Made by a program: the position numbers and the translations under genes. Shown here piece by piece: positions 1 through 64,000 of a stretch of DNA of 64,000 nt. The stretch comes from Clostridiales bacterium Firm_14 (GTDB lineage Bacteria > Bacillota > Clostridia > Saccharofermentanales > Saccharofermentanaceae), in the NCBI GenBank assembly GCA_001604135.1, contig LVAT01000007.1:1-64000 (forward strand). The letters run 5' to 3'. The notes below the pieces were generated by a model, which made no database searches, was not told the origin of the DNA, and saw nothing but the letters and a program-made list of their open reading frames with translations. The first letter of the stretch is position 1. Each line of letters begins with the position of its first letter.

Positions 1-17
1 GTTCTTTTGGATTTGGG

Positions 18-108
18 TTTTACACCAAAACTGCGAAAAAGGGATTCCGGTGTAAAAAACGGGCTGTTTTTTACACCAATAGCTAAAAATATGGAATTTG
101 GTGTAAAA
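18..108. repeat. Four alternating TTTTACACC / GGTGTAAAA motifs
   Basis: The motif TTTTACACC occurs at about 18-26 and 68-76, and its reverse complement GGTGTAAAA at about 49-57 and 100-108, so the copies alternate in orientation at roughly 25-30 base spacing. Each forward/reverse pair could fold as a hairpin or act as a two-half-site operator. They lie just upstream of the promoter of the PadR operon. A regulator-binding cluster or a small structured repeat are both possible; which one is not decidable here. Confidence 0.6.
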
Positions 109-151
109 GAGCGGCGATTTTCAAGCGTTGGGAATTATTCAAGATTTAGTA

Positions 152-180
152 TTGAACAATAAACAGTAGTGTGCTATAAA
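152..180 (+). promoter_or_regulatory. Sigma-A-like promoter of the PadR operon
   Basis: A -35 box TTGAAC (152-157) and a -10 box TATAAA (175-180) are separated by exactly 17 bases and sit about 77 bases before the PadR start codon. Both match the vegetative consensus in at least four positions. Confidence 0.6.
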
Positions 181-257
181 TGGTAGTGACGGCGGGGCGC
201 TTAGGAATAGGGGGCGCCCTTAAAGCCCGTCAAATCGGAATGAAAGGGGATTTGCCA

Positions 258-596
258 ATGAACAGCCAAATCAAGAAGGGCATTCTCGATTTGTGCGTGC
301 TGGCCTTGCTCGAAAAAGGTGACAGTTACGGCTACGACCTCGCAGGTAGCCTCGCACGCAAAGTCGAAGTAGCAGACGGCACTGTTTATCCGATACTGCG
401 CAAGCTCGCTTCTGAAGGCGTGGTATCGACTTACCTGCAAGAATCTCAGAACGGGCCTCCGCGCAAATACTACCATCTCACGGATGCAGGTCGTAAGAAG
501 TTGGACAGCGAACGTGACGAGTGGATCAAGTTCTGCGGGGAAGTAAATGGAATATTGGAGCGAGAGACTGGAGGAAAAGCTGATGAACAAGAGTGA
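258..596 (+). CDS. PadR family transcriptional regulator
   Basis: A 112-residue winged-helix regulator of the PadR family. The pattern KKGILDLCVLALLEKGDSYG at the N-terminus, followed by DGTVYPILRKL and RKYYHLTDAGR, is the family hallmark (recognition helix and wing). The ATG at 258 is preceded by AGGGG at a good distance; an in-frame ATG at 180 would add 26 residues unlike PadR and lies inside the promoter. The gene overlaps the next by 14 bases. PadR genes next to a DUF1700 membrane protein are a common Bacillota pair in which PadR represses the operon and responds to envelope or drug stress; that role is inferred here from the arrangement. Confidence 0.93.
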   Translation: MNSQIKKGILDLCVLALLEKGDSYGYDLAGSLARKVEVADGTVYPILRKLASEGVVSTYLQESQNGPPRKYYHLTDAGRKKLDSERDEWIKFCGEVNGILERETGGKADEQE

Positions 597-1152
597 ATAT
601 CTTAACAAGCTCACCAATGAATTGGGGCACATGCCCTATGGTGATGTAAAAGACATCATCCAATCCATGGAAGAGCACTTTGACGAAGGCGTCAGCGAAG
701 GCAGAAGTGAGGAAGAGATCGCAGCAAGCCTTGGTGATCCGGCTGAGCTGGCAACAGAATTCAAGGACGGTGCCAAGTTCAAACAGGTCATGAAGAGACG
801 CAAGCTTTCCGACAACTTCAAGGGACCTGACGGAAGAAGCAGGATCTTTGTAATCCTTTTCAATATTTTTGTCGGAGTTGAATGCTGGCTTATCCTTCTG
901 GCAGCCATCTTTGCGGCATTCATGTGCCTTGCTGGTGATGCGGCACTTATCGGATTGATCGTGGCAGGACTTATTACAGGCGTTTTGACTGAGTTCCTGG
1001 TACCTTTCATTTTCCTGATTCTTACACTTGTCTGCGTTGCCATCTTCCTTATAGTTCTCTTGATCCTCGGCATCAAATACTATGCAAAGGGTCTCAAGGG
1101 CTACATCAGATGGAACAAGAACGTTTGGAATTACGGCTTAGGGGAGGAATGA
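583..1152 (+). CDS. DUF1700 (HAAS-like) membrane protein
   Basis: A 189-residue protein beginning MNKSEYLNKL, with an N-terminal soluble helical part of about 70 residues containing the signature Y(G)DVKDIIQSMEEHF and LGDPAELATEF, typical of DUF1700/HAAS. Three or so hydrophobic segments follow (about residues 87-115, 120-145 and 145-170). The start at 583 has GAGGAAA six bases upstream and overlaps the end of PadR. In other Bacillota this family is always the partner of a PadR regulator; the molecular function is not known. I infer a membrane partner or effector of the PadR gene. Confidence 0.88.
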   Translation: MNKSEYLNKLTNELGHMPYGDVKDIIQSMEEHFDEGVSEGRSEEEIAASLGDPAELATEFKDGAKFKQVMKRRKLSDNFKGPDGRSRIFVILFNIFVGVECWLILLAAIFAAFMCLAGDAALIGLIVAGLITGVLTEFLVPFIFLILTLVCVAIFLIVLLILGIKYYAKGLKGYIRWNKNVWNYGLGEE

Positions 1153-1155
1153 TCT

Positions 1156-1335
1156 ATGAGTAAAAAAGATATTAAGCTTCTGATTACCGGAGCAATTGCT
1201 CTTTTCCTTGCTTGTTTCTTAGGAATTATTACCATCGTATTGTTTGCATTCAAGCTTGGAAACAAGGCTATGGAATATGACTGGAAGGGCGCCTTTGGCA
1301 ATGTAACCGAACAGGTCCAGAGCTTAGGCGACTAA
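1156..1335 (+). CDS. Small single-pass membrane protein
   Basis: An open frame of 59 codons starting ATG at 1156, three bases after the DUF1700 stop, with GGGGAGGA about eight bases upstream. The product has a lysine-rich start (MSKKDIK), one strong membrane helix at about residues 8-32 and a short polar tail ending in QVQSLGD. It is followed directly by a terminator, so it is the last gene of the PadR operon. No family is recognised. The strong ribosome site and tight spacing support a real gene. Confidence 0.75.
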   Translation: MSKKDIKLLITGAIALFLACFLGIITIVLFAFKLGNKAMEYDWKGAFGNVTEQVQSLGD

Positions 1336-1374
1336 TTAAATAAACAACAGTAAGTTTTTGGGATAAGGATAGAG

Positions 1375-1404
1375 AGGGGCTGTCTTATGTATAGGGCAGC
1401 CCCT
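1375..1404 (+). terminator. Hairpin terminator of the PadR operon
   Basis: AGGGGCTG (1375-1382) pairs with CAGCCCCT (1397-1404) around a 14-base loop that can pair further. The T-run after it is weak (AATCTTTG). It belongs to a family of terminators in this window with the same GGGCTG/CAGCCC arms. Confidence 0.6.
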
Positions 1405-1477
1405 AATCTTTGAACGCTTTTCTGTTAAACGCCAAGTTTATGTTATCTTATTTTCAGTACTAAAACTCGGAGCTTCT

Positions 1478-1633
1478 ATGGAACCCAACAAAGAGATCGA
1501 GACAAGGATCGAAGAGGTCCTCAAGGCGGAGAAGGAGAACAAGATCCCCCGCATGACAAAAAGAGACTACATCATCGCTGCGGTGATAACCGCAATAGCC
1601 CTGATAGGGATAATCGGAGGATTCTTCTTATGA
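1478..1633 (+). CDS. 51-residue single-pass membrane microprotein coupled to the permease-acyltransferase fusion
   Basis: ATG at 1478 opens a 51-codon frame: a charged amphipathic N-terminus rich in Glu and Lys (residues 1-28), then one membrane helix (about 31-50) ending at the C-terminus. Its stop overlaps the start of the next gene in an ATGA junction, which implies translational coupling. Upstream there is only a weak ribosome site (CGGAGC). It may be a small subunit or assembly factor of the large fusion protein; this is inference from coupling alone. No family is recognised. Confidence 0.6.
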   Translation: MEPNKEIETRIEEVLKAEKENKIPRMTKRDYIIAAVITAIALIGIIGGFFL

Positions 1634-4281
1634 GCCGCAAACATGATGTAAACAAAGAAATCGAGAATGAAGTCTATTGCGGAACACTTCCTGTTCTGCC
1701 AAAAGAGCGAAAATACGGATTCATCGATGCGCTCCTGGTCCTTTCAGGTTACTGCATCGCGACATGGAGTTATACGCAGGGTTCATACCTTGCGACACTT
1801 GTAGGATTCAAGCAGCTTCTGATCGGCGCATTCCTTGCAGCGATATTCATGCTCATGATCTACCAGCTTCCGGTAATCATGTCGGCGAGATACGGAATAG
1901 ATATATGGATCTGGCTTCGAAGCGTTTTCGGGCCTGCCGGAAATAAGATCGTTACGATTATAATCATCGTCGTAAATTTCCCGTGGTATGCAGTGTGTTG
2001 CGAACTGTTCGCAGACTCTATGGAAAATCTCCTGGGACTGTTCGGAATACAGCTCTTCAACGGGGCGCACATTATATTAAGCCTCTCGTGCGTCATCATA
2101 GGAACCATAATCGCATTGCGCGGCGTCAGCACGATCACATGGACTACGAGAATACTCGTGCCGCTCCTTCTTTTGGTAGGCGTCGCAGTCGTAATTGTAG
2201 GCTTTACTTCAGTTCCTATGGATGTCATCTGGAACTATCAGCCTGAGCTCGCAGGAGATGCGGATAAGACTGTTAATTATGTTCTGAGTATCGAAGCGAA
2301 CTTTGCTTTTGTCATTACGCTCGTAGGAGGTATGGCCGAAGTACCGCGTCTTTGTAAATCAGAGAAATCATCTTACTATGCAGGCGTCCTGGGACAAGGC
2401 GCGGCTGGCTCATTCTTCGTAGTAGTCGGCGCTGTCATGGCGATCGCAATGCAGTATGTAACAGGTCAGATGGTAGATGACCCGACTCTCATGATGGCGA
2501 CTTTGTCAGCACCTATCCTGGGTCTGTCATCACTCCTGCTCGTTGCTTTCGCGAACATCGGAACACAGGCTGTCGGATCTTACATCTACGGCGTCATGCT
2601 CAAATCGACGTTCAAGAAATCTTCGTACAAAATCCTTGTGCTCGTGCTCGGCCTTTATGTCGCAGTGCTCTGCGTATGGGGCAAGATCACGGAATATTTC
2701 GGAAGCTTTTTAACGATCGGCGCGTGCGTATATGCGCCTCTTGCAGCGCTTCTTTTCGTTGACTTCTTCCTTGTAAGAAAGCAGAAGATAGACCTTAAGA
2801 GCGCATATGAACTCCCCGGACATACGGCTTACAGATACACCGGCGGATTCAATATCGTAGGCATTATCTGTCTTGCGCTGGGATTCGGCTTTACGCTGCT
2901 TATCTTCGATCCGATCAATGTTGTGATCCACAATAAGATCCTGTTCATGCTGACACCGACGTTCGCATCGTTTCTCTTCACGGGAATCCTATATTATCTT
3001 CTTTGCAGGATTCCTTTCATCCGCGATTATGTTATCTGCAAAGGACCTGACAAGAAGCCTTTTGACAGAGCGAAAACGCCGCCCAGGCAGAACCTTTTCT
3101 TCATGCCATTTATCTGGCTTATCTGCAAGTTCATCACAGCACCATATAAGCTTAAGATCGATAAGCACAACATGGACGGAATAAAGCCTCCGTTCCTTGT
3201 TTACGGCTCGCACAATTCTTTCATGGATTTTTATGTAACACCGCTTGCGTTAAAGCCTTACCGCGCGAATTATATTTCCGAGCTCGAAGGATTCGAAGCT
3301 TTCGGCGAGTGGATCTACCGTCAGGTAGGATGCCTTGGAACGCGCAAGTTCATTAACGACCAGTACCTGATAAAGAACATAATGAAGGTCATCAAGCGTG
3401 GCGATGTCATGGTCATATATCCTGAAGCAAGATATGCCAACGTCGGAACCAATTCCCATCTGACACCTTCGATCGCGAAGCTTGCAAAGCTTCTGAAGGT
3501 TCCTGTCGTTACGATCAACATGCAGGGCAACTATCTTCAGCAGCCTATCTGGAATCTCAAGGAGAGAAAGGGTGCAAGGCTTCATGCGGATCTTAAGTGT
3601 GTAGTGACAGCAGAAGAGATCGGCAAGCTTTCCGTAGACGAGATCCTTTCGCGCATTTCAAAAGAACTTACTTATGACGAATATAAGTACCAGCTCGAAA
3701 ACAAGATCGTAATAGATGACGAGTGGAGGGCAGAAGGCCTGCACTTTCCCTTGTACCGCTGCAGACAATGCGGCAGGGATTTTGCGATGACTTCATCAGG
3801 AAGCAAGATCACATGCAAGTACTGCGGTGACTCTTACGAGATGGATGAGTTAGGCCAGCTTCATTCTTCTTCCGGAGAGATTATCCACATTCCTGACTGG
3901 TACGAGTGGCAGAGAGGCTTCGTCCATGAAGAGTGCAGGGAAGGTAAGTATAAGCTCGACATCCCCGTAAAGATCTGGGCGCTGCCGAATTCCGTTAACT
4001 TCGTTGACTGCGGTGAGGGAAGACTCGTTCACGATAATTCAGGTTTCTCTTTGGAGTTCGATAACTACAGGAGCGGACAGCGTGAGACTTTGAAATTCCC
4101 GGCATCATCCATGGTATCGATCCACACCGAGTACGACTACAGGGGACTCTACGGTCCGTGCGTAACTCTCTCGACCTACGACGACACGTTCTTCATCTAT
4201 CCGACTGATGAGAGCCGCGATGTCTTCAATCCGACGAAGATACAGTTTGCAACGGAGTTCCTTGGCGGGCTATATACGTAA
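1630..4281 (+). CDS. Fusion: NCS1-like permease + PlsC-type acyltransferase + zinc ribbon
   Basis: An 883-residue protein with at least three parts. Residues about 25-475 are a polytopic transporter with around 12 membrane segments; the soluble N-terminus, GSYLATLVGFKQLL-type first loop and overall layout resemble the NCS1 cytosine/purine permease (CodB) group. Residues about 495-690 form a glycerolipid acyltransferase domain with the HX4D motif (H528-N-S-F-M-D533) and a PEAR motif at 598-601 in place of the usual EGTR. Residues 711-732 make a C4 zinc ribbon (C711, C714, C729, C732), followed by a beta-rich tail of about 150 residues. The start is fixed by an ATGA overlap with the preceding microprotein. 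The reading frame is uninterrupted, so the fusion is not a sequencing artefact of a simple kind. The transported substrate and acyl acceptor are unknown. Confidence 0.8.
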   Translation: MSRKHDVNKEIENEVYCGTLPVLPKERKYGFIDALLVLSGYCIATWSYTQGSYLATLVGFKQLLIGAFLAAIFMLMIYQLPVIMSARYGIDIWIWLRSVFGPAGNKIVTIIIIVVNFPWYAVCCELFADSMENLLGLFGIQLFNGAHIILSLSCVIIGTIIALRGVSTITWTTRILVPLLLLVGVAVVIVGFTSVPMDVIWNYQPELAGDADKTVNYVLSIEANFAFVITLVGGMAEVPRLCKSEKSSYYAGVLGQGAAGSFFVVVGAVMAIAMQYVTGQMVDDPTLMMATLSAPILGLSSLLLVAFANIGTQAVGSYIYGVMLKSTFKKSSYKILVLVLGLYVAVLCVWGKITEYFGSFLTIGACVYAPLAALLFVDFFLVRKQKIDLKSAYELPGHTAYRYTGGFNIVGIICLALGFGFTLLIFDPINVVIHNKILFMLTPTFASFLFTGILYYLLCRIPFIRDYVICKGPDKKPFDRAKTPPRQNLFFMPFIWLICKFITAPYKLKIDKHNMDGIKPPFLVYGSHNSFMDFYVTPLALKPYRANYISELEGFEAFGEWIYRQVGCLGTRKFINDQYLIKNIMKVIKRGDVMVIYPEARYANVGTNSHLTPSIAKLAKLLKVPVVTINMQGNYLQQPIWNLKERKGARLHADLKCVVTAEEIGKLSVDEILSRISKELTYDEYKYQLENKIVIDDEWRAEGLHFPLYRCRQCGRDFAMTSSGSKITCKYCGDSYEMDELGQLHSSSGEIIHIPDWYEWQRGFVHEECREGKYKLDIPVKIWALPNSVNFVDCGEGRLVHDNSGFSLEFDNYRSGQRETLKFPASSMVSIHTEYDYRGLYGPCVTLSTYDDTFFIYPTDESRDVFNPTKIQFATEFLGGLYT

Positions 4282-4404
4282 TAGCATTGAATTTATTATA
4301 TATTTCACAGGAAAGTGCCATTTATCGGCGCTTGAGGCCTGATATGTTCTGAAATAATCGTCTCCATGTGGTAGATTATTACTATTACACCACCGGAGGC
4401 AGAC

Positions 4405-6312
4405 ATGGATAATAATTTCAAACCGTATATTCCTGCTGATAAAGTAACAACTGAAATGACACCGGCATCGGTCATACTCGGCATTGTGCTTGCCGTTGTC
4501 TTCGGTGCTGCAAATGCATACCTGGGCCTTAAGGTCGGACTTACGGTATCAGCATCCATTCCTGCTGCCGTTATTTCGATGACTGTAATAAGGATCATCA
4601 TGCGCAAGGATTCGATCCTTGAGAGCAATATGGTCCAGACAATAGGCTCTGCCGGTGAATCTCTTGCTGCAGGTTCGATCTTTACCATGCCTGCGCTCTT
4701 TATCTGGGCAAAAGAAGGCGTAATGGATAAGCCCGCGCTTATCACTATCACCATCATCGCTCTGGTCGGCGGCCTTCTCGGTGTATTCTTCATGGTGCCT
4801 TTAAGAAGCGCACTTATCGTAAAAGAGCACGGCGTGCTCCCTTATCCGGAAGGCACTGCCTGTGCCGAAGTTCTTCTCGCAGGTGAGAAGGGCGGATCTT
4901 CTGCAAAGTCAGTATTCATCGGCATGGCAATAGGCGCCGTTATCAAGTTCGTAACTGACGGACTTTGTGCTGTCAGATCCGTAGTATCTTTCAGACTCTC
5001 GGCGCTTAAGACGGAGTTCTCTTCAGAGATCTATCCTGCGCTTATCTCGGTCGGATATATCTGCGGTCCCAAGATCTCAGGTTATATGTTCGCCGGCGGT
5101 ATCCTCGGCTGGTTCGTACTGATCCCTGCTATAGTCACATTTGGTACAGATATCGTTATGTATCCTGCCACAGTATCAGTCGCCGAACTCTATGCTACAG
5201 GCGGCGCATCCGCCATCTGGGCAAGCTACATCAAATATATCGGTGCAGGCGCTGTTGCAGCTGCCGGCATCATAAGTCTCATCAAGACTTTCCCTACGAT
5301 CATAAAAGCTTTTACAGGCTCAGTTAAGGGCATCTCAAAGAGCAACGGAAGCAAGGCAAAGAACGACCGTACAAACATGGACATCGACATGCGCTTTGTC
5401 TTAATCTCCATTGCTGTTCTTATCCTTCTTATCTGGATCATCCCGGCGATCCCCGTAACGATCTTCGGAGCAATCCTTGTAGTTATCTTCGGCTTCTTCT
5501 TCAGTGCCGTAAGTTCAAGGATGGTAGGCCTTGTCGGAAGCTCCAACAACCCTGTATCCGGCATGACGATAGCAACGGTCCTTATCGCTACATTCTGCCT
5601 TAAGCTCACAGGTGATACAGGCGTTCACGGAATGCAGGGCGCCATCGCAATCGGCTCTATCATCTGCATCGCAGCATGCATGGCAGGTGATACATCACAG
5701 GACTTAAAAACAGGTTATATCCTTGGTGCCACGCCCAAGAAGCAGCAGATCGGTGAGATCATGGGAACTATCGCTGCAGCGCTTGCAATTGGCGGCGTAA
5801 TGGTCCTTCTCGATTCCGCATTCGGATTCGGTACCGACAAGCTCGCAGCTCCTCAGGCTACCATGATGAAGATGATCATCGAAGGCGTCATGGACGGCAA
5901 TCTGCCCTGGACATTGATCTTCATCGGCGTATTCATTGCGATAGTAATAGAGCTCCTGGGCATATCTGCTCTTCCTGTTGCGATCGGTCTTTATCTTCCT
6001 CTCGAGCTTTCTGCTCCGATCATGCTCGGCGGTCTCATCAAGTTCATCGTTGAGAAGATCTACGGCAAGCAGAACGATGACTCCGGCAAGGGAATCCTCT
6101 TCTGCTCGGGCCTTATCGCAGGCGAAGGTATCCTCGGCATCGTACTTGCGATCCTTACGGTTGCAGGCGTTACGGATAAGATCAACATAAGTTCTTATCT
6201 TCCTACAGGAAACATAACGTCACTTATCGTTCTCATTGCTATCGGTGCAGTCGTGTTCCTTATGGCGAGAGGCGGAAAGAAGATCTCCGGGAAAAAGAAG
6301 AATGCGAAATAA
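4405..6312 (+). CDS. OPT family oligopeptide transporter
   Basis: A 635-residue polytopic membrane protein. It has the bacterial OPT pattern: an N-terminal NAYLGLKVGLTVSASIPAAV segment, VLPYPEGTACAEVLLAGEKG, the NNPVSGMT stretch and the GDTSQDLKTGYILGATPK motif before the C-terminal helices. About 14-16 hydrophobic segments are visible. OPT proteins import peptides or metal chelates by proton symport. The start ATG has CCGGAGG eight bases upstream. It overlaps the next gene by 11 bases, so the two are probably co-transcribed. Substrate cannot be told from the sequence. Confidence 0.93.
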   Translation: MDNNFKPYIPADKVTTEMTPASVILGIVLAVVFGAANAYLGLKVGLTVSASIPAAVISMTVIRIIMRKDSILESNMVQTIGSAGESLAAGSIFTMPALFIWAKEGVMDKPALITITIIALVGGLLGVFFMVPLRSALIVKEHGVLPYPEGTACAEVLLAGEKGGSSAKSVFIGMAIGAVIKFVTDGLCAVRSVVSFRLSALKTEFSSEIYPALISVGYICGPKISGYMFAGGILGWFVLIPAIVTFGTDIVMYPATVSVAELYATGGASAIWASYIKYIGAGAVAAAGIISLIKTFPTIIKAFTGSVKGISKSNGSKAKNDRTNMDIDMRFVLISIAVLILLIWIIPAIPVTIFGAILVVIFGFFFSAVSSRMVGLVGSSNNPVSGMTIATVLIATFCLKLTGDTGVHGMQGAIAIGSIICIAACMAGDTSQDLKTGYILGATPKKQQIGEIMGTIAAALAIGGVMVLLDSAFGFGTDKLAAPQATMMKMIIEGVMDGNLPWTLIFIGVFIAIVIELLGISALPVAIGLYLPLELSAPIMLGGLIKFIVEKIYGKQNDDSGKGILFCSGLIAGEGILGIVLAILTVAGVTDKINISSYLPTGNITSLIVLIAIGAVVFLMARGGKKISGKKKNAK

Positions 6313-6643
6313 GGATAACTTTCTGGATTATGTTTTCGAACGCCCGGAAGACCTTGTCTTCAACTGTTCAGACGAAGGCGAGGTCACCGTGGATATGGAG
6401 AACAAGGGCTTCACGAATAAGATCGCACAGAAGTTCTTCAAAAGGCCTGAAGTGTCGCACATCAAGCTTGAAGGCATGGGTAGCTTTATCTTCCTTTGCG
6501 TAGACGGAAAAAGATCGGTCTACGACATCGGCCAGCTCGTTAAGGAAAAGTACGGTGATGAAGCCGAGCCTTTATATGAGCGCCTCAGCGTGTACATGAA
6601 AAAGCTCGAAGAAGTCGGCTTTGTAAAGCGGGTGGGGGCTTAA
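6302..6643 (+). CDS. PqqD-like small protein
   Basis: 113 residues starting MRNKDNFLDYVFERP. The C-terminal half, with LEGMGSFIFLCVDGKRSVYDIGQLVKEKY-type layout (split here: GMGSFIFLCVDG, then RSVYDIGQLV) and a terminal VGFVKRV, matches the PqqD winged-helix fold that binds leader peptides in PQQ and other RiPP pathways. No radical SAM enzyme or precursor peptide is nearby, so a RiPP role is not supported; free-standing PqqD-like proteins of unknown role are common in Clostridia. The start overlaps the OPT gene by 11 bases and has only a purine-rich stretch (GGGAAAAAGAAG) before it. Confidence 0.7.
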   Translation: MRNKDNFLDYVFERPEDLVFNCSDEGEVTVDMENKGFTNKIAQKFFKRPEVSHIKLEGMGSFIFLCVDGKRSVYDIGQLVKEKYGDEAEPLYERLSVYMKKLEEVGFVKRVGA

Positions 6644-6650
6644 ACTGCGT

Positions 6651-6779
6651 AAGACTGCCGGAGCACTGTAATTGCAGCGGGCAAAAAAATGCCAACAATT
6701 ATATAAAACGGCGTTTTTATATATTTGTTGCCCTCAAAAAAGGGGCCTGCATTACAGTGATGGTCCGTGCAATAGTCTT
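6651..6779. repeat. 129-base imperfect palindrome
   Basis: Nested inverted arms: AAGACT (6651) with AGTCTT (6774), CACTGTAAT (6664-6672) with ATTACAGTG (6751-6759), GGGC (6679) with GCCC (6730), and CAACAA...TATATAAAACG (6693-6710) with CGTTTTTATATA...TTGTTG (6712-6730). Together they can form one long interrupted hairpin. It lies between a plus-strand gene end and the terminator of a minus-strand gene. It could be a miniature inverted-repeat element, a structured RNA, or a decayed double terminator. Confidence 0.65.
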
Positions 6780-6927
6780 TTTACTCCTTGCCGGGACGCG
6801 CGAATCCATCAGTTAAGGATTTGTTGCCTTCTAAGCGGACACAAAGAGCAACATTTGAAGCAATATTCTTATCCGGCGGTAACAGGCACAAGGTCTCGAA
6901 AAACCTCACGCCACAGTGCGCAATAAC
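6780..6927. other. Intergenic stretch with no recognised feature
   Basis: This is the right half of the only gene-free stretch longer than 300 bases (6644-6961). Apart from the palindrome on its left and the terminator on its right I see only short inverted repeats (TGTTGC at about 6822 with GCAACA at about 6849). No credible reading frame, tRNA or promoter was found. Confidence 0.5.
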
Positions 6928-6956
6928 AAAGGGCTGTCTCAACGAGGCAACCCTTT
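6928..6956 (-). terminator. Terminator of the PlsC-type acyltransferase gene
   Basis: Read on the minus strand, AAAGGGTTGCCTC and GAGACAGCCCTTT form a 13-base stem with one mismatch and a GTT loop, starting six bases after the stop codon. The tail is only mildly T-rich. Confidence 0.7.
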
Positions 6957-6961
6957 ATATA

Positions 6962-7741
6962 TTATTTCTTAGCTTCGAAATTCGTTTCCGGATCCCAGTA
7001 GAGGTCTTCGTGTTTGTGCATCCAGGCGGAAAGAGCTTCTGTCATCTTGTGAGCATCGTTGTCGAAGTCTTCGCCGTGGAGAGGCTCGCCGACGTAGATC
7101 CTGATCTTGCGGCGGTGGAGACCATTTAACGGATGAGGCTTCTTGGAAGTTCTCGGCCAGATCTGGTAAGCGCCTGCGATGTAGACGGGAACCATGGGAA
7201 CGCCAGCCTTGATAGCAAGGTAAGCTGCGCCGTCCTTCATCTCGGCGAGCTTGCCGGTGTGGGATCTTGTGCCTTCAGGGAAGACGAAGCAGATGTTGCC
7301 TTTCTCGACTTCCTTCTTGGCTTTGATAAGTCCTCTAACGGGGTTGCCGTAACGGTCAACGGCGATGCCTCTGCCTACACGCATGATGAGGCGGCCGAGC
7401 TTGCCGTGGTTAGTCTCAAGGTCTGAAGCTGCGAGGCAGCACATCCACTTGAAGTGACCCCTGGGGAGATAGTCGATGATGAGAACGCCGTCAGGATAGC
7501 TCTGGTGGTTGGATGCTACGACATAAGGATTGTTCTTAGGGAAATTCTCGCGACCGATACACTTCATATCGCAGAGGATATGGGTAAGGAGAAGGAATCC
7601 GTCCTTGGCCAGTACATCCATGAAGCCTCTTTTGGTAGGGTACTTCTCGTCCAGGTGCTTATGATGGTCAGCTTTAGACATCTTAGGCTCAGAATCCTGA
7701 GCTGCCGTATCCTGTTTTATTACTTTTTCTTCTTCAGACAT
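6962..7741 (-). CDS. plsC: 1-acyl-sn-glycerol-3-phosphate acyltransferase (PlsC family)
   Basis: A 259-residue acyltransferase that would transfer an acyl chain to lysophosphatidic acid to give phosphatidic acid at the membrane. Motif I is NHQSYPD with the catalytic H79 and D84, and motif III is FPEGTRS with E156-G-T-R159. The first 35 residues are charged and likely disordered. AGGAG lies eight bases before the ATG on the minus strand. It is divergent from the acyl-CoA ligase gene at 7899, which fits a shared lipid-metabolism locus. A general PlsC-like acyltransferase with another acceptor cannot be ruled out. Confidence 0.88.
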   Translation of the reverse strand: MSEEEKVIKQDTAAQDSEPKMSKADHHKHLDEKYPTKRGFMDVLAKDGFLLLTHILCDMKCIGRENFPKNNPYVVASNHQSYPDGVLIIDYLPRGHFKWMCCLAASDLETNHGKLGRLIMRVGRGIAVDRYGNPVRGLIKAKKEVEKGNICFVFPEGTRSHTGKLAEMKDGAAYLAIKAGVPMVPVYIAGAYQIWPRTSKKPHPLNGLHRRKIRIYVGEPLHGEDFDNDAHKMTEALSAWMHKHEDLYWDPETNFEAKK

Positions 7742-7812
7742 ATATACTCCTGAATGGTCTCTGTCATAAATACGCGACTAATATAACTCAAAAAAGGCAA
7801 TTTTGCGAATTA

Positions 7813-7841
7813 TTGTAAAATATTTCCAAAGTATGTTATAT
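7813..7841 (+). promoter_or_regulatory. Candidate promoter of the acyl-CoA ligase
   Basis: TTGTAA (7813-7818) and TTATAT (7836-7841) are spaced by 17 bases in the AT-rich gap between two divergent genes, 58 bases before the start codon. Both boxes are imperfect. Confidence 0.4.
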
Positions 7842-7898
7842 TTTCAGTTGCGCTTGACTTTTAGCTTTAGCTAGGACAAAGCACATGGAGGTAATAGT

Positions 7899-9764
7899 AT
7901 GAATCCTGTTCAGGGCACACCTGTATATACAGCTGAGAAGTTCACGGACATCAGGGATTTGGTAGTCCGTACTTGCGATAAGTACTCTGAGCTTGATGCG
8001 TTTATTTTCAGACGTTCACCTAAGCTTTCTGAAGTTCACAGAAGCTTTTTCGAATACGGCAATGACATCAAGGGTCTTGCGACGTATATCCTCAACAGCA
8101 AATATGCCGGCGACAGACTTGCCGTAGTAGGCGAGAATGCGTATGAATGGTTCGTGGCTTATAACGCGATCCTTTCATCAAACGCTGTTGGTGTCCCTTT
8201 GGACAGAATGCTTCCTGAAGAAGAACTCATCCAGCTTCTCGTAAGATCCAGATCAAAGGTAATCTTCTACCATCACAAGCACCACAAGATGATGCTCTCG
8301 ATCGCCAAGAAGATCAAATCCGGCGAGCTCGACATCCCGCTCGAAAAGTTTGCGATCTTTTATAAAGACGGCCTTACGGGCAAGACTCCCGATGACACAT
8401 GGCCTGAAGATGACAATCGTTTTGTGGATATCTACGATCTCATCAAGGATGGTAACTTTTTAAGGGAAGCCGGAGATACGAAGTTCGAAGATACCGAGAT
8501 CGACGTAAGTGAGGCAAAGATCATCCTCTTTACTTCAGGTACGACTTCTATGAGTAAGGGCGTTCTGCTCTCACACTCGAATATCATGAGCAACGTTTAT
8601 TCGATCTCCCAGACGCTTGATGTAAGAAGAGGAGACAGGGCATTCTCGATCCTTCCGCTGCATCACACGTTTGAGAATACGTGCGACTTCTTCATCCTCT
8701 CATGCGGTGCCTGCATCTGCATGTGCGACGGCTTAAGATATATCGTCAAGAACATGGAGGAATGGAAGCCGGATGTATGTATTTCCGTTCCGCTCCTTTT
8801 CGAGAACATCTATTCGAAGATCGAAGACGGTATCAAGGCTTCCGGCAAGGAAAGACTCATTTCCATCGCAAGGCATGTTACAAGATTCCTCAAGAAGTGC
8901 GGACTTGATGTCAGACGCAATGTGTTCAAGGACATCCTTGATAAGCTCGGCGGAAACCTCCGCATGGTAGTAATCGGCGGCGCCGGAATCGACAAGAGAT
9001 ATATCGATGCTTTCACGGATTTCGGTCTCCAGTTCTATATGGGTTACGGCCTTACTGAGACTTCTCCGGTTATTTCAGTTACCAATGAAGTTTGCAATGT
9101 CCACGGTTCCGTCGGACGTCCTATGGCAGGCATTACAGTTGCTATCGATGCTGAAGGCAAGGGCCCTAAGGCAGTCGGTGAGATCCTTACAAAGTCTGAC
9201 TGCATCATGCTCGGATATTACGAGAATGAAGAGGCTACAAAGGAAGCAATCGACGCAGACGGCTGGTTCCATACAGGTGATATGGGCTTTATCGATAAGA
9301 CCGGCTCCATTCACATCACCGGCCGCGTTAAGTCCATGATCGTTCTTACGAACGGCAAGAAGGCTTTCCCTGAAGAGATCGAGGCAGTTCTTACCGAGAT
9401 CAAGGGTGTCTCAGAGGCATTTGTCTGGGGCAACCGCAATGAGCGTGACGCGATCGACATCTGCGCCAAGCTCCTTGTAAACCGCGCTGTTATCGGTGCT
9501 GAACTCGGCCTTCCCACAGAGGCAGAAGACAGCCAGATCGAGACATATCTCAGTGACAAGATGCATGAGGCCAACCACAAGATGCCTCAATATAAGATCG
9601 TCCGCAATTATGTATTCTCTGAAGAAGACATGATCAAGACGACAACTCTTAAGATCAAGCGTCCCAAGGAGCAGGAGCATATCGAATCCCGCCTTGCCGA
9701 GTTAGGTTACACGATGAACGCAGTAAACGGCAAGAACTTCGATAAGCTGATCAAATCGAACTAA
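7899..9764 (+). CDS. AMP-forming long-chain fatty acid-CoA ligase family protein
   Basis: A 621-residue member of the adenylate-forming (ANL) superfamily that activates a carboxylate with ATP, usually to an acyl-CoA. The P-loop-like motif FTSGTTSMSKG starts at residue 211, GYGLTETSP is at 382-390, and GWFHTGDMG with the ATP-ribose Asp (D461) is near 456-464. The hinge and C-terminal lid (ITGRVKSMIVLTNGKKAFPEEIE) are present and the length is normal for FadD15-like ligases. GGAGG lies before the ATG. The next gene follows after nine bases. A long-chain fatty acid is the likely substrate, not proven. Confidence 0.9.
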   Translation: MNPVQGTPVYTAEKFTDIRDLVVRTCDKYSELDAFIFRRSPKLSEVHRSFFEYGNDIKGLATYILNSKYAGDRLAVVGENAYEWFVAYNAILSSNAVGVPLDRMLPEEELIQLLVRSRSKVIFYHHKHHKMMLSIAKKIKSGELDIPLEKFAIFYKDGLTGKTPDDTWPEDDNRFVDIYDLIKDGNFLREAGDTKFEDTEIDVSEAKIILFTSGTTSMSKGVLLSHSNIMSNVYSISQTLDVRRGDRAFSILPLHHTFENTCDFFILSCGACICMCDGLRYIVKNMEEWKPDVCISVPLLFENIYSKIEDGIKASGKERLISIARHVTRFLKKCGLDVRRNVFKDILDKLGGNLRMVVIGGAGIDKRYIDAFTDFGLQFYMGYGLTETSPVISVTNEVCNVHGSVGRPMAGITVAIDAEGKGPKAVGEILTKSDCIMLGYYENEEATKEAIDADGWFHTGDMGFIDKTGSIHITGRVKSMIVLTNGKKAFPEEIEAVLTEIKGVSEAFVWGNRNERDAIDICAKLLVNRAVIGAELGLPTEAEDSQIETYLSDKMHEANHKMPQYKIVRNYVFSEEDMIKTTTLKIKRPKEQEHIESRLAELGYTMNAVNGKNFDKLIKSN

Positions 9765-9773
9765 AGGATCTCT

Positions 9774-10496
9774 ATGGCCTCTGTCCATAAACTCGTTCTC
9801 GGGTCACGTGAAGTCACGGTCGAATTCGAACGCAAGAGAGTTAGGAACATCAACGTCCGCGTAAGGCGCGACGGCACCTTGTACTGTTCGCTCCCATACT
9901 ACGCTTCGGTCAGGGAGGCAGAGGCCTTCATAATCTCCAAGCAGGACTATCTTCTGAAGTCATTGGATTCGGTTATTGAGGACGAGAAGACCAAGAGCCT
10001 GTCGAGGCAGTATGTCGACGGCGAGATCTTCACTGTGCTTGGGAAACCTTATGTCCTTAAGGTTTTGGAGAGCTCGAAAAACCTTTGCCGCGCAGAAGAC
10101 GGCCTCATTACTCTCGAAGTGACAGATACTTCGGACTACCGCACCAAATACATGACCTACGAGAAGTGGAGAAGGCGCTGCATAAAGAGCGTGATCGTTG
10201 ATCTGTGCAATGAGATGTATCCCTTGTTCGAACGCCGCGGCGTTGCTGCGCCTAAGAAGATCACGCTCGGTGAATATAAATCTTTCTGGGGCGAATGCTT
10301 TGCAAAAAGGGGCGAGCTCAAGTTCAGCTACAGGCTTTTCGAGAAGGACAGGGCGGTCATAAGATATGTCGTCGTCCACGAATTTGCACATTTCATAGAA
10401 CCCAATCACTCGAGCCGTTTCTGGGCTATTGTCGCTGAGATAATTCCTGATTATAAGGAACTCCGCAAGAGCCTGAATTCAAACAAAAAAAGATAA
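9774..10496 (+). CDS. YgjP-like (DUF45) zinc metallopeptidase-fold protein
   Basis: 240 residues. The C-terminal region has VVHEFAHFIEPNHSSRFW, that is an HExxH motif (H202, E203, H206) with a third ligand H212 as in the YgjP/WLM group. The upstream GEYKSFWGECFAKRGELKFSYRL segment and the N-terminal VRVRRDGTLYCSLPYYAS strand are also typical. E. coli YgjP has been linked to UTP pyrophosphatase activity, while the fold suggests a protease; function is open. The start lies nine bases after the ligase gene with a weak AAAGGA ribosome site. Confidence 0.87.
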   Translation: MASVHKLVLGSREVTVEFERKRVRNINVRVRRDGTLYCSLPYYASVREAEAFIISKQDYLLKSLDSVIEDEKTKSLSRQYVDGEIFTVLGKPYVLKVLESSKNLCRAEDGLITLEVTDTSDYRTKYMTYEKWRRRCIKSVIVDLCNEMYPLFERRGVAAPKKITLGEYKSFWGECFAKRGELKFSYRLFEKDRAVIRYVVVHEFAHFIEPNHSSRFWAIVAEIIPDYKELRKSLNSNKKR

Positions 10497-10520
10497 TCTG
10501 TTTAACTCAAAACATTTCTA

Positions 10521-10655
10521 ATAAGTTATATTTTCTCGCTTCGCTCGAATATAACTTATAATTCGCAACCCTTGCGAGCAAGTTGCTCATAAGTTATATT
10601 TCTCGCTTCGCTCGAATATAACTTATAATTCGCAACCCTTGCGAGCAAGTTGCTC
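10521..10655. repeat. Tandem 68/67-base repeat, each unit with two inverted repeats
   Basis: Two nearly identical units (10521-10588 and 10589-10655, differing by one T) are followed by a partial third copy of the first 10 bases. Each unit contains a palindrome: AAGTTATATT and AATATAACTT around the core CTCGCTTCGCTCG, then a GC-rich piece with GCAACCCTTGCGAGCAAGTTGC-like pairing. Each unit could therefore form a long hairpin in RNA or a cruciform. It lies directly upstream of the helicase-nuclease gene; a TATAAT at 10666-10671 just after it may be that gene's -10 box. Confidence 0.9.
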
Positions 10656-10704
10656 ATAAATAAGTTATAATTATTTGATATAAGGCTATCAGGAGGCATC
10701 ACTT

Positions 10705-13700
10705 ATGGGTGAACTCAATCTCGAACGAAGCAATGTCAAATTCGATCTGTGGGAGCGTAAACTCCTTGACTTAAGTACCCGTAATTCACTTCTTAATCTG
10801 AGGATCAAAGGAACCAGCATTCCGCTGTTTGTTCCGGGCTGCGCAAAGATCGAAGATTATATCGCGCAGGAGAAGAATTTCTCCATCATTTCGCGCGGCG
10901 ACGAGGAAGAGGACGAAGAGGAAGAGACTTCAGAAGAAACTGAAGCTAAGGAAACTCCCGAAGCCATAAAGCCTGTTGAAGAAAATGCTGAGCCGACGCC
11001 CGTAGAGGCTTTGGCAGCTGAAGCCGAGAAGCCTGCAGAAGAAACTGAGAAGCCGCAAGAAGAGGCTGAGAAAGCCGAAGAAAAGCCTGAAGAGCCTGCT
11101 GATAAAGCACCTGAAGATAAGCCTGTTAAGGAAGCAGATACTGAAGCTTCCGCAGCGAAAGAACCTGCAAAGAAGAAAAAGATCAAGAAGATCCCTGCAA
11201 AGGATTATTCCCTTGAGGATCTTCCTAAGATCGACGAATTCCGTGAATACATTGAGAAGCAATATGAGAAGGGCGTACTTGTCTCATCACTGACAAATGC
11301 AGTGCTCGATAAGAATATCAAGACGCTTTACCGAGGTGCCAAGACTTCGATGGAAGAAAACGGCGCCAATACGTTGTTCCTTGCCTGCGGATTCTTAAAA
11401 TGGTACGAGAAGGACAGAAAGGATCCGTGCTACGCGCCGATCCTCCTGATCCCTGTAGAACTCGTTAAGAAGTTCGGCATCAAGTACACGATGAGAAGAA
11501 GAGACGAGGACGTCCAGTTCAACGTAACCGTTTCAGAGAAATTAAGACAGGACTTCAAGATCGATTTCGATTCGTTCAGCAAAGAGCTTCCCACTGATGA
11601 GAGCGGCGTTGATGTTCCGAAGATCTTCGAACAGATAAAGGAAGTCGTTAAGCCCCTTAAGACATGGGAAGTGATCGATGCGTGCGTTCTCGGATTGTTC
11701 TCATTCTCACAGTTCGTTATGTGGAATGACATGCACAGCCACAGAGATGAGATCGCTCAGAACAAGATCGTAAAAAGCCTTATCAACGGTCAGCTCGAAT
11801 GGGATTATGAAGACATCTCATCAACAGGCAAGGTTCCTGAAGAAGACGTTTATCTCCCCATCGTTGCAGATGCTTCACAGCTCGCTGCGATCAAGCGCGC
11901 GGGCGACGGAACGAGCTTCGTTCTCCACGGCCCTCCGGGAACGGGTAAATCACAGACTATCACATCGATAATCGCCAACTGTCTTGCCAATGGCAAGAAG
12001 GTTCTTTTCGCAGCTGAGAAGAAGGCAGCGCTGGACGTTGTATATAAGCGTCTGGAGAAGATCGGAATAGCGCCTTTCTGTCTGGAGCTTCACTCGAACA
12101 AAGTCCGTAAGAGCTATGTTCTTGACCAGCTTAAGATAGCAAGTGAAGTAAGCCTTAAGGCTAAGGGCGAAGGCGATTACAATAAGGCGTTGGAAGACAT
12201 CGCAGCGAAGAGAAGGGAACTCGATAAGTATGTTAATGAGCTCCACATCAAGCGCGGCTGCGGTATGTCTTTATATGAGCTCATCAATGTTTATGCGAGC
12301 AACCAGACAGCTCCTGAGTGCGGTGCATTTGACGAGGGCTTTGTCAATGAACTCACATCTGACAGAGTTAAGGAGATCGAGTCTTCGTTAGGCGAACTCG
12401 TTGCATCTTCGACTCATCTTAACGGCAAGCTCCCGTTCGTCAGATCATCCGCTTATTCACAGGATGCGAAGAGCAAGCTTCCTTTGCTGGTCGACGGTTT
12501 TGTTAAGGCTTACGATGAATTTGCTGCAGGCGTTGATGCTTTCGACGCGCTCCTTGCACAGAACAACTGCCGTATTCCTGGCGAGCCCAAGACAATAGGA
12601 AGGATCGCAGGATTAAGTTCCTGCAGCGCTCTTATCGCGAAGATCAAGGGACTCAATCTTCCTAAGGGCTTGATCTGCTGCGATGACACCGAGAGTGCTT
12701 ATCTTACTGTCAGAGATACTATCGTAAGCTGCAAGGATGCGATCGCAAAGCGCGATGCGATCCTTACCGTATACCAGCCCGGTTTCCTTGAGCTCGACGG
12801 CGCGGCTCTCCTTAGCGAGATCATTACTGCCAAGGCGAAGAATGCTCTCGTCAGAGGAATGGCTGAGAATGCAGTCTACAAGAAAGTAAAGGCATACGAC
12901 ATAAAGGGCAACCGTAAGGAAGTTCTGGAGCAGGATTTCAAGCTCCTTTCCGATTACAAGACTTCGGTTCAGAATGCCATGAACTACATAACTCTCGCGA
13001 GAGGTTATTTCGGTGAGCTCTATAATCCGGGCGCGGCTTTCCCCGGCTTTGACATCGCTTATTTCGAAACGATCAATGAGAATGCACACGCTGTATTTGC
13101 CGAGTTTGCTCCTTTTGATCCTACCGGATCACTTCGAAAACTCATCGGCAGCGGTGACGTCCTTGTTACTGATGCGGCTAATGCTTTCAATACCAAGTCT
13201 GATGCGTACAAGGCTTCTTATGACGAGCTTAATGCAACATACGGACTTGAGTATGGTGCATTTGAACCTGCTGCAGCTCTCCTTGAGACAAAGAAGCAGA
13301 TGGCTGAGACTCTTAAGGCTGACAGCGATTTCTTAAGAGACAGGATGCAGTTCAATCTCATGGCTTCCAAGTGCAGCCAGTATAAGATATCGAATCTTGT
13401 TACGGGTTACGGTACGGGCATGATAACAGGTGATGAGATCACCGGCTCTTTCCGTAAGGGATACAGCGCAATGCTCATATCCATGATAATCGACAACTCT
13501 GAAGTCTTAAGAACATTCTCTGGACTTGTTTTCGAGCAGAAGATAAGCGAGCTCTCAAAGGTAAACGATGATTTCGAGAAGCTCACGAGACAGGAGATCT
13601 ACTTAAAGATCGCAAGGAACCTTCCTGACTTAAGTAAGGATGCGAATGTATCTTCAGCGCTGGGAATCCTGCAGCATGCAATAAAGGCAGGCGGCAGGGG

Positions 13701-15888
13701 CGTATCTATCAGAACGCTCTTTACGCAGATCGGAGAGCTCATTTTAAAGCTCTGTCCGTGCGTGCTCATGAGCCCTCTGTCATGTGCGCAGTTCTTAGAT
13801 CCCGATAAGTGCGGAATGTTCGACATCGTCGTATTCGACGAGGCTTCACAGCTTCCCACATGTAAGGCAATCGGTGTTATCGCGAGAGGTAAGGAAGCCG
13901 TTATCGTAGGCGACCCTAAGCAGATGCCGCCTACGTCATTCTTTATGGAACAGGTAGATGACGGCGATGATGATTTCGAGACAGATGACTTGGAGAGCAT
14001 CCTCGATGACTGCCTTGCAATCTCAATGCCTCAGATGTTCCTCGCATGGCACTACAGAAGCCGTCACGAGAGCCTTATCACATTCTCCAACAAGGCATTC
14101 TACGATGGAAGGCTCTTCACATTCCCGTCGCCTGACGACAGGATGTCGAAGGTTACCATGGTTGACTGTGCAGGTTCATTCGATTCCGGCAAGACCAGAA
14201 CGAATAAGATCGAGGCACAGGCCGTGCTCGATGAGATCATCAAGAGAGCTCACGATCCCGAACTGTCGAAATTCAGCGTCGGCGTAGTTACGTTCAATAT
14301 CCAGCAGCAATCCCTGATAGAAGACCTCCTGGACGAAGCAGCAAGCAAGGATCCTGTTCTCGAGAAATGGGCATTCGGAAGCGAAGAACCCATATTCGTC
14401 AAGAACCTGGAGAACGTTCAGGGTGATGAGCGTGACGTTATCCTGTTCTCGATAGGATACGGCAAGGACGAGACAGGCAAGCTCATTATGAACTTCGGTC
14501 CTTTGAACAGGGACGGCGGATGGAGAAGACTTAACGTTGCAGTTACAAGATCAAGAATTGAGATGAAGGTATTCTCCTCCATGTCACCTGAAGAGATCCG
14601 CATCAACGAGACGGCATCTGAAGGCGTCAAGGCATTTAAGAGATTCCTCCAGTATGCATCAGGCAGCACTATCTGGGATCAGGATATCGCCAATACAGGC
14701 AGTTCATCAGACAGTTCCGGCACGCCGCTTATTGACCGTGATGCTTCATTTACCGGTATCGCAGATGATATCTGCGCGAGGTTTAAGGCGATAGGTTACG
14801 ACACTGACAAGGGTGTAGGTAAGTCAGGATTTAAGATCGACATCGGCGTCGTATCACCTGAGAAGGACGGCACATACTGCCTCGGTATCCTCTTGGACGG
14901 TCCTGTCTATGCGAAGTCAGGCACGACAACATCAAGAGAAGTATCCCAGATGTCGATGCTTAAGGGCTTCGGCTGGAATATCGTAAGGATATGGTCTCTT
15001 GAATGGTGGGAGAATCCTGACAAGGTATTCGATAAGCTCGTTGCGATAATTGAAGACGCCAAGAAGAAAGAAGAGGAACCTTCAGAAGAAGATCCTGCCG
15101 TGGAGCCTTCGGAGGGCGCAGAAACACCTTCAGAGGAAGCAATTGAGGAACCTGAAGAAGAGGGCAGATCTGACCCTCAGGTGACGATCTACGGAGTCAC
15201 ACCGGAAGAAGAAACAGACGGATCGGAAGATCAGGCTCAAAAAAAAACTGACGACATAAGGTCAGACGGATCTCCTGAATCAGTCTATAAAGCATCTGAC
15301 ATCAAGCCCAGGAAACTGACGGCTGCTGAATTCTGCGATCCGAGGAATACACCTCATCTTCAGCAATGGGTCGTATCAATCGTCGACCAGGAGTCTCCTG
15401 TAAGTTCTGATGTCCTCGCTAAAGAACTGATCACTCTTGCGGGAATCGCTAAGATGACGCCTAAGCTCCGTGAAAGGTGCTCTTATCTCATCAAGAGCAT
15501 TGAAAAGAGTGCGAAGATACATTACACGGCTCAGAAACTGGACCTTGCTTCCGAGGACGATAACGATGAAGTCATCTTCCTTTGGAAGGACGGAACCGAG
15601 ATAGGCAAGGTAATGGATAATTACCGCATCCCTCAGGAAGGCGAGAAGCCAAGAAAGGCCTGTGACATTCCGGTTCAGGAAGCAGCGTGCGCTTCAAGGT
15701 ATCTCGCGGTATCCCAGTACGGAATGCCTTATGAGAGCCTCATAGTGGAGACTGCAAAGGCAATGGGATTATCGAGAGCTCCGGCCGATTCAGATAATTA
15801 CAAGCTCGGAAAGAGAGCAGTTGATTATTGTATCCGCCAGCAGCTTCTGGTATTAGACGATGACGGCTTCGTCAAAGGAACAGAATGA
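10705..15888 (+). CDS. DUF4011 SF1 helicase with PD-(D/E)xK nuclease and DUF3320 domains
   Basis: A 1727-residue protein. The N-terminal LWERKLLDLSTRNSLLNLRI is the DUF4011 signature. Residues about 73-160 are an acidic Glu/Pro/Lys-rich insert. A superfamily-1 helicase core follows: Walker A GPPGTGKS at 409-416, Walker B FDEAS with D1045-E1046, VGDPKQMPPTSFF, HYRSRHESLI, and motif V/VI stretches VQGDERDVI and NVAVTRSR. Residues about 1375-1440 look like a Vsr/MTES_1575-type nuclease (D1379, LLDG at 1396-1399, GWNIVRIWSLEWW). A second acidic linker precedes a DUF3320-like C-terminus (DNYKLGKRAVDYCIRQQLLV). Related DUF4011 helicase-nuclease proteins are often placed among candidate defence genes; here it is a single gene with no partner. 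AGGAGG lies before the ATG. Confidence 0.87.
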   Translation: MGELNLERSNVKFDLWERKLLDLSTRNSLLNLRIKGTSIPLFVPGCAKIEDYIAQEKNFSIISRGDEEEDEEEETSEETEAKETPEAIKPVEENAEPTPVEALAAEAEKPAEETEKPQEEAEKAEEKPEEPADKAPEDKPVKEADTEASAAKEPAKKKKIKKIPAKDYSLEDLPKIDEFREYIEKQYEKGVLVSSLTNAVLDKNIKTLYRGAKTSMEENGANTLFLACGFLKWYEKDRKDPCYAPILLIPVELVKKFGIKYTMRRRDEDVQFNVTVSEKLRQDFKIDFDSFSKELPTDESGVDVPKIFEQIKEVVKPLKTWEVIDACVLGLFSFSQFVMWNDMHSHRDEIAQNKIVKSLINGQLEWDYEDISSTGKVPEEDVYLPIVADASQLAAIKRAGDGTSFVLHGPPGTGKSQTITSIIANCLANGKKVLFAAEKKAALDVVYKRLEKIGIAPFCLELHSNKVRKSYVLDQLKIASEVSLKAKGEGDYNKALEDIAAKRRELDKYVNELHIKRGCGMSLYELINVYASNQTAPECGAFDEGFVNELTSDRVKEIESSLGELVASSTHLNGKLPFVRSSAYSQDAKSKLPLLVDGFVKAYDEFAAGVDAFDALLAQNNCRIPGEPKTIGRIAGLSSCSALIAKIKGLNLPKGLICCDDTESAYLTVRDTIVSCKDAIAKRDAILTVYQPGFLELDGAALLSEIITAKAKNALVRGMAENAVYKKVKAYDIKGNRKEVLEQDFKLLSDYKTSVQNAMNYITLARGYFGELYNPGAAFPGFDIAYFETINENAHAVFAEFAPFDPTGSLRKLIGSGDVLVTDAANAFNTKSDAYKASYDELNATYGLEYGAFEPAAALLETKKQMAETLKADSDFLRDRMQFNLMASKCSQYKISNLVTGYGTGMITGDEITGSFRKGYSAMLISMIIDNSEVLRTFSGLVFEQKISELSKVNDDFEKLTRQEIYLKIARNLPDLSKDANVSSALGILQHAIKAGGRGVSIRTLFTQIGELILKLCPCVLMSPLSCAQFLDPDKCGMFDIVVFDEASQLPTCKAIGVIARGKEAVIVGDPKQMPPTSFFMEQVDDGDDDFETDDLESILDDCLAISMPQMFLAWHYRSRHESLITFSNKAFYDGRLFTFPSPDDRMSKVTMVDCAGSFDSGKTRTNKIEAQAVLDEIIKRAHDPELSKFSVGVVTFNIQQQSLIEDLLDEAASKDPVLEKWAFGSEEPIFVKNLENVQGDERDVILFSIGYGKDETGKLIMNFGPLNRDGGWRRLNVAVTRSRIEMKVFSSMSPEEIRINETASEGVKAFKRFLQYASGSTIWDQDIANTGSSSDSSGTPLIDRDASFTGIADDICARFKAIGYDTDKGVGKSGFKIDIGVVSPEKDGTYCLGILLDGPVYAKSGTTTSREVSQMSMLKGFGWNIVRIWSLEWWENPDKVFDKLVAIIEDAKKKEEEPSEEDPAVEPSEGAETPSEEAIEEPEEEGRSDPQVTIYGVTPEEETDGSEDQAQKKTDDIRSDGSPESVYKASDIKPRKLTAAEFCDPRNTPHLQQWVVSIVDQESPVSSDVLAKELITLAGIAKMTPKLRERCSYLIKSIEKSAKIHYTAQKLDLASEDDNDEVIFLWKDGTEIGKVMDNYRIPQEGEKPRKACDIPVQEAACASRYLAVSQYGMPYESLIVETAKAMGLSRAPADSDNYKLGKRAVDYCIRQQLLVLDDDGFVKGTE

Positions 15889-15922
15889 CATCGGTTGGAC
15901 GGGCATAATGATGTCATTCATG

Positions 15923-15931
15923 TGGTATAAT
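15923..15931 (+). promoter_or_regulatory. Extended -10 promoter placed for a leaderless transcript
   Basis: TGGTATAAT is an extended -10 box (TG at 15923, TATAAT at 15926-15931). The next start codon is at 15940, only eight bases after the box, which is about where transcription would begin. No ribosome-binding sequence lies between them. Confidence 0.5.
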
Positions 15932-15939
15932 CTCGTAGA

Positions 15940-16521
15940 ATGGGTGAAGAAGAAAACAATATATCTTTGAATAAGAGCACTAGCCAGCTGCCGATTTATG
16001 AGAGGCCGGGAAGACTTGATCCCGACCGCCATATTCCAATGGATAAGCGCAGCAGGGTAGATGTTAACATCCATTACGATGACAGCCGTAAGGGCTATTT
16101 CAAAGATTCCGATACTCCCGAATTTACCGAGCAGTCTGCCAATGCCATGGATCCTTTCGAGGATACTGCATTGTTATATGGCGATGTTAAGCCTAAGGTC
16201 GTAGGTGTCAGGACAGGCGCTCCGAAGATGGAAAGCAAGATATTCGTTCCGGAACTCGATACCAAGGAAGTAAGGGAGAAGATCAGAAAGCCCGTTGTAC
16301 AGGAGCCAGAGCAGCCTGTCTATATTGCCGAAGAAGACAAAGCCGCAGCTTCAGAATATATTGCTGATGCATTCAGCGGCGTTGAGACTGAAGAAAAAGC
16401 GGAAAGCAAAAAGCATTCTGCGCCGCTCGTTGATATCGCAAGACTTAAGATGTATGTTCTTCTCCTGGGCGTAGTCGTAGTGCTCGAAGTAGCAGGCATC
16501 GCCCTGCTGGTAATGCTTTGA
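15940..16521 (+). CDS. Hypothetical protein with one C-terminal membrane helix
   Basis: 193 residues. Residues 1-160 are polar, acidic and low in hydrophobics, so probably disordered; residues about 170-193 form one membrane helix (YVLLLGVVVVLEVAGIALLVML) that ends the protein, giving a tail-anchored layout with the bulk in the cytoplasm. No family is recognised. The start has no Shine-Dalgarno sequence and lies just after a TATAAT box; it may be translated from a leaderless mRNA. The frame is long and its codon use resembles neighbours, so I take it as a gene. Confidence 0.7.
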   Translation: MGEEENNISLNKSTSQLPIYERPGRLDPDRHIPMDKRSRVDVNIHYDDSRKGYFKDSDTPEFTEQSANAMDPFEDTALLYGDVKPKVVGVRTGAPKMESKIFVPELDTKEVREKIRKPVVQEPEQPVYIAEEDKAAASEYIADAFSGVETEEKAESKKHSAPLVDIARLKMYVLLLGVVVVLEVAGIALLVML

Positions 16522-16545
16522 TCCTTTTCTGATTTGCTTAAGAGA

Positions 16546-16980
16546 TTACAGAGGCAGACGGTCGGTCTCGTCTTCGGTAAAAACAGGTATCCCGTTATTG
16601 ATAAGCAGTTCTGCGGTAACTCCGTTGCCTTCGCATTTGCCGCCGGAGAATGTACCATCATAGATCACGCCTTTTCCGCATGAGGGACTGTTTGCCTTGA
16701 GAATGGCAAAGTCGGCATTCATGAGTTTTGCGAGGTAGAGGGCTGTCTCAGCACCTTTCTTGTATTCAGCAGTTACATCGGTGCCGTCTCTCATCATGAC
16801 TTTGTCGCCGACCCTCTCGGAGGGGGTGCGGGGTGTTGGAAGGCCGCCGGCCTGTTCGGGACAGACGGGAATAAGGGTATGTTCTTTGCCGAGTTCGATT
16901 ACTTTCCGGCAGGGGCAGGCATCGCCCTTATATCTGCATTCGATTCCTAAAAGACAAGCACTGACAAGAATTTTAGACAT
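16546..16980 (-). CDS. DUF523 family protein
   Basis: 144 residues with the DUF523 signature: MSKILVSACLLGIECRYKG, then PVCPEQAGGLPTPRTPSE, and ILKANSPSCGKGVIYDGTFSG. Conserved cysteines (C9, C15, C22, C24, C39 and the SPSCG Cys) suggest metal or Fe-S binding. Function is unknown; the family is widespread in anaerobes. A ribosome site GGGAGAT precedes the ATG on the minus strand. It converges with the membrane protein gene at 15940-16521 with 24 bases between and no clear terminator. Confidence 0.88.
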   Translation of the reverse strand: MSKILVSACLLGIECRYKGDACPCRKVIELGKEHTLIPVCPEQAGGLPTPRTPSERVGDKVMMRDGTDVTAEYKKGAETALYLAKLMNADFAILKANSPSCGKGVIYDGTFSGGKCEGNGVTAELLINNGIPVFTEDETDRLPL

Positions 16981-17047
16981 TTTGATCTCCCGAAAAATAA
17001 ATTACAAATATGTTACATTAGCTATTTATTAAACTTGTTTTTTTTAT

Positions 17048-17053
17048 TATAAT
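17048..17053 (+). promoter_or_regulatory. -10 box of the uracil salvage operon
   Basis: A perfect TATAAT lies 44 bases before the first upp start within a T-rich run (17030-17056). No good -35 hexamer is found at the normal distance. No uracil-responsive attenuator was recognised in the short leader. Confidence 0.45.
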
Positions 17054-17097
17054 TTTCCCAATGTGAGTTTGGCAATTCTTTTATGAAGGTGGAAATT

Positions 17098-17757
17098 ATG
17101 GACAGTAAGTACATGGAAAATGTAACTGTTTTCGATCACCCTTTGATCAGACACAAAGTCACTCATCTATGTGACGTTAATACCGGTTCAAAGGAATTCT
17201 GCGAAATCGTCAGCGAAATTACAACATTAATGGGATACGAGGTGCTTAAGGATCTGCCAACCAAAATGGTAGAGATACAGGCACCTCTTTCTAAATTTGA
17301 ATCTCCTGTCATTGCCGAGGACTTTACGATCGTTCCGATCTTAAGAGCCGGTCTCGGCATGGTTGACGGCTTAAGAAGTCTTCTTCCTACGGCGAAGGTA
17401 GGACATGTAGGTCTTTACAGAGACGAGGAAACTTTGCAGCCGGTTCAATACTATTTCAAGCTCCCTGTTGATGTTACAGAGGGGGAAGTAATCATTGTGG
17501 ATCCTGCTTTTGCAACGGGCGTAAGTGCCGAAGCGACGATCAAGCTCCTTAAGGAAGCAGGCTGTAAGAGAATCAAGTTTATGTGCATCTTCTCTTGTGA
17601 CCAGGGAATCGAATTCGTTCATTCCCGTCATCCGGAAGTGCCTATCTATGCCGCATATCATTCAACTTATCCTTTGAATGAGAAGGGCTACATCATTGAT
17701 GCTGCCGGTGACGCGGGTGACAGGATCTGCGGTACCGTTAGTTATAAACCACAATAA
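17098..17757 (+). CDS. upp: Uracil phosphoribosyltransferase paralogue, divergent active site
   Basis: 219 residues of the Upp family, which joins uracil to PRPP to give [36 protein letters not shown] and the C-terminal AGDAGDRICGT are conserved. Two functional patches differ from the norm: the PRPP loop reads DPAFATGVSAEA instead of [10 protein letters not shown], and the uracil-binding strand reads YIIDAAGDAGDR instead of [12 protein letters not shown]. The start at 17098 has AAGGTGG five bases upstream; an ATG at 17098 minus 15 has no ribosome site. It precedes uraA and a canonical upp in one operon. It may have changed substrate (another oxypyrimidine or purine base) or serve regulation. 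Confidence 0.85.
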   Translation: MDSKYMENVTVFDHPLIRHKVTHLCDVNTGSKEFCEIVSEITTLMGYEVLKDLPTKMVEIQAPLSKFESPVIAEDFTIVPILRAGLGMVDGLRSLLPTAKVGHVGLYRDEETLQPVQYYFKLPVDVTEGEVIIVDPAFATGVSAEATIKLLKEAGCKRIKFMCIFSCDQGIEFVHSRHPEVPIYAAYHSTYPLNEKGYIIDAAGDAGDRICGTVSYKPQ

Positions 17758-17775
17758 GTATTCAGGAGGGTTACA

Positions 17776-19209
17776 ATGAAACTTGTTTATGATGTAAGCG
17801 ATAAGCCGAAATTCAGTAAGACTATCGTTTTCGCGTTCCAGCAGATGATCGCTATCATGGCTGCTACGCTCCTTGTCCCGATGATCGTATCTTCTTACGG
17901 TCTTGAGGCAGATCCTGCCGCAGCTTTGTTCGGTGCAGGTATTGGTACTTTGGTATATATCTTCTTTACGAAGAAGAAGAGCCCTGTTTTCCTCGGAAGC
18001 TCTTTTACATTCCTTGGCGCATATGCCGCTTCCATCGGACAGAATTTCGGATATCTCGGAATTATCATCGGTGTGCTTTTCGCCGGTCTTGTTTATGTCG
18101 TTATCGGTATCATTATCAAGGCAGTAGGATCCGGATGGGTTAACAAGCTCATGCCTGCCGTAATCATCGGACCCATAGTTGCCCTCATCGGACTTTCTTT
18201 GTCAGGAACAGCTACCGGTTGGATGGCTTCGAACGGAGGCGACAATTACAGCCTTCTCACAATACTTGTTGGTGCAGTTACTTTCTTTGCTATCGTTATC
18301 GCATCTGTTAAGGGATCGCAGAATATTAAGCTTATTCCTTTTATCGTCGGTATCGGTGTCGGATACGTTTTCGCTTTGATCATCACACTTATCGGAAAGG
18401 CTGCCGGCAATGAAGCTATGCAGATCTTAAGCTTTGACTCTTTCAAGTCGGCATTTGTACCTTTCTCTGTTGCATCTATCGTTAAGATGCCTGATTTCTT
18501 CTTCCTTAAGGCTATCCAGGAGAAGGGATGGGAGGCACTCTCTGCAGCAGATATCGGTTCTATCGCTTTGATCTATGTTCCTATCGGTGTTGTAGAACTT
18601 GCGCAGCACATTGCTGACCACAAGAACCTCGGCAACATCATCAATAAGGACCTCATTACCGATCCGGGTCTTGATAATACTCTCTTCGGTGACGGTGTAG
18701 GATCCATCGTAGGTTCTATCTTCGGCGGTGCCGCAAATACTACATACGGCGAGTCTATCGGCTGCGTAGCTATTACAGGTAATGCTTCCATCATCTCTAT
18801 CATCACTGCTGCAATCGGTTGTATGGTACTCTCATTCTTCACACCTTTTGTTGCCCTGATCAACTCTATCCCTAAGTGCGTTATGGGCGGTGCCTGTGTT
18901 GCACTTTACGGCTTTATCGCAGTATCCGGTCTTCAGATGCTCCGCAAGGTCGACCTTAACAACAGCAAGAACCTGTTCATCGTTTCCGGTATCCTCGTTA
19001 CGGGTATCGGCGGACTTACACTTCAGTTCGGCTTCAACGAAATGACACAGGGTCCTGTTCTTACAGTTACTTCTTTGGCAGTAGCTCTTATCTTCGGTAT
19101 CGTAACAAACCTCATCGTTAACAACGGTAAGCTTGTTGCTGATTCTTCCGAGAATGATAATAAGCCGGCTCTGAGAAATAACAGCAAAAAGGGTAATCAT
19201 CACAAGTAA
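17776..19209 (+). CDS. uraA: NCS2 family uracil permease
   Basis: A 477-residue polytopic transporter of the nucleobase/ascorbate family, with about 14 membrane segments. [17 protein letters not shown] at the N-terminus, [12 protein letters not shown], and [22 protein letters not shown] followed by [22 protein letters not shown] and NTTYGESIG are the characteristic NCS2 substrate-site motifs of UraA. It would import uracil by proton symport. It sits between two upp genes, a strong pointer to uracil as substrate. AGGAGG precedes the ATG. Confidence 0.95.
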
Positions 19210-19235
19210 TTACCACACATCAAAAGGAGACTAAC

Positions 19236-19880
19236 ATGCAGTATAAAGATTTTAAGAACGTTCAGGTTATGGAGCATCCGCTCATTAAGCACAAGATCTC
19301 GCTTTTAAGAAAGGTCGAGACTGGTACTTATGAGTTCAGACATCTGGTAGAAGAGATTGCAACTCTTGAAGGTTATGAAGCTTTAAGAGATCTGCCTTTG
19401 AAGGACGTTGAAGTCCAGACTCCTCTTGAGAAGACCATGACACCCATGATCGACGGTAAGAAACTTGCAATAGTTCCTATCCTTCGTGCAGGTCTCGGAA
19501 TGGTTCCGGGTGTTCAGGCATTAACTCCTCTTGCAAAGGTCGGTCACATCGGCCTTTACAGAGATCCTGAGACACATGAACCACACGATTATTACTGCAA
19601 GCTTCCTGATCCTATTGACCAGCGCCTGATCGTCGTTGTTGACCCTATGCTCGCAACAGGCGGTTCGGCAGTTGATGCCATCAATTCGATCAAGGCTCAC
19701 GGCGGCAAGAACATCAAGTTCATGTGCATCATCGCAGCTCCCGTGGGAATCGAGAGACTTGCTAAGGCTCATCCTGACATCGATATCTATGTAGGTAACG
19801 TTGACAGAGAGCTTAATGAAAACGCGTACATTCTCCCCGGTTTGGGAGATGCGGGTGACCGTATTTTCGGCACCAAATAA
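19236..19880 (+). CDS. upp: Uracil phosphoribosyltransferase
   Basis: 214 residues of canonical Upp. [33 protein letters not shown]-type strand order, the intact PRPP-binding loop [10 protein letters not shown] and the uracil-binding [17 protein letters not shown] end are all present. It converts uracil and PRPP to UMP in the cytoplasm. It is third in the operon after a divergent paralogue and uraA; AAGGAG lies before the ATG. The two paralogues share order and length but differ in the active site, so this one is likely the housekeeping enzyme. Confidence 0.95.
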
Positions 19881-19909
19881 CAAATTAACCATTGGAGGAA
19901 AAGTGAAAT

Positions 19910-20686
19910 ATGGTTATTAAGAAGATTGTAGCTTCAGTCATGGCTGTTGCTACATTGGCACTGGCTTTCGCAGGCTGCGGCAAGAAGGAAAGCAAGAAGT
20001 TCGTCGTAGGCTTTGACCAGGAATTCCCGCCTATGGGTTTCGTTGCTGACGACGGTTCTTATGTCGGATTCGACCTGGATCTTGCCAAGGAAGCTGCAAA
20101 GCGTTTGGACAAGGAGTTCGTTGCTCAGCCTATCAACTGGGACGCTAAGGACCAGGAACTTAAGTCAGGCAACATCGACTGCATCTGGAACGGCTTTACG
20201 ATCAGCGGAAGAGAAGACGGTTACACATGGTCAAAGGCTTATATGTCCAATGCTCAGGTAGTAGTTGTTAAGAATGATTCGGGCATTTCTTCATTTGCTG
20301 ACCTCGCAGGTAAGACTGTAGCCGTTCAGAAGGATTCTTCAGGACTTGCAGCTCTTGATGACAACGCAGCTCTTAAGGATTCTTTCGGCAAGCTCGTTGA
20401 GATGGATTCCTATCTCAACGCAATGATGGAACTTGAGATGGGTTCTGTTGATGCGGTAGTCATGGATGAGATCGTTGCTCGTTATGAGATCCAGACATCA
20501 GGCAAGGCTTTCACAGTTCTTGATGAGACTGTTGCTTCAGAAGAGTACGGCGTAGGTTTCCTTAAGGGAAATACAGCGCTCCGTGATGAAGTTCAGAAGG
20601 TCATGGATGAGATGGCAGCTGACGGCACTATGGCTAAGATCTCCGAGAAGTGGTTCGGCAAGGATGTTACCATACTCGGTAAGTAA
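19910..20686 (+). CDS. Amino acid ABC transporter substrate-binding lipoprotein
   Basis: 258 residues with a lipoprotein signal (positive start, hydrophobic stretch, lipobox FAGC with C23). The mature part follows the type-3 solute-binding pattern: VVGFDQEFPPMGFVADDG, YVGFDLDLAKEAAKRL, WNGFTISGREDGYTWSKAY and ADLAGKTVAVQKDSSG. It would capture a polar amino acid or small organic cation outside the cell. GGAGG precedes the ATG. The matching permease and ATPase lie at 23143-24601, separated by two minus-strand genes, so the three probably form one importer. Confidence 0.93.
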   Translation: MVIKKIVASVMAVATLALAFAGCGKKESKKFVVGFDQEFPPMGFVADDGSYVGFDLDLAKEAAKRLDKEFVAQPINWDAKDQELKSGNIDCIWNGFTISGREDGYTWSKAYMSNAQVVVVKNDSGISSFADLAGKTVAVQKDSSGLAALDDNAALKDSFGKLVEMDSYLNAMMELEMGSVDAVVMDEIVARYEIQTSGKAFTVLDETVASEEYGVGFLKGNTALRDEVQKVMDEMAADGTMAKISEKWFGKDVTILGK

Positions 20687-20706
20687 TCATTAAAACAAAC
20701 TGAAGG

Positions 20707-20737
20707 AAAGGGCTGTTTCAGTATTGAAGCAGCCCTT
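20707..20737. terminator. Shared terminator of converging genes
   Basis: AAAGGGCTGTTTCA pairs with TGAAGCAGCCCTTT around a short loop; the plus-strand side ends in TTTTAATTTG. It follows the solute-binding protein gene and directly meets the stop of the minus-strand acyltransferase, so it may serve both. Confidence 0.8.
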
Positions 20738-21853
20738 TTAATTTGCTTTTGTTTTTGCTTTTTTCTTCTTAAAAGGAAGCTCTATGAGTTCCCACAGATA
20801 CTTGAACAGCATGCTTGCGACCCAGGCTGTCGCATTGATCACGAAGAACATTCCGAGGTTGATAAGATGGATCGAAATGCCGTCATCCATAAGATCGTTT
20901 ATGATCTTAACGAACCATTCCTGTACGCAGTAAGATTCGAGCGTGAATGTTCCGAAGAAGCTGATCACGACAGTAAGGATCCTGCCGAATAATGAGAGGT
21001 GTCTTTCTGCCAGATCCAGTATTTTCGCGATGAGGAAAGGAAGGCTTACTGCAATAAGGCAGTTTGGCAGGATGTTGCTGTAAGGCAGGATGAAACCGTA
21101 ATTCAGGATCGAAGTCAGATATGCGAGATACAGGCCCAATGCGAGAGTGATCATCAGGCAGATATAGGTCCATACCGTGAACACGATGTCCTTTTTATTC
21201 TGTGTTATGTATCCGAACAAGACTCCGATTATGAATACCGGGATTCTGTTTGTAAAGCCATAGAGATCAGGACGCATTATCTTCAGAAGGAGCAATGAGA
21301 TGGCGAGCCACAGAGCGATTGCTCCTGCCGTGAATAAGTACTTGTTGCCGGCTTTCTCGAAAAACTTGTAGTAAAGGGGGAAGATCAGATACAAAGTAAC
21401 GATGGCAGGAATAAACCACAGGAAGCACGTTGTGTCCTTGAAGAAGAAATTATATCCGCTGATGTTCCGGAGGAATTCCGGAGCAGTCCAACCGAAGATG
21501 CCCCAGAGTAAAAGTGATACTACAAGAGGCGGAAGGAGGATCCTTCTGAAACGGCGGTAATAGAATCTGAGAAGCGAACCTTTCTTTATCGCAAATGTAA
21601 GGCCGAGACCTGATACAAGCAAGAATATGTCAACGCCGCAGTAGCCTATGGCTTTGAGATATCTCTCGATAAAACCGAAGAGATTAAAGTGTTCTGCAGT
21701 AGATAAAGGCGTGATCGGGATCCAGGCATGGAAAAAGAGGACCCATAAAGCCGCAATGCCCATGACCGCATTACGGTATTTGGAGACCAGCAGAAAACCG
21801 TTTTGGCTTTCTTTTCCGATTTCCGGATTCTTAATTGATGACTTGCTGCTCAT
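20738..21853 (-). CDS. Acyltransferase 3 family membrane protein
   Basis: 371 residues, about 10 membrane segments. The first helix ends in ALWVLFFHAWIP with the conserved His, and GYCGVDIFLLVSGLGLTFAIKKGSLLRFYYRRFRRILLP (quoted in parts: GVDIFLLVSGLGL, then FYYRRFRRILLP) is typical of the OafA/Acyl_transf_3 group that acylates cell-surface sugars. It overlaps its upstream paralogue by 23 bases, so both are read from one transcript. The target glycan is unknown. Confidence 0.9.
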   Translation of the reverse strand: MSSKSSIKNPEIGKESQNGFLLVSKYRNAVMGIAALWVLFFHAWIPITPLSTAEHFNLFGFIERYLKAIGYCGVDIFLLVSGLGLTFAIKKGSLLRFYYRRFRRILLPPLVVSLLLWGIFGWTAPEFLRNISGYNFFFKDTTCFLWFIPAIVTLYLIFPLYYKFFEKAGNKYLFTAGAIALWLAISLLLLKIMRPDLYGFTNRIPVFIIGVLFGYITQNKKDIVFTVWTYICLMITLALGLYLAYLTSILNYGFILPYSNILPNCLIAVSLPFLIAKILDLAERHLSLFGRILTVVISFFGTFTLESYCVQEWFVKIINDLMDDGISIHLINLGMFFVINATAWVASMLFKYLWELIELPFKKKKAKTKAN

Positions 21854-22970
21854 GTTTCTTATTATCCGCTATTTTCTTCTTCCTGATAAGTTCCACGAGC
21901 TTCCAGAAATAAGTAAACGTCAGACTGACAAGCCAGGACATGCTCGAAGTAATGGAGAAGACAACGATGTTGATCAGAACAATAGGGAGATTGAGATCAT
22001 GCAGGAGCTGAACGCTGATCACGAAATAGGGGATCAGGAAACAAATGAATATGCAATACATTTCAAGAGACATCTTTCCCCAGAAACAACACGCCTCATT
22101 AAGGACTCTTCCCAATTTGGGTAATGAGCGGTCAAGCATTGCGAATCCTTTCGCGACAAGGAAAGACACGCTTACGGAGATCAGAATGTTAGGTACTACT
22201 GCCTTGCCTCCGGGGATCACTATCTCGAAATCTCTGAAGTTATACATGTAAGCGAGGAACAGACCTGCGATAAAAACGGCGATCACGGCCAGATAATGCT
22301 TTTTGGTAAATGTGCTCCTTTTCGGTTCTTTAGACAGCTCACCAAAATATATGCCGATCAGGAAGACTGGGATCCTGTTCGTAAATCCGTAAAGGTCATA
22401 ACGCATATGCCCGTGTACAAGGATTGTTATCAGGAACCATACGGTAATTGCGAGCGAAGTGAACAGCAGTTTGCTCTTGGCTTTGGTTAGCATCTTATAG
22501 TAAAGCGGGAAAACAAGATAAAGCGTAATGATGGCGGGAACGAACCAGCAGAAAGTATGGATATGCTTTATATAGAAAGAGAGCCCTGTCGCATTCTCGA
22601 AAAACTCTTGCACTGACCATTGGTCTATCGGCCATCTGATGAGGGCGGCTGCCAGGTAGGGAAGGAATACTCGTCTGATCCTTCTGTAGTAGAACCTCGC
22701 TAGTGAGCCTCTTTTGATAGCGTATGTTAAGCCCATTCCTGACAGGAGCAGGAATATGTCCACTCCACAATAACCGATGATCCTGAAGTATTCTTCAGCG
22801 TTATGAACGAACTCGGTAAAGCCGTTTGAAGGATTGTAAAAGACTGGTATCCACGTGTGGAAAATAAAGATCCAAATGGTCGCGATGCCCATTATGGCAT
22901 AGCGGTATTTCATTATCAGGCTATATCCGTTGTTGCCGGAGTCTGCATTATTTTCCATTGGTGTTTCCAT
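21831..22970 (-). CDS. Acyltransferase 3 family membrane protein, paralogue
   Basis: 379 residues, close in layout and wording to the downstream paralogue (IATIWIFIFHTWIP, GVDIFLLLSGMGLTYAIKRGSL, RFYYRRIRRVFLP), so the pair arose by tandem duplication. Predicted integral membrane O-acyltransferase acting on an envelope polysaccharide. Two start codons are possible: the first ATG has AGGGG only two to three bases before it, and a second ATG four codons later has it 14 bases before; I keep the first. A minus-strand TATAAT lies at 23005-23010. Confidence 0.88.
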   Translation of the reverse strand: METPMENNADSGNNGYSLIMKYRYAIMGIATIWIFIFHTWIPVFYNPSNGFTEFVHNAEEYFRIIGYCGVDIFLLLSGMGLTYAIKRGSLARFYYRRIRRVFLPYLAAALIRWPIDQWSVQEFFENATGLSFYIKHIHTFCWFVPAIITLYLVFPLYYKMLTKAKSKLLFTSLAITVWFLITILVHGHMRYDLYGFTNRIPVFLIGIYFGELSKEPKRSTFTKKHYLAVIAVFIAGLFLAYMYNFRDFEIVIPGGKAVVPNILISVSVSFLVAKGFAMLDRSLPKLGRVLNEACCFWGKMSLEMYCIFICFLIPYFVISVQLLHDLNLPIVLINIVVFSITSSMSWLVSLTFTYFWKLVELIRKKKIADNKKHEQQVIN

Positions 22971-23004
22971 TTCCCCTAAAAGTTTTCAGCGCGTTCCCTT
23001 GAAC

Positions 23005-23035
23005 ATTATAATAAAATTTTTTTAATCTTCCACAA
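23005..23035 (-). promoter_or_regulatory. Candidate promoter of the acyltransferase pair
   Basis: On the minus strand TTGTGG (23030-23035) and TATAAT (23005-23010) are 19 bases apart, 35 bases before the first acyltransferase start. The -10 box is perfect, the -35 weak. Confidence 0.4.
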
Positions 23036-23068
23036 ATTTTTTTCAACATCAACTTAATGCTCCTCTTA

Positions 23069-23118
23069 TGATACAATTAAGCCTGTGCAAGCTCTTGCTT
23101 TAATCTGTTAAAGAGCTT
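23069..23118 (+). promoter_or_regulatory. Extended -10 box and leader hairpin of the amino acid permease operon
   Basis: TGATACAAT (23069-23077) is an extended -10 box. In the following leader AAGCTC...TTTAA (23089-23103, with a four-base bulge) pairs with TTAAAGAGCTT (23108-23118). The hairpin lies just before the ribosome site and could affect expression; no terminator-type T-run follows it. Confidence 0.45.
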
Positions 23119-23142
23119 CGATTCTGAGCCCAGAGGAACTGT

Positions 23143-23817
23143 ATGGAAGGAACAAATCAGGCAATCCAAACAATGGTAGCGACACTGCGCCAGCTGACAC
23201 AGGGTTTCGGGTTATCGCTCGCGATCTTTGGCCTGACTTTATTATTCTCGATCCCGTTGGGCCTTCTTATCTGCAAAGGAAGAATGTCCAAGATCACTGT
23301 TGTTTCTCTCTTATGCAGGCTCTACATATCAGTATTAAGAGGTACTCCTCTTATGCTTCAGCTCCTTCTTGTATATTTCGGACCTTATTATGTGTTTAGA
23401 GTGAGCCTCGGAAACGACTACAGATTCATTGCAACCATCATCGCATTCTCTCTTAACTACGCTGCTTATTTTGCCGAGATCTTCAGAGGCGGAATACAGT
23501 CAATGTCCAAGGGACAGTATGAAGCAGCAACGGTTCTCGGTTTCTCGAAGGCACAGACATATTTTAAGATCATCCTGCCTCAGGTAATAAAGAGAGTATT
23601 GCCTTCAGTATCAAATGAGATCATCACTCTCGTTAAGGATACATCGCTTGCCCAGGTCCTCTCGGTAGCCGAGATGTTCACAAGGGCATCCGCAGCCGCA
23701 TCGAAGCAGGTGTCGGTCATGCCGTTCATCGTTGCGGGCCTTTTCTACTACTTGATGAATCTTCTTATCGAATTCATCTTGAACCGCGTGGAGAAATCCA
23801 TGTCTTACTATTCTTAA
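23143..23817 (+). CDS. Amino acid ABC transporter permease
   Basis: 224 residues of the HisM/GlnP permease family with five membrane segments. [20 protein letters not shown] near residue 65 and the EAA loop [28 protein letters not shown] (seen as [13 protein letters not shown]) are diagnostic; the EAA loop docks the ATPase. AGAGGAA precedes the ATG. It forms an operon with the ATPase 14 bases downstream and would work with the binding protein at 19910. Confidence 0.95.
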
Positions 23818-23830
23818 GCGGGGTATCTTA

Positions 23831-24601
23831 ATGTCTGACGTTAATAACGACATTGTTCTTGAGATAAAAGACATCCACAAGTCCTTCGATAAACTGGAGG
23901 TCTTACAAGGCATCGACATTACGGTCGAGCGCGGCGAAGTAGTTGCTGTGATCGGTCCTTCCGGCGGCGGCAAATCAACGCTCTTAAGATGCGCCACAAC
24001 TCTCGAAAAGGTCGACTCCGGTAAGATCGTAATAGGCGGCGACGTCCTCTGTGACGATGTCGACGGCCATTCTGTATATTGCGACAAGAAACTCGAAAGA
24101 GAGATCAGATCCAAGTTCGGTCTTGTCTTCCAGAACTTCAATCTTTTCCCGCATTTCTCAGTCAGAAGAAATATCACCGAAGCTCTTATCCACGTCCACA
24201 AGAAGAGCAAGGAAGAAGCAGATGCCATCTGCGACGGCCTTCTTAAGAAGATGGATCTTGAAGCAAAGGCTGATGAATATCCCTGCAACCTTTCAGGCGG
24301 CCAGCAGCAGCGAGTATCAATTGCCAGAGCGCTTGCCACCAACCCTGAGATCATCTTCTTCGATGAACCTACATCCGCATTGGATCCTGAGCTCACCAAA
24401 GGCGTCCTGACCGTCATCAAGGAACTCGCGCAGGAGAAGATGACGATGGTCATCGTTACTCACGAAATGAGCTTTGCCAGAGACGTTGCAGACCGCATCG
24501 TATTCATGGACGGCGGCGTCATCGTCGAAGAAGGCCCCGCATATGAGCTCGTTACAAATCCTAAGCAGGAGAGGACGAAGGCGTTCTTAGCTGGTTACTA
24601 A
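23831..24601 (+). CDS. Amino acid ABC transporter ATP-binding protein
   Basis: 256 residues, GlnQ/HisP type. Walker A is GPSGGGKST (42-50, the more common form is GPSGSGKST), the Q-loop QNFNLFPHF, signature LSGGQQQR (from 154), Walker [15 protein letters not shown] and the switch His in VTHEM. It would power import through the adjacent permease. The last two codons and the stop lie within the left arm of a perfect 24-base inverted repeat that serves as terminator. Confidence 0.95.
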
Positions 24602-24674
24602 AAAATAACTCCTGTACTTCAGACAGCAATTTGCTGACGCAAATTAACTCGTACAGGAGTTATTTTTTAGTAAC
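24594..24674 (+). terminator. Perfect 24-base inverted repeat overlapping the ATPase stop
   Basis: The left arm 24594-24617 (GTTACTAAAAAATAAC, then TCCTGTAC) is exactly complementary to the right arm 24651-24674. The 33-base loop contains its own hairpin (AATTTGC tgac GCAAATT). The right arm carries TTATTTTTTAG, so it works as an intrinsic terminator, although the stem is much longer than usual. Confidence 0.85.
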
Positions 24675-24701
24675 ATGAGATAGCATAATTGGGGAGACGT
24701 T

Positions 24702-25853
24702 ATGAGCAGGTTTGATGAAATAGTTAATAGAAATACGCCGGAAGATATTAAGTATAAGAAAATCGAAGGGATTGATGATCTGCTTCCCATGTGGGTTGCC
24801 GACATGGATTTCAGGAGCCCGGATGAAGTAATAGAAGCACTTGTAGAGCAGGCAAAGCGCGGTGTGTTCGGTTATCCTGAAGCAGATGAATCTTACGATA
24901 AAGCTCTCACCGGCTGGTTTAAGAGAAGATATGGCTGGGACGTTGATCCTAAGACTGTATTAAAGATGCCGGGTGTCGTTCTCGGAATATCCGATGCAAT
25001 TTGTGCGCTTACCAAGGAGAATGACAGTATCCTTATTTTCGAGCCACTCTACGGACCCATCGGCAGAGCCGTAAAGGGCAACGGCAGAAATCTGGTCGTG
25101 TCTGATCTGGTACGCAAAGGATCACGATTTGAGATCGACTTCGATGACTTCGAGAACAAGGTCCGTGAGAATAACGTTAAGATGCTGATCTTCTGCAATC
25201 CTCATAATCCTGTCGGACGCGTATGGACCAAAGAAGAGCTCACTAAGGTCGGCGAGATCTGTCTTAAGTATCACATGGTGATCGTATGCGATGAGATCCA
25301 CGCAGACTTTGTCTACAGCGGCCACAAGCATATACCGTTTGCTTCTTTGTCTGAAGAGATAAAGAAGATCACGGTATCATGCACGTCAGCTACGAAGTCG
25401 TTTAATATCGCAGGCATTCAGGCTGCCAACATAATCATAGCGGATGACACGATGAGAAGAGCGGTGGACAGGTATGCTCTTACGACCGGCGCATATGGTC
25501 TTAACATAATGGGACTTGTTGCAACGAGGGCCGCTTATACATACGGTGACAAGTGGATGGATGAGCTTAATGTTTATCTCGAAGGCAATATTGCTCTCGT
25601 TAAGTCGCGCCTTGCAGGCACGAAGCTTAAGGTGACTGATACCGAAGGCACATATCTGGTTTGGATAGATGCTTCGGAAATGGGCGTTGAAGATCCTTAT
25701 AAGTTTTTCCTTGATAGAGCGCATATCAAGTTTTCCGACGGTTTATTCTTCAGCAAGAAGGCCGGACAGTTCATCAGAATGAATGCCGCATGCCCGAGAA
25801 GTATTGTAAATGAAGCATTAGACAGGATGCTAAAGCTCCCGGAGATCAGATAA
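24702..25853 (+). CDS. PatB/MalY-type PLP-dependent aminotransferase or C-S lyase
   Basis: 383 residues of fold-type I PLP enzymes, MalY/PatB subgroup. LLPMWVADMDFRSPDEV and GVFGYPEADESY are the subgroup's N-terminal signature; CNPHNPVGRVWTKEEL, CDEIHADFVYSGHKH and TSATKSFNIAG, with the Schiff-base Lys K232, follow. Members cleave cystathionine or cysteine S-conjugates (beta-lyase) or act as aminotransferases. GGGGAG lies before the ATG. It stands alone between two regulatory palindromes, so the physiological substrate is not indicated by neighbours. Confidence 0.9.
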   Translation: MSRFDEIVNRNTPEDIKYKKIEGIDDLLPMWVADMDFRSPDEVIEALVEQAKRGVFGYPEADESYDKALTGWFKRRYGWDVDPKTVLKMPGVVLGISDAICALTKENDSILIFEPLYGPIGRAVKGNGRNLVVSDLVRKGSRFEIDFDDFENKVRENNVKMLIFCNPHNPVGRVWTKEELTKVGEICLKYHMVIVCDEIHADFVYSGHKHIPFASLSEEIKKITVSCTSATKSFNIAGIQAANIIIADDTMRRAVDRYALTTGAYGLNIMGLVATRAAYTYGDKWMDELNVYLEGNIALVKSRLAGTKLKVTDTEGTYLVWIDASEMGVEDPYKFFLDRAHIKFSDGLFFSKKAGQFIRMNAACPRSIVNEALDRMLKLPEIR

Positions 25854-25901
25854 TATTCCGTTGTTTTCTCGAAAATTGCCAACCACTATACAGGCTCCTT
25901 A

Positions 25902-25953
25902 TTGACATAAAATCGAACTGGTAGTACGATAATTGTACTGATAGTTCGATTTT
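25902..25953 (+). promoter_or_regulatory. TetR promoter with 45-base palindromic operator
   Basis: TTGACA (25902-25907) and TACGAT (25925-25930) are 17 bases apart. Centred on 25931 is a palindrome from 25909 to 25953: outer arms AAAATCGAACT and AGTTCGATTTT, inner arms AGTAC and GTACT. The same stretch can be read as two direct half-copies (ACTGGTAGTACGAT and ACTGATAGTTCGAT). It covers the -10 box, so a bound TetR dimer (or two) would block transcription of its own gene. Confidence 0.85.
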
Positions 25954-25967
25954 AGGGGGATAGAGGT

Positions 25968-26576
25968 ATGCCTAAGAAGAGATTGATTGAACTTTATAAT
26001 TACACGGTAACGACAGAATCCGAGAAGCTTTTTGAAGAGAAAGGCTTTGAAGAGACATCGATGGATGACATTGCAGGAAAACTTGAGATCAGCAAGTCCA
26101 CTCTCTACGTTTATTTCAAGAGCAAACAGCTTATTTGGGATTCCATAGTCTGCAAGTATATGGAGCAGCTCCTGGAGGATGCGAAGAAAGCAGCTGAGGG
26201 CATGGGAAGCTTTGAGAAAAGATACTATCAGCTCTGCTTTGATATCGCTGATAAATTCGAGAAGCACCCGATGTTCTATAAGGCTACGCTCAGCAAGATA
26301 TCCATGGACATGGAGCAGGAGATCTATAAGAAGATCTATGAGATCGGAGAGAAGACTAACGAGGCGATCGCCGACTTTATCAGAAGCGGAATAGAAGAGG
26401 GCGCGGTCAGAAAAGACATCGACATTTATCCTGCGGTCATCATGATGTGGTCGTCTATATCCGGAATCATCTCGATGGCAAACGATAAGGAAGAATACCT
26501 TAAGCTCAGATTCAACATGTCCAAAAAAGATTATCTGAAGAAAGCATTTAAGATGCTTTTGGAGGGTGTCTCATGA
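25968..26576 (+). CDS. TetR/AcrR family transcriptional regulator
   Basis: 202 residues. The N-terminal helix-turn-helix (ESEKLFEEKGFEETSMDDIAGKLEISKSTLYVYFKSK, seen as FEETSMDDIAGKLEISKSTL then YVYFKSK) is typical of TetR, followed by an all-helical ligand domain. GGGGATAGAGG precedes the ATG. It overlaps the next gene by four bases (ATGA), so it controls its own operon through the palindrome upstream. The inducer is unknown. Confidence 0.95.
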   Translation: MPKKRLIELYNYTVTTESEKLFEEKGFEETSMDDIAGKLEISKSTLYVYFKSKQLIWDSIVCKYMEQLLEDAKKAAEGMGSFEKRYYQLCFDIADKFEKHPMFYKATLSKISMDMEQEIYKKIYEIGEKTNEAIADFIRSGIEEGAVRKDIDIYPAVIMMWSSISGIISMANDKEEYLKLRFNMSKKDYLKKAFKMLLEGVS

Positions 26577-27334
26577 ATGCTGTATATCTTAGCGGTTCGG
26601 GCAATACGAAGCATATAGTCGGGCTGCTCTTGGATGAGCTCGGAAATAAGGGGATAATGGCGCCCATAGAATCTGATGAAGCGCTGAAGTCTTTAGATGG
26701 TGATGAGCTGGTAATTGCTTATCCGACAATGTTTTCGAACATTCCTTATCTTGTAAGAGACTTCATAAACATTCACAAAGAAGCGTGGAAAGGCAAGAAG
26801 ATCTTTCTGATAACTACTATGGGTCTTTTTGCGGGTGATGGAACGGGTTGTGCTGCAAGGCTTCTGAAGAAATACGGAGCGGTAATAACAGGCGGCTTGC
26901 AGATTGTAATGCCTGACTCAATAGGCGACTGCAAAGCGCTTAAGAAATCTAAAGACCAGAATAAGTCGGTAATAGAGAAAGCAGATAAACGCATTATCGA
27001 AGCGGCAAAGCAGATAAGGGAAGGGCGCTATCCTAAAGAAGGCCTGTCATTTGCTGCGCACCTCGCAGGATTATTCGGTCAGAGACTCTGGTTCTACAAC
27101 AAGACAACCGGCTATACGGATAAGGTTAAGATCGATCCTTCAAAGTGCGTCGGATGCGGCATCTGCGCGAAAAACTGCCCGACACAAAATATAAAGATTG
27201 AAGACGGCAAGGCTGTTGCTTCTTCAAAGTGCACGATGTGTTACAGGTGCATAAACCATTGTCCTAAGCAGGCGATGACGCTTCTTGGCAAGACTTTATA
27301 CGAGCAGCCGACTTACGATAAGAACTCCATGTGA
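26573..27334 (+). CDS. EFR1 family flavodoxin-ferredoxin protein
   Basis: 253 residues. The N-terminal half is a flavodoxin-like fold starting AVYLSGSGNTKHIV, the FMN phosphate loop; the C-terminal quarter has two 4Fe-4S clusters: C192, C195, C198, C202 and C220, C223, C226, C230, each in CxxCxxCxxxCP/H form. This combination is the EFR1 (EF-hand/ferrodoxin-named) family of anaerobes, presumed to move electrons between FMN and Fe-S centres. It is translationally coupled to the TetR gene; inducible expression by that repressor is inferred. A strong terminator follows. Confidence 0.9.
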   Translation: MNAVYLSGSGNTKHIVGLLLDELGNKGIMAPIESDEALKSLDGDELVIAYPTMFSNIPYLVRDFINIHKEAWKGKKIFLITTMGLFAGDGTGCAARLLKKYGAVITGGLQIVMPDSIGDCKALKKSKDQNKSVIEKADKRIIEAAKQIREGRYPKEGLSFAAHLAGLFGQRLWFYNKTTGYTDKVKIDPSKCVGCGICAKNCPTQNIKIEDGKAVASSKCTMCYRCINHCPKQAMTLLGKTLYEQPTYDKNSM

Positions 27335-27343
27335 AAGAATAAA

Positions 27344-27370
27344 CCCCTGTCAGATGACAGGGGCTTTTTA
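27344..27370 (+). terminator. Intrinsic terminator of the TetR-EFR1 operon
   Basis: CCCCTGTC (27344-27351) and GACAGGGG (27356-27363) form an eight-base stem with an AGAT loop, followed by CTTTTTA. Confidence 0.9.
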
Positions 27371-27389
27371 TCTTAATTACTTTAAAACC

Positions 27390-27434
27390 TTACTCGAGTT
27401 TGTAACTATCCTTCAGTGATACAGCTCCGTTGAA
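27390..27434 (-). pseudogene. Relic of the glnS 3' end
   Basis: On the minus strand these 45 bases read [14 protein letters not shown]-stop. The end of glnS at 31282-31326 reads [14 protein letters not shown]-stop; 40 of 45 bases agree by direct comparison. Similarity continues past the stop into the neighbouring terminator region (CTTTTTA...TTAA). The fragment has no upstream coding part, so it is a decayed copy. The two copies are in the same orientation and bracket the two ABC exporter genes. Confidence 0.85.
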
Positions 27435-27479
27435 AAAGCGGAGATATAAAAAACGTGATGTGATACCCCAAAAAATACA

Positions 27480-27509
27480 TTGAAGAAAGTTAAAGCCTTA
27501 ATATATAAT
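27480..27509 (+). promoter_or_regulatory. Promoter of the ABC exporter operon
   Basis: TTGAAG (27480-27485) and TATAAT (27504-27509) are 18 bases apart. The expected RNA start, about 27516, lies after an in-frame ATG at 27512, which supports 27545 as the true start codon. Confidence 0.65.
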
Positions 27510-27544
27510 ACGTGGCATGTTTCTTTTGGGGGATAATTCTATAT

Positions 27545-29374
27545 ATGGGGAAAAACAAGAAGGAGAGACTGTCGCTATGGCAGACGATCAAGAATGATGT
27601 CTATGCCATAAAACTGGCAGGACAGTTCAGCAAACCGGCATTAATCGGCGCATTCTTCTGCATGCTTATCGGCTATGCAGAATGGGTGTTTTTTGACGGC
27701 TATTTTCTGAGGATCATAATCGAAACGTTGGACAGAGGAGAAGGTCTTAAGCCAATCCTCTCATTTATCGCGATAAGTGCAGCGATACTTTTCGTGCTTA
27801 AGATCTACGATGCTTATACGCAGCAGGTCACGTTCATTATTGAAGGTACAAAGCTTCATAACGGCATCTATAAAAAGATCTTTGCGAAGGCCAGAAATGT
27901 TGAGCTCAGGTGCTATGAAGAACCGGAGTTCTATAACAAATACACGATGGCCATTGACGGTTCATCCGATAAAGTAATGGAGATTGTAAAAAGTTTCAAC
28001 GGTGCGATCATCGGTGCTGTTGCGACTGTCTGCGTTTTTAAACTGATGTTCGACATTGATAAGCTGTCGGTCGTATTCATCCTGTCACCGATCATAGGTA
28101 ACTTTGTATTCGGCAACCTGAAGAGCAAATACGAGCTAAAGCGTTACCGTGAGCAGGCACCGAACAACAAGGTGCTGAATTACGTCAACAGAATGATGTA
28201 TCTTCCTGATGGCGCGAAAGAAATAAGGCTCAGCAAAGTGTTTGACATCTTAAAACGCCGTTACGGCGAAGCAACTGCCGAAAACATAAAAGTTGCGGTT
28301 AAGTATGCGTTCCCGAATATGAATCTGAACGTCTTGAAGATTACGTTTACTTTTACTGTCATGTTCGAAGGCGTACTTATCTATGCATTCTACAAAAAGC
28401 AGGTTGCAGGAACGATTTCGCTCGCACAACTCACCATCATGACGAGTCTTATGGTTGCTGCGACATGGATCCTTATCAGGCTTTTCGATGACATCAGCAA
28501 GCTTATCAAGAACGGACTTTTCATAAATAACCTCCGTGGATTTCTGGAGTATGAAGAGAAGATCCCTGAAGATCAGAAAGGAATCATTCCTGAAAAGTTT
28601 GAGACTCTCGAGTTTAGAAATGTATGCTTCTCATATAAGGATGAAGAGACGATCAAGGACATGTCTTTCAAGATAAATAAAGATGAAGCAGTTGCACTTG
28701 TCGGACATAACGGCGCCGGAAAAACAACCATCATCAAGCTTTTGCTAAGGTTCTATGATCCTTTATCAGGAGAGATCTTATTAAATGGAATTAACATCAA
28801 AGAATATGAGCTTCGCTCTTACCGTGAATTGTTCGCTACAACATTCCAGGACTTCAAAATCTTAGGAATGACAGTAAGAGAGAATGTCATGATGGGAAGA
28901 CATGCTGAGAACGAAGAGGAGGTCGTAAAGTCCAGCCTCAGGAAGACAGGTATCCTCGATAAGATCGAGTCGTTTCCGGAAGGTATCAATACGATGATGA
29001 CCAAGGAATTCGATGAGAAAGGTGCGGTCCTCTCAGGTGGTCAGAATCAGAAACTTGCAGCAGCGAGAACCTTTGCCAAGCCTTCTCCCGTAAAGATCTT
29101 CGACGAGCCTTCAAGTGCTCTCGATCCTATTGCAGAGTATGAGCTTTTCAAAAACATCATTAATGAAGGTAAAGAACACACGATGCTCTTTATCTCTCAC
29201 CGACTGTCTTCTGTCAAAAACTGCGACCGTGTTCTCATGCTCGAGAATGGCCGCCTTATTGAGGAAGGCACACATAAGGAACTCATCGCGCTCGGAGGAA
29301 GATACTGCGAGATGTATAAGCGTCAGGCGATGAATTACCTTGCTATAGAAAATGAAGAGGAGGTGATCTTATGA
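27545..29374 (+). CDS. ABC exporter half-transporter, ATPase and permease (first of pair)
   Basis: 609 residues. About residues 30-330 are a six-helix type IV (MsbA-like) membrane domain, and the rest a nucleotide-binding domain: Walker A GHNGAGKTT (387-395), Q-loop TFQDFKILG, signature LSGGQ (496-500), Walker B VKIFDEPSSALD and H-loop FISHRLSS. The start at 27545 has GGGGGA 11 bases upstream. It overlaps the second half-transporter gene by four bases. The SALDPIAEY wording and pairing resemble bacteriocin or peptide exporters of Clostridia; the cargo is unknown. The catalytic Glu after Walker B (DE) is present. Confidence 0.92.
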   Translation: MGKNKKERLSLWQTIKNDVYAIKLAGQFSKPALIGAFFCMLIGYAEWVFFDGYFLRIIIETLDRGEGLKPILSFIAISAAILFVLKIYDAYTQQVTFIIEGTKLHNGIYKKIFAKARNVELRCYEEPEFYNKYTMAIDGSSDKVMEIVKSFNGAIIGAVATVCVFKLMFDIDKLSVVFILSPIIGNFVFGNLKSKYELKRYREQAPNNKVLNYVNRMMYLPDGAKEIRLSKVFDILKRRYGEATAENIKVAVKYAFPNMNLNVLKITFTFTVMFEGVLIYAFYKKQVAGTISLAQLTIMTSLMVAATWILIRLFDDISKLIKNGLFINNLRGFLEYEEKIPEDQKGIIPEKFETLEFRNVCFSYKDEETIKDMSFKINKDEAVALVGHNGAGKTTIIKLLLRFYDPLSGEILLNGINIKEYELRSYRELFATTFQDFKILGMTVRENVMMGRHAENEEEVVKSSLRKTGILDKIESFPEGINTMMTKEFDEKGAVLSGGQNQKLAAARTFAKPSPVKIFDEPSSALDPIAEYELFKNIINEGKEHTMLFISHRLSSVKNCDRVLMLENGRLIEEGTHKELIALGGRYCEMYKRQAMNYLAIENEEEVIL

Positions 29375-31206
29375 GCAATGGTCAAAAGGCTCCTTTAGAT
29401 AAGAAGACCAAACAACCGGTCTCCGTTGTTTTGAAGAACAACTTATTTCTTTTGAAGCTGATGCTCAAAGCTTCACCGGCATTCGTTATTATACCTGCGA
29501 TTGATGCTGTCAGAGGACAGCTGTCAATCTTTTTCGAGCATACGGTAGGTATAGGTTACGTGCTTGAAGCAGCCGAAAAGGGATACCCTTTCGAGCAGGT
29601 CTTTTGGGTCATTATTGTCCTCGCTGCAGCGATAACACTCGGCATGGTATTTACTGCTTTTTCAGGCGACTACATCATGGAGAAAGAACGTCCGAAAGTA
29701 AAAGAGAAGATCAAGATCATGCTTTATGAGAGAGCTTCTAAGGTCGATCTTTCCTGCTACGATGATCCGGAGTTCTATAACTCTCAGGTCTTGGCGTTAT
29801 CCGAGGTGGATAACCAGATTGATAAGGTTGAAGGTCTTGTAATCAGCATCTTAAGCGGATTAACTGCTTTTACCTCAAATGGAATCTACTTCATCCTGAA
29901 AGATAAGCCATCGATCCTTTTCGTAATTGCTTCATTCATTATGAGTTATGTGTTCAACCAGATGTTCATTAAGGTCAACTATAAAGCAAGGATCGAGAGG
30001 AATCCTTCGGAGCGTAAGCGCAATTATATTGAGCGTATGTTCTACCTTAGTGATTATGCAAAGGAACTCAGAATGAACCCTGGCGTTGCAGGTATAATGT
30101 ATGACAGGTTTGACAAAGCGTCTGAAGAGATAGTTGAAATCGATAAGAAGTATTCGAGAAAGCGTTTCTTTATCGAGTTCATGCGAAAGCATATCGCGAA
30201 CTTTTTTATCTGCGACACAATTTATATCGCATATCTGGTCATCATGGCCGTTGTTACAAAGAGTGTTTCGATAAGCACGCTCGCGATACTCTACAATTCT
30301 TTTGGAAGGCTGAAGCACGGCATGAGTGTATTTACCGAGACTTATCCAGCTTCGTGTGAGACAAGCCTTTATATCCAGAAGATCAGGGACTTCCTTAATA
30401 CAAAGCCCAAGATCGTTTCAGAAGGCGATGAGAAAGCTGCGAAGGATGCAAAGAGGATCGATCTAGAGAAGGTATCTTTCTCATATAAGTCTGATGCTCC
30501 GTGTGTAATTAACGACATTAGTCTTTATATCAAGCCGGGCCGTAAGATCGCTCTTGTCGGTTATAACGGTGCAGGAAAGACTACACTTGTTAAGCTCCTG
30601 ATGCGCCTTTACGATCCGACCTCGGGTACGATCAAAGCTGATGGTACTGACATAAGGAAATACGATCTTGAATCCTACAGAGACTCAATAGGCGCAGTAT
30701 TTCAGGATTTCAACATCTTTGCGGGAAGCGTCAGGGAAAATGTTGTTCTTGCACCTCTCGAAAATACTGACGAAGATAAGATAATATCTTCACTTAAGGA
30801 CAGCGGCCTTTATGACAGAGCCATGAGACTCCCTAAGGGGCTTGATACCATGCTTACAACGGAGTTTGATGAGAAGGGCTTAAATCTTTCAGGCGGTGAA
30901 TCACAGAAGCTTGCTATCGCGCGTGTTTTCTATAAGGATGCCGGACTTATGATACTTGACGAGCCGTCATCGGCGCTTGATCCTATTGCAGAGTATCAGC
31001 TTAACCATGCAATGCTCGGTGCGACAGGAGATAAGACAGTTATCTTCATTTCGCACCGCCTGTCAACTACAAGGATCGCTGACCACATCTTCATGCTTGA
31101 AGAAGGAAAGATCGTTGAAGAAGGCAACCATGAGCAACTCCTTGCTATGAACGGCAAGTACGCTGACATGTGGAAAGCTCAGGCAGGAGCTTATATAACT
31201 GTTTGA
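29371..31206 (+). CDS. ABC exporter half-transporter, ATPase and permease (second of pair)
   Basis: 611 residues with the same layout: membrane domain about residues 25-330, then Walker A GYNGAGKTT (397-405), FQDFNIFAG, signature LSGGESQ, Walker B LMILDEPSSALDP and FISHRLSTTR. Both subunits keep a complete site, so the heterodimer may have two working ATP sites. ATGA coupling to the first gene. A long bidirectional terminator follows. The pair is bracketed by glnS 3'-end copies, suggesting it entered the locus as a unit. Confidence 0.92.
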   Translation: MSNGQKAPLDKKTKQPVSVVLKNNLFLLKLMLKASPAFVIIPAIDAVRGQLSIFFEHTVGIGYVLEAAEKGYPFEQVFWVIIVLAAAITLGMVFTAFSGDYIMEKERPKVKEKIKIMLYERASKVDLSCYDDPEFYNSQVLALSEVDNQIDKVEGLVISILSGLTAFTSNGIYFILKDKPSILFVIASFIMSYVFNQMFIKVNYKARIERNPSERKRNYIERMFYLSDYAKELRMNPGVAGIMYDRFDKASEEIVEIDKKYSRKRFFIEFMRKHIANFFICDTIYIAYLVIMAVVTKSVSISTLAILYNSFGRLKHGMSVFTETYPASCETSLYIQKIRDFLNTKPKIVSEGDEKAAKDAKRIDLEKVSFSYKSDAPCVINDISLYIKPGRKIALVGYNGAGKTTLVKLLMRLYDPTSGTIKADGTDIRKYDLESYRDSIGAVFQDFNIFAGSVRENVVLAPLENTDEDKIISSLKDSGLYDRAMRLPKGLDTMLTTEFDEKGLNLSGGESQKLAIARVFYKDAGLMILDEPSSALDPIAEYQLNHAMLGATGDKTVIFISHRLSTTRIADHIFMLEEGKIVEEGNHEQLLAMNGKYADMWKAQAGAYITV

Positions 31207-31230
31207 TCGTATGAATTTTTGAAGAAACAC

Positions 31231-31262
31231 AAAAGGGCTGCCTGTTACGACAGCCCTTTTTA
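31231..31262. terminator. Bidirectional terminator between the ABC operon and glnS
   Basis: AAAAGGGCTG (31231-31240) and CAGCCCTTTT (31251-31260) form a perfect ten-base stem with extra CTGTTACGAC pairing in the loop; T-runs are available on both strands. Confidence 0.9.
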
Positions 31263-31281
31263 CTTAAATTATCGATGTGTT

Positions 31282-32943
31282 TTACTCCGGTTTGTAACTA
31301 TCCTTCAAAGATACAGCTCTGTTGAATACGAGATGATCAGGTGTCGAATCCTTGGAGTCTGCGCAGAAGTAACCTGTTCTTAAGAACTGGAATCTGTCGG
31401 CAGGCTTGGTGTCAGCGAGGAATGCCTCGAGCTTGGCGCCCTTGATGATCTCCAATGAATCAGGATTGATGAAATCAAGATAGTTACAGTCAGCAAGGTC
31501 AGGCTGCTCTGTTGTAAAGAGCCTGTCGTAGAGTCTGATCTCACCGTCAACTGCAGTCTTTGCGTCAACCCAGTGAATGGTGGACTTGATCTTTCTGCCG
31601 TCAAGCGTATTGCCGCCCCTTGAATCAGGATCGTATGTGCAGTGAACTGCAGTAACGTTGCCGTTCTCATCGTGATCGCAGGATACGCACTTAACTACAT
31701 AAGCGGACTTAAGGCGAACTTCGTTGCTGGGGAATAATCTGAAGTACTTGGGAGCGGGAACTTCCATGAAGTCTTCTTCTTCGATCCAGAGCTCTCTGGA
31801 GAAGGAGACCTTACGTGTGCCTGCATTCTCATCCTTAGGATTATTCTCGACGTCGAACTCTTCTGTCTGTCCCTCAGGATAGTTGTCGATGATGAGCTTA
31901 ATGGGCTTTAAGACAGCCATTGCTCTCTGAGCATGCTCGTTGAGATCTTCTCTTAAGCAGTATTCGAGGAATGCGAAATCAACAACGGAGTTGACCTTTG
32001 CGACGCCGTTTCTTGCACTGAAATTATGGATGGAAGCAGGTGTATAGCCACGTCTTCTGAGACCGCAGAGTGTAGGCATTCTGGGGTCATCCCATCCTGA
32101 TACGATACCTGCTTCGATCATGGCACGGAGCTTTCTCTTGGAGAGGACCGTGTGTGTGATTCCGAGTCTTGCGAACTCGATCTGACGGGGCTTGCACTCT
32201 ACGGAAATGTTATTAACTACCCAATCATACAAAGGTCTGTGAGCTTCAAACTCAAGAGAGCAGAGGGAGTGGGTAATGCCTTCCAGTGCGTCTTCAATAG
32301 GATGAGCGAAGTCGTACATAGGATAGATGCACCACTCTGTGCCTGTTCTGTGGTGGGGCAGGTGGTTGATTCTGTAGATAACGGGATCTCTCATGTTGAA
32401 GTTGCCGGAAGCGAGGTCGATCTTGGCGCGGAGCGTCATCTTACCGTCTTCGAATTCGCCGGCTCTCATTCTCTTAAAGAGATCAAGGCTCTCTTCGATG
32501 GGTCTGTCTCTGTAAGGAGAAACAGCGGGAGTCTTGGTGTCGCCCCTCATGTCTCTCATCTGGTCGGGTGTAAGCTCGCAAACGTAAGCGAGTCCCTTCT
32601 CGATGAGTTCGATCGCAAATTCATACATCTTCTCGAAATACTCGGAAGCGTAGAAGAAGCGGTCATCCCAGTCGTGACCTAACCAGTGGATGTCTTCCTT
32701 GATGGCTTCAACGTATTCCTCATCCTCTTTGGTGGGGTTCGTATCGTCCATTCTGAGGTTGCAGAGACCGTTATAAGCCTCAGCGGTACCGAAGTCGATC
32801 TCTAACGCTTTTGCGTGACCGATGTGAAGGTAACCGTTCGGTTCAGGCGGGAATCTGGTGTGGATCTTCTTACCGTAAACTCTTCCGCCTTCTTTGAGCT
32901 CTTCATCGATGATCTGCTCAATAAAATTCTTGCTTTCAGCCAT
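31282..32943 (-). CDS. glnS: Glutamine--tRNA ligase
   Basis: 553 residues of class I GlnRS. The HIGH motif is in [15 protein letters not shown] (HIGH at residues 40-43), followed by [12 protein letters not shown]; the KMSKS-like motif is VLSKRKL (266-272); the C-terminal anticodon-binding beta barrels contain the [21 protein letters not shown] stretch typical of GlnRS. It charges tRNA-Gln directly. It is transcribed with gltX upstream (17-base gap) with GGGAGA as ribosome site. The last 14 codons have a duplicated relic at 27390-27434. Confidence 0.96.
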
Positions 32944-32960
32944 TTCTCATATTCTCCCGA

Positions 32961-34412
32961 TCAAAGTCTTGAATAAGCGTATTTAATTCTCTTAAGAGAT
33001 TCTTCCTTGCCAAGAAGGAGCATTACCTCAGCGCATCCGCCGGGGGTTACCGCAACGCCTGCTGCAGCGATTCTTACAGGCCACATAACTACTGAGTTCT
33101 TGACCTCAAGGCTCTCTGCCAGTGTCTTCATTGCTTCTGTGATGGCGTCCCTGTCCCAATCTAAGTTCTCGAGGACGGGGATAGCCTTTTCGAGCATCTC
33201 CTTAGATGATTCCAATGTGGACTTACTCTTCTTGTGCTCGAAAAGAGCAAGGTCGAAATCGCCGTATTCCTTAATGAATGAGAGCTTCTCGGTAATCTCA
33301 TTGAACTTGGCGATCCTGGGCTTCAAGAGCTCAGCAAGGAGCGCATAGCATGAAGGATCAACGCCTGCCTCATCGTAAAAAGGCTTAGCATGCTCTAAGA
33401 ACTCCTCATCGGACATTGCCTTGATGTGTTCCTGGTTGACCCAAGAGAGCTTGTCGTAGTCGAATACGGCAGGTGACTTGGAGATGCCGTTGATGTCGAA
33501 TGCTTCGATGAGTTCAGGGAGGGAGAAGATCTCTCTCGTATCCTTGGGCGCCCAGCCTAAGAGTGCGATATAGTTGATGATCGCCTCAGGGAGGTAACCT
33601 TCGTTAACAAGATCCATAAAGCCTGTGGAGCCGTGACGCTTTGAAAGCTTGGAGATGACTTCGTTGCCTTCCTCGTCAACTGACTTGCCCATGATGAGCG
33701 GCAGATGGATATATGTGGGGATCTCCCAGCCGAATGCTTCATAGAGGAGATTGTACTTAGGTGTGGAAGATAAGTACTCGGATCCTCTTACAACGTGTGT
33801 GATGCCCATAGTGTGGTCATCGATAACGTTTGCGAAGTTATAAGTAGGGAAGCCGTCTGTCTTGATGAGAACCTGATCGTCCAGATCTTCGTTGGGAAAT
33901 GTGATGTCTCCGTAAACCAGGTCATGGTAAGAAGTAGAGCCTGTAAGGGGCATCTTCTGACGGATGACGTAGGGCATTCCTGCATCTAAGTTCTTCCGGA
34001 TCTCTTCAGGAGATAAGTCTCTGCAGTGGCGGTCGTAGCCTGTGCCCTCAGGTGCATTCTCCTTAAGAGCTTCAAGGCGCTCCTTGGTGCAGAAGCATCT
34101 GTAAGCCTTGCCTTGCTCTACGAGCTGCTCGGCATAGGGCTTGTACATCGAAAGCCTCTCGCTCTGGACATAGGGACCGAACTCGCCGCCGATATCGGGT
34201 CCTTCGTCGTGCTCAAGTCCTGCAAGCTTCATTGTGTCATATATAACCTGAGTGGCACCCTCGACATAACGTTCACGGTCCGTATCTTCGATCCTCAATA
34301 CAAAAGTACCGCCTTCGTGCTTAGCTGTAAGGTACTCGTAAAGGGCGGTGCGAAGATTGCCGACATGCATAAATCCCGTGGGACTGGGTGCGAATCTCGT
34401 TCTTATTTTCAT
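32961..34412 (-). CDS. gltX: Glutamate--tRNA ligase
   Basis: 483 residues, class I GluRS of the bacterial type. RFAPSPTGFMHVGNLRTALYE carries an HVGN version of the HIGH motif (16-19), FVLRIEDTDRERYVEGA follows, and the KMSKS element is KLSKR (255-259). The helical anticodon domain makes up the C-terminus. Together with glnS in one operon it suggests that Gln-tRNA is made directly and GluRS may be discriminating. AGAGG precedes the ATG on the minus strand. Confidence 0.96.
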   Translation of the reverse strand: MKIRTRFAPSPTGFMHVGNLRTALYEYLTAKHEGGTFVLRIEDTDRERYVEGATQVIYDTMKLAGLEHDEGPDIGGEFGPYVQSERLSMYKPYAEQLVEQGKAYRCFCTKERLEALKENAPEGTGYDRHCRDLSPEEIRKNLDAGMPYVIRQKMPLTGSTSYHDLVYGDITFPNEDLDDQVLIKTDGFPTYNFANVIDDHTMGITHVVRGSEYLSSTPKYNLLYEAFGWEIPTYIHLPLIMGKSVDEEGNEVISKLSKRHGSTGFMDLVNEGYLPEAIINYIALLGWAPKDTREIFSLPELIEAFDINGISKSPAVFDYDKLSWVNQEHIKAMSDEEFLEHAKPFYDEAGVDPSCYALLAELLKPRIAKFNEITEKLSFIKEYGDFDLALFEHKKSKSTLESSKEMLEKAIPVLENLDWDRDAITEAMKTLAESLEVKNSVVMWPVRIAAAGVAVTPGGCAEVMLLLGKEESLKRIKYAYSRL

Positions 34413-34509
34413 ACATAACCTCTATTAATAAATTTACCTGAGCGTATATTCTAACACTTTTGTGGTAATATACAAATTGACTTTTTAAAGCTAAAGGAGC
34501 AGTAGAATC

Positions 34510-35610
34510 TTGGACAGACTGGATTGCAACAGAAGCTACGATTGCTTTACCGGAAGCGGTATTGCAGAGGAATTTGTCGCGGGTTTTATACTCGAACAGT
34601 ACGGCAATAAGGACTTAAGCGGCCGCGAGATCAAGGTCGCCATAATCTCTGACAGACAGGTCAGTGCTTATTACTACAATGCTTTTGAGAAGCAGTTCGC
34701 CTTAAGGGACCTTAAGACTTGCCTTATTACCGTAGAAGAGGGCGAACAGAACAAGAATCTCTCCCAGGTAAATAATGTGATCAAGGAGCTTAACGAATAC
34801 GGCCTTAACAGCAACGACTGGATCATCGGCCTGGGCGGCGGCTCCGTTCTTGATATCACGTCATTTGCTGCAGCTCTTTACACCGGAAAGTCTCGTTACA
34901 TCGCAGTTCCGACGACCTTGTCGTCCATGGCAGAGACGTGCTGCGCCGACAAGGCCTGCCTTAACTCAGGAAGCCGCAAGAATACTGCGTCTGTGGCTAT
35001 TTCACAGACTGCTGTCTTTGCCGATCCGACATTCCTTTCGACGGTTCCCAAAAAGTACATTCCCAACGGTTATTCGCAGATCATAAGATATGCGCTCTTA
35101 GCTGATTTCGGCCTTCTTACCGATCTTATCGAGCTCTCGGGCTCAAAGCCTTCAGACATAAGGGTTTTCTTAAACCGCGTATATGCCGCAAGGGCTGCGA
35201 TCGACAAGAAGAACCCGCTGCTCCTTACATTGGGTTCAGAGCTCTCCGAAGCCATTGAAGGATATTTCAGGTTCATGAACTATTCGGAGGGAGAAGCATT
35301 GGCATTAAGCCTTTATGCAACTGTTCCCGAGAAAGTAAGACCTGCTTTCAAGGCAATATATCTTAAGCTGGGGCTTCCTACGGAGCTTAAGGGCGTAAGC
35401 TTCAATGCGATAATGAATTCCCTTAAGGATTCATATAGAAAGGGCTCTGTTTCCAACGAGGCACTCGTATGCTATGAAGAGACAGACGGCAAGGGAAGCT
35501 GGGCGATCTCGAACCCCTCCACGGATGAAGCTCTGGCCATATTGGAAGAGCGTTTGAAGAACATTACGGCTGCATCCTCACAAGTTGCCTCAAAAGATGA
35601 GGAAACTTAG
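34510..35610 (+). CDS. 3-dehydroquinate synthase/glycerol dehydrogenase-fold protein lacking zinc ligands
   Basis: 366 residues, TTG start with AAAGGAG 10 bases upstream. The protein follows the AroB layout: GEQNKNLSQVNNVIKEL, WIIGLGGGSVLDITSFAAA (NAD site), YIAVPTTLSSMAETC, ADPTFLSTVPKKYIPNGYSQIIRYALLAD, and LGSELSEAIEG with SEGEALALSL. In AroB the zinc ligands lie in AEVIK, FGHAIE and HGEA. Here these read SQIIR (Q190 for Glu), LSEAIE (E247 for His) and EGEA (E260 for His), and the substrate-binding GGKT and Lys are altered too. The nucleotide site looks kept but catalysis as a zinc dehydroquinate synthase is unlikely. Role unknown; it is followed by an M28 peptidase gene. Confidence 0.72.
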   Translation: MDRLDCNRSYDCFTGSGIAEEFVAGFILEQYGNKDLSGREIKVAIISDRQVSAYYYNAFEKQFALRDLKTCLITVEEGEQNKNLSQVNNVIKELNEYGLNSNDWIIGLGGGSVLDITSFAAALYTGKSRYIAVPTTLSSMAETCCADKACLNSGSRKNTASVAISQTAVFADPTFLSTVPKKYIPNGYSQIIRYALLADFGLLTDLIELSGSKPSDIRVFLNRVYAARAAIDKKNPLLLTLGSELSEAIEGYFRFMNYSEGEALALSLYATVPEKVRPAFKAIYLKLGLPTELKGVSFNAIMNSLKDSYRKGSVSNEALVCYEETDGKGSWAISNPSTDEALAILEERLKNITAASSQVASKDEET

Positions 35611-35612
35611 GG

Positions 35613-35618
35613 TATAAT
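35613..35618 (+). promoter_or_regulatory. -10 box immediately before a start codon
   Basis: A perfect TATAAT ends 10 bases before the ATG at 35628, and no ribosome-binding sequence lies between. If it is used, the transcript would start within a few bases of the ATG. No matching -35 box is visible. Confidence 0.35.
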
Positions 35619-35627
35619 AGCGAAGTT

Positions 35628-36962
35628 ATGAGCAATATCAGGTTTACGAAGTTAATAGCTGCAGCTTTGTCTTTTGCGGTTCTGGCAGGACCGCTTGTTC
35701 TGACTTCCTGCAAAAAGACTGATGCGGCTTCGACAAAAGCTGCCGATTACGGTACTTATGGCGCGGACATCGCCAGAGAGATAGCTGCAAAGTTCCCGGA
35801 CAGGACTGCTTATTCCGAAGGTGAGAGTGCTGTGGGTGATTATATCTCGGGTAAGATCAAGGAGATCGGATATACGCCCGAAGTACAGACCTTCTCAAAA
35901 GAATCCGGCGAAGGCGAAGAAGCAGTAACGAAGAGTTCTGCGAATTATATCGTAAAGATCCCCGGTACAGGTTTTTACTGCCGCCAGGATGACGGCACGT
36001 ATCAGATCGAGCACAGAGTGGCGATAATCGGCGCTCACTATGACGCTGCGCTCCTGCCTGAATATGCTCCGACGGAAGAAGAGAAGGAAGAACCGAAGGA
36101 GACTGAGGAAGGCGCTGAACCGACAGAGCGCCCGAAGTATATTTTTGACGGCGTTTCCGACAATGCTTCCGGAACGGCTTGTGTTCTTACGGCACTTAAG
36201 GCTTTTAAGGACTATCAGAACGTTGCATATGACGTATGGTTCGTTTTCTTCGGTGCCGGTACTGATGAACAGGCCGGTGCTGAGGCATTCTGCGCTTCTC
36301 TTAAGAGTGACGTTTTATTCAGCATTGATGTTATGTACGACATCGACAGCTTATATGCAGGCGACAAAGTCTATGCTTCGGCAGGCTTTAAATCGCTCAT
36401 AACGACCAAGAAGTACGAGATGAGAAGAAAGCTCTATCAGGCTTATGACGTTTGCTTTGCAAATCCTCTCTATACTTATTACCGTTTTGACCTTTACTAC
36501 AACGAGTCCGGCCTGAAGTTCGATGTTAACGATGACGGTTACAAGGACATTTTCAACGAGCTTCCCAACACGATTTCCGACTATAAGCCTTTCGATGACA
36601 GAGGTATCTCGATCGTTTATTTCGAGAGCTACGACTATAACTACACTGAGCTCGAAAAGATGAAGGAGACGAAGAACCTTAATATTCAGGACTTTGGCGG
36701 CAAGGTCAGGAGAACTCCTTCGGACTGCGCTTATTTCCTTGATCCGCTCCTTATCGGCGACGATGTGGACAGAGACGGCGACGGCGAGATAGACTGCACG
36801 GGCGACAGACTCCAGATCAGGGTAAACTGCGTTGCATTCATCGTTCTTCAGGCGCTCCTTAAGGGTTCCGACAAGGGTATGACGCCTGCGGCATATGAAG
36901 AATTCAAGGCTGAAGCTACCAAGCCGACGTATTTTACCGAGGCTTCGGAGACCGGCAAATAA
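35628..36962 (+). CDS. M28-like zinc peptidase lipoprotein
   Basis: 444 residues with a lipoprotein signal (lipobox LTSC, C28). The M28 aminopeptidase pattern is visible: GAHYDA (H137, D139), DGVSDNASGTA (bridging D178), and GTDEQAGAEAF in place of the usual EExGLxGS, with D213-E214. A Glu/Pro-rich insert (about residues 145-170) interrupts the domain, and the final zinc His typical of the family is not obvious. A DRDGDGEIDCTGD loop near residue 380 resembles a calcium-binding EF loop. Surface-anchored protease or an inactive relative. The start has no ribosome site. Confidence 0.8.
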   Translation: MSNIRFTKLIAAALSFAVLAGPLVLTSCKKTDAASTKAADYGTYGADIAREIAAKFPDRTAYSEGESAVGDYISGKIKEIGYTPEVQTFSKESGEGEEAVTKSSANYIVKIPGTGFYCRQDDGTYQIEHRVAIIGAHYDAALLPEYAPTEEEKEEPKETEEGAEPTERPKYIFDGVSDNASGTACVLTALKAFKDYQNVAYDVWFVFFGAGTDEQAGAEAFCASLKSDVLFSIDVMYDIDSLYAGDKVYASAGFKSLITTKKYEMRRKLYQAYDVCFANPLYTYYRFDLYYNESGLKFDVNDDGYKDIFNELPNTISDYKPFDDRGISIVYFESYDYNYTELEKMKETKNLNIQDFGGKVRRTPSDCAYFLDPLLIGDDVDRDGDGEIDCTGDRLQIRVNCVAFIVLQALLKGSDKGMTPAAYEEFKAEATKPTYFTEASETGK

Positions 36963-37004
36963 TCAAAATCACTTAAAAATTCCGACATTGAATTTATTGC
37001 CTTA

Positions 37005-37013
37005 TGTTATACT
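37005..37013 (+). promoter_or_regulatory. Extended -10 promoter of the c-di-AMP gene
   Basis: TGTTATACT combines the extended TG with TATACT (37008-37013). It lies 35 bases before the start codon; a TTGAAT at 36988 is too close to act as a normal -35 box. Confidence 0.5.
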
Positions 37014-37048
37014 AAATAAGATAAGCGCATAAAGAAGGACATGGGTCG

Positions 37049-38545
37049 ATGTCAAATACATCTATCATCAGCCAGATATTTGAATTCCTGGGCGAGCTTT
37101 TTAACAGCCTTGATAAGGGCACGCTCTTTTTCGGCAGCCCTTGGGACTTCATCAGATATGCGGTCGATATTGCTCTCGTAACCTTCCTTTTCTATACGCT
37201 CCTGATGTTCATCAGACAGACAAGAGCATGGCAGCTTATCAAGGGTATCGTTTTCGTATTGATCTTCGTAGCTTTCTGCGGCCTTATCGGGCTCGACATG
37301 GTCGGGTTCCTCTTTAACCGCGTGCTTTATATCGTTGCGATCCTGTTCGTAGTTTTGTTCCAGCCTGAGCTCAGAAGAGCCATTGAGACGATCGGTCTCC
37401 GTACGTCTTCTGCGGCAAATCCCTTCAGACACAGTGAAGCTAAGATGACAAGGGAAGAGCTTGTTTCATTTATCAAGGAGATAAGCTCAGCTTGTAAGGA
37501 GATGTCCAGAACTTATACAGGCGCATTGATCCTTATCGAGAGAAAGACTAAGCTCGACGAGCTCCTTTCACAGGAGAATGTTGTTACATTTGATTCAGAG
37601 GTTACCAGTTCAGTTCTCCAGAGCATTTTTTATAAGGGTTCTCCGATGCATGACGGCGGCCTTCTTATAAGAGACGGCAGAATAATTGCAGCAAGATGCC
37701 ACGTTCCGCTCTCGGTAACGATGCATTCTCTTGAACGCGCAGGCACGCGTCACAGAGCAGCAGTCGGAGCCAGCGAAATGGGCGATACTGTAGCAGTAGT
37801 AGTTTCCGAAGAGAGAGGTAAGACCTCGATTGCTGTTAACGGCAGACTTTTCGAGATGAGATCGACAAAAGAGCTTGAAGCCAATCTCTCTTATCTCCTC
37901 GGACTTAAGGAATACGGCGCTGAGAACAAGACATTCATCGGCAAGATCCTGGACAAACTCCGCGGCAATCAGGATTCAAACCAGGATTCCGTTTTAAGCC
38001 AGGAAGAAGTCGAGAACGCTTCCAAGACAACAAAGACTTCGCCTACGCCTGACCCTATCGTTGCTACGACACAGGTTGAAGTCGCTGGCGAAGCAGCAGT
38101 ACCCATTTCGATCAGGACGAAAGTAGCTGATGAGACGTCCAACTCCAAGAGAGTCGGTACGGTAACAAGGATCCTTTTCCTTGTTTTATCGCTCTTCATG
38201 TCTCTCGGACTTTGGATGTATATCCAGGTAATCACTGACCCTGTAGTTACCAGAAACATTACTGTTCCGATCAGCAAATATACTGACGATGATCTGCCCG
38301 ATAATGTGGAACCCACATACCCGATCGATTCTGTCGATCTTGAGATCGTCGGACGTGCGAGCACGATCAACTCTCTTACGGCTGATGATATCGTAGCATC
38401 GATCAACTACAGCCAGTTACAGTCCGGCGACGTAGGAATCTTCAATCTGCCGATCGAGATCTCGAGCAAGGACAGAAATGTTTACTTCCGTGTCGAGAGA
38501 CAGAATCCCCCAGAGATACCTGTAACGGTATATGCTGTCAACTGA
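37049..38545 (+). CDS. cdaA: CdaA-CdaR fusion: diadenylate cyclase with YbbR-like domain
   Basis: 498 residues, against about 275 for usual CdaA. Residues 1-100 hold three membrane helices, and about 105-290 a DAC domain with MHDGG (D202-G-G204, usually DGA) and GTRHRAAVGASE (R234-H-R236). This makes c-di-AMP from two ATP. A polar linker (about 300-365) leads to a fourth membrane helix (about 371-393) and a YbbR-type beta domain outside the cell (ITDPVVTRNITVPI, PTYPIDSVDLEIVGRASTI, LPIEISSKDRNVYFRVERQNP). In most Bacillota CdaA and its regulator CdaR (YbbR repeats) are separate adjacent genes; here they are one chain with a single YbbR unit. A small CCCTGC/GCAGGG hairpin lies after the stop. 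Confidence 0.88.
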   Translation: MSNTSIISQIFEFLGELFNSLDKGTLFFGSPWDFIRYAVDIALVTFLFYTLLMFIRQTRAWQLIKGIVFVLIFVAFCGLIGLDMVGFLFNRVLYIVAILFVVLFQPELRRAIETIGLRTSSAANPFRHSEAKMTREELVSFIKEISSACKEMSRTYTGALILIERKTKLDELLSQENVVTFDSEVTSSVLQSIFYKGSPMHDGGLLIRDGRIIAARCHVPLSVTMHSLERAGTRHRAAVGASEMGDTVAVVVSEERGKTSIAVNGRLFEMRSTKELEANLSYLLGLKEYGAENKTFIGKILDKLRGNQDSNQDSVLSQEEVENASKTTKTSPTPDPIVATTQVEVAGEAAVPISIRTKVADETSNSKRVGTVTRILFLVLSLFMSLGLWMYIQVITDPVVTRNITVPISKYTDDDLPDNVEPTYPIDSVDLEIVGRASTINSLTADDIVASINYSQLQSGDVGIFNLPIEISSKDRNVYFRVERQNPPEIPVTVYAVN

Positions 38546-38596
38546 TGATTCTAATAGCCCTGCAGATGACCGGCAGGGGAGAAAGGATATAAAACA

Positions 38597-39259
38597 ATGA
38601 TTGAGACAAAAGATCTTATCGACTTAACCCACACGCTTGCAGCACCTATTCTTGAGGACAAGAAGTATCCCTGGGAAGCACTGCCGCTTATCAAGGAATT
38701 CATCCTGAAGTTAGGACCTACGCTCGATCCTGAGATCTATGAGCAGAAGGCAGAAGATATCTGGATCGCAAAGAGTGCCAAAGTCTTTGATTCCGCTTAT
38801 ATCGCAGGCCCTTGCATCATCGGACCTGAGACTGAAGTACGTCAGTGTGCATTCATCAGAGGAAGCGCTCTCATCGGTTCAAAGTGCGTAATCGGAAACT
38901 CTACGGAGCTTAAGAACGTAATCATCAGCGACAACGTTCAGGTTCCTCACTATAACTACGTCGGTGACTCCATCCTCGGATACAAGTCACACTTAGGCGC
39001 CGGCGCCATCACATCCAATGTTAAGTCTGACAAGACTCTCGTTTGTGTTAAGAACGGTGATGAGGTAATCGAGACAGGCCTTAAGAAGTTTGCTGCGATC
39101 GTAGGCGACAACGTTGAAGTCGGCTGCCAGAGCGTTCTTAATCCCGGTACGGTAATCGGCAGAGGCTGCCGCGTATATCCTCTCTCAAGAGTAAGAGGCG
39201 TTATTCCTGAAAAGCACATTTTCAAGGATAAGGATGAGATAGTACCTATTGAAGATTGA
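38597..39259 (+). CDS. Left-handed beta-helix (hexapeptide repeat) transferase-like protein
   Basis: 220 residues. From about residue 55 on, repeats of the type IIGPETEVRQCAFIRGSALIG, VIGNSTELKNVIISDNVQV and VGDNVEVGCQSVLNPGTVIG form a left-handed beta helix; PHYNYVGDSILGYKSHLGAGAITSN is the stretch seen in GlmU-type acetyltransferase domains (with the His near residue 117). There is no nucleotidyltransferase domain, so it is a stand-alone LbH acetyl- or acyltransferase acting on a sugar phosphate, or a structural relative. AAAGGA precedes the ATG. Confidence 0.82.
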   Translation: MIETKDLIDLTHTLAAPILEDKKYPWEALPLIKEFILKLGPTLDPEIYEQKAEDIWIAKSAKVFDSAYIAGPCIIGPETEVRQCAFIRGSALIGSKCVIGNSTELKNVIISDNVQVPHYNYVGDSILGYKSHLGAGAITSNVKSDKTLVCVKNGDEVIETGLKKFAAIVGDNVEVGCQSVLNPGTVIGRGCRVYPLSRVRGVIPEKHIFKDKDEIVPIED

Positions 39260-39359
39260 TCTTAGTTTGCTCGCTAAGATCCTCCGCGCTTCGCTTGTGC
39301 GGAAATCGCTCGCAAACCAATATCAATCTCTCCAAATGGAAATTAAACAAGCAAATTAA

Positions 39360-39383
39360 AAGGGCGCTCATTGAGCGCCCTTA
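39360..39383. terminator. Bidirectional terminator
   Basis: GGGCGCTC (39362-39369) and GAGCGCCC (39373-39380) form a stem with a three-base loop flanked by A-rich and T-rich sides, between converging genes. Just before it (39255-39320) lie weaker inverted repeats, GATCTTAG with CTAAGATC and CCGCGC with GTGCGG, of unknown meaning. Confidence 0.85.
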
Positions 39384-39403
39384 ATTCATTACGTTATCTG
39401 TTA

Positions 39404-39745
39404 TCAGACTACGCTGTCCTTGAGCTTATCGAAAGCAGCTTTTGCTACTTGTCTTACATTAGGGTCTGAATCAGCAAAAGCGAGCTTCTTAACATATTCT
39501 TCGCAGTGCTTTGCATGAATGTCAGCTGCTGCAGTAGCTGCTGCTGCTCTTACCATAGGGGAAGAATCACGCAAAAGAGGAATAAGCGCCATTCCTGATT
39601 CATAACTAGGGCACATTCCCATAGCCATCGCTACAGTCATGCGAACGTCATCTTCCTGGCTGTCTGCGTACTTCATAAGTGCGCCAAGCTTCTGCTTCGA
39701 TCCGAGTTTTAGGATTTTGTCTTTCAAAGCGTCGGTGCGTCCCAT
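39404..39745 (-). CDS. Small HEAT-repeat protein
   Basis: 113 residues made of about three HEAT-like helical repeats (DDVRMTVAMAMGMCPSYESGMALIPLLRD, SPMVRAAAATAAADI, DPNVRQVAKAAFDKL). Such repeats are protein-binding scaffolds. AGGAG precedes the ATG on the minus strand. No partner is indicated by neighbours. Confidence 0.82.
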   Translation of the reverse strand: MGRTDALKDKILKLGSKQKLGALMKYADSQEDDVRMTVAMAMGMCPSYESGMALIPLLRDSSPMVRAAAATAAADIHAKHCEEYVKKLAFADSDPNVRQVAKAAFDKLKDSVV

Positions 39746-39813
39746 AATGTTAGCTCCTACTATCGTATATTCAACAATATTATAGATTAAAATCTGAAAA
39801 AAAACATCACTCT

Positions 39814-39865
39814 CACCAAAATAACCTTACTTTATATTAGATTTTGGTGTATTTTGCTCTATAAT
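39814..39865 (+). promoter_or_regulatory. Inverted repeat and -10 box upstream of the GH5 gene
   Basis: CACCAAAAT (39814-39822) and ATTTTGGTG (39841-39849) are perfect arms 18 bases apart; TATAAT follows at 39860-39865. The right arm covers the -35 region (TTAGAT at 39837-39842 gives a 17-base spacer), which suggests an operator. A sugar-responsive regulator would fit the downstream glycosidase, but this is inference. Confidence 0.5.
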
Positions 39866-39943
39866 ACTTTTGATTATACAGTCAAAATGTAGAAATGAAA
39901 TGAAATTTTACATATTTTGATTGCTTTGAGAGGTAAATTTTTA

Positions 39944-41179
39944 ATGAACAAACTAACTTACGGAATGTCCGTATTTATTATATCAGGGGCTTTGTTGCTT
40001 TCATCCTGCTCGACAAACCTTGGTCCGGAAACATTGCCGTCCACAAAACCGTCAACTGCACCGACTGAAACAGAGACAACCGAAACATCAGCAACCATTC
40101 GACCGGAACTTACTGAACCGTTCAGCTCTGCAGTCGTTACGGAAAGCATAGTAAAGACAAACGGCAAACTGTCAATCAAAGATGCAAACATCCTCAACAG
40201 TAAAGGCGATCCGGTAGTCCTTAAAGGAATGAGTACTTTCGGAATCGAAGAGTGCGGTGATTTCTTTACTTCCGAAGCTGTTAAGACTCTTGCTCAGGAC
40301 TGGGGCTGCGACGTTATCAGACTTACCATTAAGGGTGACAAGAATAACGGTTATCTCAAGGAACCCGATAAGTATTTCGATCCCATCTGCAAGTTCTGCG
40401 ACATGTGCATAAACGAGGGCGTTTATGTAATCGTTGACTGGAATGTGGGATATGAAAAGAGTGCTGATGAGAACAAGGAAAAAGCGGTAGACTTCTTTAC
40501 CAGACTGTCACTGATATATGCTGATGTTCCAAATGTTATTTATGAAGTATCTAATGAGCCTGTAACAGTTGATGAAGAGAATCCCATCAAGGATGAATGG
40601 GCCAAGTCGATCGCGCCGTTCGTATCCGAAGTTATCACTGCGATAAGGGACAACAGCGCTGATTCCATTGTAATTGTCGGAACTGCCAACAAGGGACTCG
40701 ATATCGAAGAAGCTTCCAAGGCACAGCTCAAGTTTAACAATATAGCTTACGGCTGCCGTATCTTCTCCGGTTCCCAGTCGCAGGATCAGAGAGACAAGAT
40801 CAAGGAAGCCATCGACAAGAATGTTTGCGTATTCGTATCCGAATGGGGTCTTTGCAGCGAGAACTGCAAGGGCGGTGTTTATTATCTCGAGAGCGACAAC
40901 TGGATCGAGTTCTTCAGAGAGAATCACATTTCCTGGTGCAACTATGCTATTGGAAGCACCGTCGATAATGATGCTAATGCTCTTGCTCTCGTATCTGACA
41001 GATATAATTCGGATCAAAAGGCATCCCACTGGCCTGAGGGCTTGATCTCAAAGTCCGGAAAGTATGCCAAGGATAAGATCCTCGCCGGCAAGGTTCCTGC
41101 AGAGCCTGAAGCAACGACTTCCGACACTGCCGATTCTTCTGATCCTTCCGAGTCTTCTGAATCTTCTGAGACCACATAA
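39944..41179 (+). CDS. GH5 family glycoside hydrolase lipoprotein (endoglucanase-like)
   Basis: 411 residues. A lipoprotein signal with lipobox LSSC (C22) is followed by a Thr/Glu/Pro-rich linker (about 25-70) and a GH5-type TIM barrel: VVLKGMSTFGIEE, DWGCDVIRLTI, GVYVIVDWNVGYE, acid/base E205 in YEVSNEP and nucleophile E300 in VFVSEWG. A Ser/Asp/Thr-rich tail ends the protein. It would be anchored outside and cut beta-glucans such as cellulose or related polymers. The ATG at 39944 has GAGAGG ten bases upstream; an upstream TTG in frame has none. Confidence 0.88.
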   Translation: MNKLTYGMSVFIISGALLLSSCSTNLGPETLPSTKPSTAPTETETTETSATIRPELTEPFSSAVVTESIVKTNGKLSIKDANILNSKGDPVVLKGMSTFGIEECGDFFTSEAVKTLAQDWGCDVIRLTIKGDKNNGYLKEPDKYFDPICKFCDMCINEGVYVIVDWNVGYEKSADENKEKAVDFFTRLSLIYADVPNVIYEVSNEPVTVDEENPIKDEWAKSIAPFVSEVITAIRDNSADSIVIVGTANKGLDIEEASKAQLKFNNIAYGCRIFSGSQSQDQRDKIKEAIDKNVCVFVSEWGLCSENCKGGVYYLESDNWIEFFRENHISWCNYAIGSTVDNDANALALVSDRYNSDQKASHWPEGLISKSGKYAKDKILAGKVPAEPEATTSDTADSSDPSESSESSETT

Positions 41180-41201
41180 GGTCGGGTAACCAGCTTTGCT
41201 T

Positions 41202-41798
41202 ATGTCCAGGTCAGGATACGCCGTAGCCAAAGACAGGAACAGATGTGAGGTTCTTGCTCTTGAGACTGAGCGGTTAAGACTCTGTGTGCTGCGCAAGAGC
41301 GAGGCTCCGCGCGTTGCGGATTACTTTAAAAAGAACAGGGAATTCCATAAGAAGTTTGCACAGACGCATACAGACGATTACTTTACCGTCTCCATGCAGA
41401 AGAAGTATCTTGCTTATGATTATAACTGTTTTCTTGACGGGAGCCTCGTTCCTCTCTGGATATGCCTGAAGGAGACAGGCGAGATAATAGGAAGGGTGTC
41501 TTTCTTCAATTTTGCTTTCGGCGGAATGATGTCATGCGCCTGCGGGTACCATCTTGATAAGGATCAGACCGGCAAAGGCTACATGACTGAAGCCTTGAAG
41601 GGTGCTATGGCATTTGTTTTCGACGAGTATAAGATGCACAGGATAGAGGCGTTTATCCTGCCGGAGAATGAGCCTTCGCTGAACCTTGTAAAGAGGGTAG
41701 GATTCCATTATGAAGGGCAGAGGTTCTCTTACATGCATATCAACGGCAGGTACAGGGATCACGAGGCGTTTTACATCCTGGAAGAGGACGTAAAATAG
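41202..41798 (+). CDS. GNAT family N-acetyltransferase (RimJ/RimL type)
   Basis: 198 residues. LETERLRLCVLRKSEAPRVADYF at the start, ETGEIIGRVSFFNFAFGG, CGYHLDKDQTGKGYMTEALKGAMAFVFDE (acetyl-CoA site QTGKGY) and HRIEAFILPENEPSLNLVKRVGFHYEGQ match the RimJ/RimL group that acetylates N-termini or small amines. The start is uncertain: no strong ribosome site lies before 41202, and the first 17 residues precede the usual family start. Confidence 0.87.
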   Translation: MSRSGYAVAKDRNRCEVLALETERLRLCVLRKSEAPRVADYFKKNREFHKKFAQTHTDDYFTVSMQKKYLAYDYNCFLDGSLVPLWICLKETGEIIGRVSFFNFAFGGMMSCACGYHLDKDQTGKGYMTEALKGAMAFVFDEYKMHRIEAFILPENEPSLNLVKRVGFHYEGQRFSYMHINGRYRDHEAFYILEEDVK

Positions 41799-41931
41799 CA
41801 GCTGATTTTGAATTTTCTTTGAAATAATGTAAATTTGCCTTAAGATGTAACAAAAATTAAATAAATTTACACGCAAAATGTGTAATAATACAGTAAATGA
41901 TTATGCACACACTTATGTGGAGGTGATTATT

Positions 41932-42366
41932 GTGAATAGAATGAAATTTACAAAAGCACTTATTGCAGCAATGACTATCGGTGCTTTGTGCCTTGGTATT
42001 GCAGCCTGCGGAGGAAAGAAGCCGGAACCTACTGAGACCGAGACTGAGACTTCCGAGATTACCACTACCACCACCACCACAGCTCCGACAACAACTCTTA
42101 CCGAGTATTCCGGACCGATGCAGAATAATACTGAAGTTAACTGGAAAGAGACTCAGCTCGAGGCTCCTGCCACATATTATGTAAAGGTTTCCAAGGGAGA
42201 GTTCCTTAACGTCAGAAACGGCCCGGGAACTTCTTATGATATCGTTGCAAAGTTGACAAGAGGACAGTCTATTACCGTGGTTGCCAGAGCTAATGGTATC
42301 TGGTATAAGACACAGGACGGTTACTTCATTTCTGAGACTTATCTCTCAGGTAAGATGCCTAACTAA
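41932..42366 (+). CDS. SH3-domain lipoprotein
   Basis: 144 residues starting at GTG, chosen because GGAGGTGAT lies at an ideal distance. The signal peptide ends in LGIAAC (lipobox Cys at residue 28), followed by a Glu/Thr-rich spacer with a run of Thr, and a C-terminal bacterial SH3 domain (GEFLNVRNGPGTSYDIVAKL, then WYKTQDGYFISETYL). Such domains bind peptidoglycan or surface polymers. Upstream, TTACAC and GTGTAA around GCAAAAT form a small palindrome at about 41866-41884. Confidence 0.88.
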   Translation: MNRMKFTKALIAAMTIGALCLGIAACGGKKPEPTETETETSEITTTTTTTAPTTTLTEYSGPMQNNTEVNWKETQLEAPATYYVKVSKGEFLNVRNGPGTSYDIVAKLTRGQSITVVARANGIWYKTQDGYFISETYLSGKMPN

Positions 42367-42375
42367 AATTCTTGG

Positions 42376-42428
42376 TTGATTATTTTCGAACCTTAGTGTA
42401 ATATACATAGGCACTTGATTTAAGTGCC
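42376..42428 (+). promoter_or_regulatory. tRNA promoter and leader hairpin
   Basis: TTGATT (42376-42381) and TAATAT (42399-42404) are 17 bases apart. After the expected start, GGCACTT (42410-42416) and AAGTGCC (42422-42428) form a seven-base hairpin just before tRNA-Gly, possibly a processing signal. Confidence 0.5.
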
Positions 42429-42433
42429 GATAC

Positions 42434-42507
42434 GCGAGTGTAGTTCAATGGTAGAACTTCAGCCTTCCAAGCTGACCACGTGGGTTCGATTCCCATCACT
42501 CGCTCCA
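42434..42507 (+). tRNA. tRNA-Gly (TCC anticodon)
   Basis: Acceptor arm GCGAGTG with CACTCGC, D-arm GTTCAATGGTAGAAC, anticodon stem TCAGC/GCTGA around the loop CTTCCAA (anticodon TCC), T-arm with GGTTCGATTCC. CCA is encoded (42505-42507) and the next tRNA starts at the following base. Confidence 0.96.
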
Positions 42508-42584
42508 GGGTCATTAGCTCAGCTGGATAGAGCAACAGCCTTCTAAGCTGTGGGCCGGAGGTTCGAGTCCCCCATGGCTCACCA
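42508..42584 (+). tRNA. tRNA-Arg (TCT anticodon)
   Basis: Acceptor GGGTCAT with ATGGCTC (two wobble pairs), D-arm AGCTCAGCTGGATAGAGC, anticodon stem ACAGC/GCTGT around CTTCTAA (anticodon TCT), T-loop GGTTCGAGTCC. CCA is encoded (42582-42584). It abuts tRNA-Gly without a gap, so the two are processed from one transcript. Confidence 0.95.
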
Positions 42585-42586
42585 TC

Positions 42587-42620
42587 AAAAAGCGCTTCGT
42601 GTAATAACGGAGCGCTTTTG
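42587..42620 (+). terminator. Terminator of the tRNA-Gly/Arg unit
   Basis: AAAAGCGCTTCGT and ACGGAGCGCTTTT form a long stem with a GTAATA loop and a T-run. The same arms (AGCGCTTCG and CGGAGCGCTTTTG) end the tRNA-Lys gene at 60103-60130. Confidence 0.88.
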
Positions 42621-42741
42621 GTTTATTTGAATACTTTGCATAAAAAGGTGCTTTCCGATTTTACTCCGCCGATATCCGGAAATTATTGTCCGCAAATACC
42701 CCTTTTGATAAACTTTATTCGGATAAAGGAGGATAGGTATT

Positions 42742-43425
42742 ATGAAGTATTGCGTAAACTGTCACGCAGAATTGCGTGATTCCGATGATTTCTGCAGAAA
42801 ATGCGGTACGAAGGTTGTCGTTCACGAGGCTCTTACGGCAGAAGAGAGTATTGAGATTGCCAAAAGTATCGAAAAGAAGTTACGTGAATTGGAAGAGGTT
42901 AATGAAGAGATCTCCGGTTGCGAGAGAGATCTGCCGCGCTATACGATTCCTGCAAACAGCCCCAGGCATTCGGCGTTCAAGTTCTTCTGGCCGTTCTTGA
43001 TATATTCGCAGATCGCAGCACTCGTCGTTGCCCTGATCGCGCTCTTTGCTTTCTTAGGAAGCGGCTCTCTCAATACCAGATATTTCGAAGCTTTTGAAAG
43101 CTTAGTGTATCTTCTGGCTTTCATTGCCGAAGTCGTGGTCCTTATCATCGGCGGCGTATATGCTCCCAGAAAAAGGAACGCCCTTAATGCACAGCTCGCA
43201 GAGAACGAGAGCAACTTGATTCAGAAAAGGTATAATATCGAATCAAGACTCAGAGAGCTTGAGGCAAGAAAGAATCATATTGAATTCGAGCTTAAGAAGT
43301 ATGACGGCCATATTCCGCCTTCCATGCGCAACGTATCCAGCATTAAGAAGGTAAGGCAGTATATCGAGTACGGCGACGCGCGTGATTTCTATGAAGCCGT
43401 TCAGATGTATCAGGACAATAAGTAA
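42742..43425 (+). CDS. Zinc-ribbon membrane protein with coiled coil
   Basis: 227 residues. An N-terminal zinc ribbon (C4, C7, C18, C21 in YCVNCHAEL...DFCRKCG) is followed by a helical segment, two membrane helices (about 82-105 and 115-137) and a charged coiled coil (about 145-190). No defined family. The ribosome site AAAGGAGG lies before the ATG. A second zinc-ribbon gene follows; such proteins often serve as membrane-bound scaffolds, but no function can be assigned. Confidence 0.78.
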   Translation: MKYCVNCHAELRDSDDFCRKCGTKVVVHEALTAEESIEIAKSIEKKLRELEEVNEEISGCERDLPRYTIPANSPRHSAFKFFWPFLIYSQIAALVVALIALFAFLGSGSLNTRYFEAFESLVYLLAFIAEVVVLIIGGVYAPRKRNALNAQLAENESNLIQKRYNIESRLRELEARKNHIEFELKKYDGHIPPSMRNVSSIKKVRQYIEYGDARDFYEAVQMYQDNK

Positions 43426-43440
43426 AATAATATTGACCAA

Positions 43441-43449
43441 TGTTATAAT
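43441..43449 (+). promoter_or_regulatory. Extended -10 promoter of the second zinc-ribbon gene
   Basis: TGTTATAAT (43441-43449) is an extended -10 box 33 bases before the start codon; GGGGG follows as ribosome site. Confidence 0.5.
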
Positions 43450-43481
43450 CACATTAATCAGTATCAAGGGGGTAGATTACT

Positions 43482-44117
43482 ATGAATTGTGTTAAGTGCG
43501 GTTCTGTTGTTGCAGAAGGAAACAATTTTTGTATGGTATGCGGAACACCTGTCGGTGCTTCTGCTCCTCAATCCGCTCCTGCGCCGGCACCTCAGGCAAA
43601 TCCTGTTCCTCAGTCTGAACAGCCATCAATACCTTATTATCAGCCGGTTATGGACGGAGCCAATATTACTCTTCCTCTGAGCAGGAAGTTCAGGATACGC
43701 TGTCCTGACTGCGGCCGCGTTTCTGATGATATAAAGAGGGACCTTACCGTAGGATTTCCTTGTCCTTCATGCAAGAAGGCTTATTCGTATGCAGGCCAGG
43801 TCCTGATCTACAGAATGGGATGCTTTTATCCGCTTTATGCGTCAGCACCTATGGACATTGTAATTGACGGCCTTGATTATGGCAGGATCACAAACCAGGA
43901 GTCTGTAAGAATAATGCTTCCTGCAGGTCCCCATGTTGTCTGCTGCGGCAATTTGGGACGGAATCTGTCAAACGCGTTCCAGATCGTTGTAACTCCCGAG
44001 TATTACAACTTTGCATTTAAGTTTAATCTCGTTTACCACGGCCCGTTTACATATCCGGGAAGGGGCATTCCGATGGAGTTTACCCAGTGTGCTCCTGAGG
44101 AGATCCCTAATATTTGA
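43482..44117 (+). CDS. Double zinc-ribbon protein
   Basis: 211 residues. The first ribbon (C3, C6, C17, C20) is followed by an Ala/Pro/Gln-rich linker (about 25-60), a second ribbon (C74, C77, C94, C97) and a C-terminal beta-rich domain (about 110-205) with a PEGA-like strand pattern (MDIVIDGLDYGRI, VRIMLPAGPHVVCCG). No membrane segment. Function unknown; shares its ribbon style with the preceding gene. Confidence 0.78.
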   Translation: MNCVKCGSVVAEGNNFCMVCGTPVGASAPQSAPAPAPQANPVPQSEQPSIPYYQPVMDGANITLPLSRKFRIRCPDCGRVSDDIKRDLTVGFPCPSCKKAYSYAGQVLIYRMGCFYPLYASAPMDIVIDGLDYGRITNQESVRIMLPAGPHVVCCGNLGRNLSNAFQIVVTPEYYNFAFKFNLVYHGPFTYPGRGIPMEFTQCAPEEIPNI

Positions 44118-44141
44118 TCAAAGTCTTTTTAGTTTATTGTG

Positions 44142-44177
44142 ACAAGGTTGTCCGTTTTTGGGACAACCTTGTTTTTG
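44142..44177 (+). terminator. Strong intrinsic terminator
   Basis: ACAAGGTTGTCC (44142-44153) and GGACAACCTTGT (44161-44172) form a perfect 12-base stem with a seven-base loop, followed by TTTTTG. Confidence 0.93.
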
Positions 44178-44190
44178 TGTGGATCTTGCC

Positions 44191-44221
44191 TTGAAGGATA
44201 TCGAAATCTTTGTGTTATAAT
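44191..44221 (+). promoter_or_regulatory. Candidate promoter of the topoisomerase operon
   Basis: TTGAAG (44191-44196) and TATAAT (44216-44221) are 19 bases apart, 52 bases before the start codon. Confidence 0.4.
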
Positions 44222-44272
44222 CGAAAAATCAAATACATATATATTATTTATTTATAAGGAGTCAGGTGGAAT

Positions 44273-46267
44273 ATGCCGGGTAAGAAAGATTACGGCAACG
44301 AGAGTATTTCGATGCTCAAGGGCGAAGATCGTGTAAGACTTCGTCCGGCTGTTATTTTCGGTTCAGACAATCTCGAAGGATGCATTCATTCTTTCTTCGA
44401 GATCCTTTCGAACTCTATCGACGAGGCCAGGGAAGGTCACGGCGATAAGATCATCATCACGAGATTTGCAGACGGTACCATTGAAGTTGAGGACTTTGGA
44501 CGCGGAATCCCTATGGATTACAATGCCAAAGAGGGGAGATACAACTGGGAACTCGTATACTGCGAGCTTTATGCGGGCGGTAAGTATAACAACAATTCTT
44601 CCGGTGACTATGAATTCTCATTGGGACTTAACGGTCTCGGCGCATGCGCTACGCAGTACGCGTCTGAATTCTTCCAGGTTACCGTATTCAGAGATCATAC
44701 AAAGTATGAGATGGGCTTTAAGAAGGGCGTACCTGTAACAGAGCTCATGCAGGAACCTTACAGATTCAGGAGAACCGGTACTATCCAGCGCTGGAAGCCT
44801 GATACAGAGGTATTTACAGAGATCATTATTCCTCTTGAGACATTTAAGGATATCATCAAGCGCCAGTCCGTTATCAACAGCGGAATCGAATTCATCCTTA
44901 AGGATGCCGAGTCAGGCGAAGAATTCTCATTCATGTATCCTGACGGAATCAAGGGATATGTCGATGAATTGAGCGACATGAAGGGCTTTACCGATACCTA
45001 CACATTCTCGGGTGAGGGCAGAGGCCGTGATAAGGAAGACCGTGACGAGTACAAGGTCAGGGCTGAAGTGGCTTTCTGCTTCAATAACGAAGTAAATGCC
45101 CTGGAATACTTCCATAACTCCAGTTTCCTTGAGCACGGCGGTTCACCGGATAAGGCTGTCAGGAATGCCTTTGTAGCCGAGATCGACAAGCAGATCAAGC
45201 TTAAGGATAAATACAAGGCTAATGAGTCCAGGATTACTTTCCAGGACGTTGCTGATTCATTGATCCTTGTTACCAATACATTCTCAACACAGACATCTTA
45301 CGAGAACCAGACAAAGAAGGCCATCAACAACAAGTTCATCCAGGACTTCATGACTCAGCTCATCAGAGACAACCTCGAGATCTGGTTTATCGAGAACAAG
45401 GACTTTGCAGCTAAGACCATCGAACAGATCCTCATAAACAAGCGTGCGCGTGAGAATGCCGAGAAGGCTAAGGTCAACATTAAGAAGACCCTCATGGGCA
45501 AAGTCGATATCAACAACAGGATCAAGAAGTTCGTTGACTGCAGAACAAAGGATGTTGCAAAGCGCGAGCTCTACATCGTAGAGGGTGACTCCGCTTTGGG
45601 TTCCGTTAAGCTCGGCCGTGACGCCGAATTCCAGGCTGTCATGCCTGTCAGAGGTAAGATCTTGAACTGCCTTAAGGCTGATTACGCCACCATCTTTAAG
45701 AGTGAGATCATCACGGATCTTCTTAAGGTATTGGGATGCGGTGTCGAGATCAAGAACAAGCACACAAAGGACATGAGCGCATTTAATCTTGATGACCTCA
45801 GATGGAACAAGATCATAATCTGCACCGATGCCGACGTCGACGGATTCCAGATCAGAACACTTATCCTTGCGATGCTCTACAGGCTTACTCCAACTCTTAT
45901 CGAGAAGGGATATGTCTATGTTGCCGAATCTCCTCTTTTCGAGATCACATACAGACCCAAGGGAAAGAATGCGCAGGAAGAGACATTCTTTGCGTTTAAC
46001 GAGAAGGAGAAGGCAGAGATCTTATCCAAGGTAGATCCCAAGCTCTGCACGATCCAGAGATCCAAAGGTTTGGGTGAGAACGAGCCTGAGATGATGTGGA
46101 AGACAACGATGAATCCGAAGTCTCGTAGACTCATCAAGGCTTGCCCCGAAGATGCAATGAAGACGGCAGAAATATTCGATCTTCTCCTCGGAGATAACCT
46201 CGCAGGAAGAAAACTCCATATCGAGATGGACGGAAAGAAGTACCTCGATATGCTTGATTTAGGGTGA
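44273..46267 (+). CDS. parE: Type IIA topoisomerase B subunit, divergent ParE/GyrB
   Basis: 664 residues. The GHKL ATPase has EILSNSIDEAREGHGD and VEDFGRGIPMD with SLGLNGLGACATQYAS, the TOPRIM domain has EGDSALGSVKLGRDAEFQAVMPVRGKILN (EGDSA from E437) and CTDADVDGFQIRTLIL. Several positions differ from the usual GyrB/ParE wording (LEGCIHSFFEILSN for the first helix, EGDSAL for EGDSAG). It is paired with an A subunit five bases downstream. Topoisomerase IV is the likely role (decatenation), assuming a regular gyrase exists elsewhere in the genome. AAGGAG precedes the ATG. Confidence 0.88.
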   Translation: MPGKKDYGNESISMLKGEDRVRLRPAVIFGSDNLEGCIHSFFEILSNSIDEAREGHGDKIIITRFADGTIEVEDFGRGIPMDYNAKEGRYNWELVYCELYAGGKYNNNSSGDYEFSLGLNGLGACATQYASEFFQVTVFRDHTKYEMGFKKGVPVTELMQEPYRFRRTGTIQRWKPDTEVFTEIIIPLETFKDIIKRQSVINSGIEFILKDAESGEEFSFMYPDGIKGYVDELSDMKGFTDTYTFSGEGRGRDKEDRDEYKVRAEVAFCFNNEVNALEYFHNSSFLEHGGSPDKAVRNAFVAEIDKQIKLKDKYKANESRITFQDVADSLILVTNTFSTQTSYENQTKKAINNKFIQDFMTQLIRDNLEIWFIENKDFAAKTIEQILINKRARENAEKAKVNIKKTLMGKVDINNRIKKFVDCRTKDVAKRELYIVEGDSALGSVKLGRDAEFQAVMPVRGKILNCLKADYATIFKSEIITDLLKVLGCGVEIKNKHTKDMSAFNLDDLRWNKIIICTDADVDGFQIRTLILAMLYRLTPTLIEKGYVYVAESPLFEITYRPKGKNAQEETFFAFNEKEKAEILSKVDPKLCTIQRSKGLGENEPEMMWKTTMNPKSRRLIKACPEDAMKTAEIFDLLLGDNLAGRKLHIEMDGKKYLDMLDLG

Positions 46268-46272
46268 TGTAA

Positions 46273-48534
46273 ATGGCACGTAAGAAAAAAGAAGATATCA
46301 ATTCAGATTCACTGAAAGCAAAGCTTACAGACAGCAATGCGAAGGACATGCCGGCTATAGACCAGCCGATCACGGAGATGCTCGAGATCAACTACATGCC
46401 GTATGCGATGAGTGTCATCGTATCCCGTGCCATTCCCGAGATCGACGGCTTCAAGCCTTCACACCGTAAGCTCCTTTACACAATGTATAAGATGGGCCTT
46501 TTGGGCGGCAACAGGACCAAGTCCGCAAACGTAGTGGGACAGACGATGAAGCTCAATCCTCACGGCGACCAGGCCATCTACGATACGATGGTAAGACTTA
46601 CGAGAGGTAACGGCTCGTTACTGCATCCTTTCGTTGATTCGAAGGGTAACTTCGGTAAGCAGTATTCCAGAGACATGCAGTGCGCTGCACCCCGTTATAC
46701 GGAAGTAAGACTCGAGAAGATCTGTGAAGAGATCTTCAAGGGCATAGACAAAGATGCCGTCGATATGGTTGATAACTATGACGGTACTCTCAAAGAACCC
46801 ACATTGCTTCCTACGACATTCCCGGCAGTTCTCGTTAATGCGAACCAGGGTATCGCCGTAGGCATGGCATCCAATATCTGCTCATTCAATCTTGCTGAAG
46901 TATGCGCTGCTACTGAAGCATATATGAGAGATCCCAATACCGATCTTCTGGAGATCATGCCTGCGCCTGATTTCTCCGGCGGCGGCAAGATCCTTTACAG
47001 CAAAGAGCAGATGAAGGCGATCTACGATACCGGTAAGGGCACATTCTCCGTCAGAGCCAAGTATCAGGTAGATAAGGCAAAGAATCTCATCGAGATCACT
47101 GAGATACCTTATTCCACGAGCGTTGAGGCGATCATTGATAATATCGCTGATCTCGTTAAGAGCGGTAAGGCCAAGGAGATTGCCGACATCCGTGATGAGA
47201 CTGACCTTGACGGTCTTAAGATCACGATCGACTGCAAGCGCGGTACTGACCACGAACAGCTCATGACAAAGCTCTTCAGATTCACCAAGCTCGAAGATAC
47301 TTTCTCATGCAATTTCAATATCCTTATCGACGGTTCGCCGAGAGTAATGGGTATTGCCCAGATACTTGATGAATGGCTCAAGTGGAGAAGAACATGCGTC
47401 TGCCGTGAGCTTTCATTTAACCTCGATAAGATGAAGAAGAAGCTGCACTTGCTTGATGGTCTCGCAGTAATCCTCTTGGACATTGATAAGGCGATCAAGA
47501 TCATCAGAGAGACAGAACTCGAAGCTGACGTTATCCCTAACCTCATGAAAGGCTTCGGCATCGATGAGGAACAGGCTGAATACGTAGCAGAGATCAAGCT
47601 CCGCAACATCAACAAGCAGTACATCCTAAACAGGATCTCCGACAGGGATAAGCTGAAGGCCGATATCGCTGATACCGAAGATCTCCTTGGAAGCCCCAGA
47701 AGGATCAACAACCTCATTGCAAAGACTTTGAAGGAAGTTGCCGAGAAGTACGGCCAGCCGAGAAGATCCGAGCTCGTAGGCGCAGAGGAGACAGAGACAT
47801 TTGTCGAATCGGCTGTCATTCCTGATTACAGGCTCCATCTCATGCTTACGCGTCACGGTTATCTTAAGAAGCACACAATGAAGTCACTTCAGAGTGCCGG
47901 CGAACTTAAGACCAAGGATGACGATGAGATATTCATGGGATTCGAGTGCGAGAATAAGTCAGATCTCCTGATCTTCACCGACAAGTGCAATCTCTATAAG
48001 ACTCACGTTTACGACTTCTCCGATACGAAGCCGGGTGATCTCGGTCACTTCCTTAACAGTGAGCTCGAAATGGAAGACGGTGAGAGACCGATGTTCATGA
48101 TCTCGACGACAGATTATAAGGGCATCCTCTTTATCGCTTTCGAGAACGGTAAGGCTGCAAGATTCCCCATCTCCGCATATGAGACGAAGCAGAACAGAAA
48201 GAAGCTCATCAATGCTTACTTTGACGGCAGCAAGGCAGTAGGATTCATCCTCCTTGATGAAGAAGAGGATCCGGATCTTATTGTTACCAACACGCTTGAT
48301 AAAGCTGCAGTATTTAAGGCTTCGCTGATCCCTCTTAAGACTACGAGAACGACACAGGGCGTTCAGCTCCTCGCATCGAAGAAGGGTTCAGTGCTGAGAT
48401 CGCTCTCGCGCCTTGCGGAAGTCGATGTACAGGATCCCGAGTATTACAGGATCCGCAAGGTGCCTGCTATAGGCTACTACATAAAGGAAAATTCTTTGGA
48501 GGCAAAGCAGGTTAGCTTTGATGATTTGAAGTGA
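46273..48534 (+). CDS. parC: Type IIA topoisomerase A subunit, divergent ParC/GyrA
   Basis: 753 residues. YAMSVIVSRAIPEIDGFKPSHRKLLYTM, HPHGD-like LNPHGDQAIYDTMVRL and AAPRYTEVRLEKI with the DNA-linking Y142 are the catalytic elements; a long helical coiled coil and a C-terminal beta-pinwheel-like region (from about 500) follow. EIDGFKPSH replaces the usual DVRDGLKPV. No GyrA box is evident, which favours topoisomerase IV. It overlaps the next gene by four bases (GTGA). Confidence 0.88.
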   Translation: MARKKKEDINSDSLKAKLTDSNAKDMPAIDQPITEMLEINYMPYAMSVIVSRAIPEIDGFKPSHRKLLYTMYKMGLLGGNRTKSANVVGQTMKLNPHGDQAIYDTMVRLTRGNGSLLHPFVDSKGNFGKQYSRDMQCAAPRYTEVRLEKICEEIFKGIDKDAVDMVDNYDGTLKEPTLLPTTFPAVLVNANQGIAVGMASNICSFNLAEVCAATEAYMRDPNTDLLEIMPAPDFSGGGKILYSKEQMKAIYDTGKGTFSVRAKYQVDKAKNLIEITEIPYSTSVEAIIDNIADLVKSGKAKEIADIRDETDLDGLKITIDCKRGTDHEQLMTKLFRFTKLEDTFSCNFNILIDGSPRVMGIAQILDEWLKWRRTCVCRELSFNLDKMKKKLHLLDGLAVILLDIDKAIKIIRETELEADVIPNLMKGFGIDEEQAEYVAEIKLRNINKQYILNRISDRDKLKADIADTEDLLGSPRRINNLIAKTLKEVAEKYGQPRRSELVGAEETETFVESAVIPDYRLHLMLTRHGYLKKHTMKSLQSAGELKTKDDDEIFMGFECENKSDLLIFTDKCNLYKTHVYDFSDTKPGDLGHFLNSELEMEDGERPMFMISTTDYKGILFIAFENGKAARFPISAYETKQNRKKLINAYFDGSKAVGFILLDEEEDPDLIVTNTLDKAAVFKASLIPLKTTRTTQGVQLLASKKGSVLRSLSRLAEVDVQDPEYYRIRKVPAIGYYIKENSLEAKQVSFDDLK

Positions 48535-50429
48535 CGGTATTTTCTTCCGAGTATTATGTCGCAGAAGACGAGATAAAGGACACAAGAGGCTACACCATAG
48601 CAGCCGTCCTTTGTGCTGTCATGCTGATCGCATTAACGATAACGACATTTGTTCTCGGAAGAAAGAATGCTTACGAACTTGAGACGGTTCCGAGCTTCGA
48701 ACTCGCAATAAACGAAGGCCGCTACGGTGATGCGCTTGATATCTACCGCGGCATTCAGGATGAGGTCCTGAAGTCATCTCCTGACGACCAGGCATCCAAT
48801 GCAACGCGCATCCAGATGCTCGATGACATGCAGAATATCGTAAGAGAGCACGTCGATGAGCTCTGCAACCGAATCATCAGCAACCGTTACGTGCTTACTC
48901 CGAGTGATATTAATTTCCTCGATTCCATGAAGGAACTTACGAGCTCTGTCGTATCCGAGAGACTTTACGGCATCTGTGAAGAATTCCTTTTGGGCAAGGT
49001 CGAGAAACCGGTAGTTACTTACTTTTTCGAGCAGCTTCAGCCGATCGGTAATTTCTCTGCTACCGCAAACCCGCTCCTTCGTGAGTTGGATTTCATTGAG
49101 ACTGCTACAGGTGATGTACAGACAGCAGAGACTTCACTCGAGAAGGGCGATTACATCGCAGCAGTAAAGAAGTATACACAGGTCAATACCAGTTATGACG
49201 GCTTTGTAGGTGACTACAGCGGAAAGCGGATAGCAGCCATCAAGGAAACGATGTATGAGCCCATGATGGCCGAAGGAGAGCATCTCCTTGACACATATAA
49301 GTTCTATTCCGCAGAGAGCCTGTTCTCTGATCTCGCGGTCATATTCCCTGAAGATGAAATGATCAAGAGCAATCTCCTGACTGCCACATCGCACACAAGC
49401 GAGGTCAAGGAATACAGGGGCAAGATCGAGTGCATCTGCGTAAGATCTCTTATTGCAGATACCGAAGTCGCATTCTCAGGCCGTTATCATTCAAGCAATA
49501 CGAATCTTCATCTGACCGCAAGGGAATTCGAGAAGATATTGGAAAATCTCTATGAAAGAGGATATGTCCTTGTCGATGTCGAAGACCTGATCGACCAGAG
49601 CGATCCGACATTCCTTTTGGAGCGTAATCTTAAGGTGCCCAAGGGCAAGAAGCCTTTGATCGTCGTTATCGAAGACCTCCAGTATGGTGTGGCGGATTAC
49701 AGATGCGGAACATGCAGAAGACTTGTGCTTAACGATGAGAACCAGGTCTGCGGCGAATACCAGAATAATGCGGGTGAGACTGTAGTCAGCAGAACGGCTG
49801 AAGCGATCGGCCTTCTTGATGTCTTTGTCGAAAAGCATCCGGACTTCACTTATGACGGCGCCAAGGGAATCATCTCTGTAAGCGGCCATGAAGCATGCTT
49901 CGGATACGTTGTTGCGGCAGGAGAACTCGAAGACAGAAATGCTGCATTGTCCGCTGCAAATCTCCCTCAGCTTACGGGCATCACGAATGATGACATTGAT
50001 TTTGCCAGAGAAAAAGTCATGGAGATCAAGAACGTTTTGGCTGATAACGGCTGGAAGTTTGCTTCATGCACATATTCATATATCGAAGACTGCAGAAACA
50101 CCGAGAAGCAGGTGCTCATCGACGATTTCGTAAAGTGGCAGGACCAGATAGGAACCCTGTTCGGAGAAGTGCACATTCTGGTATATCCGAACGGTAATTA
50201 TATCTATGGTACGGATGACAGGGCGGTATATTTTAAGAACCGCGGATTCAGGATATTCTTCGGCGGCGGCGCTACGCCTTATCACATCTATGGAGACAAT
50301 TACCTGTTTGTCGATCGTGCGATGATGAGCTATACGACCTTGACCAGAAAGGCCTATAAGGAACTTTTCGACTATAACGAGATCGTTGATCCCGTCAGAA
50401 CGCAGAATTCAGACACGAAAAACACTTGA
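48531..50429 (+). CDS. Membrane-anchored polysaccharide deacetylase-like protein
   Basis: 632 residues, GTG start fused to the parC stop (GTGA), no separate ribosome site, so coupled translation. A short cytoplasmic part is followed by one membrane helix (about 23-44), a helical repeat region (about 55-270) and a C-terminal NodB-like domain: KPLIVVIEDLQYG, FVEKHPDFTYDGAKGIISVSGHEACFGYVVAAG, WKFASCTYSYIEDC and HILVYPNGNYIYG. The HPDF..GAKG..GY wording is that of clostridial deacetylase-like proteins. The usual metal triad (D-H-H) is only partly visible, so activity is uncertain. Why it is coupled to topoisomerase genes is not clear. Confidence 0.72.
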   Translation: MTVFSSEYYVAEDEIKDTRGYTIAAVLCAVMLIALTITTFVLGRKNAYELETVPSFELAINEGRYGDALDIYRGIQDEVLKSSPDDQASNATRIQMLDDMQNIVREHVDELCNRIISNRYVLTPSDINFLDSMKELTSSVVSERLYGICEEFLLGKVEKPVVTYFFEQLQPIGNFSATANPLLRELDFIETATGDVQTAETSLEKGDYIAAVKKYTQVNTSYDGFVGDYSGKRIAAIKETMYEPMMAEGEHLLDTYKFYSAESLFSDLAVIFPEDEMIKSNLLTATSHTSEVKEYRGKIECICVRSLIADTEVAFSGRYHSSNTNLHLTAREFEKILENLYERGYVLVDVEDLIDQSDPTFLLERNLKVPKGKKPLIVVIEDLQYGVADYRCGTCRRLVLNDENQVCGEYQNNAGETVVSRTAEAIGLLDVFVEKHPDFTYDGAKGIISVSGHEACFGYVVAAGELEDRNAALSAANLPQLTGITNDDIDFAREKVMEIKNVLADNGWKFASCTYSYIEDCRNTEKQVLIDDFVKWQDQIGTLFGEVHILVYPNGNYIYGTDDRAVYFKNRGFRIFFGGGATPYHIYGDNYLFVDRAMMSYTTLTRKAYKELFDYNEIVDPVRTQNSDTKNT

Positions 50430-50433
50430 TAGC

Positions 50434-50497
50434 GTAATATTAATATTACATTTCATTTTTGATTTCTTTGTACACATAAAGTGTTTTTTATTATAAT
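50434..50497 (+). promoter_or_regulatory. Palindrome and promoter of the PH-domain gene
   Basis: A perfect 16-base palindrome GTAATATTAATATTAC lies at 50434-50449. TTGTAC (50468-50473) and TATAAT (50492-50497) with an 18-base spacer make a plausible promoter 46 bases before the start codon. The ribosome site GGGAG can pair with CTTCC just upstream. Confidence 0.5.
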
Positions 50498-50542
50498 GTA
50501 AGTTGTGAAGAGCAATATGCCTTCCCGAAGGGAGCAATAATT

Positions 50543-50998
50543 ATGGGCAGAATTGATAAGCTTACAAATCTTACCGAGAAGGAAGAGATCCTTTGGCAGG
50601 ACAGAAAGAGATATTTCGGCATGCCCATCTCTTTTACCATTTACAGCTTCACGCAGAACAAACTGTATTATAAGAAGGGAATCTTCAACATCAGTTCAGA
50701 AGAGATCCTCTTATACAGAGTCTTGGATATCACATTTAAGCAGTCTATCTGGCAGAAGATATTCGGCGTAGGTTCTGTAATCTTAACTACGGCTGATAAG
50801 AGTTCACCTGTGCTTGAACTTAAGAATATCAAGACTCCTGACAGGATCAGGAAGGCTTTGAGCAATCTTGTCGAACAGAGACGCGAAGACAAGAGAGTTA
50901 CCGGTAAGGAAATGTTCGGCGCTGCCGGAATGTTCCATGATCACGGCGATCTTGAAGGTGTTGACCTTGACGGTGACGGAATAATCGATGTTCATTAA
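50543..50998 (+). CDS. Bacterial PH-domain protein with EF-loop-like tail
   Basis: 151 residues. About residues 12-110 match a bacterial PH domain (EEILWQDRKRYFGMPISFTIYSFTQNKLYYKKGIF in parts: ILWQDRKRYFGMP, then LYYKKGIFNISSEEILLYRV; DITFKQSIWQKIFGVGSVIL). The C-terminal DLEGVDLDGDGIIDVH carries a D-x-D-x-D-G calcium-loop pattern. No signal peptide or membrane helix. It is followed by the sirtuin gene 14 bases later, so it is probably the first gene of that operon. Confidence 0.82.
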   Translation: MGRIDKLTNLTEKEEILWQDRKRYFGMPISFTIYSFTQNKLYYKKGIFNISSEEILLYRVLDITFKQSIWQKIFGVGSVILTTADKSSPVLELKNIKTPDRIRKALSNLVEQRREDKRVTGKEMFGAAGMFHDHGDLEGVDLDGDGIIDVH

Positions 50999-51012
50999 TT
51001 GAGGTTTGGTAA

Positions 51013-51996
51013 GTGGAAACAAGGATTGACAGATTCGGCAGTGTCCGTGAGGACAAGATAAAGCAGCTCAAGGAGTTGATCGAAGAGTCTAAATATATCG
51101 TGTTCCTCGGAGGAGCAGGTGTATCCACCGAGAGCGGAATTCCTGATTTCAGAAGCGGCGCCGGCATCTACAATACTGAGAGCGGTACCAAGTACAGACC
51201 TATCGATATCATCGCTCATGATTTCTTCATGGAGCATCCTGAAGATTTCTATGATTTCTATAAGCGTAAGCTCATCTATCCTGATGCAAGACCCAATAAG
51301 GCTCACAAGGCTCTCGTAAGACTTGAGAGACAGGGAAAGCTTAAGGCCATCATCACTCAGAATATCGATAACCTCCACCAGGAAGCAGGCAGTAAGTGCG
51401 TGATCGAGCTTCACGGTTCAGTTTACAGAAACTACTGCATGGACTGCGGCAAGAAGTTCAATATTGAATACATTGCTTCTCAGGAAGGTGTTCCTCACTG
51501 TGACAAGTGCGGCGGCATCGTAAGACCTGACATCGTTCTTTATGAAGAGAACTTGGAGCACGAGAATGTTGATAATGCGATCAAGGCAGTTAAGAAGTGC
51601 GACCTCATGATCATTGCCGGAACATCGCTTACGGTTTATCCGGCTGCTACTTTCGCACAGTTCTTAAAGCATGACCGCATCGTTATCATTAACAAGAGTT
51701 CGACATATATGGATCTTAAGGCTTTGCTTACGATCCACGATAATGTAGGTGAAGTTCTAGATAAGGTAGTTCCGAAGCGTGTATCAAGGAAGACGACAGC
51801 TTCCAAGACAGGCGCTAAGAAGAGTACGTCAAAGAAGACAACTTCTAAGACAACAACCAAAGCAGCTCCTAAGACAACCACAAAGGCAGCACAAAAGACT
51901 ACGGCTAAGGCTGCTCCGAAGAAAGAAACAGCCAAGAAACCTTCAGCTAAGAAACCTGCAGCTTCAAAGGCGAAGAAGGATGAAAGCAAATCTTAA
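51013..51996 (+). CDS. SIR2 family NAD-dependent deacylase with histone H1-like tail
   Basis: 327 residues, GTG start with GAGG eight bases upstream. Residues 1-250 are a complete sirtuin: FLGGAGVSTESGIPDFRSGAGIY (NAD loop), TQNIDNLHQEAG, catalytic H134 in ELHGS, zinc C142, C145, C163, C166, and IIAGTSLTVYPA. The last 70 residues are almost only Lys, Thr, Ala, Ser and Pro in short repeats (KTTSKTTTKAAPK style), like histone H1 or bacterial H1-like proteins, and would be strongly positive. The tail may tether the deacylase to DNA or be itself an acylated target. The next gene starts within its last codons. Confidence 0.93.
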   Translation: METRIDRFGSVREDKIKQLKELIEESKYIVFLGGAGVSTESGIPDFRSGAGIYNTESGTKYRPIDIIAHDFFMEHPEDFYDFYKRKLIYPDARPNKAHKALVRLERQGKLKAIITQNIDNLHQEAGSKCVIELHGSVYRNYCMDCGKKFNIEYIASQEGVPHCDKCGGIVRPDIVLYEENLEHENVDNAIKAVKKCDLMIIAGTSLTVYPAATFAQFLKHDRIVIINKSSTYMDLKALLTIHDNVGEVLDKVVPKRVSRKTTASKTGAKKSTSKKTTSKTTTKAAPKTTTKAAQKTTAKAAPKKETAKKPSAKKPAASKAKKDESKS

Positions 51997-53842
51997 CTAC
52001 TACGAAGAAAAGGATAAATCGATAATTGCCGATCTTGCCTCTTATGGAAGGCAGAGCGGCATTTTATCATTCTTCAGACTGATTACTTTTCTTGGAGCGG
52101 CAGGGCTTATCATCGGCGGTATTGCATCACAGATACCGGCGCTTTATATTTCCGGCGCTTTCATTTTCTTAAGCTTTATCATTTTCTGCATCGTTCACGG
52201 AAGGATCCTGGATAAGGTCAATTATCTTACTGAATTATCCAAGGTTAATTCTTCTTATATCGCCAGGATCAAGGGCGATTTCAATGAGCTCCGCAATATC
52301 GCTGTAAAGGGCTTGAAGAGGGCAGAAGATATAGGTCTTGCAAAGAGCAGGCTATACGGAAAGGACTTCGAAGTTGCCGATCACGATTACTGCGTTGATC
52401 TTGATGTCTTCGGAAAGAAATCCCTTTTCTCACTTCTTAACGTTTCCGAGACTTCTTTCGGCAGAAGAAGATTTGCCGAGAGCCTTTTAAATCCGCATGT
52501 TTCAGAGATTACCACAGACGAGCTTAAGTCAAAGCAGGCTTCGGTTAAGGAGCTTATCGGCAAGCCCGATGTCCTTATGGATTATCAGGCAACGGCGAGA
52601 CTCGGAAGAATGGTGAAAGATCCCAAGGCTCTTATGGATTTTGCAGGGAACGGATCGAAAACGAAGACCATTGCAAATGTCCTCGGAATTATAGGATGCG
52701 TTATCTGGGTTTCGGTTCCCATAGCTTATGTCATCGTTCCCGATTATGCTGCGGCAACTATCCCTTCCTGTCTTATCATCAACCTGTTCATCTTCATGGC
52801 AGGCCGTATCTTCAATGACGTTTATCTTAAGGCGTGCGAGGGAATGCCTGCACAGGTAAAGACGATACTTAAGCTCTATAAGATCCTTGAGAATGCAGGC
52901 TTTGAGGACGAAGGGCTGAAGTCACTCATAAAGGGTTCTGATGAATCAAAGGGTGCATATGAATCATTAAAGAAGCTTAACGATGTGCTTAAGATCGCAG
53001 GACTCCGTTCACAGCCTTTGTTTGCTCTGTTACTAAATCTTATAGCTCCTTTGGATTATCTGATCTCATTCATGCTCGGCAACTGGGCCGTAAATCACGG
53101 CAAGTACCTGCCGTCTTATATCAGCGGTTTATCAGAAGTGGAAGCGCTTATGTGCGCTGCACAGACAGGTCTTGTTCTTCCTGTAAGCACTTTCCCTGTA
53201 TTTGTTGAATCGGATAATGCAGTAGATAATGCTTATTTTGAAGGTTATGACCTTGCCCATCCGCTCCTTGCGATCGATACTGTCGTCAGGAATTCCGTAA
53301 AGATCAGTAATGACATTGCGATCATCACAGGTTCTAACATGTCCGGCAAGACAACTATGATAAGGACCGTCGGTGTATGTACGATCCTCTCGCTTACAGG
53401 CGGTCTTGTACCTGCAACAAACCTGAAGCTTGGCAGGATGAGGGTAATGAGCTCCATGAGGATCGTCGACAGCATTGAGGAGAATATGAGTACTTTTAAG
53501 GCAGAACTCATAAGGATCTCCGGAATAGTTAATGCAGCAGGGGAAGAGAAGGCTCTGTTATTCCTCATTGATGAGATATTCAGGGGAACGAACTCAGATG
53601 ACAGGACCGAAGGTGCCCTTACTGTTCTTAAGAAGTTATCGAAGCCTTATATCTGCGGCCTTATGACAACGCACGATTATGCGATGATCGATAAGACGCA
53701 GACAGGTTTTGACAATATACGTTATTATCACTTCTCGGAGTCTTATACGGACACGGAAATAGTCTTTGACTATAAGCTGGCATCCGGAATAAGCAGGCAA
53801 TCAAACGCTAAGTACCTTATGAAACTGGTCGGAATCGAATGA
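51980..53842 (+). CDS. Membrane-anchored MutS-like ATPase
   Basis: 620 residues, starting at the ATG that overlaps the sirtuin stop by 17 bases (AAGG nine bases upstream). Two membrane helices (about residues 28-48 and 50-68) precede a MutS core without mismatch-recognition domain: lever/clamp helices about 80-400 with two more hydrophobic stretches near 233-275, then the ATPase with Walker A GSNMSGKT (451-458), SLTGGLVPA, STFKAELIRI, Walker B LLFLIDEIFRGTNSDDR and TTHDY. This is the layout of the MutS-related membrane family of Bacillota, whose function is unknown. Coupling to a sirtuin is unusual. Confidence 0.88.
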   Translation: MKANLNYYEEKDKSIIADLASYGRQSGILSFFRLITFLGAAGLIIGGIASQIPALYISGAFIFLSFIIFCIVHGRILDKVNYLTELSKVNSSYIARIKGDFNELRNIAVKGLKRAEDIGLAKSRLYGKDFEVADHDYCVDLDVFGKKSLFSLLNVSETSFGRRRFAESLLNPHVSEITTDELKSKQASVKELIGKPDVLMDYQATARLGRMVKDPKALMDFAGNGSKTKTIANVLGIIGCVIWVSVPIAYVIVPDYAAATIPSCLIINLFIFMAGRIFNDVYLKACEGMPAQVKTILKLYKILENAGFEDEGLKSLIKGSDESKGAYESLKKLNDVLKIAGLRSQPLFALLLNLIAPLDYLISFMLGNWAVNHGKYLPSYISGLSEVEALMCAAQTGLVLPVSTFPVFVESDNAVDNAYFEGYDLAHPLLAIDTVVRNSVKISNDIAIITGSNMSGKTTMIRTVGVCTILSLTGGLVPATNLKLGRMRVMSSMRIVDSIEENMSTFKAELIRISGIVNAAGEEKALLFLIDEIFRGTNSDDRTEGALTVLKKLSKPYICGLMTTHDYAMIDKTQTGFDNIRYYHFSESYTDTEIVFDYKLASGISRQSNAKYLMKLVGIE

Positions 53843-53978
53843 TATAGAGGCGAAAATTTTTCATTTTTACCTCATTTATGTCAGTTTTTGGATAACAAAT
53901 GTTAAATTTGTTGACTAGTATTCTTGATTTCTTATTTTCTATTCATTAGAATTATCTTGGAGAGAAGGTGTTTAGATA

Positions 53979-55676
53979 ATGTTCGAAGGCTTGAGCAAGT
54001 ATTTTTCTATTGTTCTTGATTACTCTGTTGTTTTGGAATGTTCCAACGGAGTTTTATTTGATGAACTCTTAAACCTCTTCAACGATTATGGTATCGACTG
54101 TTATGTCAACGATACATTTAAGGTCCTCCACAAGTGTGTAATCGCTCAGCAGGATCCTAAGGACAAGGCTGTTCAGCCCGCAATGCGTTCGTTGATGCAG
54201 AGCCTTCTTACCACTAATAAGCTCCACCTTATCAATACATGTAATACCGAGAGATTCATCGAGCAGGTAAATGAACTCGATTACTCGGTTCTTCTCACTA
54301 CAGAGAGAAGTATTCTTTTTAAGAGATTCTTCGAAAAGGATCTCACATATAATCACGACGTTGCTATCCTCTCTCCAAAGGGACTCAGGATCTATTCGTC
54401 TCTTCAGGAGATGAAGGAAGATAATCCTCTTCCTGAGATCAGCAGCCTCGCTAAGATCGATTCATTCCTTGATTCGGATGCCAGAGCCAACATCGGTGAC
54501 ATCGTTAATTACAACGGCGGTGAGAGAATGGTTCTCGAGAAGAGGCTTTCCGGCGGCGCCGAAGGAATGGTATTCCTTACAGACAATAAGAAGCTTATTG
54601 CCAAGGTTTATCACAAGGGCGTTATCACGCCTTTAAGATGGGCTAAGCTTAAGAAGCTCACAGAACTCGGTATTACTTCGACATCTTTCTGTGCTCCACA
54701 GTCTTTGCTCTATTTCAGAAATGTTCCTATCGGATATACGATGTTCCTAGGAAAGGGTACGACGTTAAGCAATGTTTTCGACGGTCCTGATGCAATCTTA
54801 GAGCATTTCCCTGACTGGACGAGACTCGATATCTGTGAGACATTGCTCTCGCTTATCGGAAAATATCTCTATCTCCACATGCATGACGTTATTGCAGGAG
54901 ACATCCAGCTTAAGAATGCTTTGATCGAGGATTCGGCTCATCAGTATCTTATCGATATGGATAGTGTACAGGTCGGGAATTATCCTTGTCCTGTCGGCAC
55001 TGAGGATTTCACGGATCCTAATCTCTGGGGCAAGGATTTCTCAGGCTTTGTAAGATCATTGAAGGACGAAGACTATTCGATCGCAATGCTTGTATTCTCC
55101 ATATTGTTCTGTGGTCTCCATCCTTATGCGACGAGAAACGGCGCTGAGACGTTAAGGGAAGAGATTTTAAACAAGAATTTCCCTTATACTCTTGATAATT
55201 CGAATACTGAACATATCCCGTTAGGCGGATATGACCATATCTGGGAATATCTCCCTGAATATCTGCGCAAGATGCTTTACAGGACTTTCAAGGAAGGTAA
55301 GTCTTATGAAGCCGTTTGCTGGAGAGATGCAATTCAGCAGTACATGACTGAATTGGAGAATTTCAAGTATGACGATGCGGAAGCATATAAGCTTTTCCCT
55401 TGCGAGGATTATAAGCAGCTGAGTATCAATGTAGAAGAATATAGAGCAATGCTTGCTGAGCAGAAAGAATCCGCTCAGAGAGCCGCTGAACCGAAGCCGA
55501 AATTCGAGAAGAAGCAGTTTAATAATGTTCCTTCCGGAAGGTTTGTTTCTTCCAGCGTAGGTGAGTCGAGCAGTTTCAGACCGATGAAGTTTGATGACGA
55601 TAAACCCGCCAAAAATGAAGCTCCCGTTTCTATACCTACACCTGCTCCTAAGAAGAAATTCTTCGGTTTATTCTGA
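53979..55676 (+). CDS. Protein kinase-like protein with PIN-like N-terminal domain
   Basis: 565 residues. Residues about 8-130 resemble a PIN-like fold (IVLDYSVVLE near the start, D14 and E20; YSVLLTTERSILFKRF), but only weakly. Residues about 180-430 are a kinase-like domain: Gly loop GGAEG (192-196), Lys K209 in AKVY, catalytic loop GDIQLKN with D308 and N313, and DMD (D326-D328) in place of DFG. The tail (about 480-565) is Lys/Pro/Ser-rich and ends FFGLF. It is the first gene of an operon with a VWA and a PP2C protein, the set of the TerY-P triad. GGAGAGAAGG precedes the ATG; TTGACT at 53911 may be a -35 box. Likely phosphorylates protein partners; the DMD change leaves that open. Confidence 0.8.
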   Translation: MFEGLSKYFSIVLDYSVVLECSNGVLFDELLNLFNDYGIDCYVNDTFKVLHKCVIAQQDPKDKAVQPAMRSLMQSLLTTNKLHLINTCNTERFIEQVNELDYSVLLTTERSILFKRFFEKDLTYNHDVAILSPKGLRIYSSLQEMKEDNPLPEISSLAKIDSFLDSDARANIGDIVNYNGGERMVLEKRLSGGAEGMVFLTDNKKLIAKVYHKGVITPLRWAKLKKLTELGITSTSFCAPQSLLYFRNVPIGYTMFLGKGTTLSNVFDGPDAILEHFPDWTRLDICETLLSLIGKYLYLHMHDVIAGDIQLKNALIEDSAHQYLIDMDSVQVGNYPCPVGTEDFTDPNLWGKDFSGFVRSLKDEDYSIAMLVFSILFCGLHPYATRNGAETLREEILNKNFPYTLDNSNTEHIPLGGYDHIWEYLPEYLRKMLYRTFKEGKSYEAVCWRDAIQQYMTELENFKYDDAEAYKLFPCEDYKQLSINVEEYRAMLAEQKESAQRAAEPKPKFEKKQFNNVPSGRFVSSSVGESSSFRPMKFDDDKPAKNEAPVSIPTPAPKKKFFGLF

Positions 55677-55738
55677 AGCCTCTTCTGATATAATTTTTAT
55701 GTGCAAACTATTAACTCTCGAATATTCGGAGGACTTTT

Positions 55739-56470
55739 ATGGCGGACGGTTTTTCTAGTTCAGATTTCGGTACAAGTACGAAGAGAAGACTCCCGATCTG
55801 TTTCGCTCTTGATACATCAGGTTCCATGATGGGCAACCCGATCAAGCAGCTCAACATGGGCCTTCAGAACTTTGTGGCTTCGATCAAATCAAATGATGAT
55901 ACAAGATCTTCAACAGACATAGCTATCATTACATTCGGTTCCAAGGTTGAGATCGTAATGCCTTTCGGTAAGATCTCCAAGGAGAAGGGTCTGCCTGAGA
56001 TCACGGCATCGACTACGCTTACTCCGATCGGTGAAGGCGTACTTACTGCATTAGAGCTCCTCAATGCCCGTAAAGAAGGCTATAAGGAGATGGGAATCAA
56101 GTATTTCCAGCCCTGGCTCGTTGTAATTACAGACGGTGCACCGCAGGGTCCCAATGCCATGCAGAACATGGAGCGTGCCATCGAAGCTTGTAATGAACTC
56201 GAGAGAGACGATAAGCTCGTTGTTTTCAATATCGGCGTTGGTTCCGGTGTCGACTTTGATATATTGAAGAGGCTTTCCATCAAGCGTCCCGAACCGATCT
56301 CGGTAAACTCTGCTGATTTCGGCAAACTCTTTGAATTCCTCGGTTCTTCGTCATCTTCCATCGTATCGTCCGGCATGAGTGACGATGCGCTTTATAACAT
56401 CGACACTACGCCCCAGGGCAAGGCTGTCGACATGGATGATTTCATGAAGTTCATTAATGAGGAAAGCTGA
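55739..56470 (+). CDS. TerY-like von Willebrand factor A domain protein
   Basis: 243 residues, soluble. RRLPICFALDTSGSMMGNPIKQLN carries the MIDAS motif DxSGS (D25-S29), with ITFGSKVEIVMPF, TASTTLTPIGEGV (MIDAS Thr) and VVITDGAPQGP following, all as in TerY. A metal ion at the MIDAS site would bind a partner's acidic residue. The start has GGAGG upstream; the stop overlaps the start of the PP2C gene (TGATG). Likely an adaptor linking kinase and phosphatase. Confidence 0.9.
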   Translation: MADGFSSSDFGTSTKRRLPICFALDTSGSMMGNPIKQLNMGLQNFVASIKSNDDTRSSTDIAIITFGSKVEIVMPFGKISKEKGLPEITASTTLTPIGEGVLTALELLNARKEGYKEMGIKYFQPWLVVITDGAPQGPNAMQNMERAIEACNELERDDKLVVFNIGVGSGVDFDILKRLSIKRPEPISVNSADFGKLFEFLGSSSSSIVSSGMSDDALYNIDTTPQGKAVDMDDFMKFINEES

Positions 56471-57552
56471 TGTATACGGGAATTACGGTTGGAGCGATCA
56501 CAACCATAGGTAATAAGCATGTTAACCGCGGTACTCCCTGTGAGGACGCATCTTTTGCTGTTGCCAAAAACGGTGTTTCTGTTGTTTGTATAGCCGACGG
56601 AGCAGGCGGTAAGCAGTATACCGATGCCAGATTCGGTTCTGATTGCGCCGTTCATGTTATCACTGATACATTATGCGAGCATTTCGATGCTTTATACAGC
56701 GAGAACAGGGAGGCAGCCGTAAGAGGTTATCTTATGGCAAAGCTCCGCGTTGCTTTCGCAGGCATTATGGAAGAGCGTACGATCGACGTGATCGACAGGC
56801 TGTCCTGCACATTGCTCTTTGTTGCAGTCAAGGACAGAAGAATGATGATCGGTCATATCGGCGACGGACTTATCGTAAGGATATCTCCTTCAGGCGTAAG
56901 CCCCATCTCGATGCCGCAGAACGATAAAGATGGTAAGACTTATTTTGTTACCGCAGCGCATGCAGATAATTACATGCGTCTCCTTAAGACAACTGTTGAC
57001 GATGTCCACGCGATAGCGCTCATGACTGACGGCGTTCAGGACAGCGTATATAACGAAGAGGCAGGACTTGTTAAGCCCGTAGTCGCCAAGATGGCTGAGA
57101 CATTCGCAGAAGGCAGGGAAGAAGGCGAGAAATCTATCCTTGATACTGTTAAGCAGTATATCGTCGGCGCTTCCAATGCCAGTGATGACGCGAGTTTCGG
57201 TGTCATGTATTTCGATGGCACGAAAGCGCCTTCGCCTGATACTTTAGAGACCTCAGCTGCCAAGTTTGCTTCTTCGACTGAGACATTCAAGGATCTCTCA
57301 CTGGCAATCAAGCCTGAGCTTATAAATGCCCATGAGATAATCGTGAAGTGTGCAGGCGGTGAAGTTTCCGAGACAGAGCAGGCTCCTGCCGAACCTGTTA
57401 AGGAAGAGGCTCAGATGCCTGCTGAAGTTAATACTGAAACCCCTGCAAAGGAGCCTTCCAAGCTCAGCAAGATCTCAATTATCGTGCTTGTTATCGGAGT
57501 TATCCTTTGCCTTGTTGGTGCAATAGAATTAGTGCTTTCGCTTAAAGGGTGA
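56470..57552 (+). CDS. PP2C-type Ser/Thr phosphatase with C-terminal membrane helix
   Basis: 360 residues. The PP2C metal-site motifs are in order: HVNRGTPCEDASFA, CIADGAGG (D43), HIGDGLIVR (D132), ALMTDGVQD (D187) and ASDDASFG (D239, D240). After about residue 250 the chain becomes Glu/Pro/Ala-rich, and a membrane helix (about 335-357) ends the protein, so the catalytic domain faces the cytoplasm from a membrane anchor. Reverses phosphorylation, presumably by the kinase two genes upstream. Seven bases separate it from the coiled-coil gene. Confidence 0.92.
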   Translation: MYTGITVGAITTIGNKHVNRGTPCEDASFAVAKNGVSVVCIADGAGGKQYTDARFGSDCAVHVITDTLCEHFDALYSENREAAVRGYLMAKLRVAFAGIMEERTIDVIDRLSCTLLFVAVKDRRMMIGHIGDGLIVRISPSGVSPISMPQNDKDGKTYFVTAAHADNYMRLLKTTVDDVHAIALMTDGVQDSVYNEEAGLVKPVVAKMAETFAEGREEGEKSILDTVKQYIVGASNASDDASFGVMYFDGTKAPSPDTLETSAAKFASSTETFKDLSLAIKPELINAHEIIVKCAGGEVSETEQAPAEPVKEEAQMPAEVNTETPAKEPSKLSKISIIVLVIGVILCLVGAIELVLSLKG

Positions 57553-57559
57553 GTGATCT

Positions 57560-58453
57560 ATGAGAGAAGAGAAGAAATACGAGATTTTGCCGGGTGTTGA
57601 GATTCCCGACATTAAGAAGATCCAGGAAGCTGCTTCTGACTTCAGCATTTCAGAAGTAGGCGATGTCGATATCAATACTGTTGCTTACGAGCCCATCATG
57701 TCAGCAGTTACGCCTTCAGTATCGCCAGAAGAGCTTGCAAGACTCCAGGCTCTTGGTGTTAAGGTCGCGGAAGACGAAGAGCGCTCCAGGGCTGAGAGCA
57801 AGGCTAAGATGGACAAGATCATGAAGAACGTTCAGGCTCCTGAATCCATTGGTGACCTTAAGGCTTCTCATATTGCCCAGCTTGACGAAGAGAAGCGCAA
57901 GCAGCTTGAAGAGAACATGAAGGAAGCTAACCAGCAGCAGGCTGAGGAAGAGGCTAAGAATAAGGCGCGTGAAGAACGCCGCCAGCTCCAGCAGAGACTC
58001 CTCGAAGAGTCCAGGGAAAAGGCTCAGAAGGAAGCAGAAGAAAGATCTGCAAGAGAAGCTGCAGAGAAGGCTAAGAAAGAAGCAGAGGAGAAAGCCGCTA
58101 AGGAAGCTGCTGAAAAGGCTGCAAAGGAAGAGGCTGAGCGCAGGGCCAAAGAAGATGCCGAGAAGGCTGCTAAGGAAGCCGCTGAGAAAGCAGAAAGAGA
58201 AGCTGCCGAGAAGAAAGCTGCTGAGATCGCTGAGAGAGAAGCCAAGGTTCAGGCTGCTAAGGAAGCTGCACAGAAAGCTGCGAAAGAGGCTCTCGGAAAG
58301 GCTGCCAGCAATGCCGCTGTTAAGGCTGCGGAAGAAACGAACAAGAAAGAACCCGTTAAGCCCATCTGGGAAGTTAAGAAGACTACGACTACGCTTTCTA
58401 CTGAAGAGACGACAGAAGCATTCAAGGAATTCCTTGACGACGATACTTTCTGA
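57560..58453 (+). CDS. Long coiled-coil protein ending in a Thr-rich segment
   Basis: 297 residues. Residues about 75-260 are a nearly uninterrupted charged helix of Ala/Glu/Lys heptads (AAEKAAKEEAE style, as in TolA). The first 70 residues and the last 40 are not coiled-coil; the tail has TTTTLSTEETTEAF, a cluster of candidate phosphorylation sites. Last gene of the kinase-VWA-PP2C operon with GGGTGAGTGA upstream. I infer a substrate, scaffold or filament of the system; no family is assigned. Confidence 0.72.
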   Translation: MREEKKYEILPGVEIPDIKKIQEAASDFSISEVGDVDINTVAYEPIMSAVTPSVSPEELARLQALGVKVAEDEERSRAESKAKMDKIMKNVQAPESIGDLKASHIAQLDEEKRKQLEENMKEANQQQAEEEAKNKAREERRQLQQRLLEESREKAQKEAEERSAREAAEKAKKEAEEKAAKEAAEKAAKEEAERRAKEDAEKAAKEAAEKAEREAAEKKAAEIAEREAKVQAAKEAAQKAAKEALGKAASNAAVKAAEETNKKEPVKPIWEVKKTTTTLSTEETTEAFKEFLDDDTF

Positions 58454-58459
58454 ACCTGA

Positions 58460-60034
58460 TTATTTAGCGAGATATTTGTAGAAGAATTTATCTTCCGGTT
58501 TATCCACAAAGAACTGATCCTGACTTACGATTACGAAGTCAGCGTCGTTGTGCGCGATGTTTCCGAATGAAACGATGCTGTCCGTATATCTCTCATCAGT
58601 AAAGAACGTCATAGGATAAATGACGGTTACCATGAAATAAGTTACATAAGTCATTCCGATAAGTACGAGCGAGAATGCTGCACGGACCAGGAGCTGCTTT
58701 TTGCTTAAGCGCTTTTTCCTGTTCGAGTTTCTGATGATCTCGTCTTCGTTCGTAAACTGGGCGATTCGCTCTGCCATGAAGATGCAGAGGATGAATAAAG
58801 CAGGCATCGTGCCGCGCATTACAAGGTTGTTTCCTTCGGAAAGGAAGTAGAACGGCAGGATAAAGAGTACCGCTATTGCGCTCCAGAGCATGGGATCTTT
58901 CTTGTGTCCCTTTACGACAAATGCGAAAGAAGGCAGGACCTCAAGTATGAACAGCAAGATCATTACGACAATGAACATGAGGATGTTCCCGTCATAGAAC
59001 TCCCATAAGAATCCCTTCATGTGGAGAGCTCCGGACTTGGCACCGTAGAATGCGCCGAAGGTAAAGAGCATTAATACGGGAATCGCGAGATTGTTATAAG
59101 TAAAGATGTTGAGAACGGACTTTTTCTTTTCCTTGGCCTTGAGATCTTTGGATAAGAGCCTTACAACAGTCGGGATGAGCACGCCGATAGTTGCCCAGGG
59201 AGAATATGCGAAAAGGATACCTCCGATAAGTCCCAAGCTCCTGTTATTCTTCGAAAGAAGTATAAGCGTGATTATGAGATAACAGGGGATACACTGGTTG
59301 TATACGTTTTCGAGATTATTGAAATTACTGATCATGGAAACATAAGGGACCCAGCCTTCGATCCATGTCCAGCCGTCGTAAGGATGGATCTCATTGATGA
59401 GGTAAGGGATTACATCAAGGCCGGAGAAGCACAGGAACATGAACAGAGTTCCGTAGGATGCCTTCTTAATGTATTTGCACATTCCGATAAGGGTCAGGAG
59501 AATTCCCAAAGCGTTCCAGATGATGAGCGTGATGTTGCCTGCGGTGAATCCGAAGATCTTGCCGATTATTGCAGCAGGGAGCCAGTAAGTAAAGTAATAG
59601 ACAAAGCCCTGGTTGTTCTGGAGATTTAAGATCTCTCTTACTTCAGGATTGCTCTGGGTGGCGGGATCGTAGATTATTGGCCACTTGTAATTGATAAGGT
59701 CATTCAGGATCGCTCTTCTGTAAGCGTGGTCAAACGGAGCCCATACATATTCGCCGACGCCGTTGGTGATCGTTACGGCAAATGCGAAGATTATTGCCGC
59801 GACTATAAATGATAGGGGAAAGCTGATGTCGCTTTTAAGTTCGAGCCTGTTTCCGTCAGCGTTCTTTGTGCAATCCCTGATTGCAAGGAATACTGCAGCG
59901 ATCATGACTGCGGAGAATATGAGGCCTAATATGAGCTTAAGATAGCCAAGGAAAAAAATAACGACCGGCAGAGCCAGATAGATCACTGCCAAGGTAAAAA
60001 ACAATTTGTAGGATATCTTAATCTTCTTACTCAT
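58460..60034 (-). CDS. Large polytopic membrane protein (GT-C-like)
   Basis: 524 residues with about 12 membrane helices. The ATG at 60034 has GAGGAG upstream on the minus strand; an ATG 28 codons earlier has none. EYVWAPFDHAYRRAILNDL, in the first outside loop with an Asp and nearby Arg/His, recalls GT-C glycosyltransferases that use lipid-linked sugars, but no full motif is present. Its stop is six bases from the end of the converging coiled-coil gene. Function unknown. Confidence 0.75.
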   Translation of the reverse strand: MSKKIKISYKLFFTLAVIYLALPVVIFFLGYLKLILGLIFSAVMIAAVFLAIRDCTKNADGNRLELKSDISFPLSFIVAAIIFAFAVTITNGVGEYVWAPFDHAYRRAILNDLINYKWPIIYDPATQSNPEVREILNLQNNQGFVYYFTYWLPAAIIGKIFGFTAGNITLIIWNALGILLTLIGMCKYIKKASYGTLFMFLCFSGLDVIPYLINEIHPYDGWTWIEGWVPYVSMISNFNNLENVYNQCIPCYLIITLILLSKNNRSLGLIGGILFAYSPWATIGVLIPTVVRLLSKDLKAKEKKKSVLNIFTYNNLAIPVLMLFTFGAFYGAKSGALHMKGFLWEFYDGNILMFIVVMILLFILEVLPSFAFVVKGHKKDPMLWSAIAVLFILPFYFLSEGNNLVMRGTMPALFILCIFMAERIAQFTNEDEIIRNSNRKKRLSKKQLLVRAAFSLVLIGMTYVTYFMVTVIYPMTFFTDERYTDSIVSFGNIAHNDADFVIVSQDQFFVDKPEDKFFYKYLAK

Positions 60035-60102
60035 TTTTACACTCCTCAGTAAATTATAATATTTTAGAGGAAATAAACAAAGATAAGAATTTGCGGGCAA
60101 AA

Positions 60103-60130
60103 CAAAAGCGCTCCGCATTTGCGAAGCGCT
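60103..60130 (-). terminator. Terminator of tRNA-Lys
   Basis: Read on the minus strand, AGCGCTTCGC and GCGGAGCGCT form a stem with an AAAT loop followed by TTTGTTTT. It has the same arms as the tRNA-Gly/Arg terminator at 42587-42620. Confidence 0.88.
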
Positions 60131-60139
60131 ATATCGTTC

Positions 60140-60215
60140 TGGTGCACCTCCAGGGACTCGAACCCTGGGCCCACTGATTAAGAGTCAGTTGCTCTACCAT
60201 CTGAGCTAGAGGTGC
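60140..60215 (-). tRNA. tRNA-Lys (CTT anticodon)
   Basis: Minus-strand cloverleaf: acceptor GCACCTC with GAGGTGC, D-arm AGCTCAGATGGTAGAGC, anticodon stem ACTGA/TCAGT around CTCTTAA (anticodon CTT), T-arm CAGGGTTCGAGTCCCTG. Encoded CCA at 60140-60142. Confidence 0.96.
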
Positions 60216-60232
60216 GTCAAGCAACGTGAGTT

Positions 60233-60261
60233 ATTATAGCCATTAGGTATTTTAATGTCAA
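60233..60261 (-). promoter_or_regulatory. Full-consensus promoter of tRNA-Lys
   Basis: On the minus strand TTGACA (60256-60261) and TATAAT (60233-60238) are both perfect and 17 bases apart. The -35 box overlaps the stop codon of the upstream oxidoreductase gene. Confidence 0.88.
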
Positions 60262-61409
60262 CAGTTATTTTGATCAAAGAATCCCGACATATCAACTGAA
60301 TTGAAATCTTCTGTCAAAGGAAGCTTAACAGGTCGGCCTTCTTTGGCTGATTTATATATGCCTAAGAGCGTATCTACGGAAGAAAAACCTGCATATGCGT
60401 CGGCAATAGGGGCTTTATCTTCGATAATGGAATCAAAAAGATCCTTATAGATTCCGAGATGAGGATTAAGCGCGCATTTAAAAGAGAAAATGCCGCCTTC
60501 GGATAACTGTCTGCGGATATAGTAGCCGTTCATCTTCTTTGTCTTGCCGTCAGGATTGATTCCGTAGACTGAGATATGGGGTTTGCCGGAATCAAGTCCC
60601 ATGGTAAGCTGTCCGTTCTCGCAGAAGACGGAAAATTCCGCAGTGTGCTTTGAAGGAATAGTGGCTGTTGTGCCTTCGATCTGTGCGAGTGCGCCGTTCT
60701 CGAGTCTTAAGACTGCCATGCCGAGGTCTTCAGCTTCGATGTTCCTTAAGCGCTTGGCGATCATGGAAGTAACTTCCTCTGGTTCAGAACCCATAAGCCA
60801 GACGAGAAGATCGATCGCGTGGATCGTCTGGTTCATAAGGGCGCCGCCGTCGCTCTTCCAGGTTCCTCTCCATGCGGCACTCTGATAATAATCCTCGCCG
60901 TGTCCCCAGCGGACATAGATGGTACCGTGTGTGACCTTGCCGTATTTGCCTTCTGCGATGTCCTGTCTTACAAGACCTACGACGGGGAGGTAACGGTAGA
61001 TGTGGCCCATTGCGATCTTAAGTCCTGTCTTTCTGGAGAGCTCATAGATCTCGCGTGCTTCTGATACAGACATGGTCATCGGCTTCTCGAGAAGGAGATT
61101 ACTGCCGTGCTCCATAGCATATTTCGCAATCTGGAAATGAAGGCCTGAAGGAACGGTGACAGATACGATCGCAGGCTTTATCTCGTCTATGGCCTGCTTA
61201 TAGTCGCTGAATTGCTTTACTTTGGAAAAACCTTTTACGGAGTTTAAGAGCCTCTTGCAGGAATCGGGATTTACGTCAACTACTGCCTTAAGCTCTAAGC
61301 CCTTAAGCTTGGAGATGGCTTTTAAGTGCTTCTCTGCGACTCTGCCGCAGCCGATCAGAACTACTCCTAAGGGAGCCTCGAATGATGTCTTGTTTGAATT
61401 ATCGGCCAT
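60258..61409 (-). CDS. Gfo/Idh/MocA family NAD(P)-dependent oxidoreductase
   Basis: 383 residues. The Rossmann domain has GVVLIGCGRVAEKHLKAI and LLLEKPMTMSVSEAREIYEL (catalytic Lys in EKP); the C-terminal sheet domain has WRGTWKSDGGALMNQTIHAIDLLVWLMG with the conserved His. It would oxidise or reduce a hydroxyl of a sugar or cyclitol. GGAGG precedes the ATG. Its stop overlaps the tRNA-Lys promoter. Substrate is not indicated; nearby genes suggest envelope sugars only loosely. Confidence 0.93.
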   Translation of the reverse strand: MADNSNKTSFEAPLGVVLIGCGRVAEKHLKAISKLKGLELKAVVDVNPDSCKRLLNSVKGFSKVKQFSDYKQAIDEIKPAIVSVTVPSGLHFQIAKYAMEHGSNLLLEKPMTMSVSEAREIYELSRKTGLKIAMGHIYRYLPVVGLVRQDIAEGKYGKVTHGTIYVRWGHGEDYYQSAAWRGTWKSDGGALMNQTIHAIDLLVWLMGSEPEEVTSMIAKRLRNIEAEDLGMAVLRLENGALAQIEGTTATIPSKHTAEFSVFCENGQLTMGLDSGKPHISVYGINPDGKTKKMNGYYIRRQLSEGGIFSFKCALNPHLGIYKDLFDSIIEDKAPIADAYAGFSSVDTLLGIYKSAKEGRPVKLPLTEDFNSVDMSGFFDQNNC

Positions 61410-61479
61410 TTAAAGCCTCCATAAAGGTATTTGATTGAATTAGTTTAGCACAATAAGTTATTTATTATGCATTATTGAT

Positions 61480-61485
61480 TATAAT
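61480..61485 (+). promoter_or_regulatory. -10 box of the nucleoside phosphorylase gene
   Basis: TATAAT lies 34 bases before the start codon in the divergent gap (61410-61519); the -35 region is not recognisable. Confidence 0.45.
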
Positions 61486-61519
61486 ATACACGTAGGGAAT
61501 AAATAGGAGGTGTTCTTCC

Positions 61520-62845
61520 ATGAATATGCGGGATATCATTATCGCCAAGCGTGATAAGAACAGTCTGACTGACGAACAGATAAAGTTTTTCGTAACCGGC
61601 GTTACAAACGGCACCATTCCGGATTATCAGATATCGGCTCTTCTTATGGCCATCGTCTTGAACGGCATGGATGAGCGCGAGATGACGACTCTCACATTGG
61701 AGATGGCTGCTTCCGGCAGCCAGATGGACTTATCTTATCTGGAGGGCGTTCCGGTCGATAAGCACAGCACAGGCGGAGTAGGCGATAAGATCACGCCGAT
61801 CCTTTTGCCCCTCATTGCTACGTTCGGCGTTGAGACTGTTAAGCTAAGCGGCAGGGGACTGGGCTTTACCGGCGGTACCGTAGATAAGTTTGAATCCATT
61901 AAGGGATTTAACGTAGAAGTCGATTCCAAGGATTTCCCCAGGCTCGTAAAAGAGACCGGAATGGTCATTTCAGGCCAGACACCCGACTTGGCTCCTGCAG
62001 ATAAGATCCTTTACGCATTAAGGGATGTTACGGGTACCGTGGATTCTATCCCTCTTATTGCATCATCCATCATGAGCAAGAAGATCGCAGGCGGCGCAAA
62101 GGTGATCGTTCTTGACGTTACATGCGGCTCAGGCGCATTCATGAAGGATTATGAGATGGCAAGGCAGCTTGCCGAAGCCATGATCAAGATCGGCAAATTA
62201 GCAGGCAGGAAGACCGTTGCAGTCATTACCGACATGGACCAGCCTTTGGGCAGGTTCTGCGGCAATATCCTCGAGATGCAGGAAGTATTTGATACAGTGA
62301 CAGGAAAGGGCGAAGAGGACGTTATTGAAGTCGTAACAGAGCTCGCGTTCCATCTTATAACCCTTGCAGGAAAAGATGCGGGAATGAGCCCAGAAGTCTT
62401 AAGAAGCGAGATCCGTGCAAGGCTTGCTGACGGCACCTGCTATGAGAAATTCAAAGAGCTGATTAAATCCCAGGGCGGCGAGATCAGCCCTTCCGGATAT
62501 CCTGTTTATGTCGATAAGCCTTTCGACTGCATGCACGTAAATTCGCCTGAAGCAGGATATGTACAGGGCATGAGGGCTGACCTTATAGGCCAGGCTTCGG
62601 TATTGCTTGGCGCAGGGCGCCTCGCGAAAACAGACAGCATTGATTACGGCGCAGGCATTGGTTTCTTTGTTAAGATCGGCGATAAGGTCGAGAGGGGAGA
62701 TTCTCTCTGTGCTCTCTATCAGGGAGAGAACAGCAATCTTTCTGAAGAACGGCTTTTCGACGCCATGGACCTCATTCTCGAAGCTTATGAGATCGGTCCT
62801 AATCCTCCGGAAAAGAAAGCAGCAATCCTGGATGTGATAACATAA
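61520..62845 (+). CDS. pdp: Pyrimidine-nucleoside phosphorylase
   Basis: 441 residues of the thymidine/pyrimidine phosphorylase family. The signature SGRGLGFTGGTVDKFESI is complete, with VDKHSTGGVGDKITPILLPL (phosphate site) and IASSIMSKKIAGGAKVIVLDV. It splits uridine, deoxyuridine or thymidine with phosphate to base and sugar phosphate, which would feed uracil to the Upp enzymes at 17-20 kb. GGAGG precedes the ATG. DeoA (thymidine-specific) is the alternative name; Bacillota enzymes are usually broad. Confidence 0.95.
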   Translation: MNMRDIIIAKRDKNSLTDEQIKFFVTGVTNGTIPDYQISALLMAIVLNGMDEREMTTLTLEMAASGSQMDLSYLEGVPVDKHSTGGVGDKITPILLPLIATFGVETVKLSGRGLGFTGGTVDKFESIKGFNVEVDSKDFPRLVKETGMVISGQTPDLAPADKILYALRDVTGTVDSIPLIASSIMSKKIAGGAKVIVLDVTCGSGAFMKDYEMARQLAEAMIKIGKLAGRKTVAVITDMDQPLGRFCGNILEMQEVFDTVTGKGEEDVIEVVTELAFHLITLAGKDAGMSPEVLRSEIRARLADGTCYEKFKELIKSQGGEISPSGYPVYVDKPFDCMHVNSPEAGYVQGMRADLIGQASVLLGAGRLAKTDSIDYGAGIGFFVKIGDKVERGDSLCALYQGENSNLSEERLFDAMDLILEAYEIGPNPPEKKAAILDVIT

Positions 62846-62850
62846 GCTTT

Positions 62851-64000
62851 ATGAGAAAAGTACTGTTTATAATTGCTTCCATATTATTCTTCACAGGATT
62901 CTTCCCGAGAGGGTGGGAGATCTTCCTGTGCCTGTTCCTGGTGCTCCTTACCGGAGTGCTCACGATAAAACCGGGACTTCCTGAGAAATTCGACAGCAGA
63001 TCAGCACTGGCTTCTGCAGTAATGACGATATTCTATGCCGTATATGTATTCATCACGTTCGGTGACATAGCAGGCGACAACATGCTGCTCCTCGCGGGAT
63101 TTACGGTCCTTACTGCTATAGGTGCTTTCTGGTTCATCTTAAATATCTTAAGCATGCTGCCTAAGGTAAAGCCTATGCCGAAGAACCTGGTATCCGAAGA
63201 TAACAGCATCGGCAAGGCCGGAATGCTCTATCTGCTGATAGTATCTGTCATCAACGTAACCTTTTTGTGCCAGTCATCGCCACTGTATCCTATGAATTAC
63301 TGGGATGATGTAAACAGTTATGTTACCGTCAGCAGGGCTGTCGTATCCGGCAAGATCCTTTATAAGGACATCTTCGACCATAAGGGACCCTTGCTGCATT
63401 TTATAAATATCCCTTTCTCGGCATTTAATCATCAGAGCTATCTGGGCGTATATATCCTGGAGATAATATTCTGTTTCTTCTGGCTTGTGCTGGCGCTTAA
63501 GCTGATGTCCCTTTATGTCAGGCTCGAGCGCACCTGCTTTATCGCGGTCCTGCCTCTGGCTATGCTGACATATTCAGTAAATGCATTCCATTACGGCGGA
63601 AGTACCGAAGAATATGCGCTTCCTCTGTTAACGCTCGGTCTTTATATCGGCTTGAAGCTCATTAAGGAAGAGCGCCTGCCGAGATTAAGCGAAGCCTTTA
63701 TCGCAGGTCTTGCATCAGGTTTCCTGTTCTGGATGAAATTTACCCTGACAGGTTTTTATATAGGATTCATCTTATTTGTTATCTACAGATGCATAAGATA
63801 CAAAAAGGGCCTTGAGATTCTTAAGCTCAGCGCGTTGTTTATTGCCGGCTTTGCGGCGATAACCCTGCCGGTCTTGTCTTATTTCTGGATTACGGGTTCT
63901 GTATCTTATCTCTATGAAGCATATTTCTACTTTAATATCTTCGTTTACAGCGGAGATTCCATATCGGTTGCCGGCAGGATCCCTTATGCGCTGATCCTTA
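62851..64000 (+). CDS. Polytopic GT-C/GT39-like membrane protein, cut by the window edge
   Basis: An open frame of at least 383 codons from ATG 62851, five bases after the phosphorylase stop, running off the end. Many membrane helices; after three or four of them the outside loop NYWDDVNSYVTVSRAVVSGKILYKDIFDHKGPLLHF (in parts: YWDDVNSYVTVSRAV, then YKDIFDHKGPLLHF) matches the dolichyl-phosphate-mannose/ArnT-like GT-C pattern with acidic D-D and HKGP. It probably moves a sugar from a lipid carrier to an envelope acceptor. No clear ribosome site before the ATG. Confidence 0.8.
   Translation, partial: MRKVLFIIASILFFTGFFPRGWEIFLCLFLVLLTGVLTIKPGLPEKFDSRSALASAVMTIFYAVYVFITFGDIAGDNMLLLAGFTVLTAIGAFWFILNILSMLPKVKPMPKNLVSEDNSIGKAGMLYLLIVSVINVTFLCQSSPLYPMNYWDDVNSYVTVSRAVVSGKILYKDIFDHKGPLLHFINIPFSAFNHQSYLGVYILEIIFCFFWLVLALKLMSLYVRLERTCFIAVLPLAMLTYSVNAFHYGGSTEEYALPLLTLGLYIGLKLIKEERLPRLSEAFIAGLASGFLFWMKFTLTGFYIGFILFVIYRCIRYKKGLEILKLSALFIAGFAAITLPVLSYFWITGSVSYLYEAYFYFNIFVYSGDSISVAGRIPYALIL

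Follow-up and report, generated by a model that had tools for sequence, protein, structure and literature searches.

A TerY-P-like kinase, VWA, and PP2C operon with a predicted nuclease-dead PIN-fold domain, fixed in one family of Clostridia

Four plus-strand genes resembling a single operon, encoding a kinase, a TerY/YegL-type VWA protein, a membrane-anchored PP2C phosphatase, and a low-complexity protein termed g4, were analyzed in a 64,000-nucleotide stretch of Clostridiales bacterium Firm_14 DNA (contig LVAT01000007.1), referred to here as the window. The best explanation, which is probably, if far from certainly, correct, is that a TerY-P-like PIN-kinase/VWA/PP2C module was recruited in the ancestor of a Clostridia family as a fixed, vertically inherited signaling operon; the family is taken as the records titled Saccharofermentans, Mageeibacillus, and similar. 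Within it, the four-gene order, the kinase and PP2C catalytic residues, the VWA MIDAS, and the two ends of g4 are conserved, the PP2C is anchored throughout, the kinase lacks a zinc ribbon and is itself anchored in part of genera 2-5, and the kinase N-terminus is predicted to adopt a PIN fold with four metal-binding acid positions, of which just the first is conserved. An earlier note on this DNA overlooked the N-terminal fold, the family-wide core distribution, and the conservation at the ends of g4. The features are as follows:

53979..55676, plus strand: kinase gene, 565 aa, with a predicted PIN-fold domain, a YegI-like protein kinase domain, and a disordered tail (ORF, AF2)
53979..54428, plus strand: predicted N-terminal PIN-fold domain, residues 1-150 (AF2, Foldseek, VIA, alignment with PIN-kinases from outside the family)
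54519..55403, plus strand: protein kinase domain, about residues 181-475 (YegI alignment, AF2, fold matches)
55650..55673, plus strand: extreme kinase C-terminus KKKFFGLF, a basic-hydrophobic end common in genus-1 kinases
55739..56470, plus strand: VWA protein of the TerY/YegL type, 243 aa, with a full MIDAS of D25, S27, S29, T95, and D132 (Pfam, YegL homology)
56470..57552, plus strand: PP2C phosphatase with a C-terminal transmembrane helix, 360 aa (Pfam, metal-site columns, hydropathy)
57472..57549, plus strand: predicted C-terminal transmembrane helix of the PP2C (hydropathy of the last 60 aa; ends set by eye)
57560..58453, plus strand: g4, a low-complexity/coiled-coil protein 3′ of the PP2C in the family, 297 aa (locus readings)
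57560..57649, plus strand: conserved g4 N-terminal motif KKYEILPGVEIPDIKKIQEAASDFS (motif-matched rows)
58394..58450, plus strand: acidic g4 C-terminal tail with Ser/Thr and an ..F.EFL core (pattern count)

The four-gene operon of the earlier note was recovered intact, with all ORFs (565, 243, 360, and 297 aa) on the plus strand and intergenic gaps of 62 bases between kinase and VWA, -1 between VWA and PP2C (the VWA stop and PP2C start overlap in TGATG), and 7 between PP2C and g4; a promoter scan returned 8 sites against 7.2 expected, and terminator-like sites numbered 8 against 3.9 expected, neither count being considered informative. Pfam profiles identified the VWA (E 1.2e-14) and PP2C_2 (E 4.9e-33) domains, whereas Pkinase scored E 0.078 in the window protein, under the cut-off, and above the cut-off in both relatives scanned (loci L048 and L046). 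The kinase fold, the lack of which the earlier note had named as grounds for refutation, was supported by an AF2 model (pLDDT 86, pTM 0.84) that matched the solved kinases LCK, Src, and PknB (best E 1.7e-9), and a profile search of the PDB based on the kinase alignment returned generic protein kinases, with VRK1 at the top (E 6.5e-4). Residues K209, D308, N313, D326, and D328 were invariant in 94/94 distinct family kinases, the set of sequences also used for the zinc-ribbon and PIN-column counts. The VWA MIDAS was nearly as constant, with D25, S27, S29, and T95 in 91/92 rows, one short row being gapped at these four positions, and D132 in 92/92. The PP2C metal-site columns were invariant in 91/91 family sequences, and hydropathy placed a C-terminal membrane helix in all 91 distinct sequences, bearing out the earlier description of a membrane-anchored phosphatase.

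Gene by gene, the module is homologous to the E. coli triad YegL-PphC(YegK)-YegI, with 34% identity between the VWA protein and YegL (E 3e-34), 25% over 282 aa between the kinase and YegI (E 1e-17), and 23% between the PP2C and PphC (E 1e-7), which substantiates the TerY-P-like assignment. According to PMC13232886, YegI is a membrane-bound autophosphorylating Ser/Thr kinase that is dephosphorylated by PphC. The E. coli triad differs in having the VWA gene first and the kinase gene last and in lacking g4, and YegI has no space for an N-terminal PIN-fold domain, because the alignment starts at YegI residue 12. It likewise has no Ter genes beside it, so that a triad without Ter genes, presented earlier as the novelty of the window, already exists in E. 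coli K-12 (yegL-pphC-yegI). The TerD part of the "no Ter gene" claim held well beyond the window, with TerD in 0/21 genomes (its own whole genome and 20 relatives).

The TerY-P triad itself, as outlined in PMC11090510, consists of a TerY-like VWA protein, a PP2C, and a Ser/Thr kinase, and the claim that the window holds exactly this set was not supported: a TerY/YegL-like VWA, a PP2C, and a putative Ser/Thr kinase do adjoin, but the C-terminal zinc ribbon of TerY-P kinases is missing, its CxxC being found in the tail of none of the 94 family kinases, and the genome lacks TerD. Furthermore, the TerY-P triad is patchy, whereas the family module is core, has a membrane-anchored PP2C, and includes g4. 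Actinobacterial sets combine a kinase-zinc ribbon protein with a PP2C and a VWA protein, and a PIN domain is not named in the portion of that report consulted (PMC7159879). No title or abstract was found on PIN domain-kinase/PP2C triads of this kind, and a literature search on the genus name plus kinase returned nothing relevant.

The kinase was found in 108/115 family genomes, including 62/62 of good quality; the seven without a match were 64-88% complete, and 0/73 other genomes searched in the order had one. A single match per genome was the rule (106/108), the remaining two genomes each showing two partial matches. Carriers include the cultured isolates KHP2 (L110) and AB4001 (L061). The four-gene order recurred in other genomes, and the absence of co-occurrence that the earlier note had considered damaging was thus not seen: among the best 80 of 109 named loci, with genus labels assigned by identity, the VWA gene followed the kinase in 79/80 (the L085 reading covered just the second half of this gene), the PP2C came next in 77/79, and g4 came next in 76/76 with room on the contig. 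Loci from the genome survey overlap the named loci and are not independent of them. The sole real interruption, at L058 (the same as G051), is an insertion; loss of PP2C and g4 was considered there and rejected, as both sit intact behind an inserted two-component/ABC-type cassette. Where contigs reach, a large TPR-like gene, bPH, Sir2, and MutS-like genes are upstream neighbors common to all five genera, with bPH not detected in genus 2. In the sister family, no such module lay beside the LysA-like gene in three genomes.

Outside the family, the strongest kinase matches found were PIN-kinase, VWA, and PP2C triads (L142, L168, L169, L170, L173, L178, and L179), which have PIN, kinase, VWA, and PP2C in identical order. 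The outside relatives differ from the family module in carrying all four PIN acids in 8/11 examined, a zinc-ribbon-type CxxC tail in 9/12 kinases, and a C-terminal transmembrane anchor in 0/9 PP2Cs, in having no detected g4 motif, and in being scattered among other bacteria, partly on plasmids (L178 and L179). A TIR protein (Pfam) adjoins L143 and restriction-like genes (by eye) adjoin L142, and PADLOC returned mostly generic kinase models for these relatives; judging by neighbors alone, they may act in defense. Family kinases formed one clade (support 97/94), as did family VWAs (100/100). In the kinase tree, the fork with the family on one side and the PIN-kinase and YegI rows on the other was weak (46/57), and in the VWA tree the family joined the PIN-kinase VWAs at 88/78 on long branches.

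That the module is still a stand-alone TerY-P-type defense or stress system, retained as useful against phages, would agree with the antiphage activity reported for homologous triads (PMC7699616 and PMC11090510), and with close relatives that adjoin a TIR gene or restriction-like genes or reside on plasmids. Against this, the module is fixed in all 62 good genomes with neighbors common across genera, the PIN acids are unconserved, and phage carriage was rejected, the window kinase having 0 matches among 50,697 phage records. Neither the family kinase profile nor the L142 kinase matched in a viral contig scan, although among phage records the latter had a single weak match, at 29% identity across 21% of the query. 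PADLOC 2.0.0 gave a single marginal match over the four window proteins (PDC-M13A, E 0.0025, 25 residues). A retained defense function is therefore judged quite unlikely, and recruitment as a vertically inherited operon is preferred.

Modeled alone, the kinase N-terminal domain reached a pLDDT of 91.7. Its fold matches were modest: Foldseek gave just two with E < 0.001 (best 4.6e-4), and VIA gave a best Z of 8.7, with unrelated enzymes reaching 8.0. The top ranks in both were mainly PIN domains, and methyltransferases and other non-PIN proteins were also among the matches. Among 35 family N-termini, Pfam detected a PIN domain in none, while PIN_4 was at or above the cut-off in the outside relatives L142, L173, and L179, with which the family domain is alignable through the first Asp. 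A PIN fold is predicted on these modest scores and on the homologous PIN-kinases. Alternatively, the protein could be a YegI-type kinase of general envelope or metabolic function, with no defense ancestry and an N-terminal domain that simply resembles PIN (Rossmann-like). Homology with each gene of yegL-pphC-yegI and the modest, mixed fold matches lean that way, but the prevalence of PIN domains at the top of the Foldseek and VIA ranks and the scored or annotated PIN domains at the corresponding N-terminal position of homologous kinases make it unlikely.

In the wider alignment, the window residues at the four metal-binding acid columns are D14, Lys52 (beside His51), E95, and Arg110 (beside Glu109), two PIN alignments disagreeing at the third and fourth columns. 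All four acids occurred together in 0/94 family kinases (L045, from genus 4, has four if a neighboring column is counted), compared with the 8/11 of the outside relatives, and the acids were kept in 94, 17, 40, and 4 of the 94 family kinases at the respective columns. The second acid was present in 17/17 kinases of genera 2, 4, and 5 and in 0/75 of genus 1. The window PIN domain is accordingly predicted from its residues to be nuclease-dead, and parsimony suggests that the change ran from active to dead. The human SMG5 PIN domain, which scored Z 7.4 among the fold matches, is a comparable degenerate case: it has the fold but is inactive, its active site not being intact. The window domain differs in being fused to a protein kinase. 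It is highly improbable that the domain, despite a changed metal site, remains an active RNase that phosphorylation restrains or frees, making the protein a kinase-controlled toxin encoded by a core gene: the invariant first acid, the second acid in genera 2, 4, and 5, and the D14, E95, and E109 of the window would suit such an enzyme, yet the complete set seen in most outside relatives is never found in the family, the second acid is missing throughout genus 1, and the fourth is missing in 90/94.

At the opposite end of the kinase, at least 3 basic residues lie among the last 18 aa in 72/73 genus-1 proteins, and a (G/K)-hydrophobic-hydrophobic-x-x-F pattern occurs in 49/73; a C-terminal transmembrane helix was absent from 75/75. 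The KKKFFGLF end of the window kinase is a candidate peripheral membrane anchor.

In g4, the conserved parts are the two ends, and the coiled coil between them is not conserved. The N-terminal motif retained its K in 71/72 and its Tyr, Pro, and Ala in 72/72 motif-matched rows, and the strict ..F.EFL tail pattern was found in 51/70 complete proteins. The strict pattern misses EETTEAFKEFLDD, the tail found in the window g4 and in its nearest relatives, and the "Thr-rich tail" reported earlier is a local variant of the acidic tail. A long coiled coil as the defining feature was likewise not upheld: g4 ranges from 114 to over 400 aa, is merely 114-135 aa in seven genus 2-4 loci read, and in the loci read from these genera has a short or absent coiled coil. 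The pattern by which g4 was counted overlooks it at L102, L111, L112, and L123, where reading shows it, the L115 copy is frame-broken, and two further copies are cut at contig ends. Outside the family, the motif was found in 0/18 loci, with a pattern that recovers just 12/17 family loci, which is suggestive of a family-specific gene. The acidic tail is a candidate phosphorylation or docking site. Compatible with the preferred explanation, and a genuine if tentative possibility, is a g4 that serves as a passive scaffold or membrane tether and not as a substrate: docking and spacing are suggested by the conserved N-terminal motif, by a middle part that is variable and highly charged, and by the wide length range, while the Ser/Thr C-terminal tail, also conserved in most genus-1 g4 proteins, speaks against it.

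Links to other systems were also considered. PASTA kinases and Stp1-type PP2Cs form a Ser/Thr kinase-phosphatase pair of Gram-positives. The module resembles this pair in joining a kinase with a PP2C but differs in that the window kinase has no PASTA match (Pfam). Replacement of a PASTA kinase was rejected, with PASTA domains in 21/21 genomes searched, and the module is not the sole candidate Ser/Thr signaling system here, because PASTA-domain proteins are present elsewhere in the window's own genome. A link to an FtsW with an FHA domain, located past g4 in genus 3 (L048), was not general: among 113 family genomes, close matches occurred only in the two genus-3 genomes, with two weaker matches in genus 1.

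From this architecture and distribution, we infer a signal, a substrate, and an output for the recruited operon. The nuclease-dead PIN pocket, with conserved D14, F47, K48, H51, and R116 placed in the cleft by topology and not by coordinates, would bind a cytoplasmic ligand, perhaps a nucleotide or RNA, and act as a sensor in which the ligand sets kinase activity. The kinase would autophosphorylate, like E. coli YegI, and phosphorylate Ser/Thr in the acidic g4 tail, g4 being its substrate or a scaffold; the VWA protein could use its MIDAS metal to act as the adaptor joining kinase, phosphatase, and g4, with the g4 N-terminal motif as its docking site, and the membrane-bound PP2C would remove the phospho-mark. 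A housekeeping output in the envelope or growth is more likely than phage defense, because the distribution is fixed.

The phosphorylation switch resembles a mobile bacterial defense module whose nuclease is apparently worn out, and in this one family of gut bacteria it appears to have settled as a standard component attached to the membrane. More tentatively, an immune-type module may have been domesticated at the family root into an indispensable membrane pathway, the nuclease becoming a ligand-sensing pocket, the zinc ribbon giving way to membrane targeting, and the newly recruited, disordered g4 serving as dedicated phospho-substrate and hub. If true, this would be a clear case of a defense-type module turned housekeeping pathway via nuclease loss, and a family with a fixed, syntenic triad and a candidate partner in g4 would put the signal, the job of the VWA protein, and the substrate within reach of ordinary genetics.

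Reading of the open reading frames in the window placed four neighbouring genes together:

53979-58453, + strand: kinase, TerY/YegL-type VWA protein, PP2C phosphatase and g4, a low-complexity/coiled-coil protein, in that order

The genes are separated by 62, -1 and 7 bases, in gene order, with a TGATG overlap at the VWA/PP2C junction, as in one transcription unit. The VWA and PP2C genes matched the Pfam families VWA (E 1.2e-14) and PP2C_2 (E 4.9e-33), g4 had no Pfam match, and the kinase scored weakly in Pfam (E 0.078). Despite this score, the first gene was identified as a kinase: its counterparts in relatives (loci L048 and L046) exceed the Pfam kinase cut-off, it shares 25% identity with E. 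coli YegI along 282 aa (E 1e-17), and solved protein kinases match its AF2 model (pLDDT 86, pTM 0.84; best E 1.7e-9), so that the predicted structure has the kinase fold assumed in the earlier note. Residues K209, D308, N313, D326 and D328 are identical in all 94 distinct kinases of the family (Saccharofermentanaceae), as are the PP2C metal-site residues in 91/91 family sequences; the VWA MIDAS residues are kept in every row ungapped there (91 or 92 of 92).

The operon is a core operon of this one family. The window kinase had matches in 108 of the 115 family genomes and in all 62 of good quality, the seven genomes without a match being 64-88% complete. With this single sequence as query, 108 of the 188 genomes of the whole order matched, and none of the 73 outside the family. 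A profile search of a class sample matched 20 of 391 genomes, 11 of them family members; five of the nine non-family matches had E below 1e-10, two of which (loci L145 and L146) are closer to YegI. Record titles in the family include Saccharofermentans, Mageeibacillus, Ruminococcaceae bacterium and similar, and many named records originate from rumen and gut samples.

Gene order is stable in the family. Among the best 80 of 109 named loci, the kinase is followed by the VWA gene in 79 (the contig ends in the 80th), and PP2C comes next in 77 of these 79, the exceptions being one contig end and one interruption. In the latter (L058; genome G051), intact PP2C and g4 genes are located beyond an inserted cassette with two-component and ABC-type genes. 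At L147 (about 2808-8436), the insertion between VWA and PP2C, present in one genome, comprises by eye a response regulator, a histidine kinase and genes of ABC type. In the same set, g4 is next in 76 of the 76 loci with room for it (72 by pattern, four by reading); thus, the four-gene combination that the earlier note had singled out does recur in other genomes. Upstream, where contigs reach, the five genera share a large TPR-like gene, bacterial PH (bPH), Sir2 and MutS-like genes, with bPH not detected upstream in genus 2. A pyridoxal-dependent decarboxylase of the ornithine/DAP/arginine type (Pfam; LysA-like by eye) occupies the interval between the MutS-like gene and the kinase in seven of eight loci compared, and is absent from that interval in the window. 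The window neighbours are:

48531-50429: large protein that no Pfam family matches above cut-off and that, by eye, has a membrane anchor; an upstream neighbour conserved in the family
51013-51996: Sir2-family protein whose long Lys/Ala/Thr-rich tail has a weak, sub-threshold match (E 3.6e-4) to the histone H1-like HC2 family
51779-53842: protein with MutS domain V and, by eye, hydrophobic segments close to the N-terminus, a conserved neighbour of the kinase operon; as listed, it overlaps the Sir2 gene in a different frame

Beyond g4 in L048, on the opposite strand (12961-14772), lies a fusion of an FtsW/RodA-type protein with FHA, a phosphothreonine-binding domain, whose only close relative is in the other genus-3 genome.

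The g4 proteins keep an N-terminal motif across genera, K-Y-x5-V-x2-P-D-x3-I-x2-A-A-S-D-F, in which, over 72 matched rows, Y, P and the first A occur in 72, K in 71, S in 69 and the last D in 67. The motif pattern, whose sensitivity is only moderate (it detects 12 of 17 family loci), matched none of 18 outside loci. Between its ends, g4 ranges from a short stretch to a long helix rich in Lys, Glu and Ala, and whole proteins are 114-135 aa in the genus 2-4 loci read. An acidic tail follows, typically E-T-x-D-D-F-x-E-F-L in genus 1 and of another kind in genus 5; the strict pattern was found in 51 of 70 complete proteins and variants in most others, neither being seen in L090, L100 and L101.

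Kinase residues 1-150, modelled alone (pLDDT 91.7), form alternating strands and helices, and their top Foldseek matches are mainly PIN domains, namely Utp24 (which we take the preribosome chains to be), AF0591, SMG6 and VapC. Only two matches had E under 0.001 (best 4.6e-4), in VIA-align the PIN domain of SMG6 reached Z 8.7 and unrelated enzymes Z 8.0, and Pfam found no PIN in 35 family N-termini. The identity becomes convincing through kinases outside the family, of which those of L142, L173 and L179 score at or above the PIN_4 cut-off, those of L169 and L178 fall below it, and one from Paenarthrobacter is annotated as PIN domain-containing. When 94 family N-termini were aligned with 11 from outside, the full set of four metal-binding acids was found in 8 of the 11, but in none of the 94 from the family, where the columns hold an acid in 94, 17, 40 and 4 sequences. 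Loss of these acids is uneven in the alignment: the second is retained in genera 2, 4 and 5, and missing in 75/75 genus-1 and 2/2 genus-3 kinases. The residues of the window kinase are D14, K52, E95 and R110, with Glu109 adjoining the last, and counting column 109 would bring L045 to four acids. Identity of the domain between genera falls to 20-25%, and F47, K48, H51 and R116 are near-invariant (94, 89, 90 and 92 of 94). Judged from topology, these residues would border the former active-site cleft, suggesting a site for ligand binding and not for nuclease action.

Strong matches beyond the family, both outside the class (genomes G849, G866, G624, G643 and G870) and within it (G372 and G500), are PIN-kinases, most of which carry a zinc-ribbon-like tail; one or two VWA genes come next and then PP2C, with no PP2C seen at L143. 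A CxxC kinase tail is present in 9 of 12 outside kinases versus 0 of 94 in the family, and a C-terminal PP2C transmembrane helix (hydropathy) is present in 91/91 family and 0/9 outside sequences. The kinase itself has a C-terminal transmembrane segment in 13 of 19 sequences of genera 2-5 and in none of 75 from genus 1, whose chains frequently have a basic-hydrophobic, KKKFFGLF-like end. The outside PP2C of L169 has a helix-turn-helix match over cut-off. Outside modules adjoin restriction-subunit-like genes (L142, by eye) or a TIR protein (L143, Pfam), or are plasmid-borne with conjugation genes and transposases (L178 and L179), and a copy with 70% identity occurs in a Fusobacterium vincentii record, which points to the outside version having spread horizontally. 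Family sequences group as a single clade in both trees, kinase (support 97/94) and VWA (100/100), in which deeper joins are weak. Among individual outside loci, L168 (7801-12325) carries a tandem pair of PIN-kinase genes, the first without a CxxC tail, and the L169 PIN-kinase (7786-10293) is extended at its N-terminus by a segment resembling IF2_N (E 2.5e-5, narrowly under cut-off). At its end, the gene after the L178 triad (11084-11740) has a weak, sub-threshold match to the J-domain (E 9.4e-4); in E. coli, the Hsp70-family gene yegD likewise adjoins yegI.

TerY-P triads are reported to comprise a VWA, a PP2C and a kinase fused to a zinc ribbon, and their OB-fold variants have shown antiphage activity (PMC11090510; PMC7699616). 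The window system is built alike and shares homology with the broader YegI/YegL group, but it was not filed as TerY-P proper because it lacks the zinc ribbon of the TerY-P kinase and TerD; the TerY-P likeness proposed earlier therefore holds for the VWA/PP2C/kinase build and not for the exact set. For the family-wide PIN-kinase operon, as for g4, no description was found in titles, abstracts and selected passages, a set that does not extend to most subscription papers, among them the original ones on TerY-P and YegI.

The system is most likely a membrane-located switch based on reversible phosphorylation, a model whose parts, conservation and distribution are observed and whose functional arrows we infer. 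The kinase and PP2C would work against each other, like YegI and PphC, whose antagonism is reported (PMC13232886). The VWA protein, with its intact MIDAS, may serve as a metal-dependent adaptor, the degenerate PIN domain is a candidate sensor, and g4, whose two ends are a putative docking motif and an acidic tail containing Ser/Thr, would be the candidate substrate or hub.
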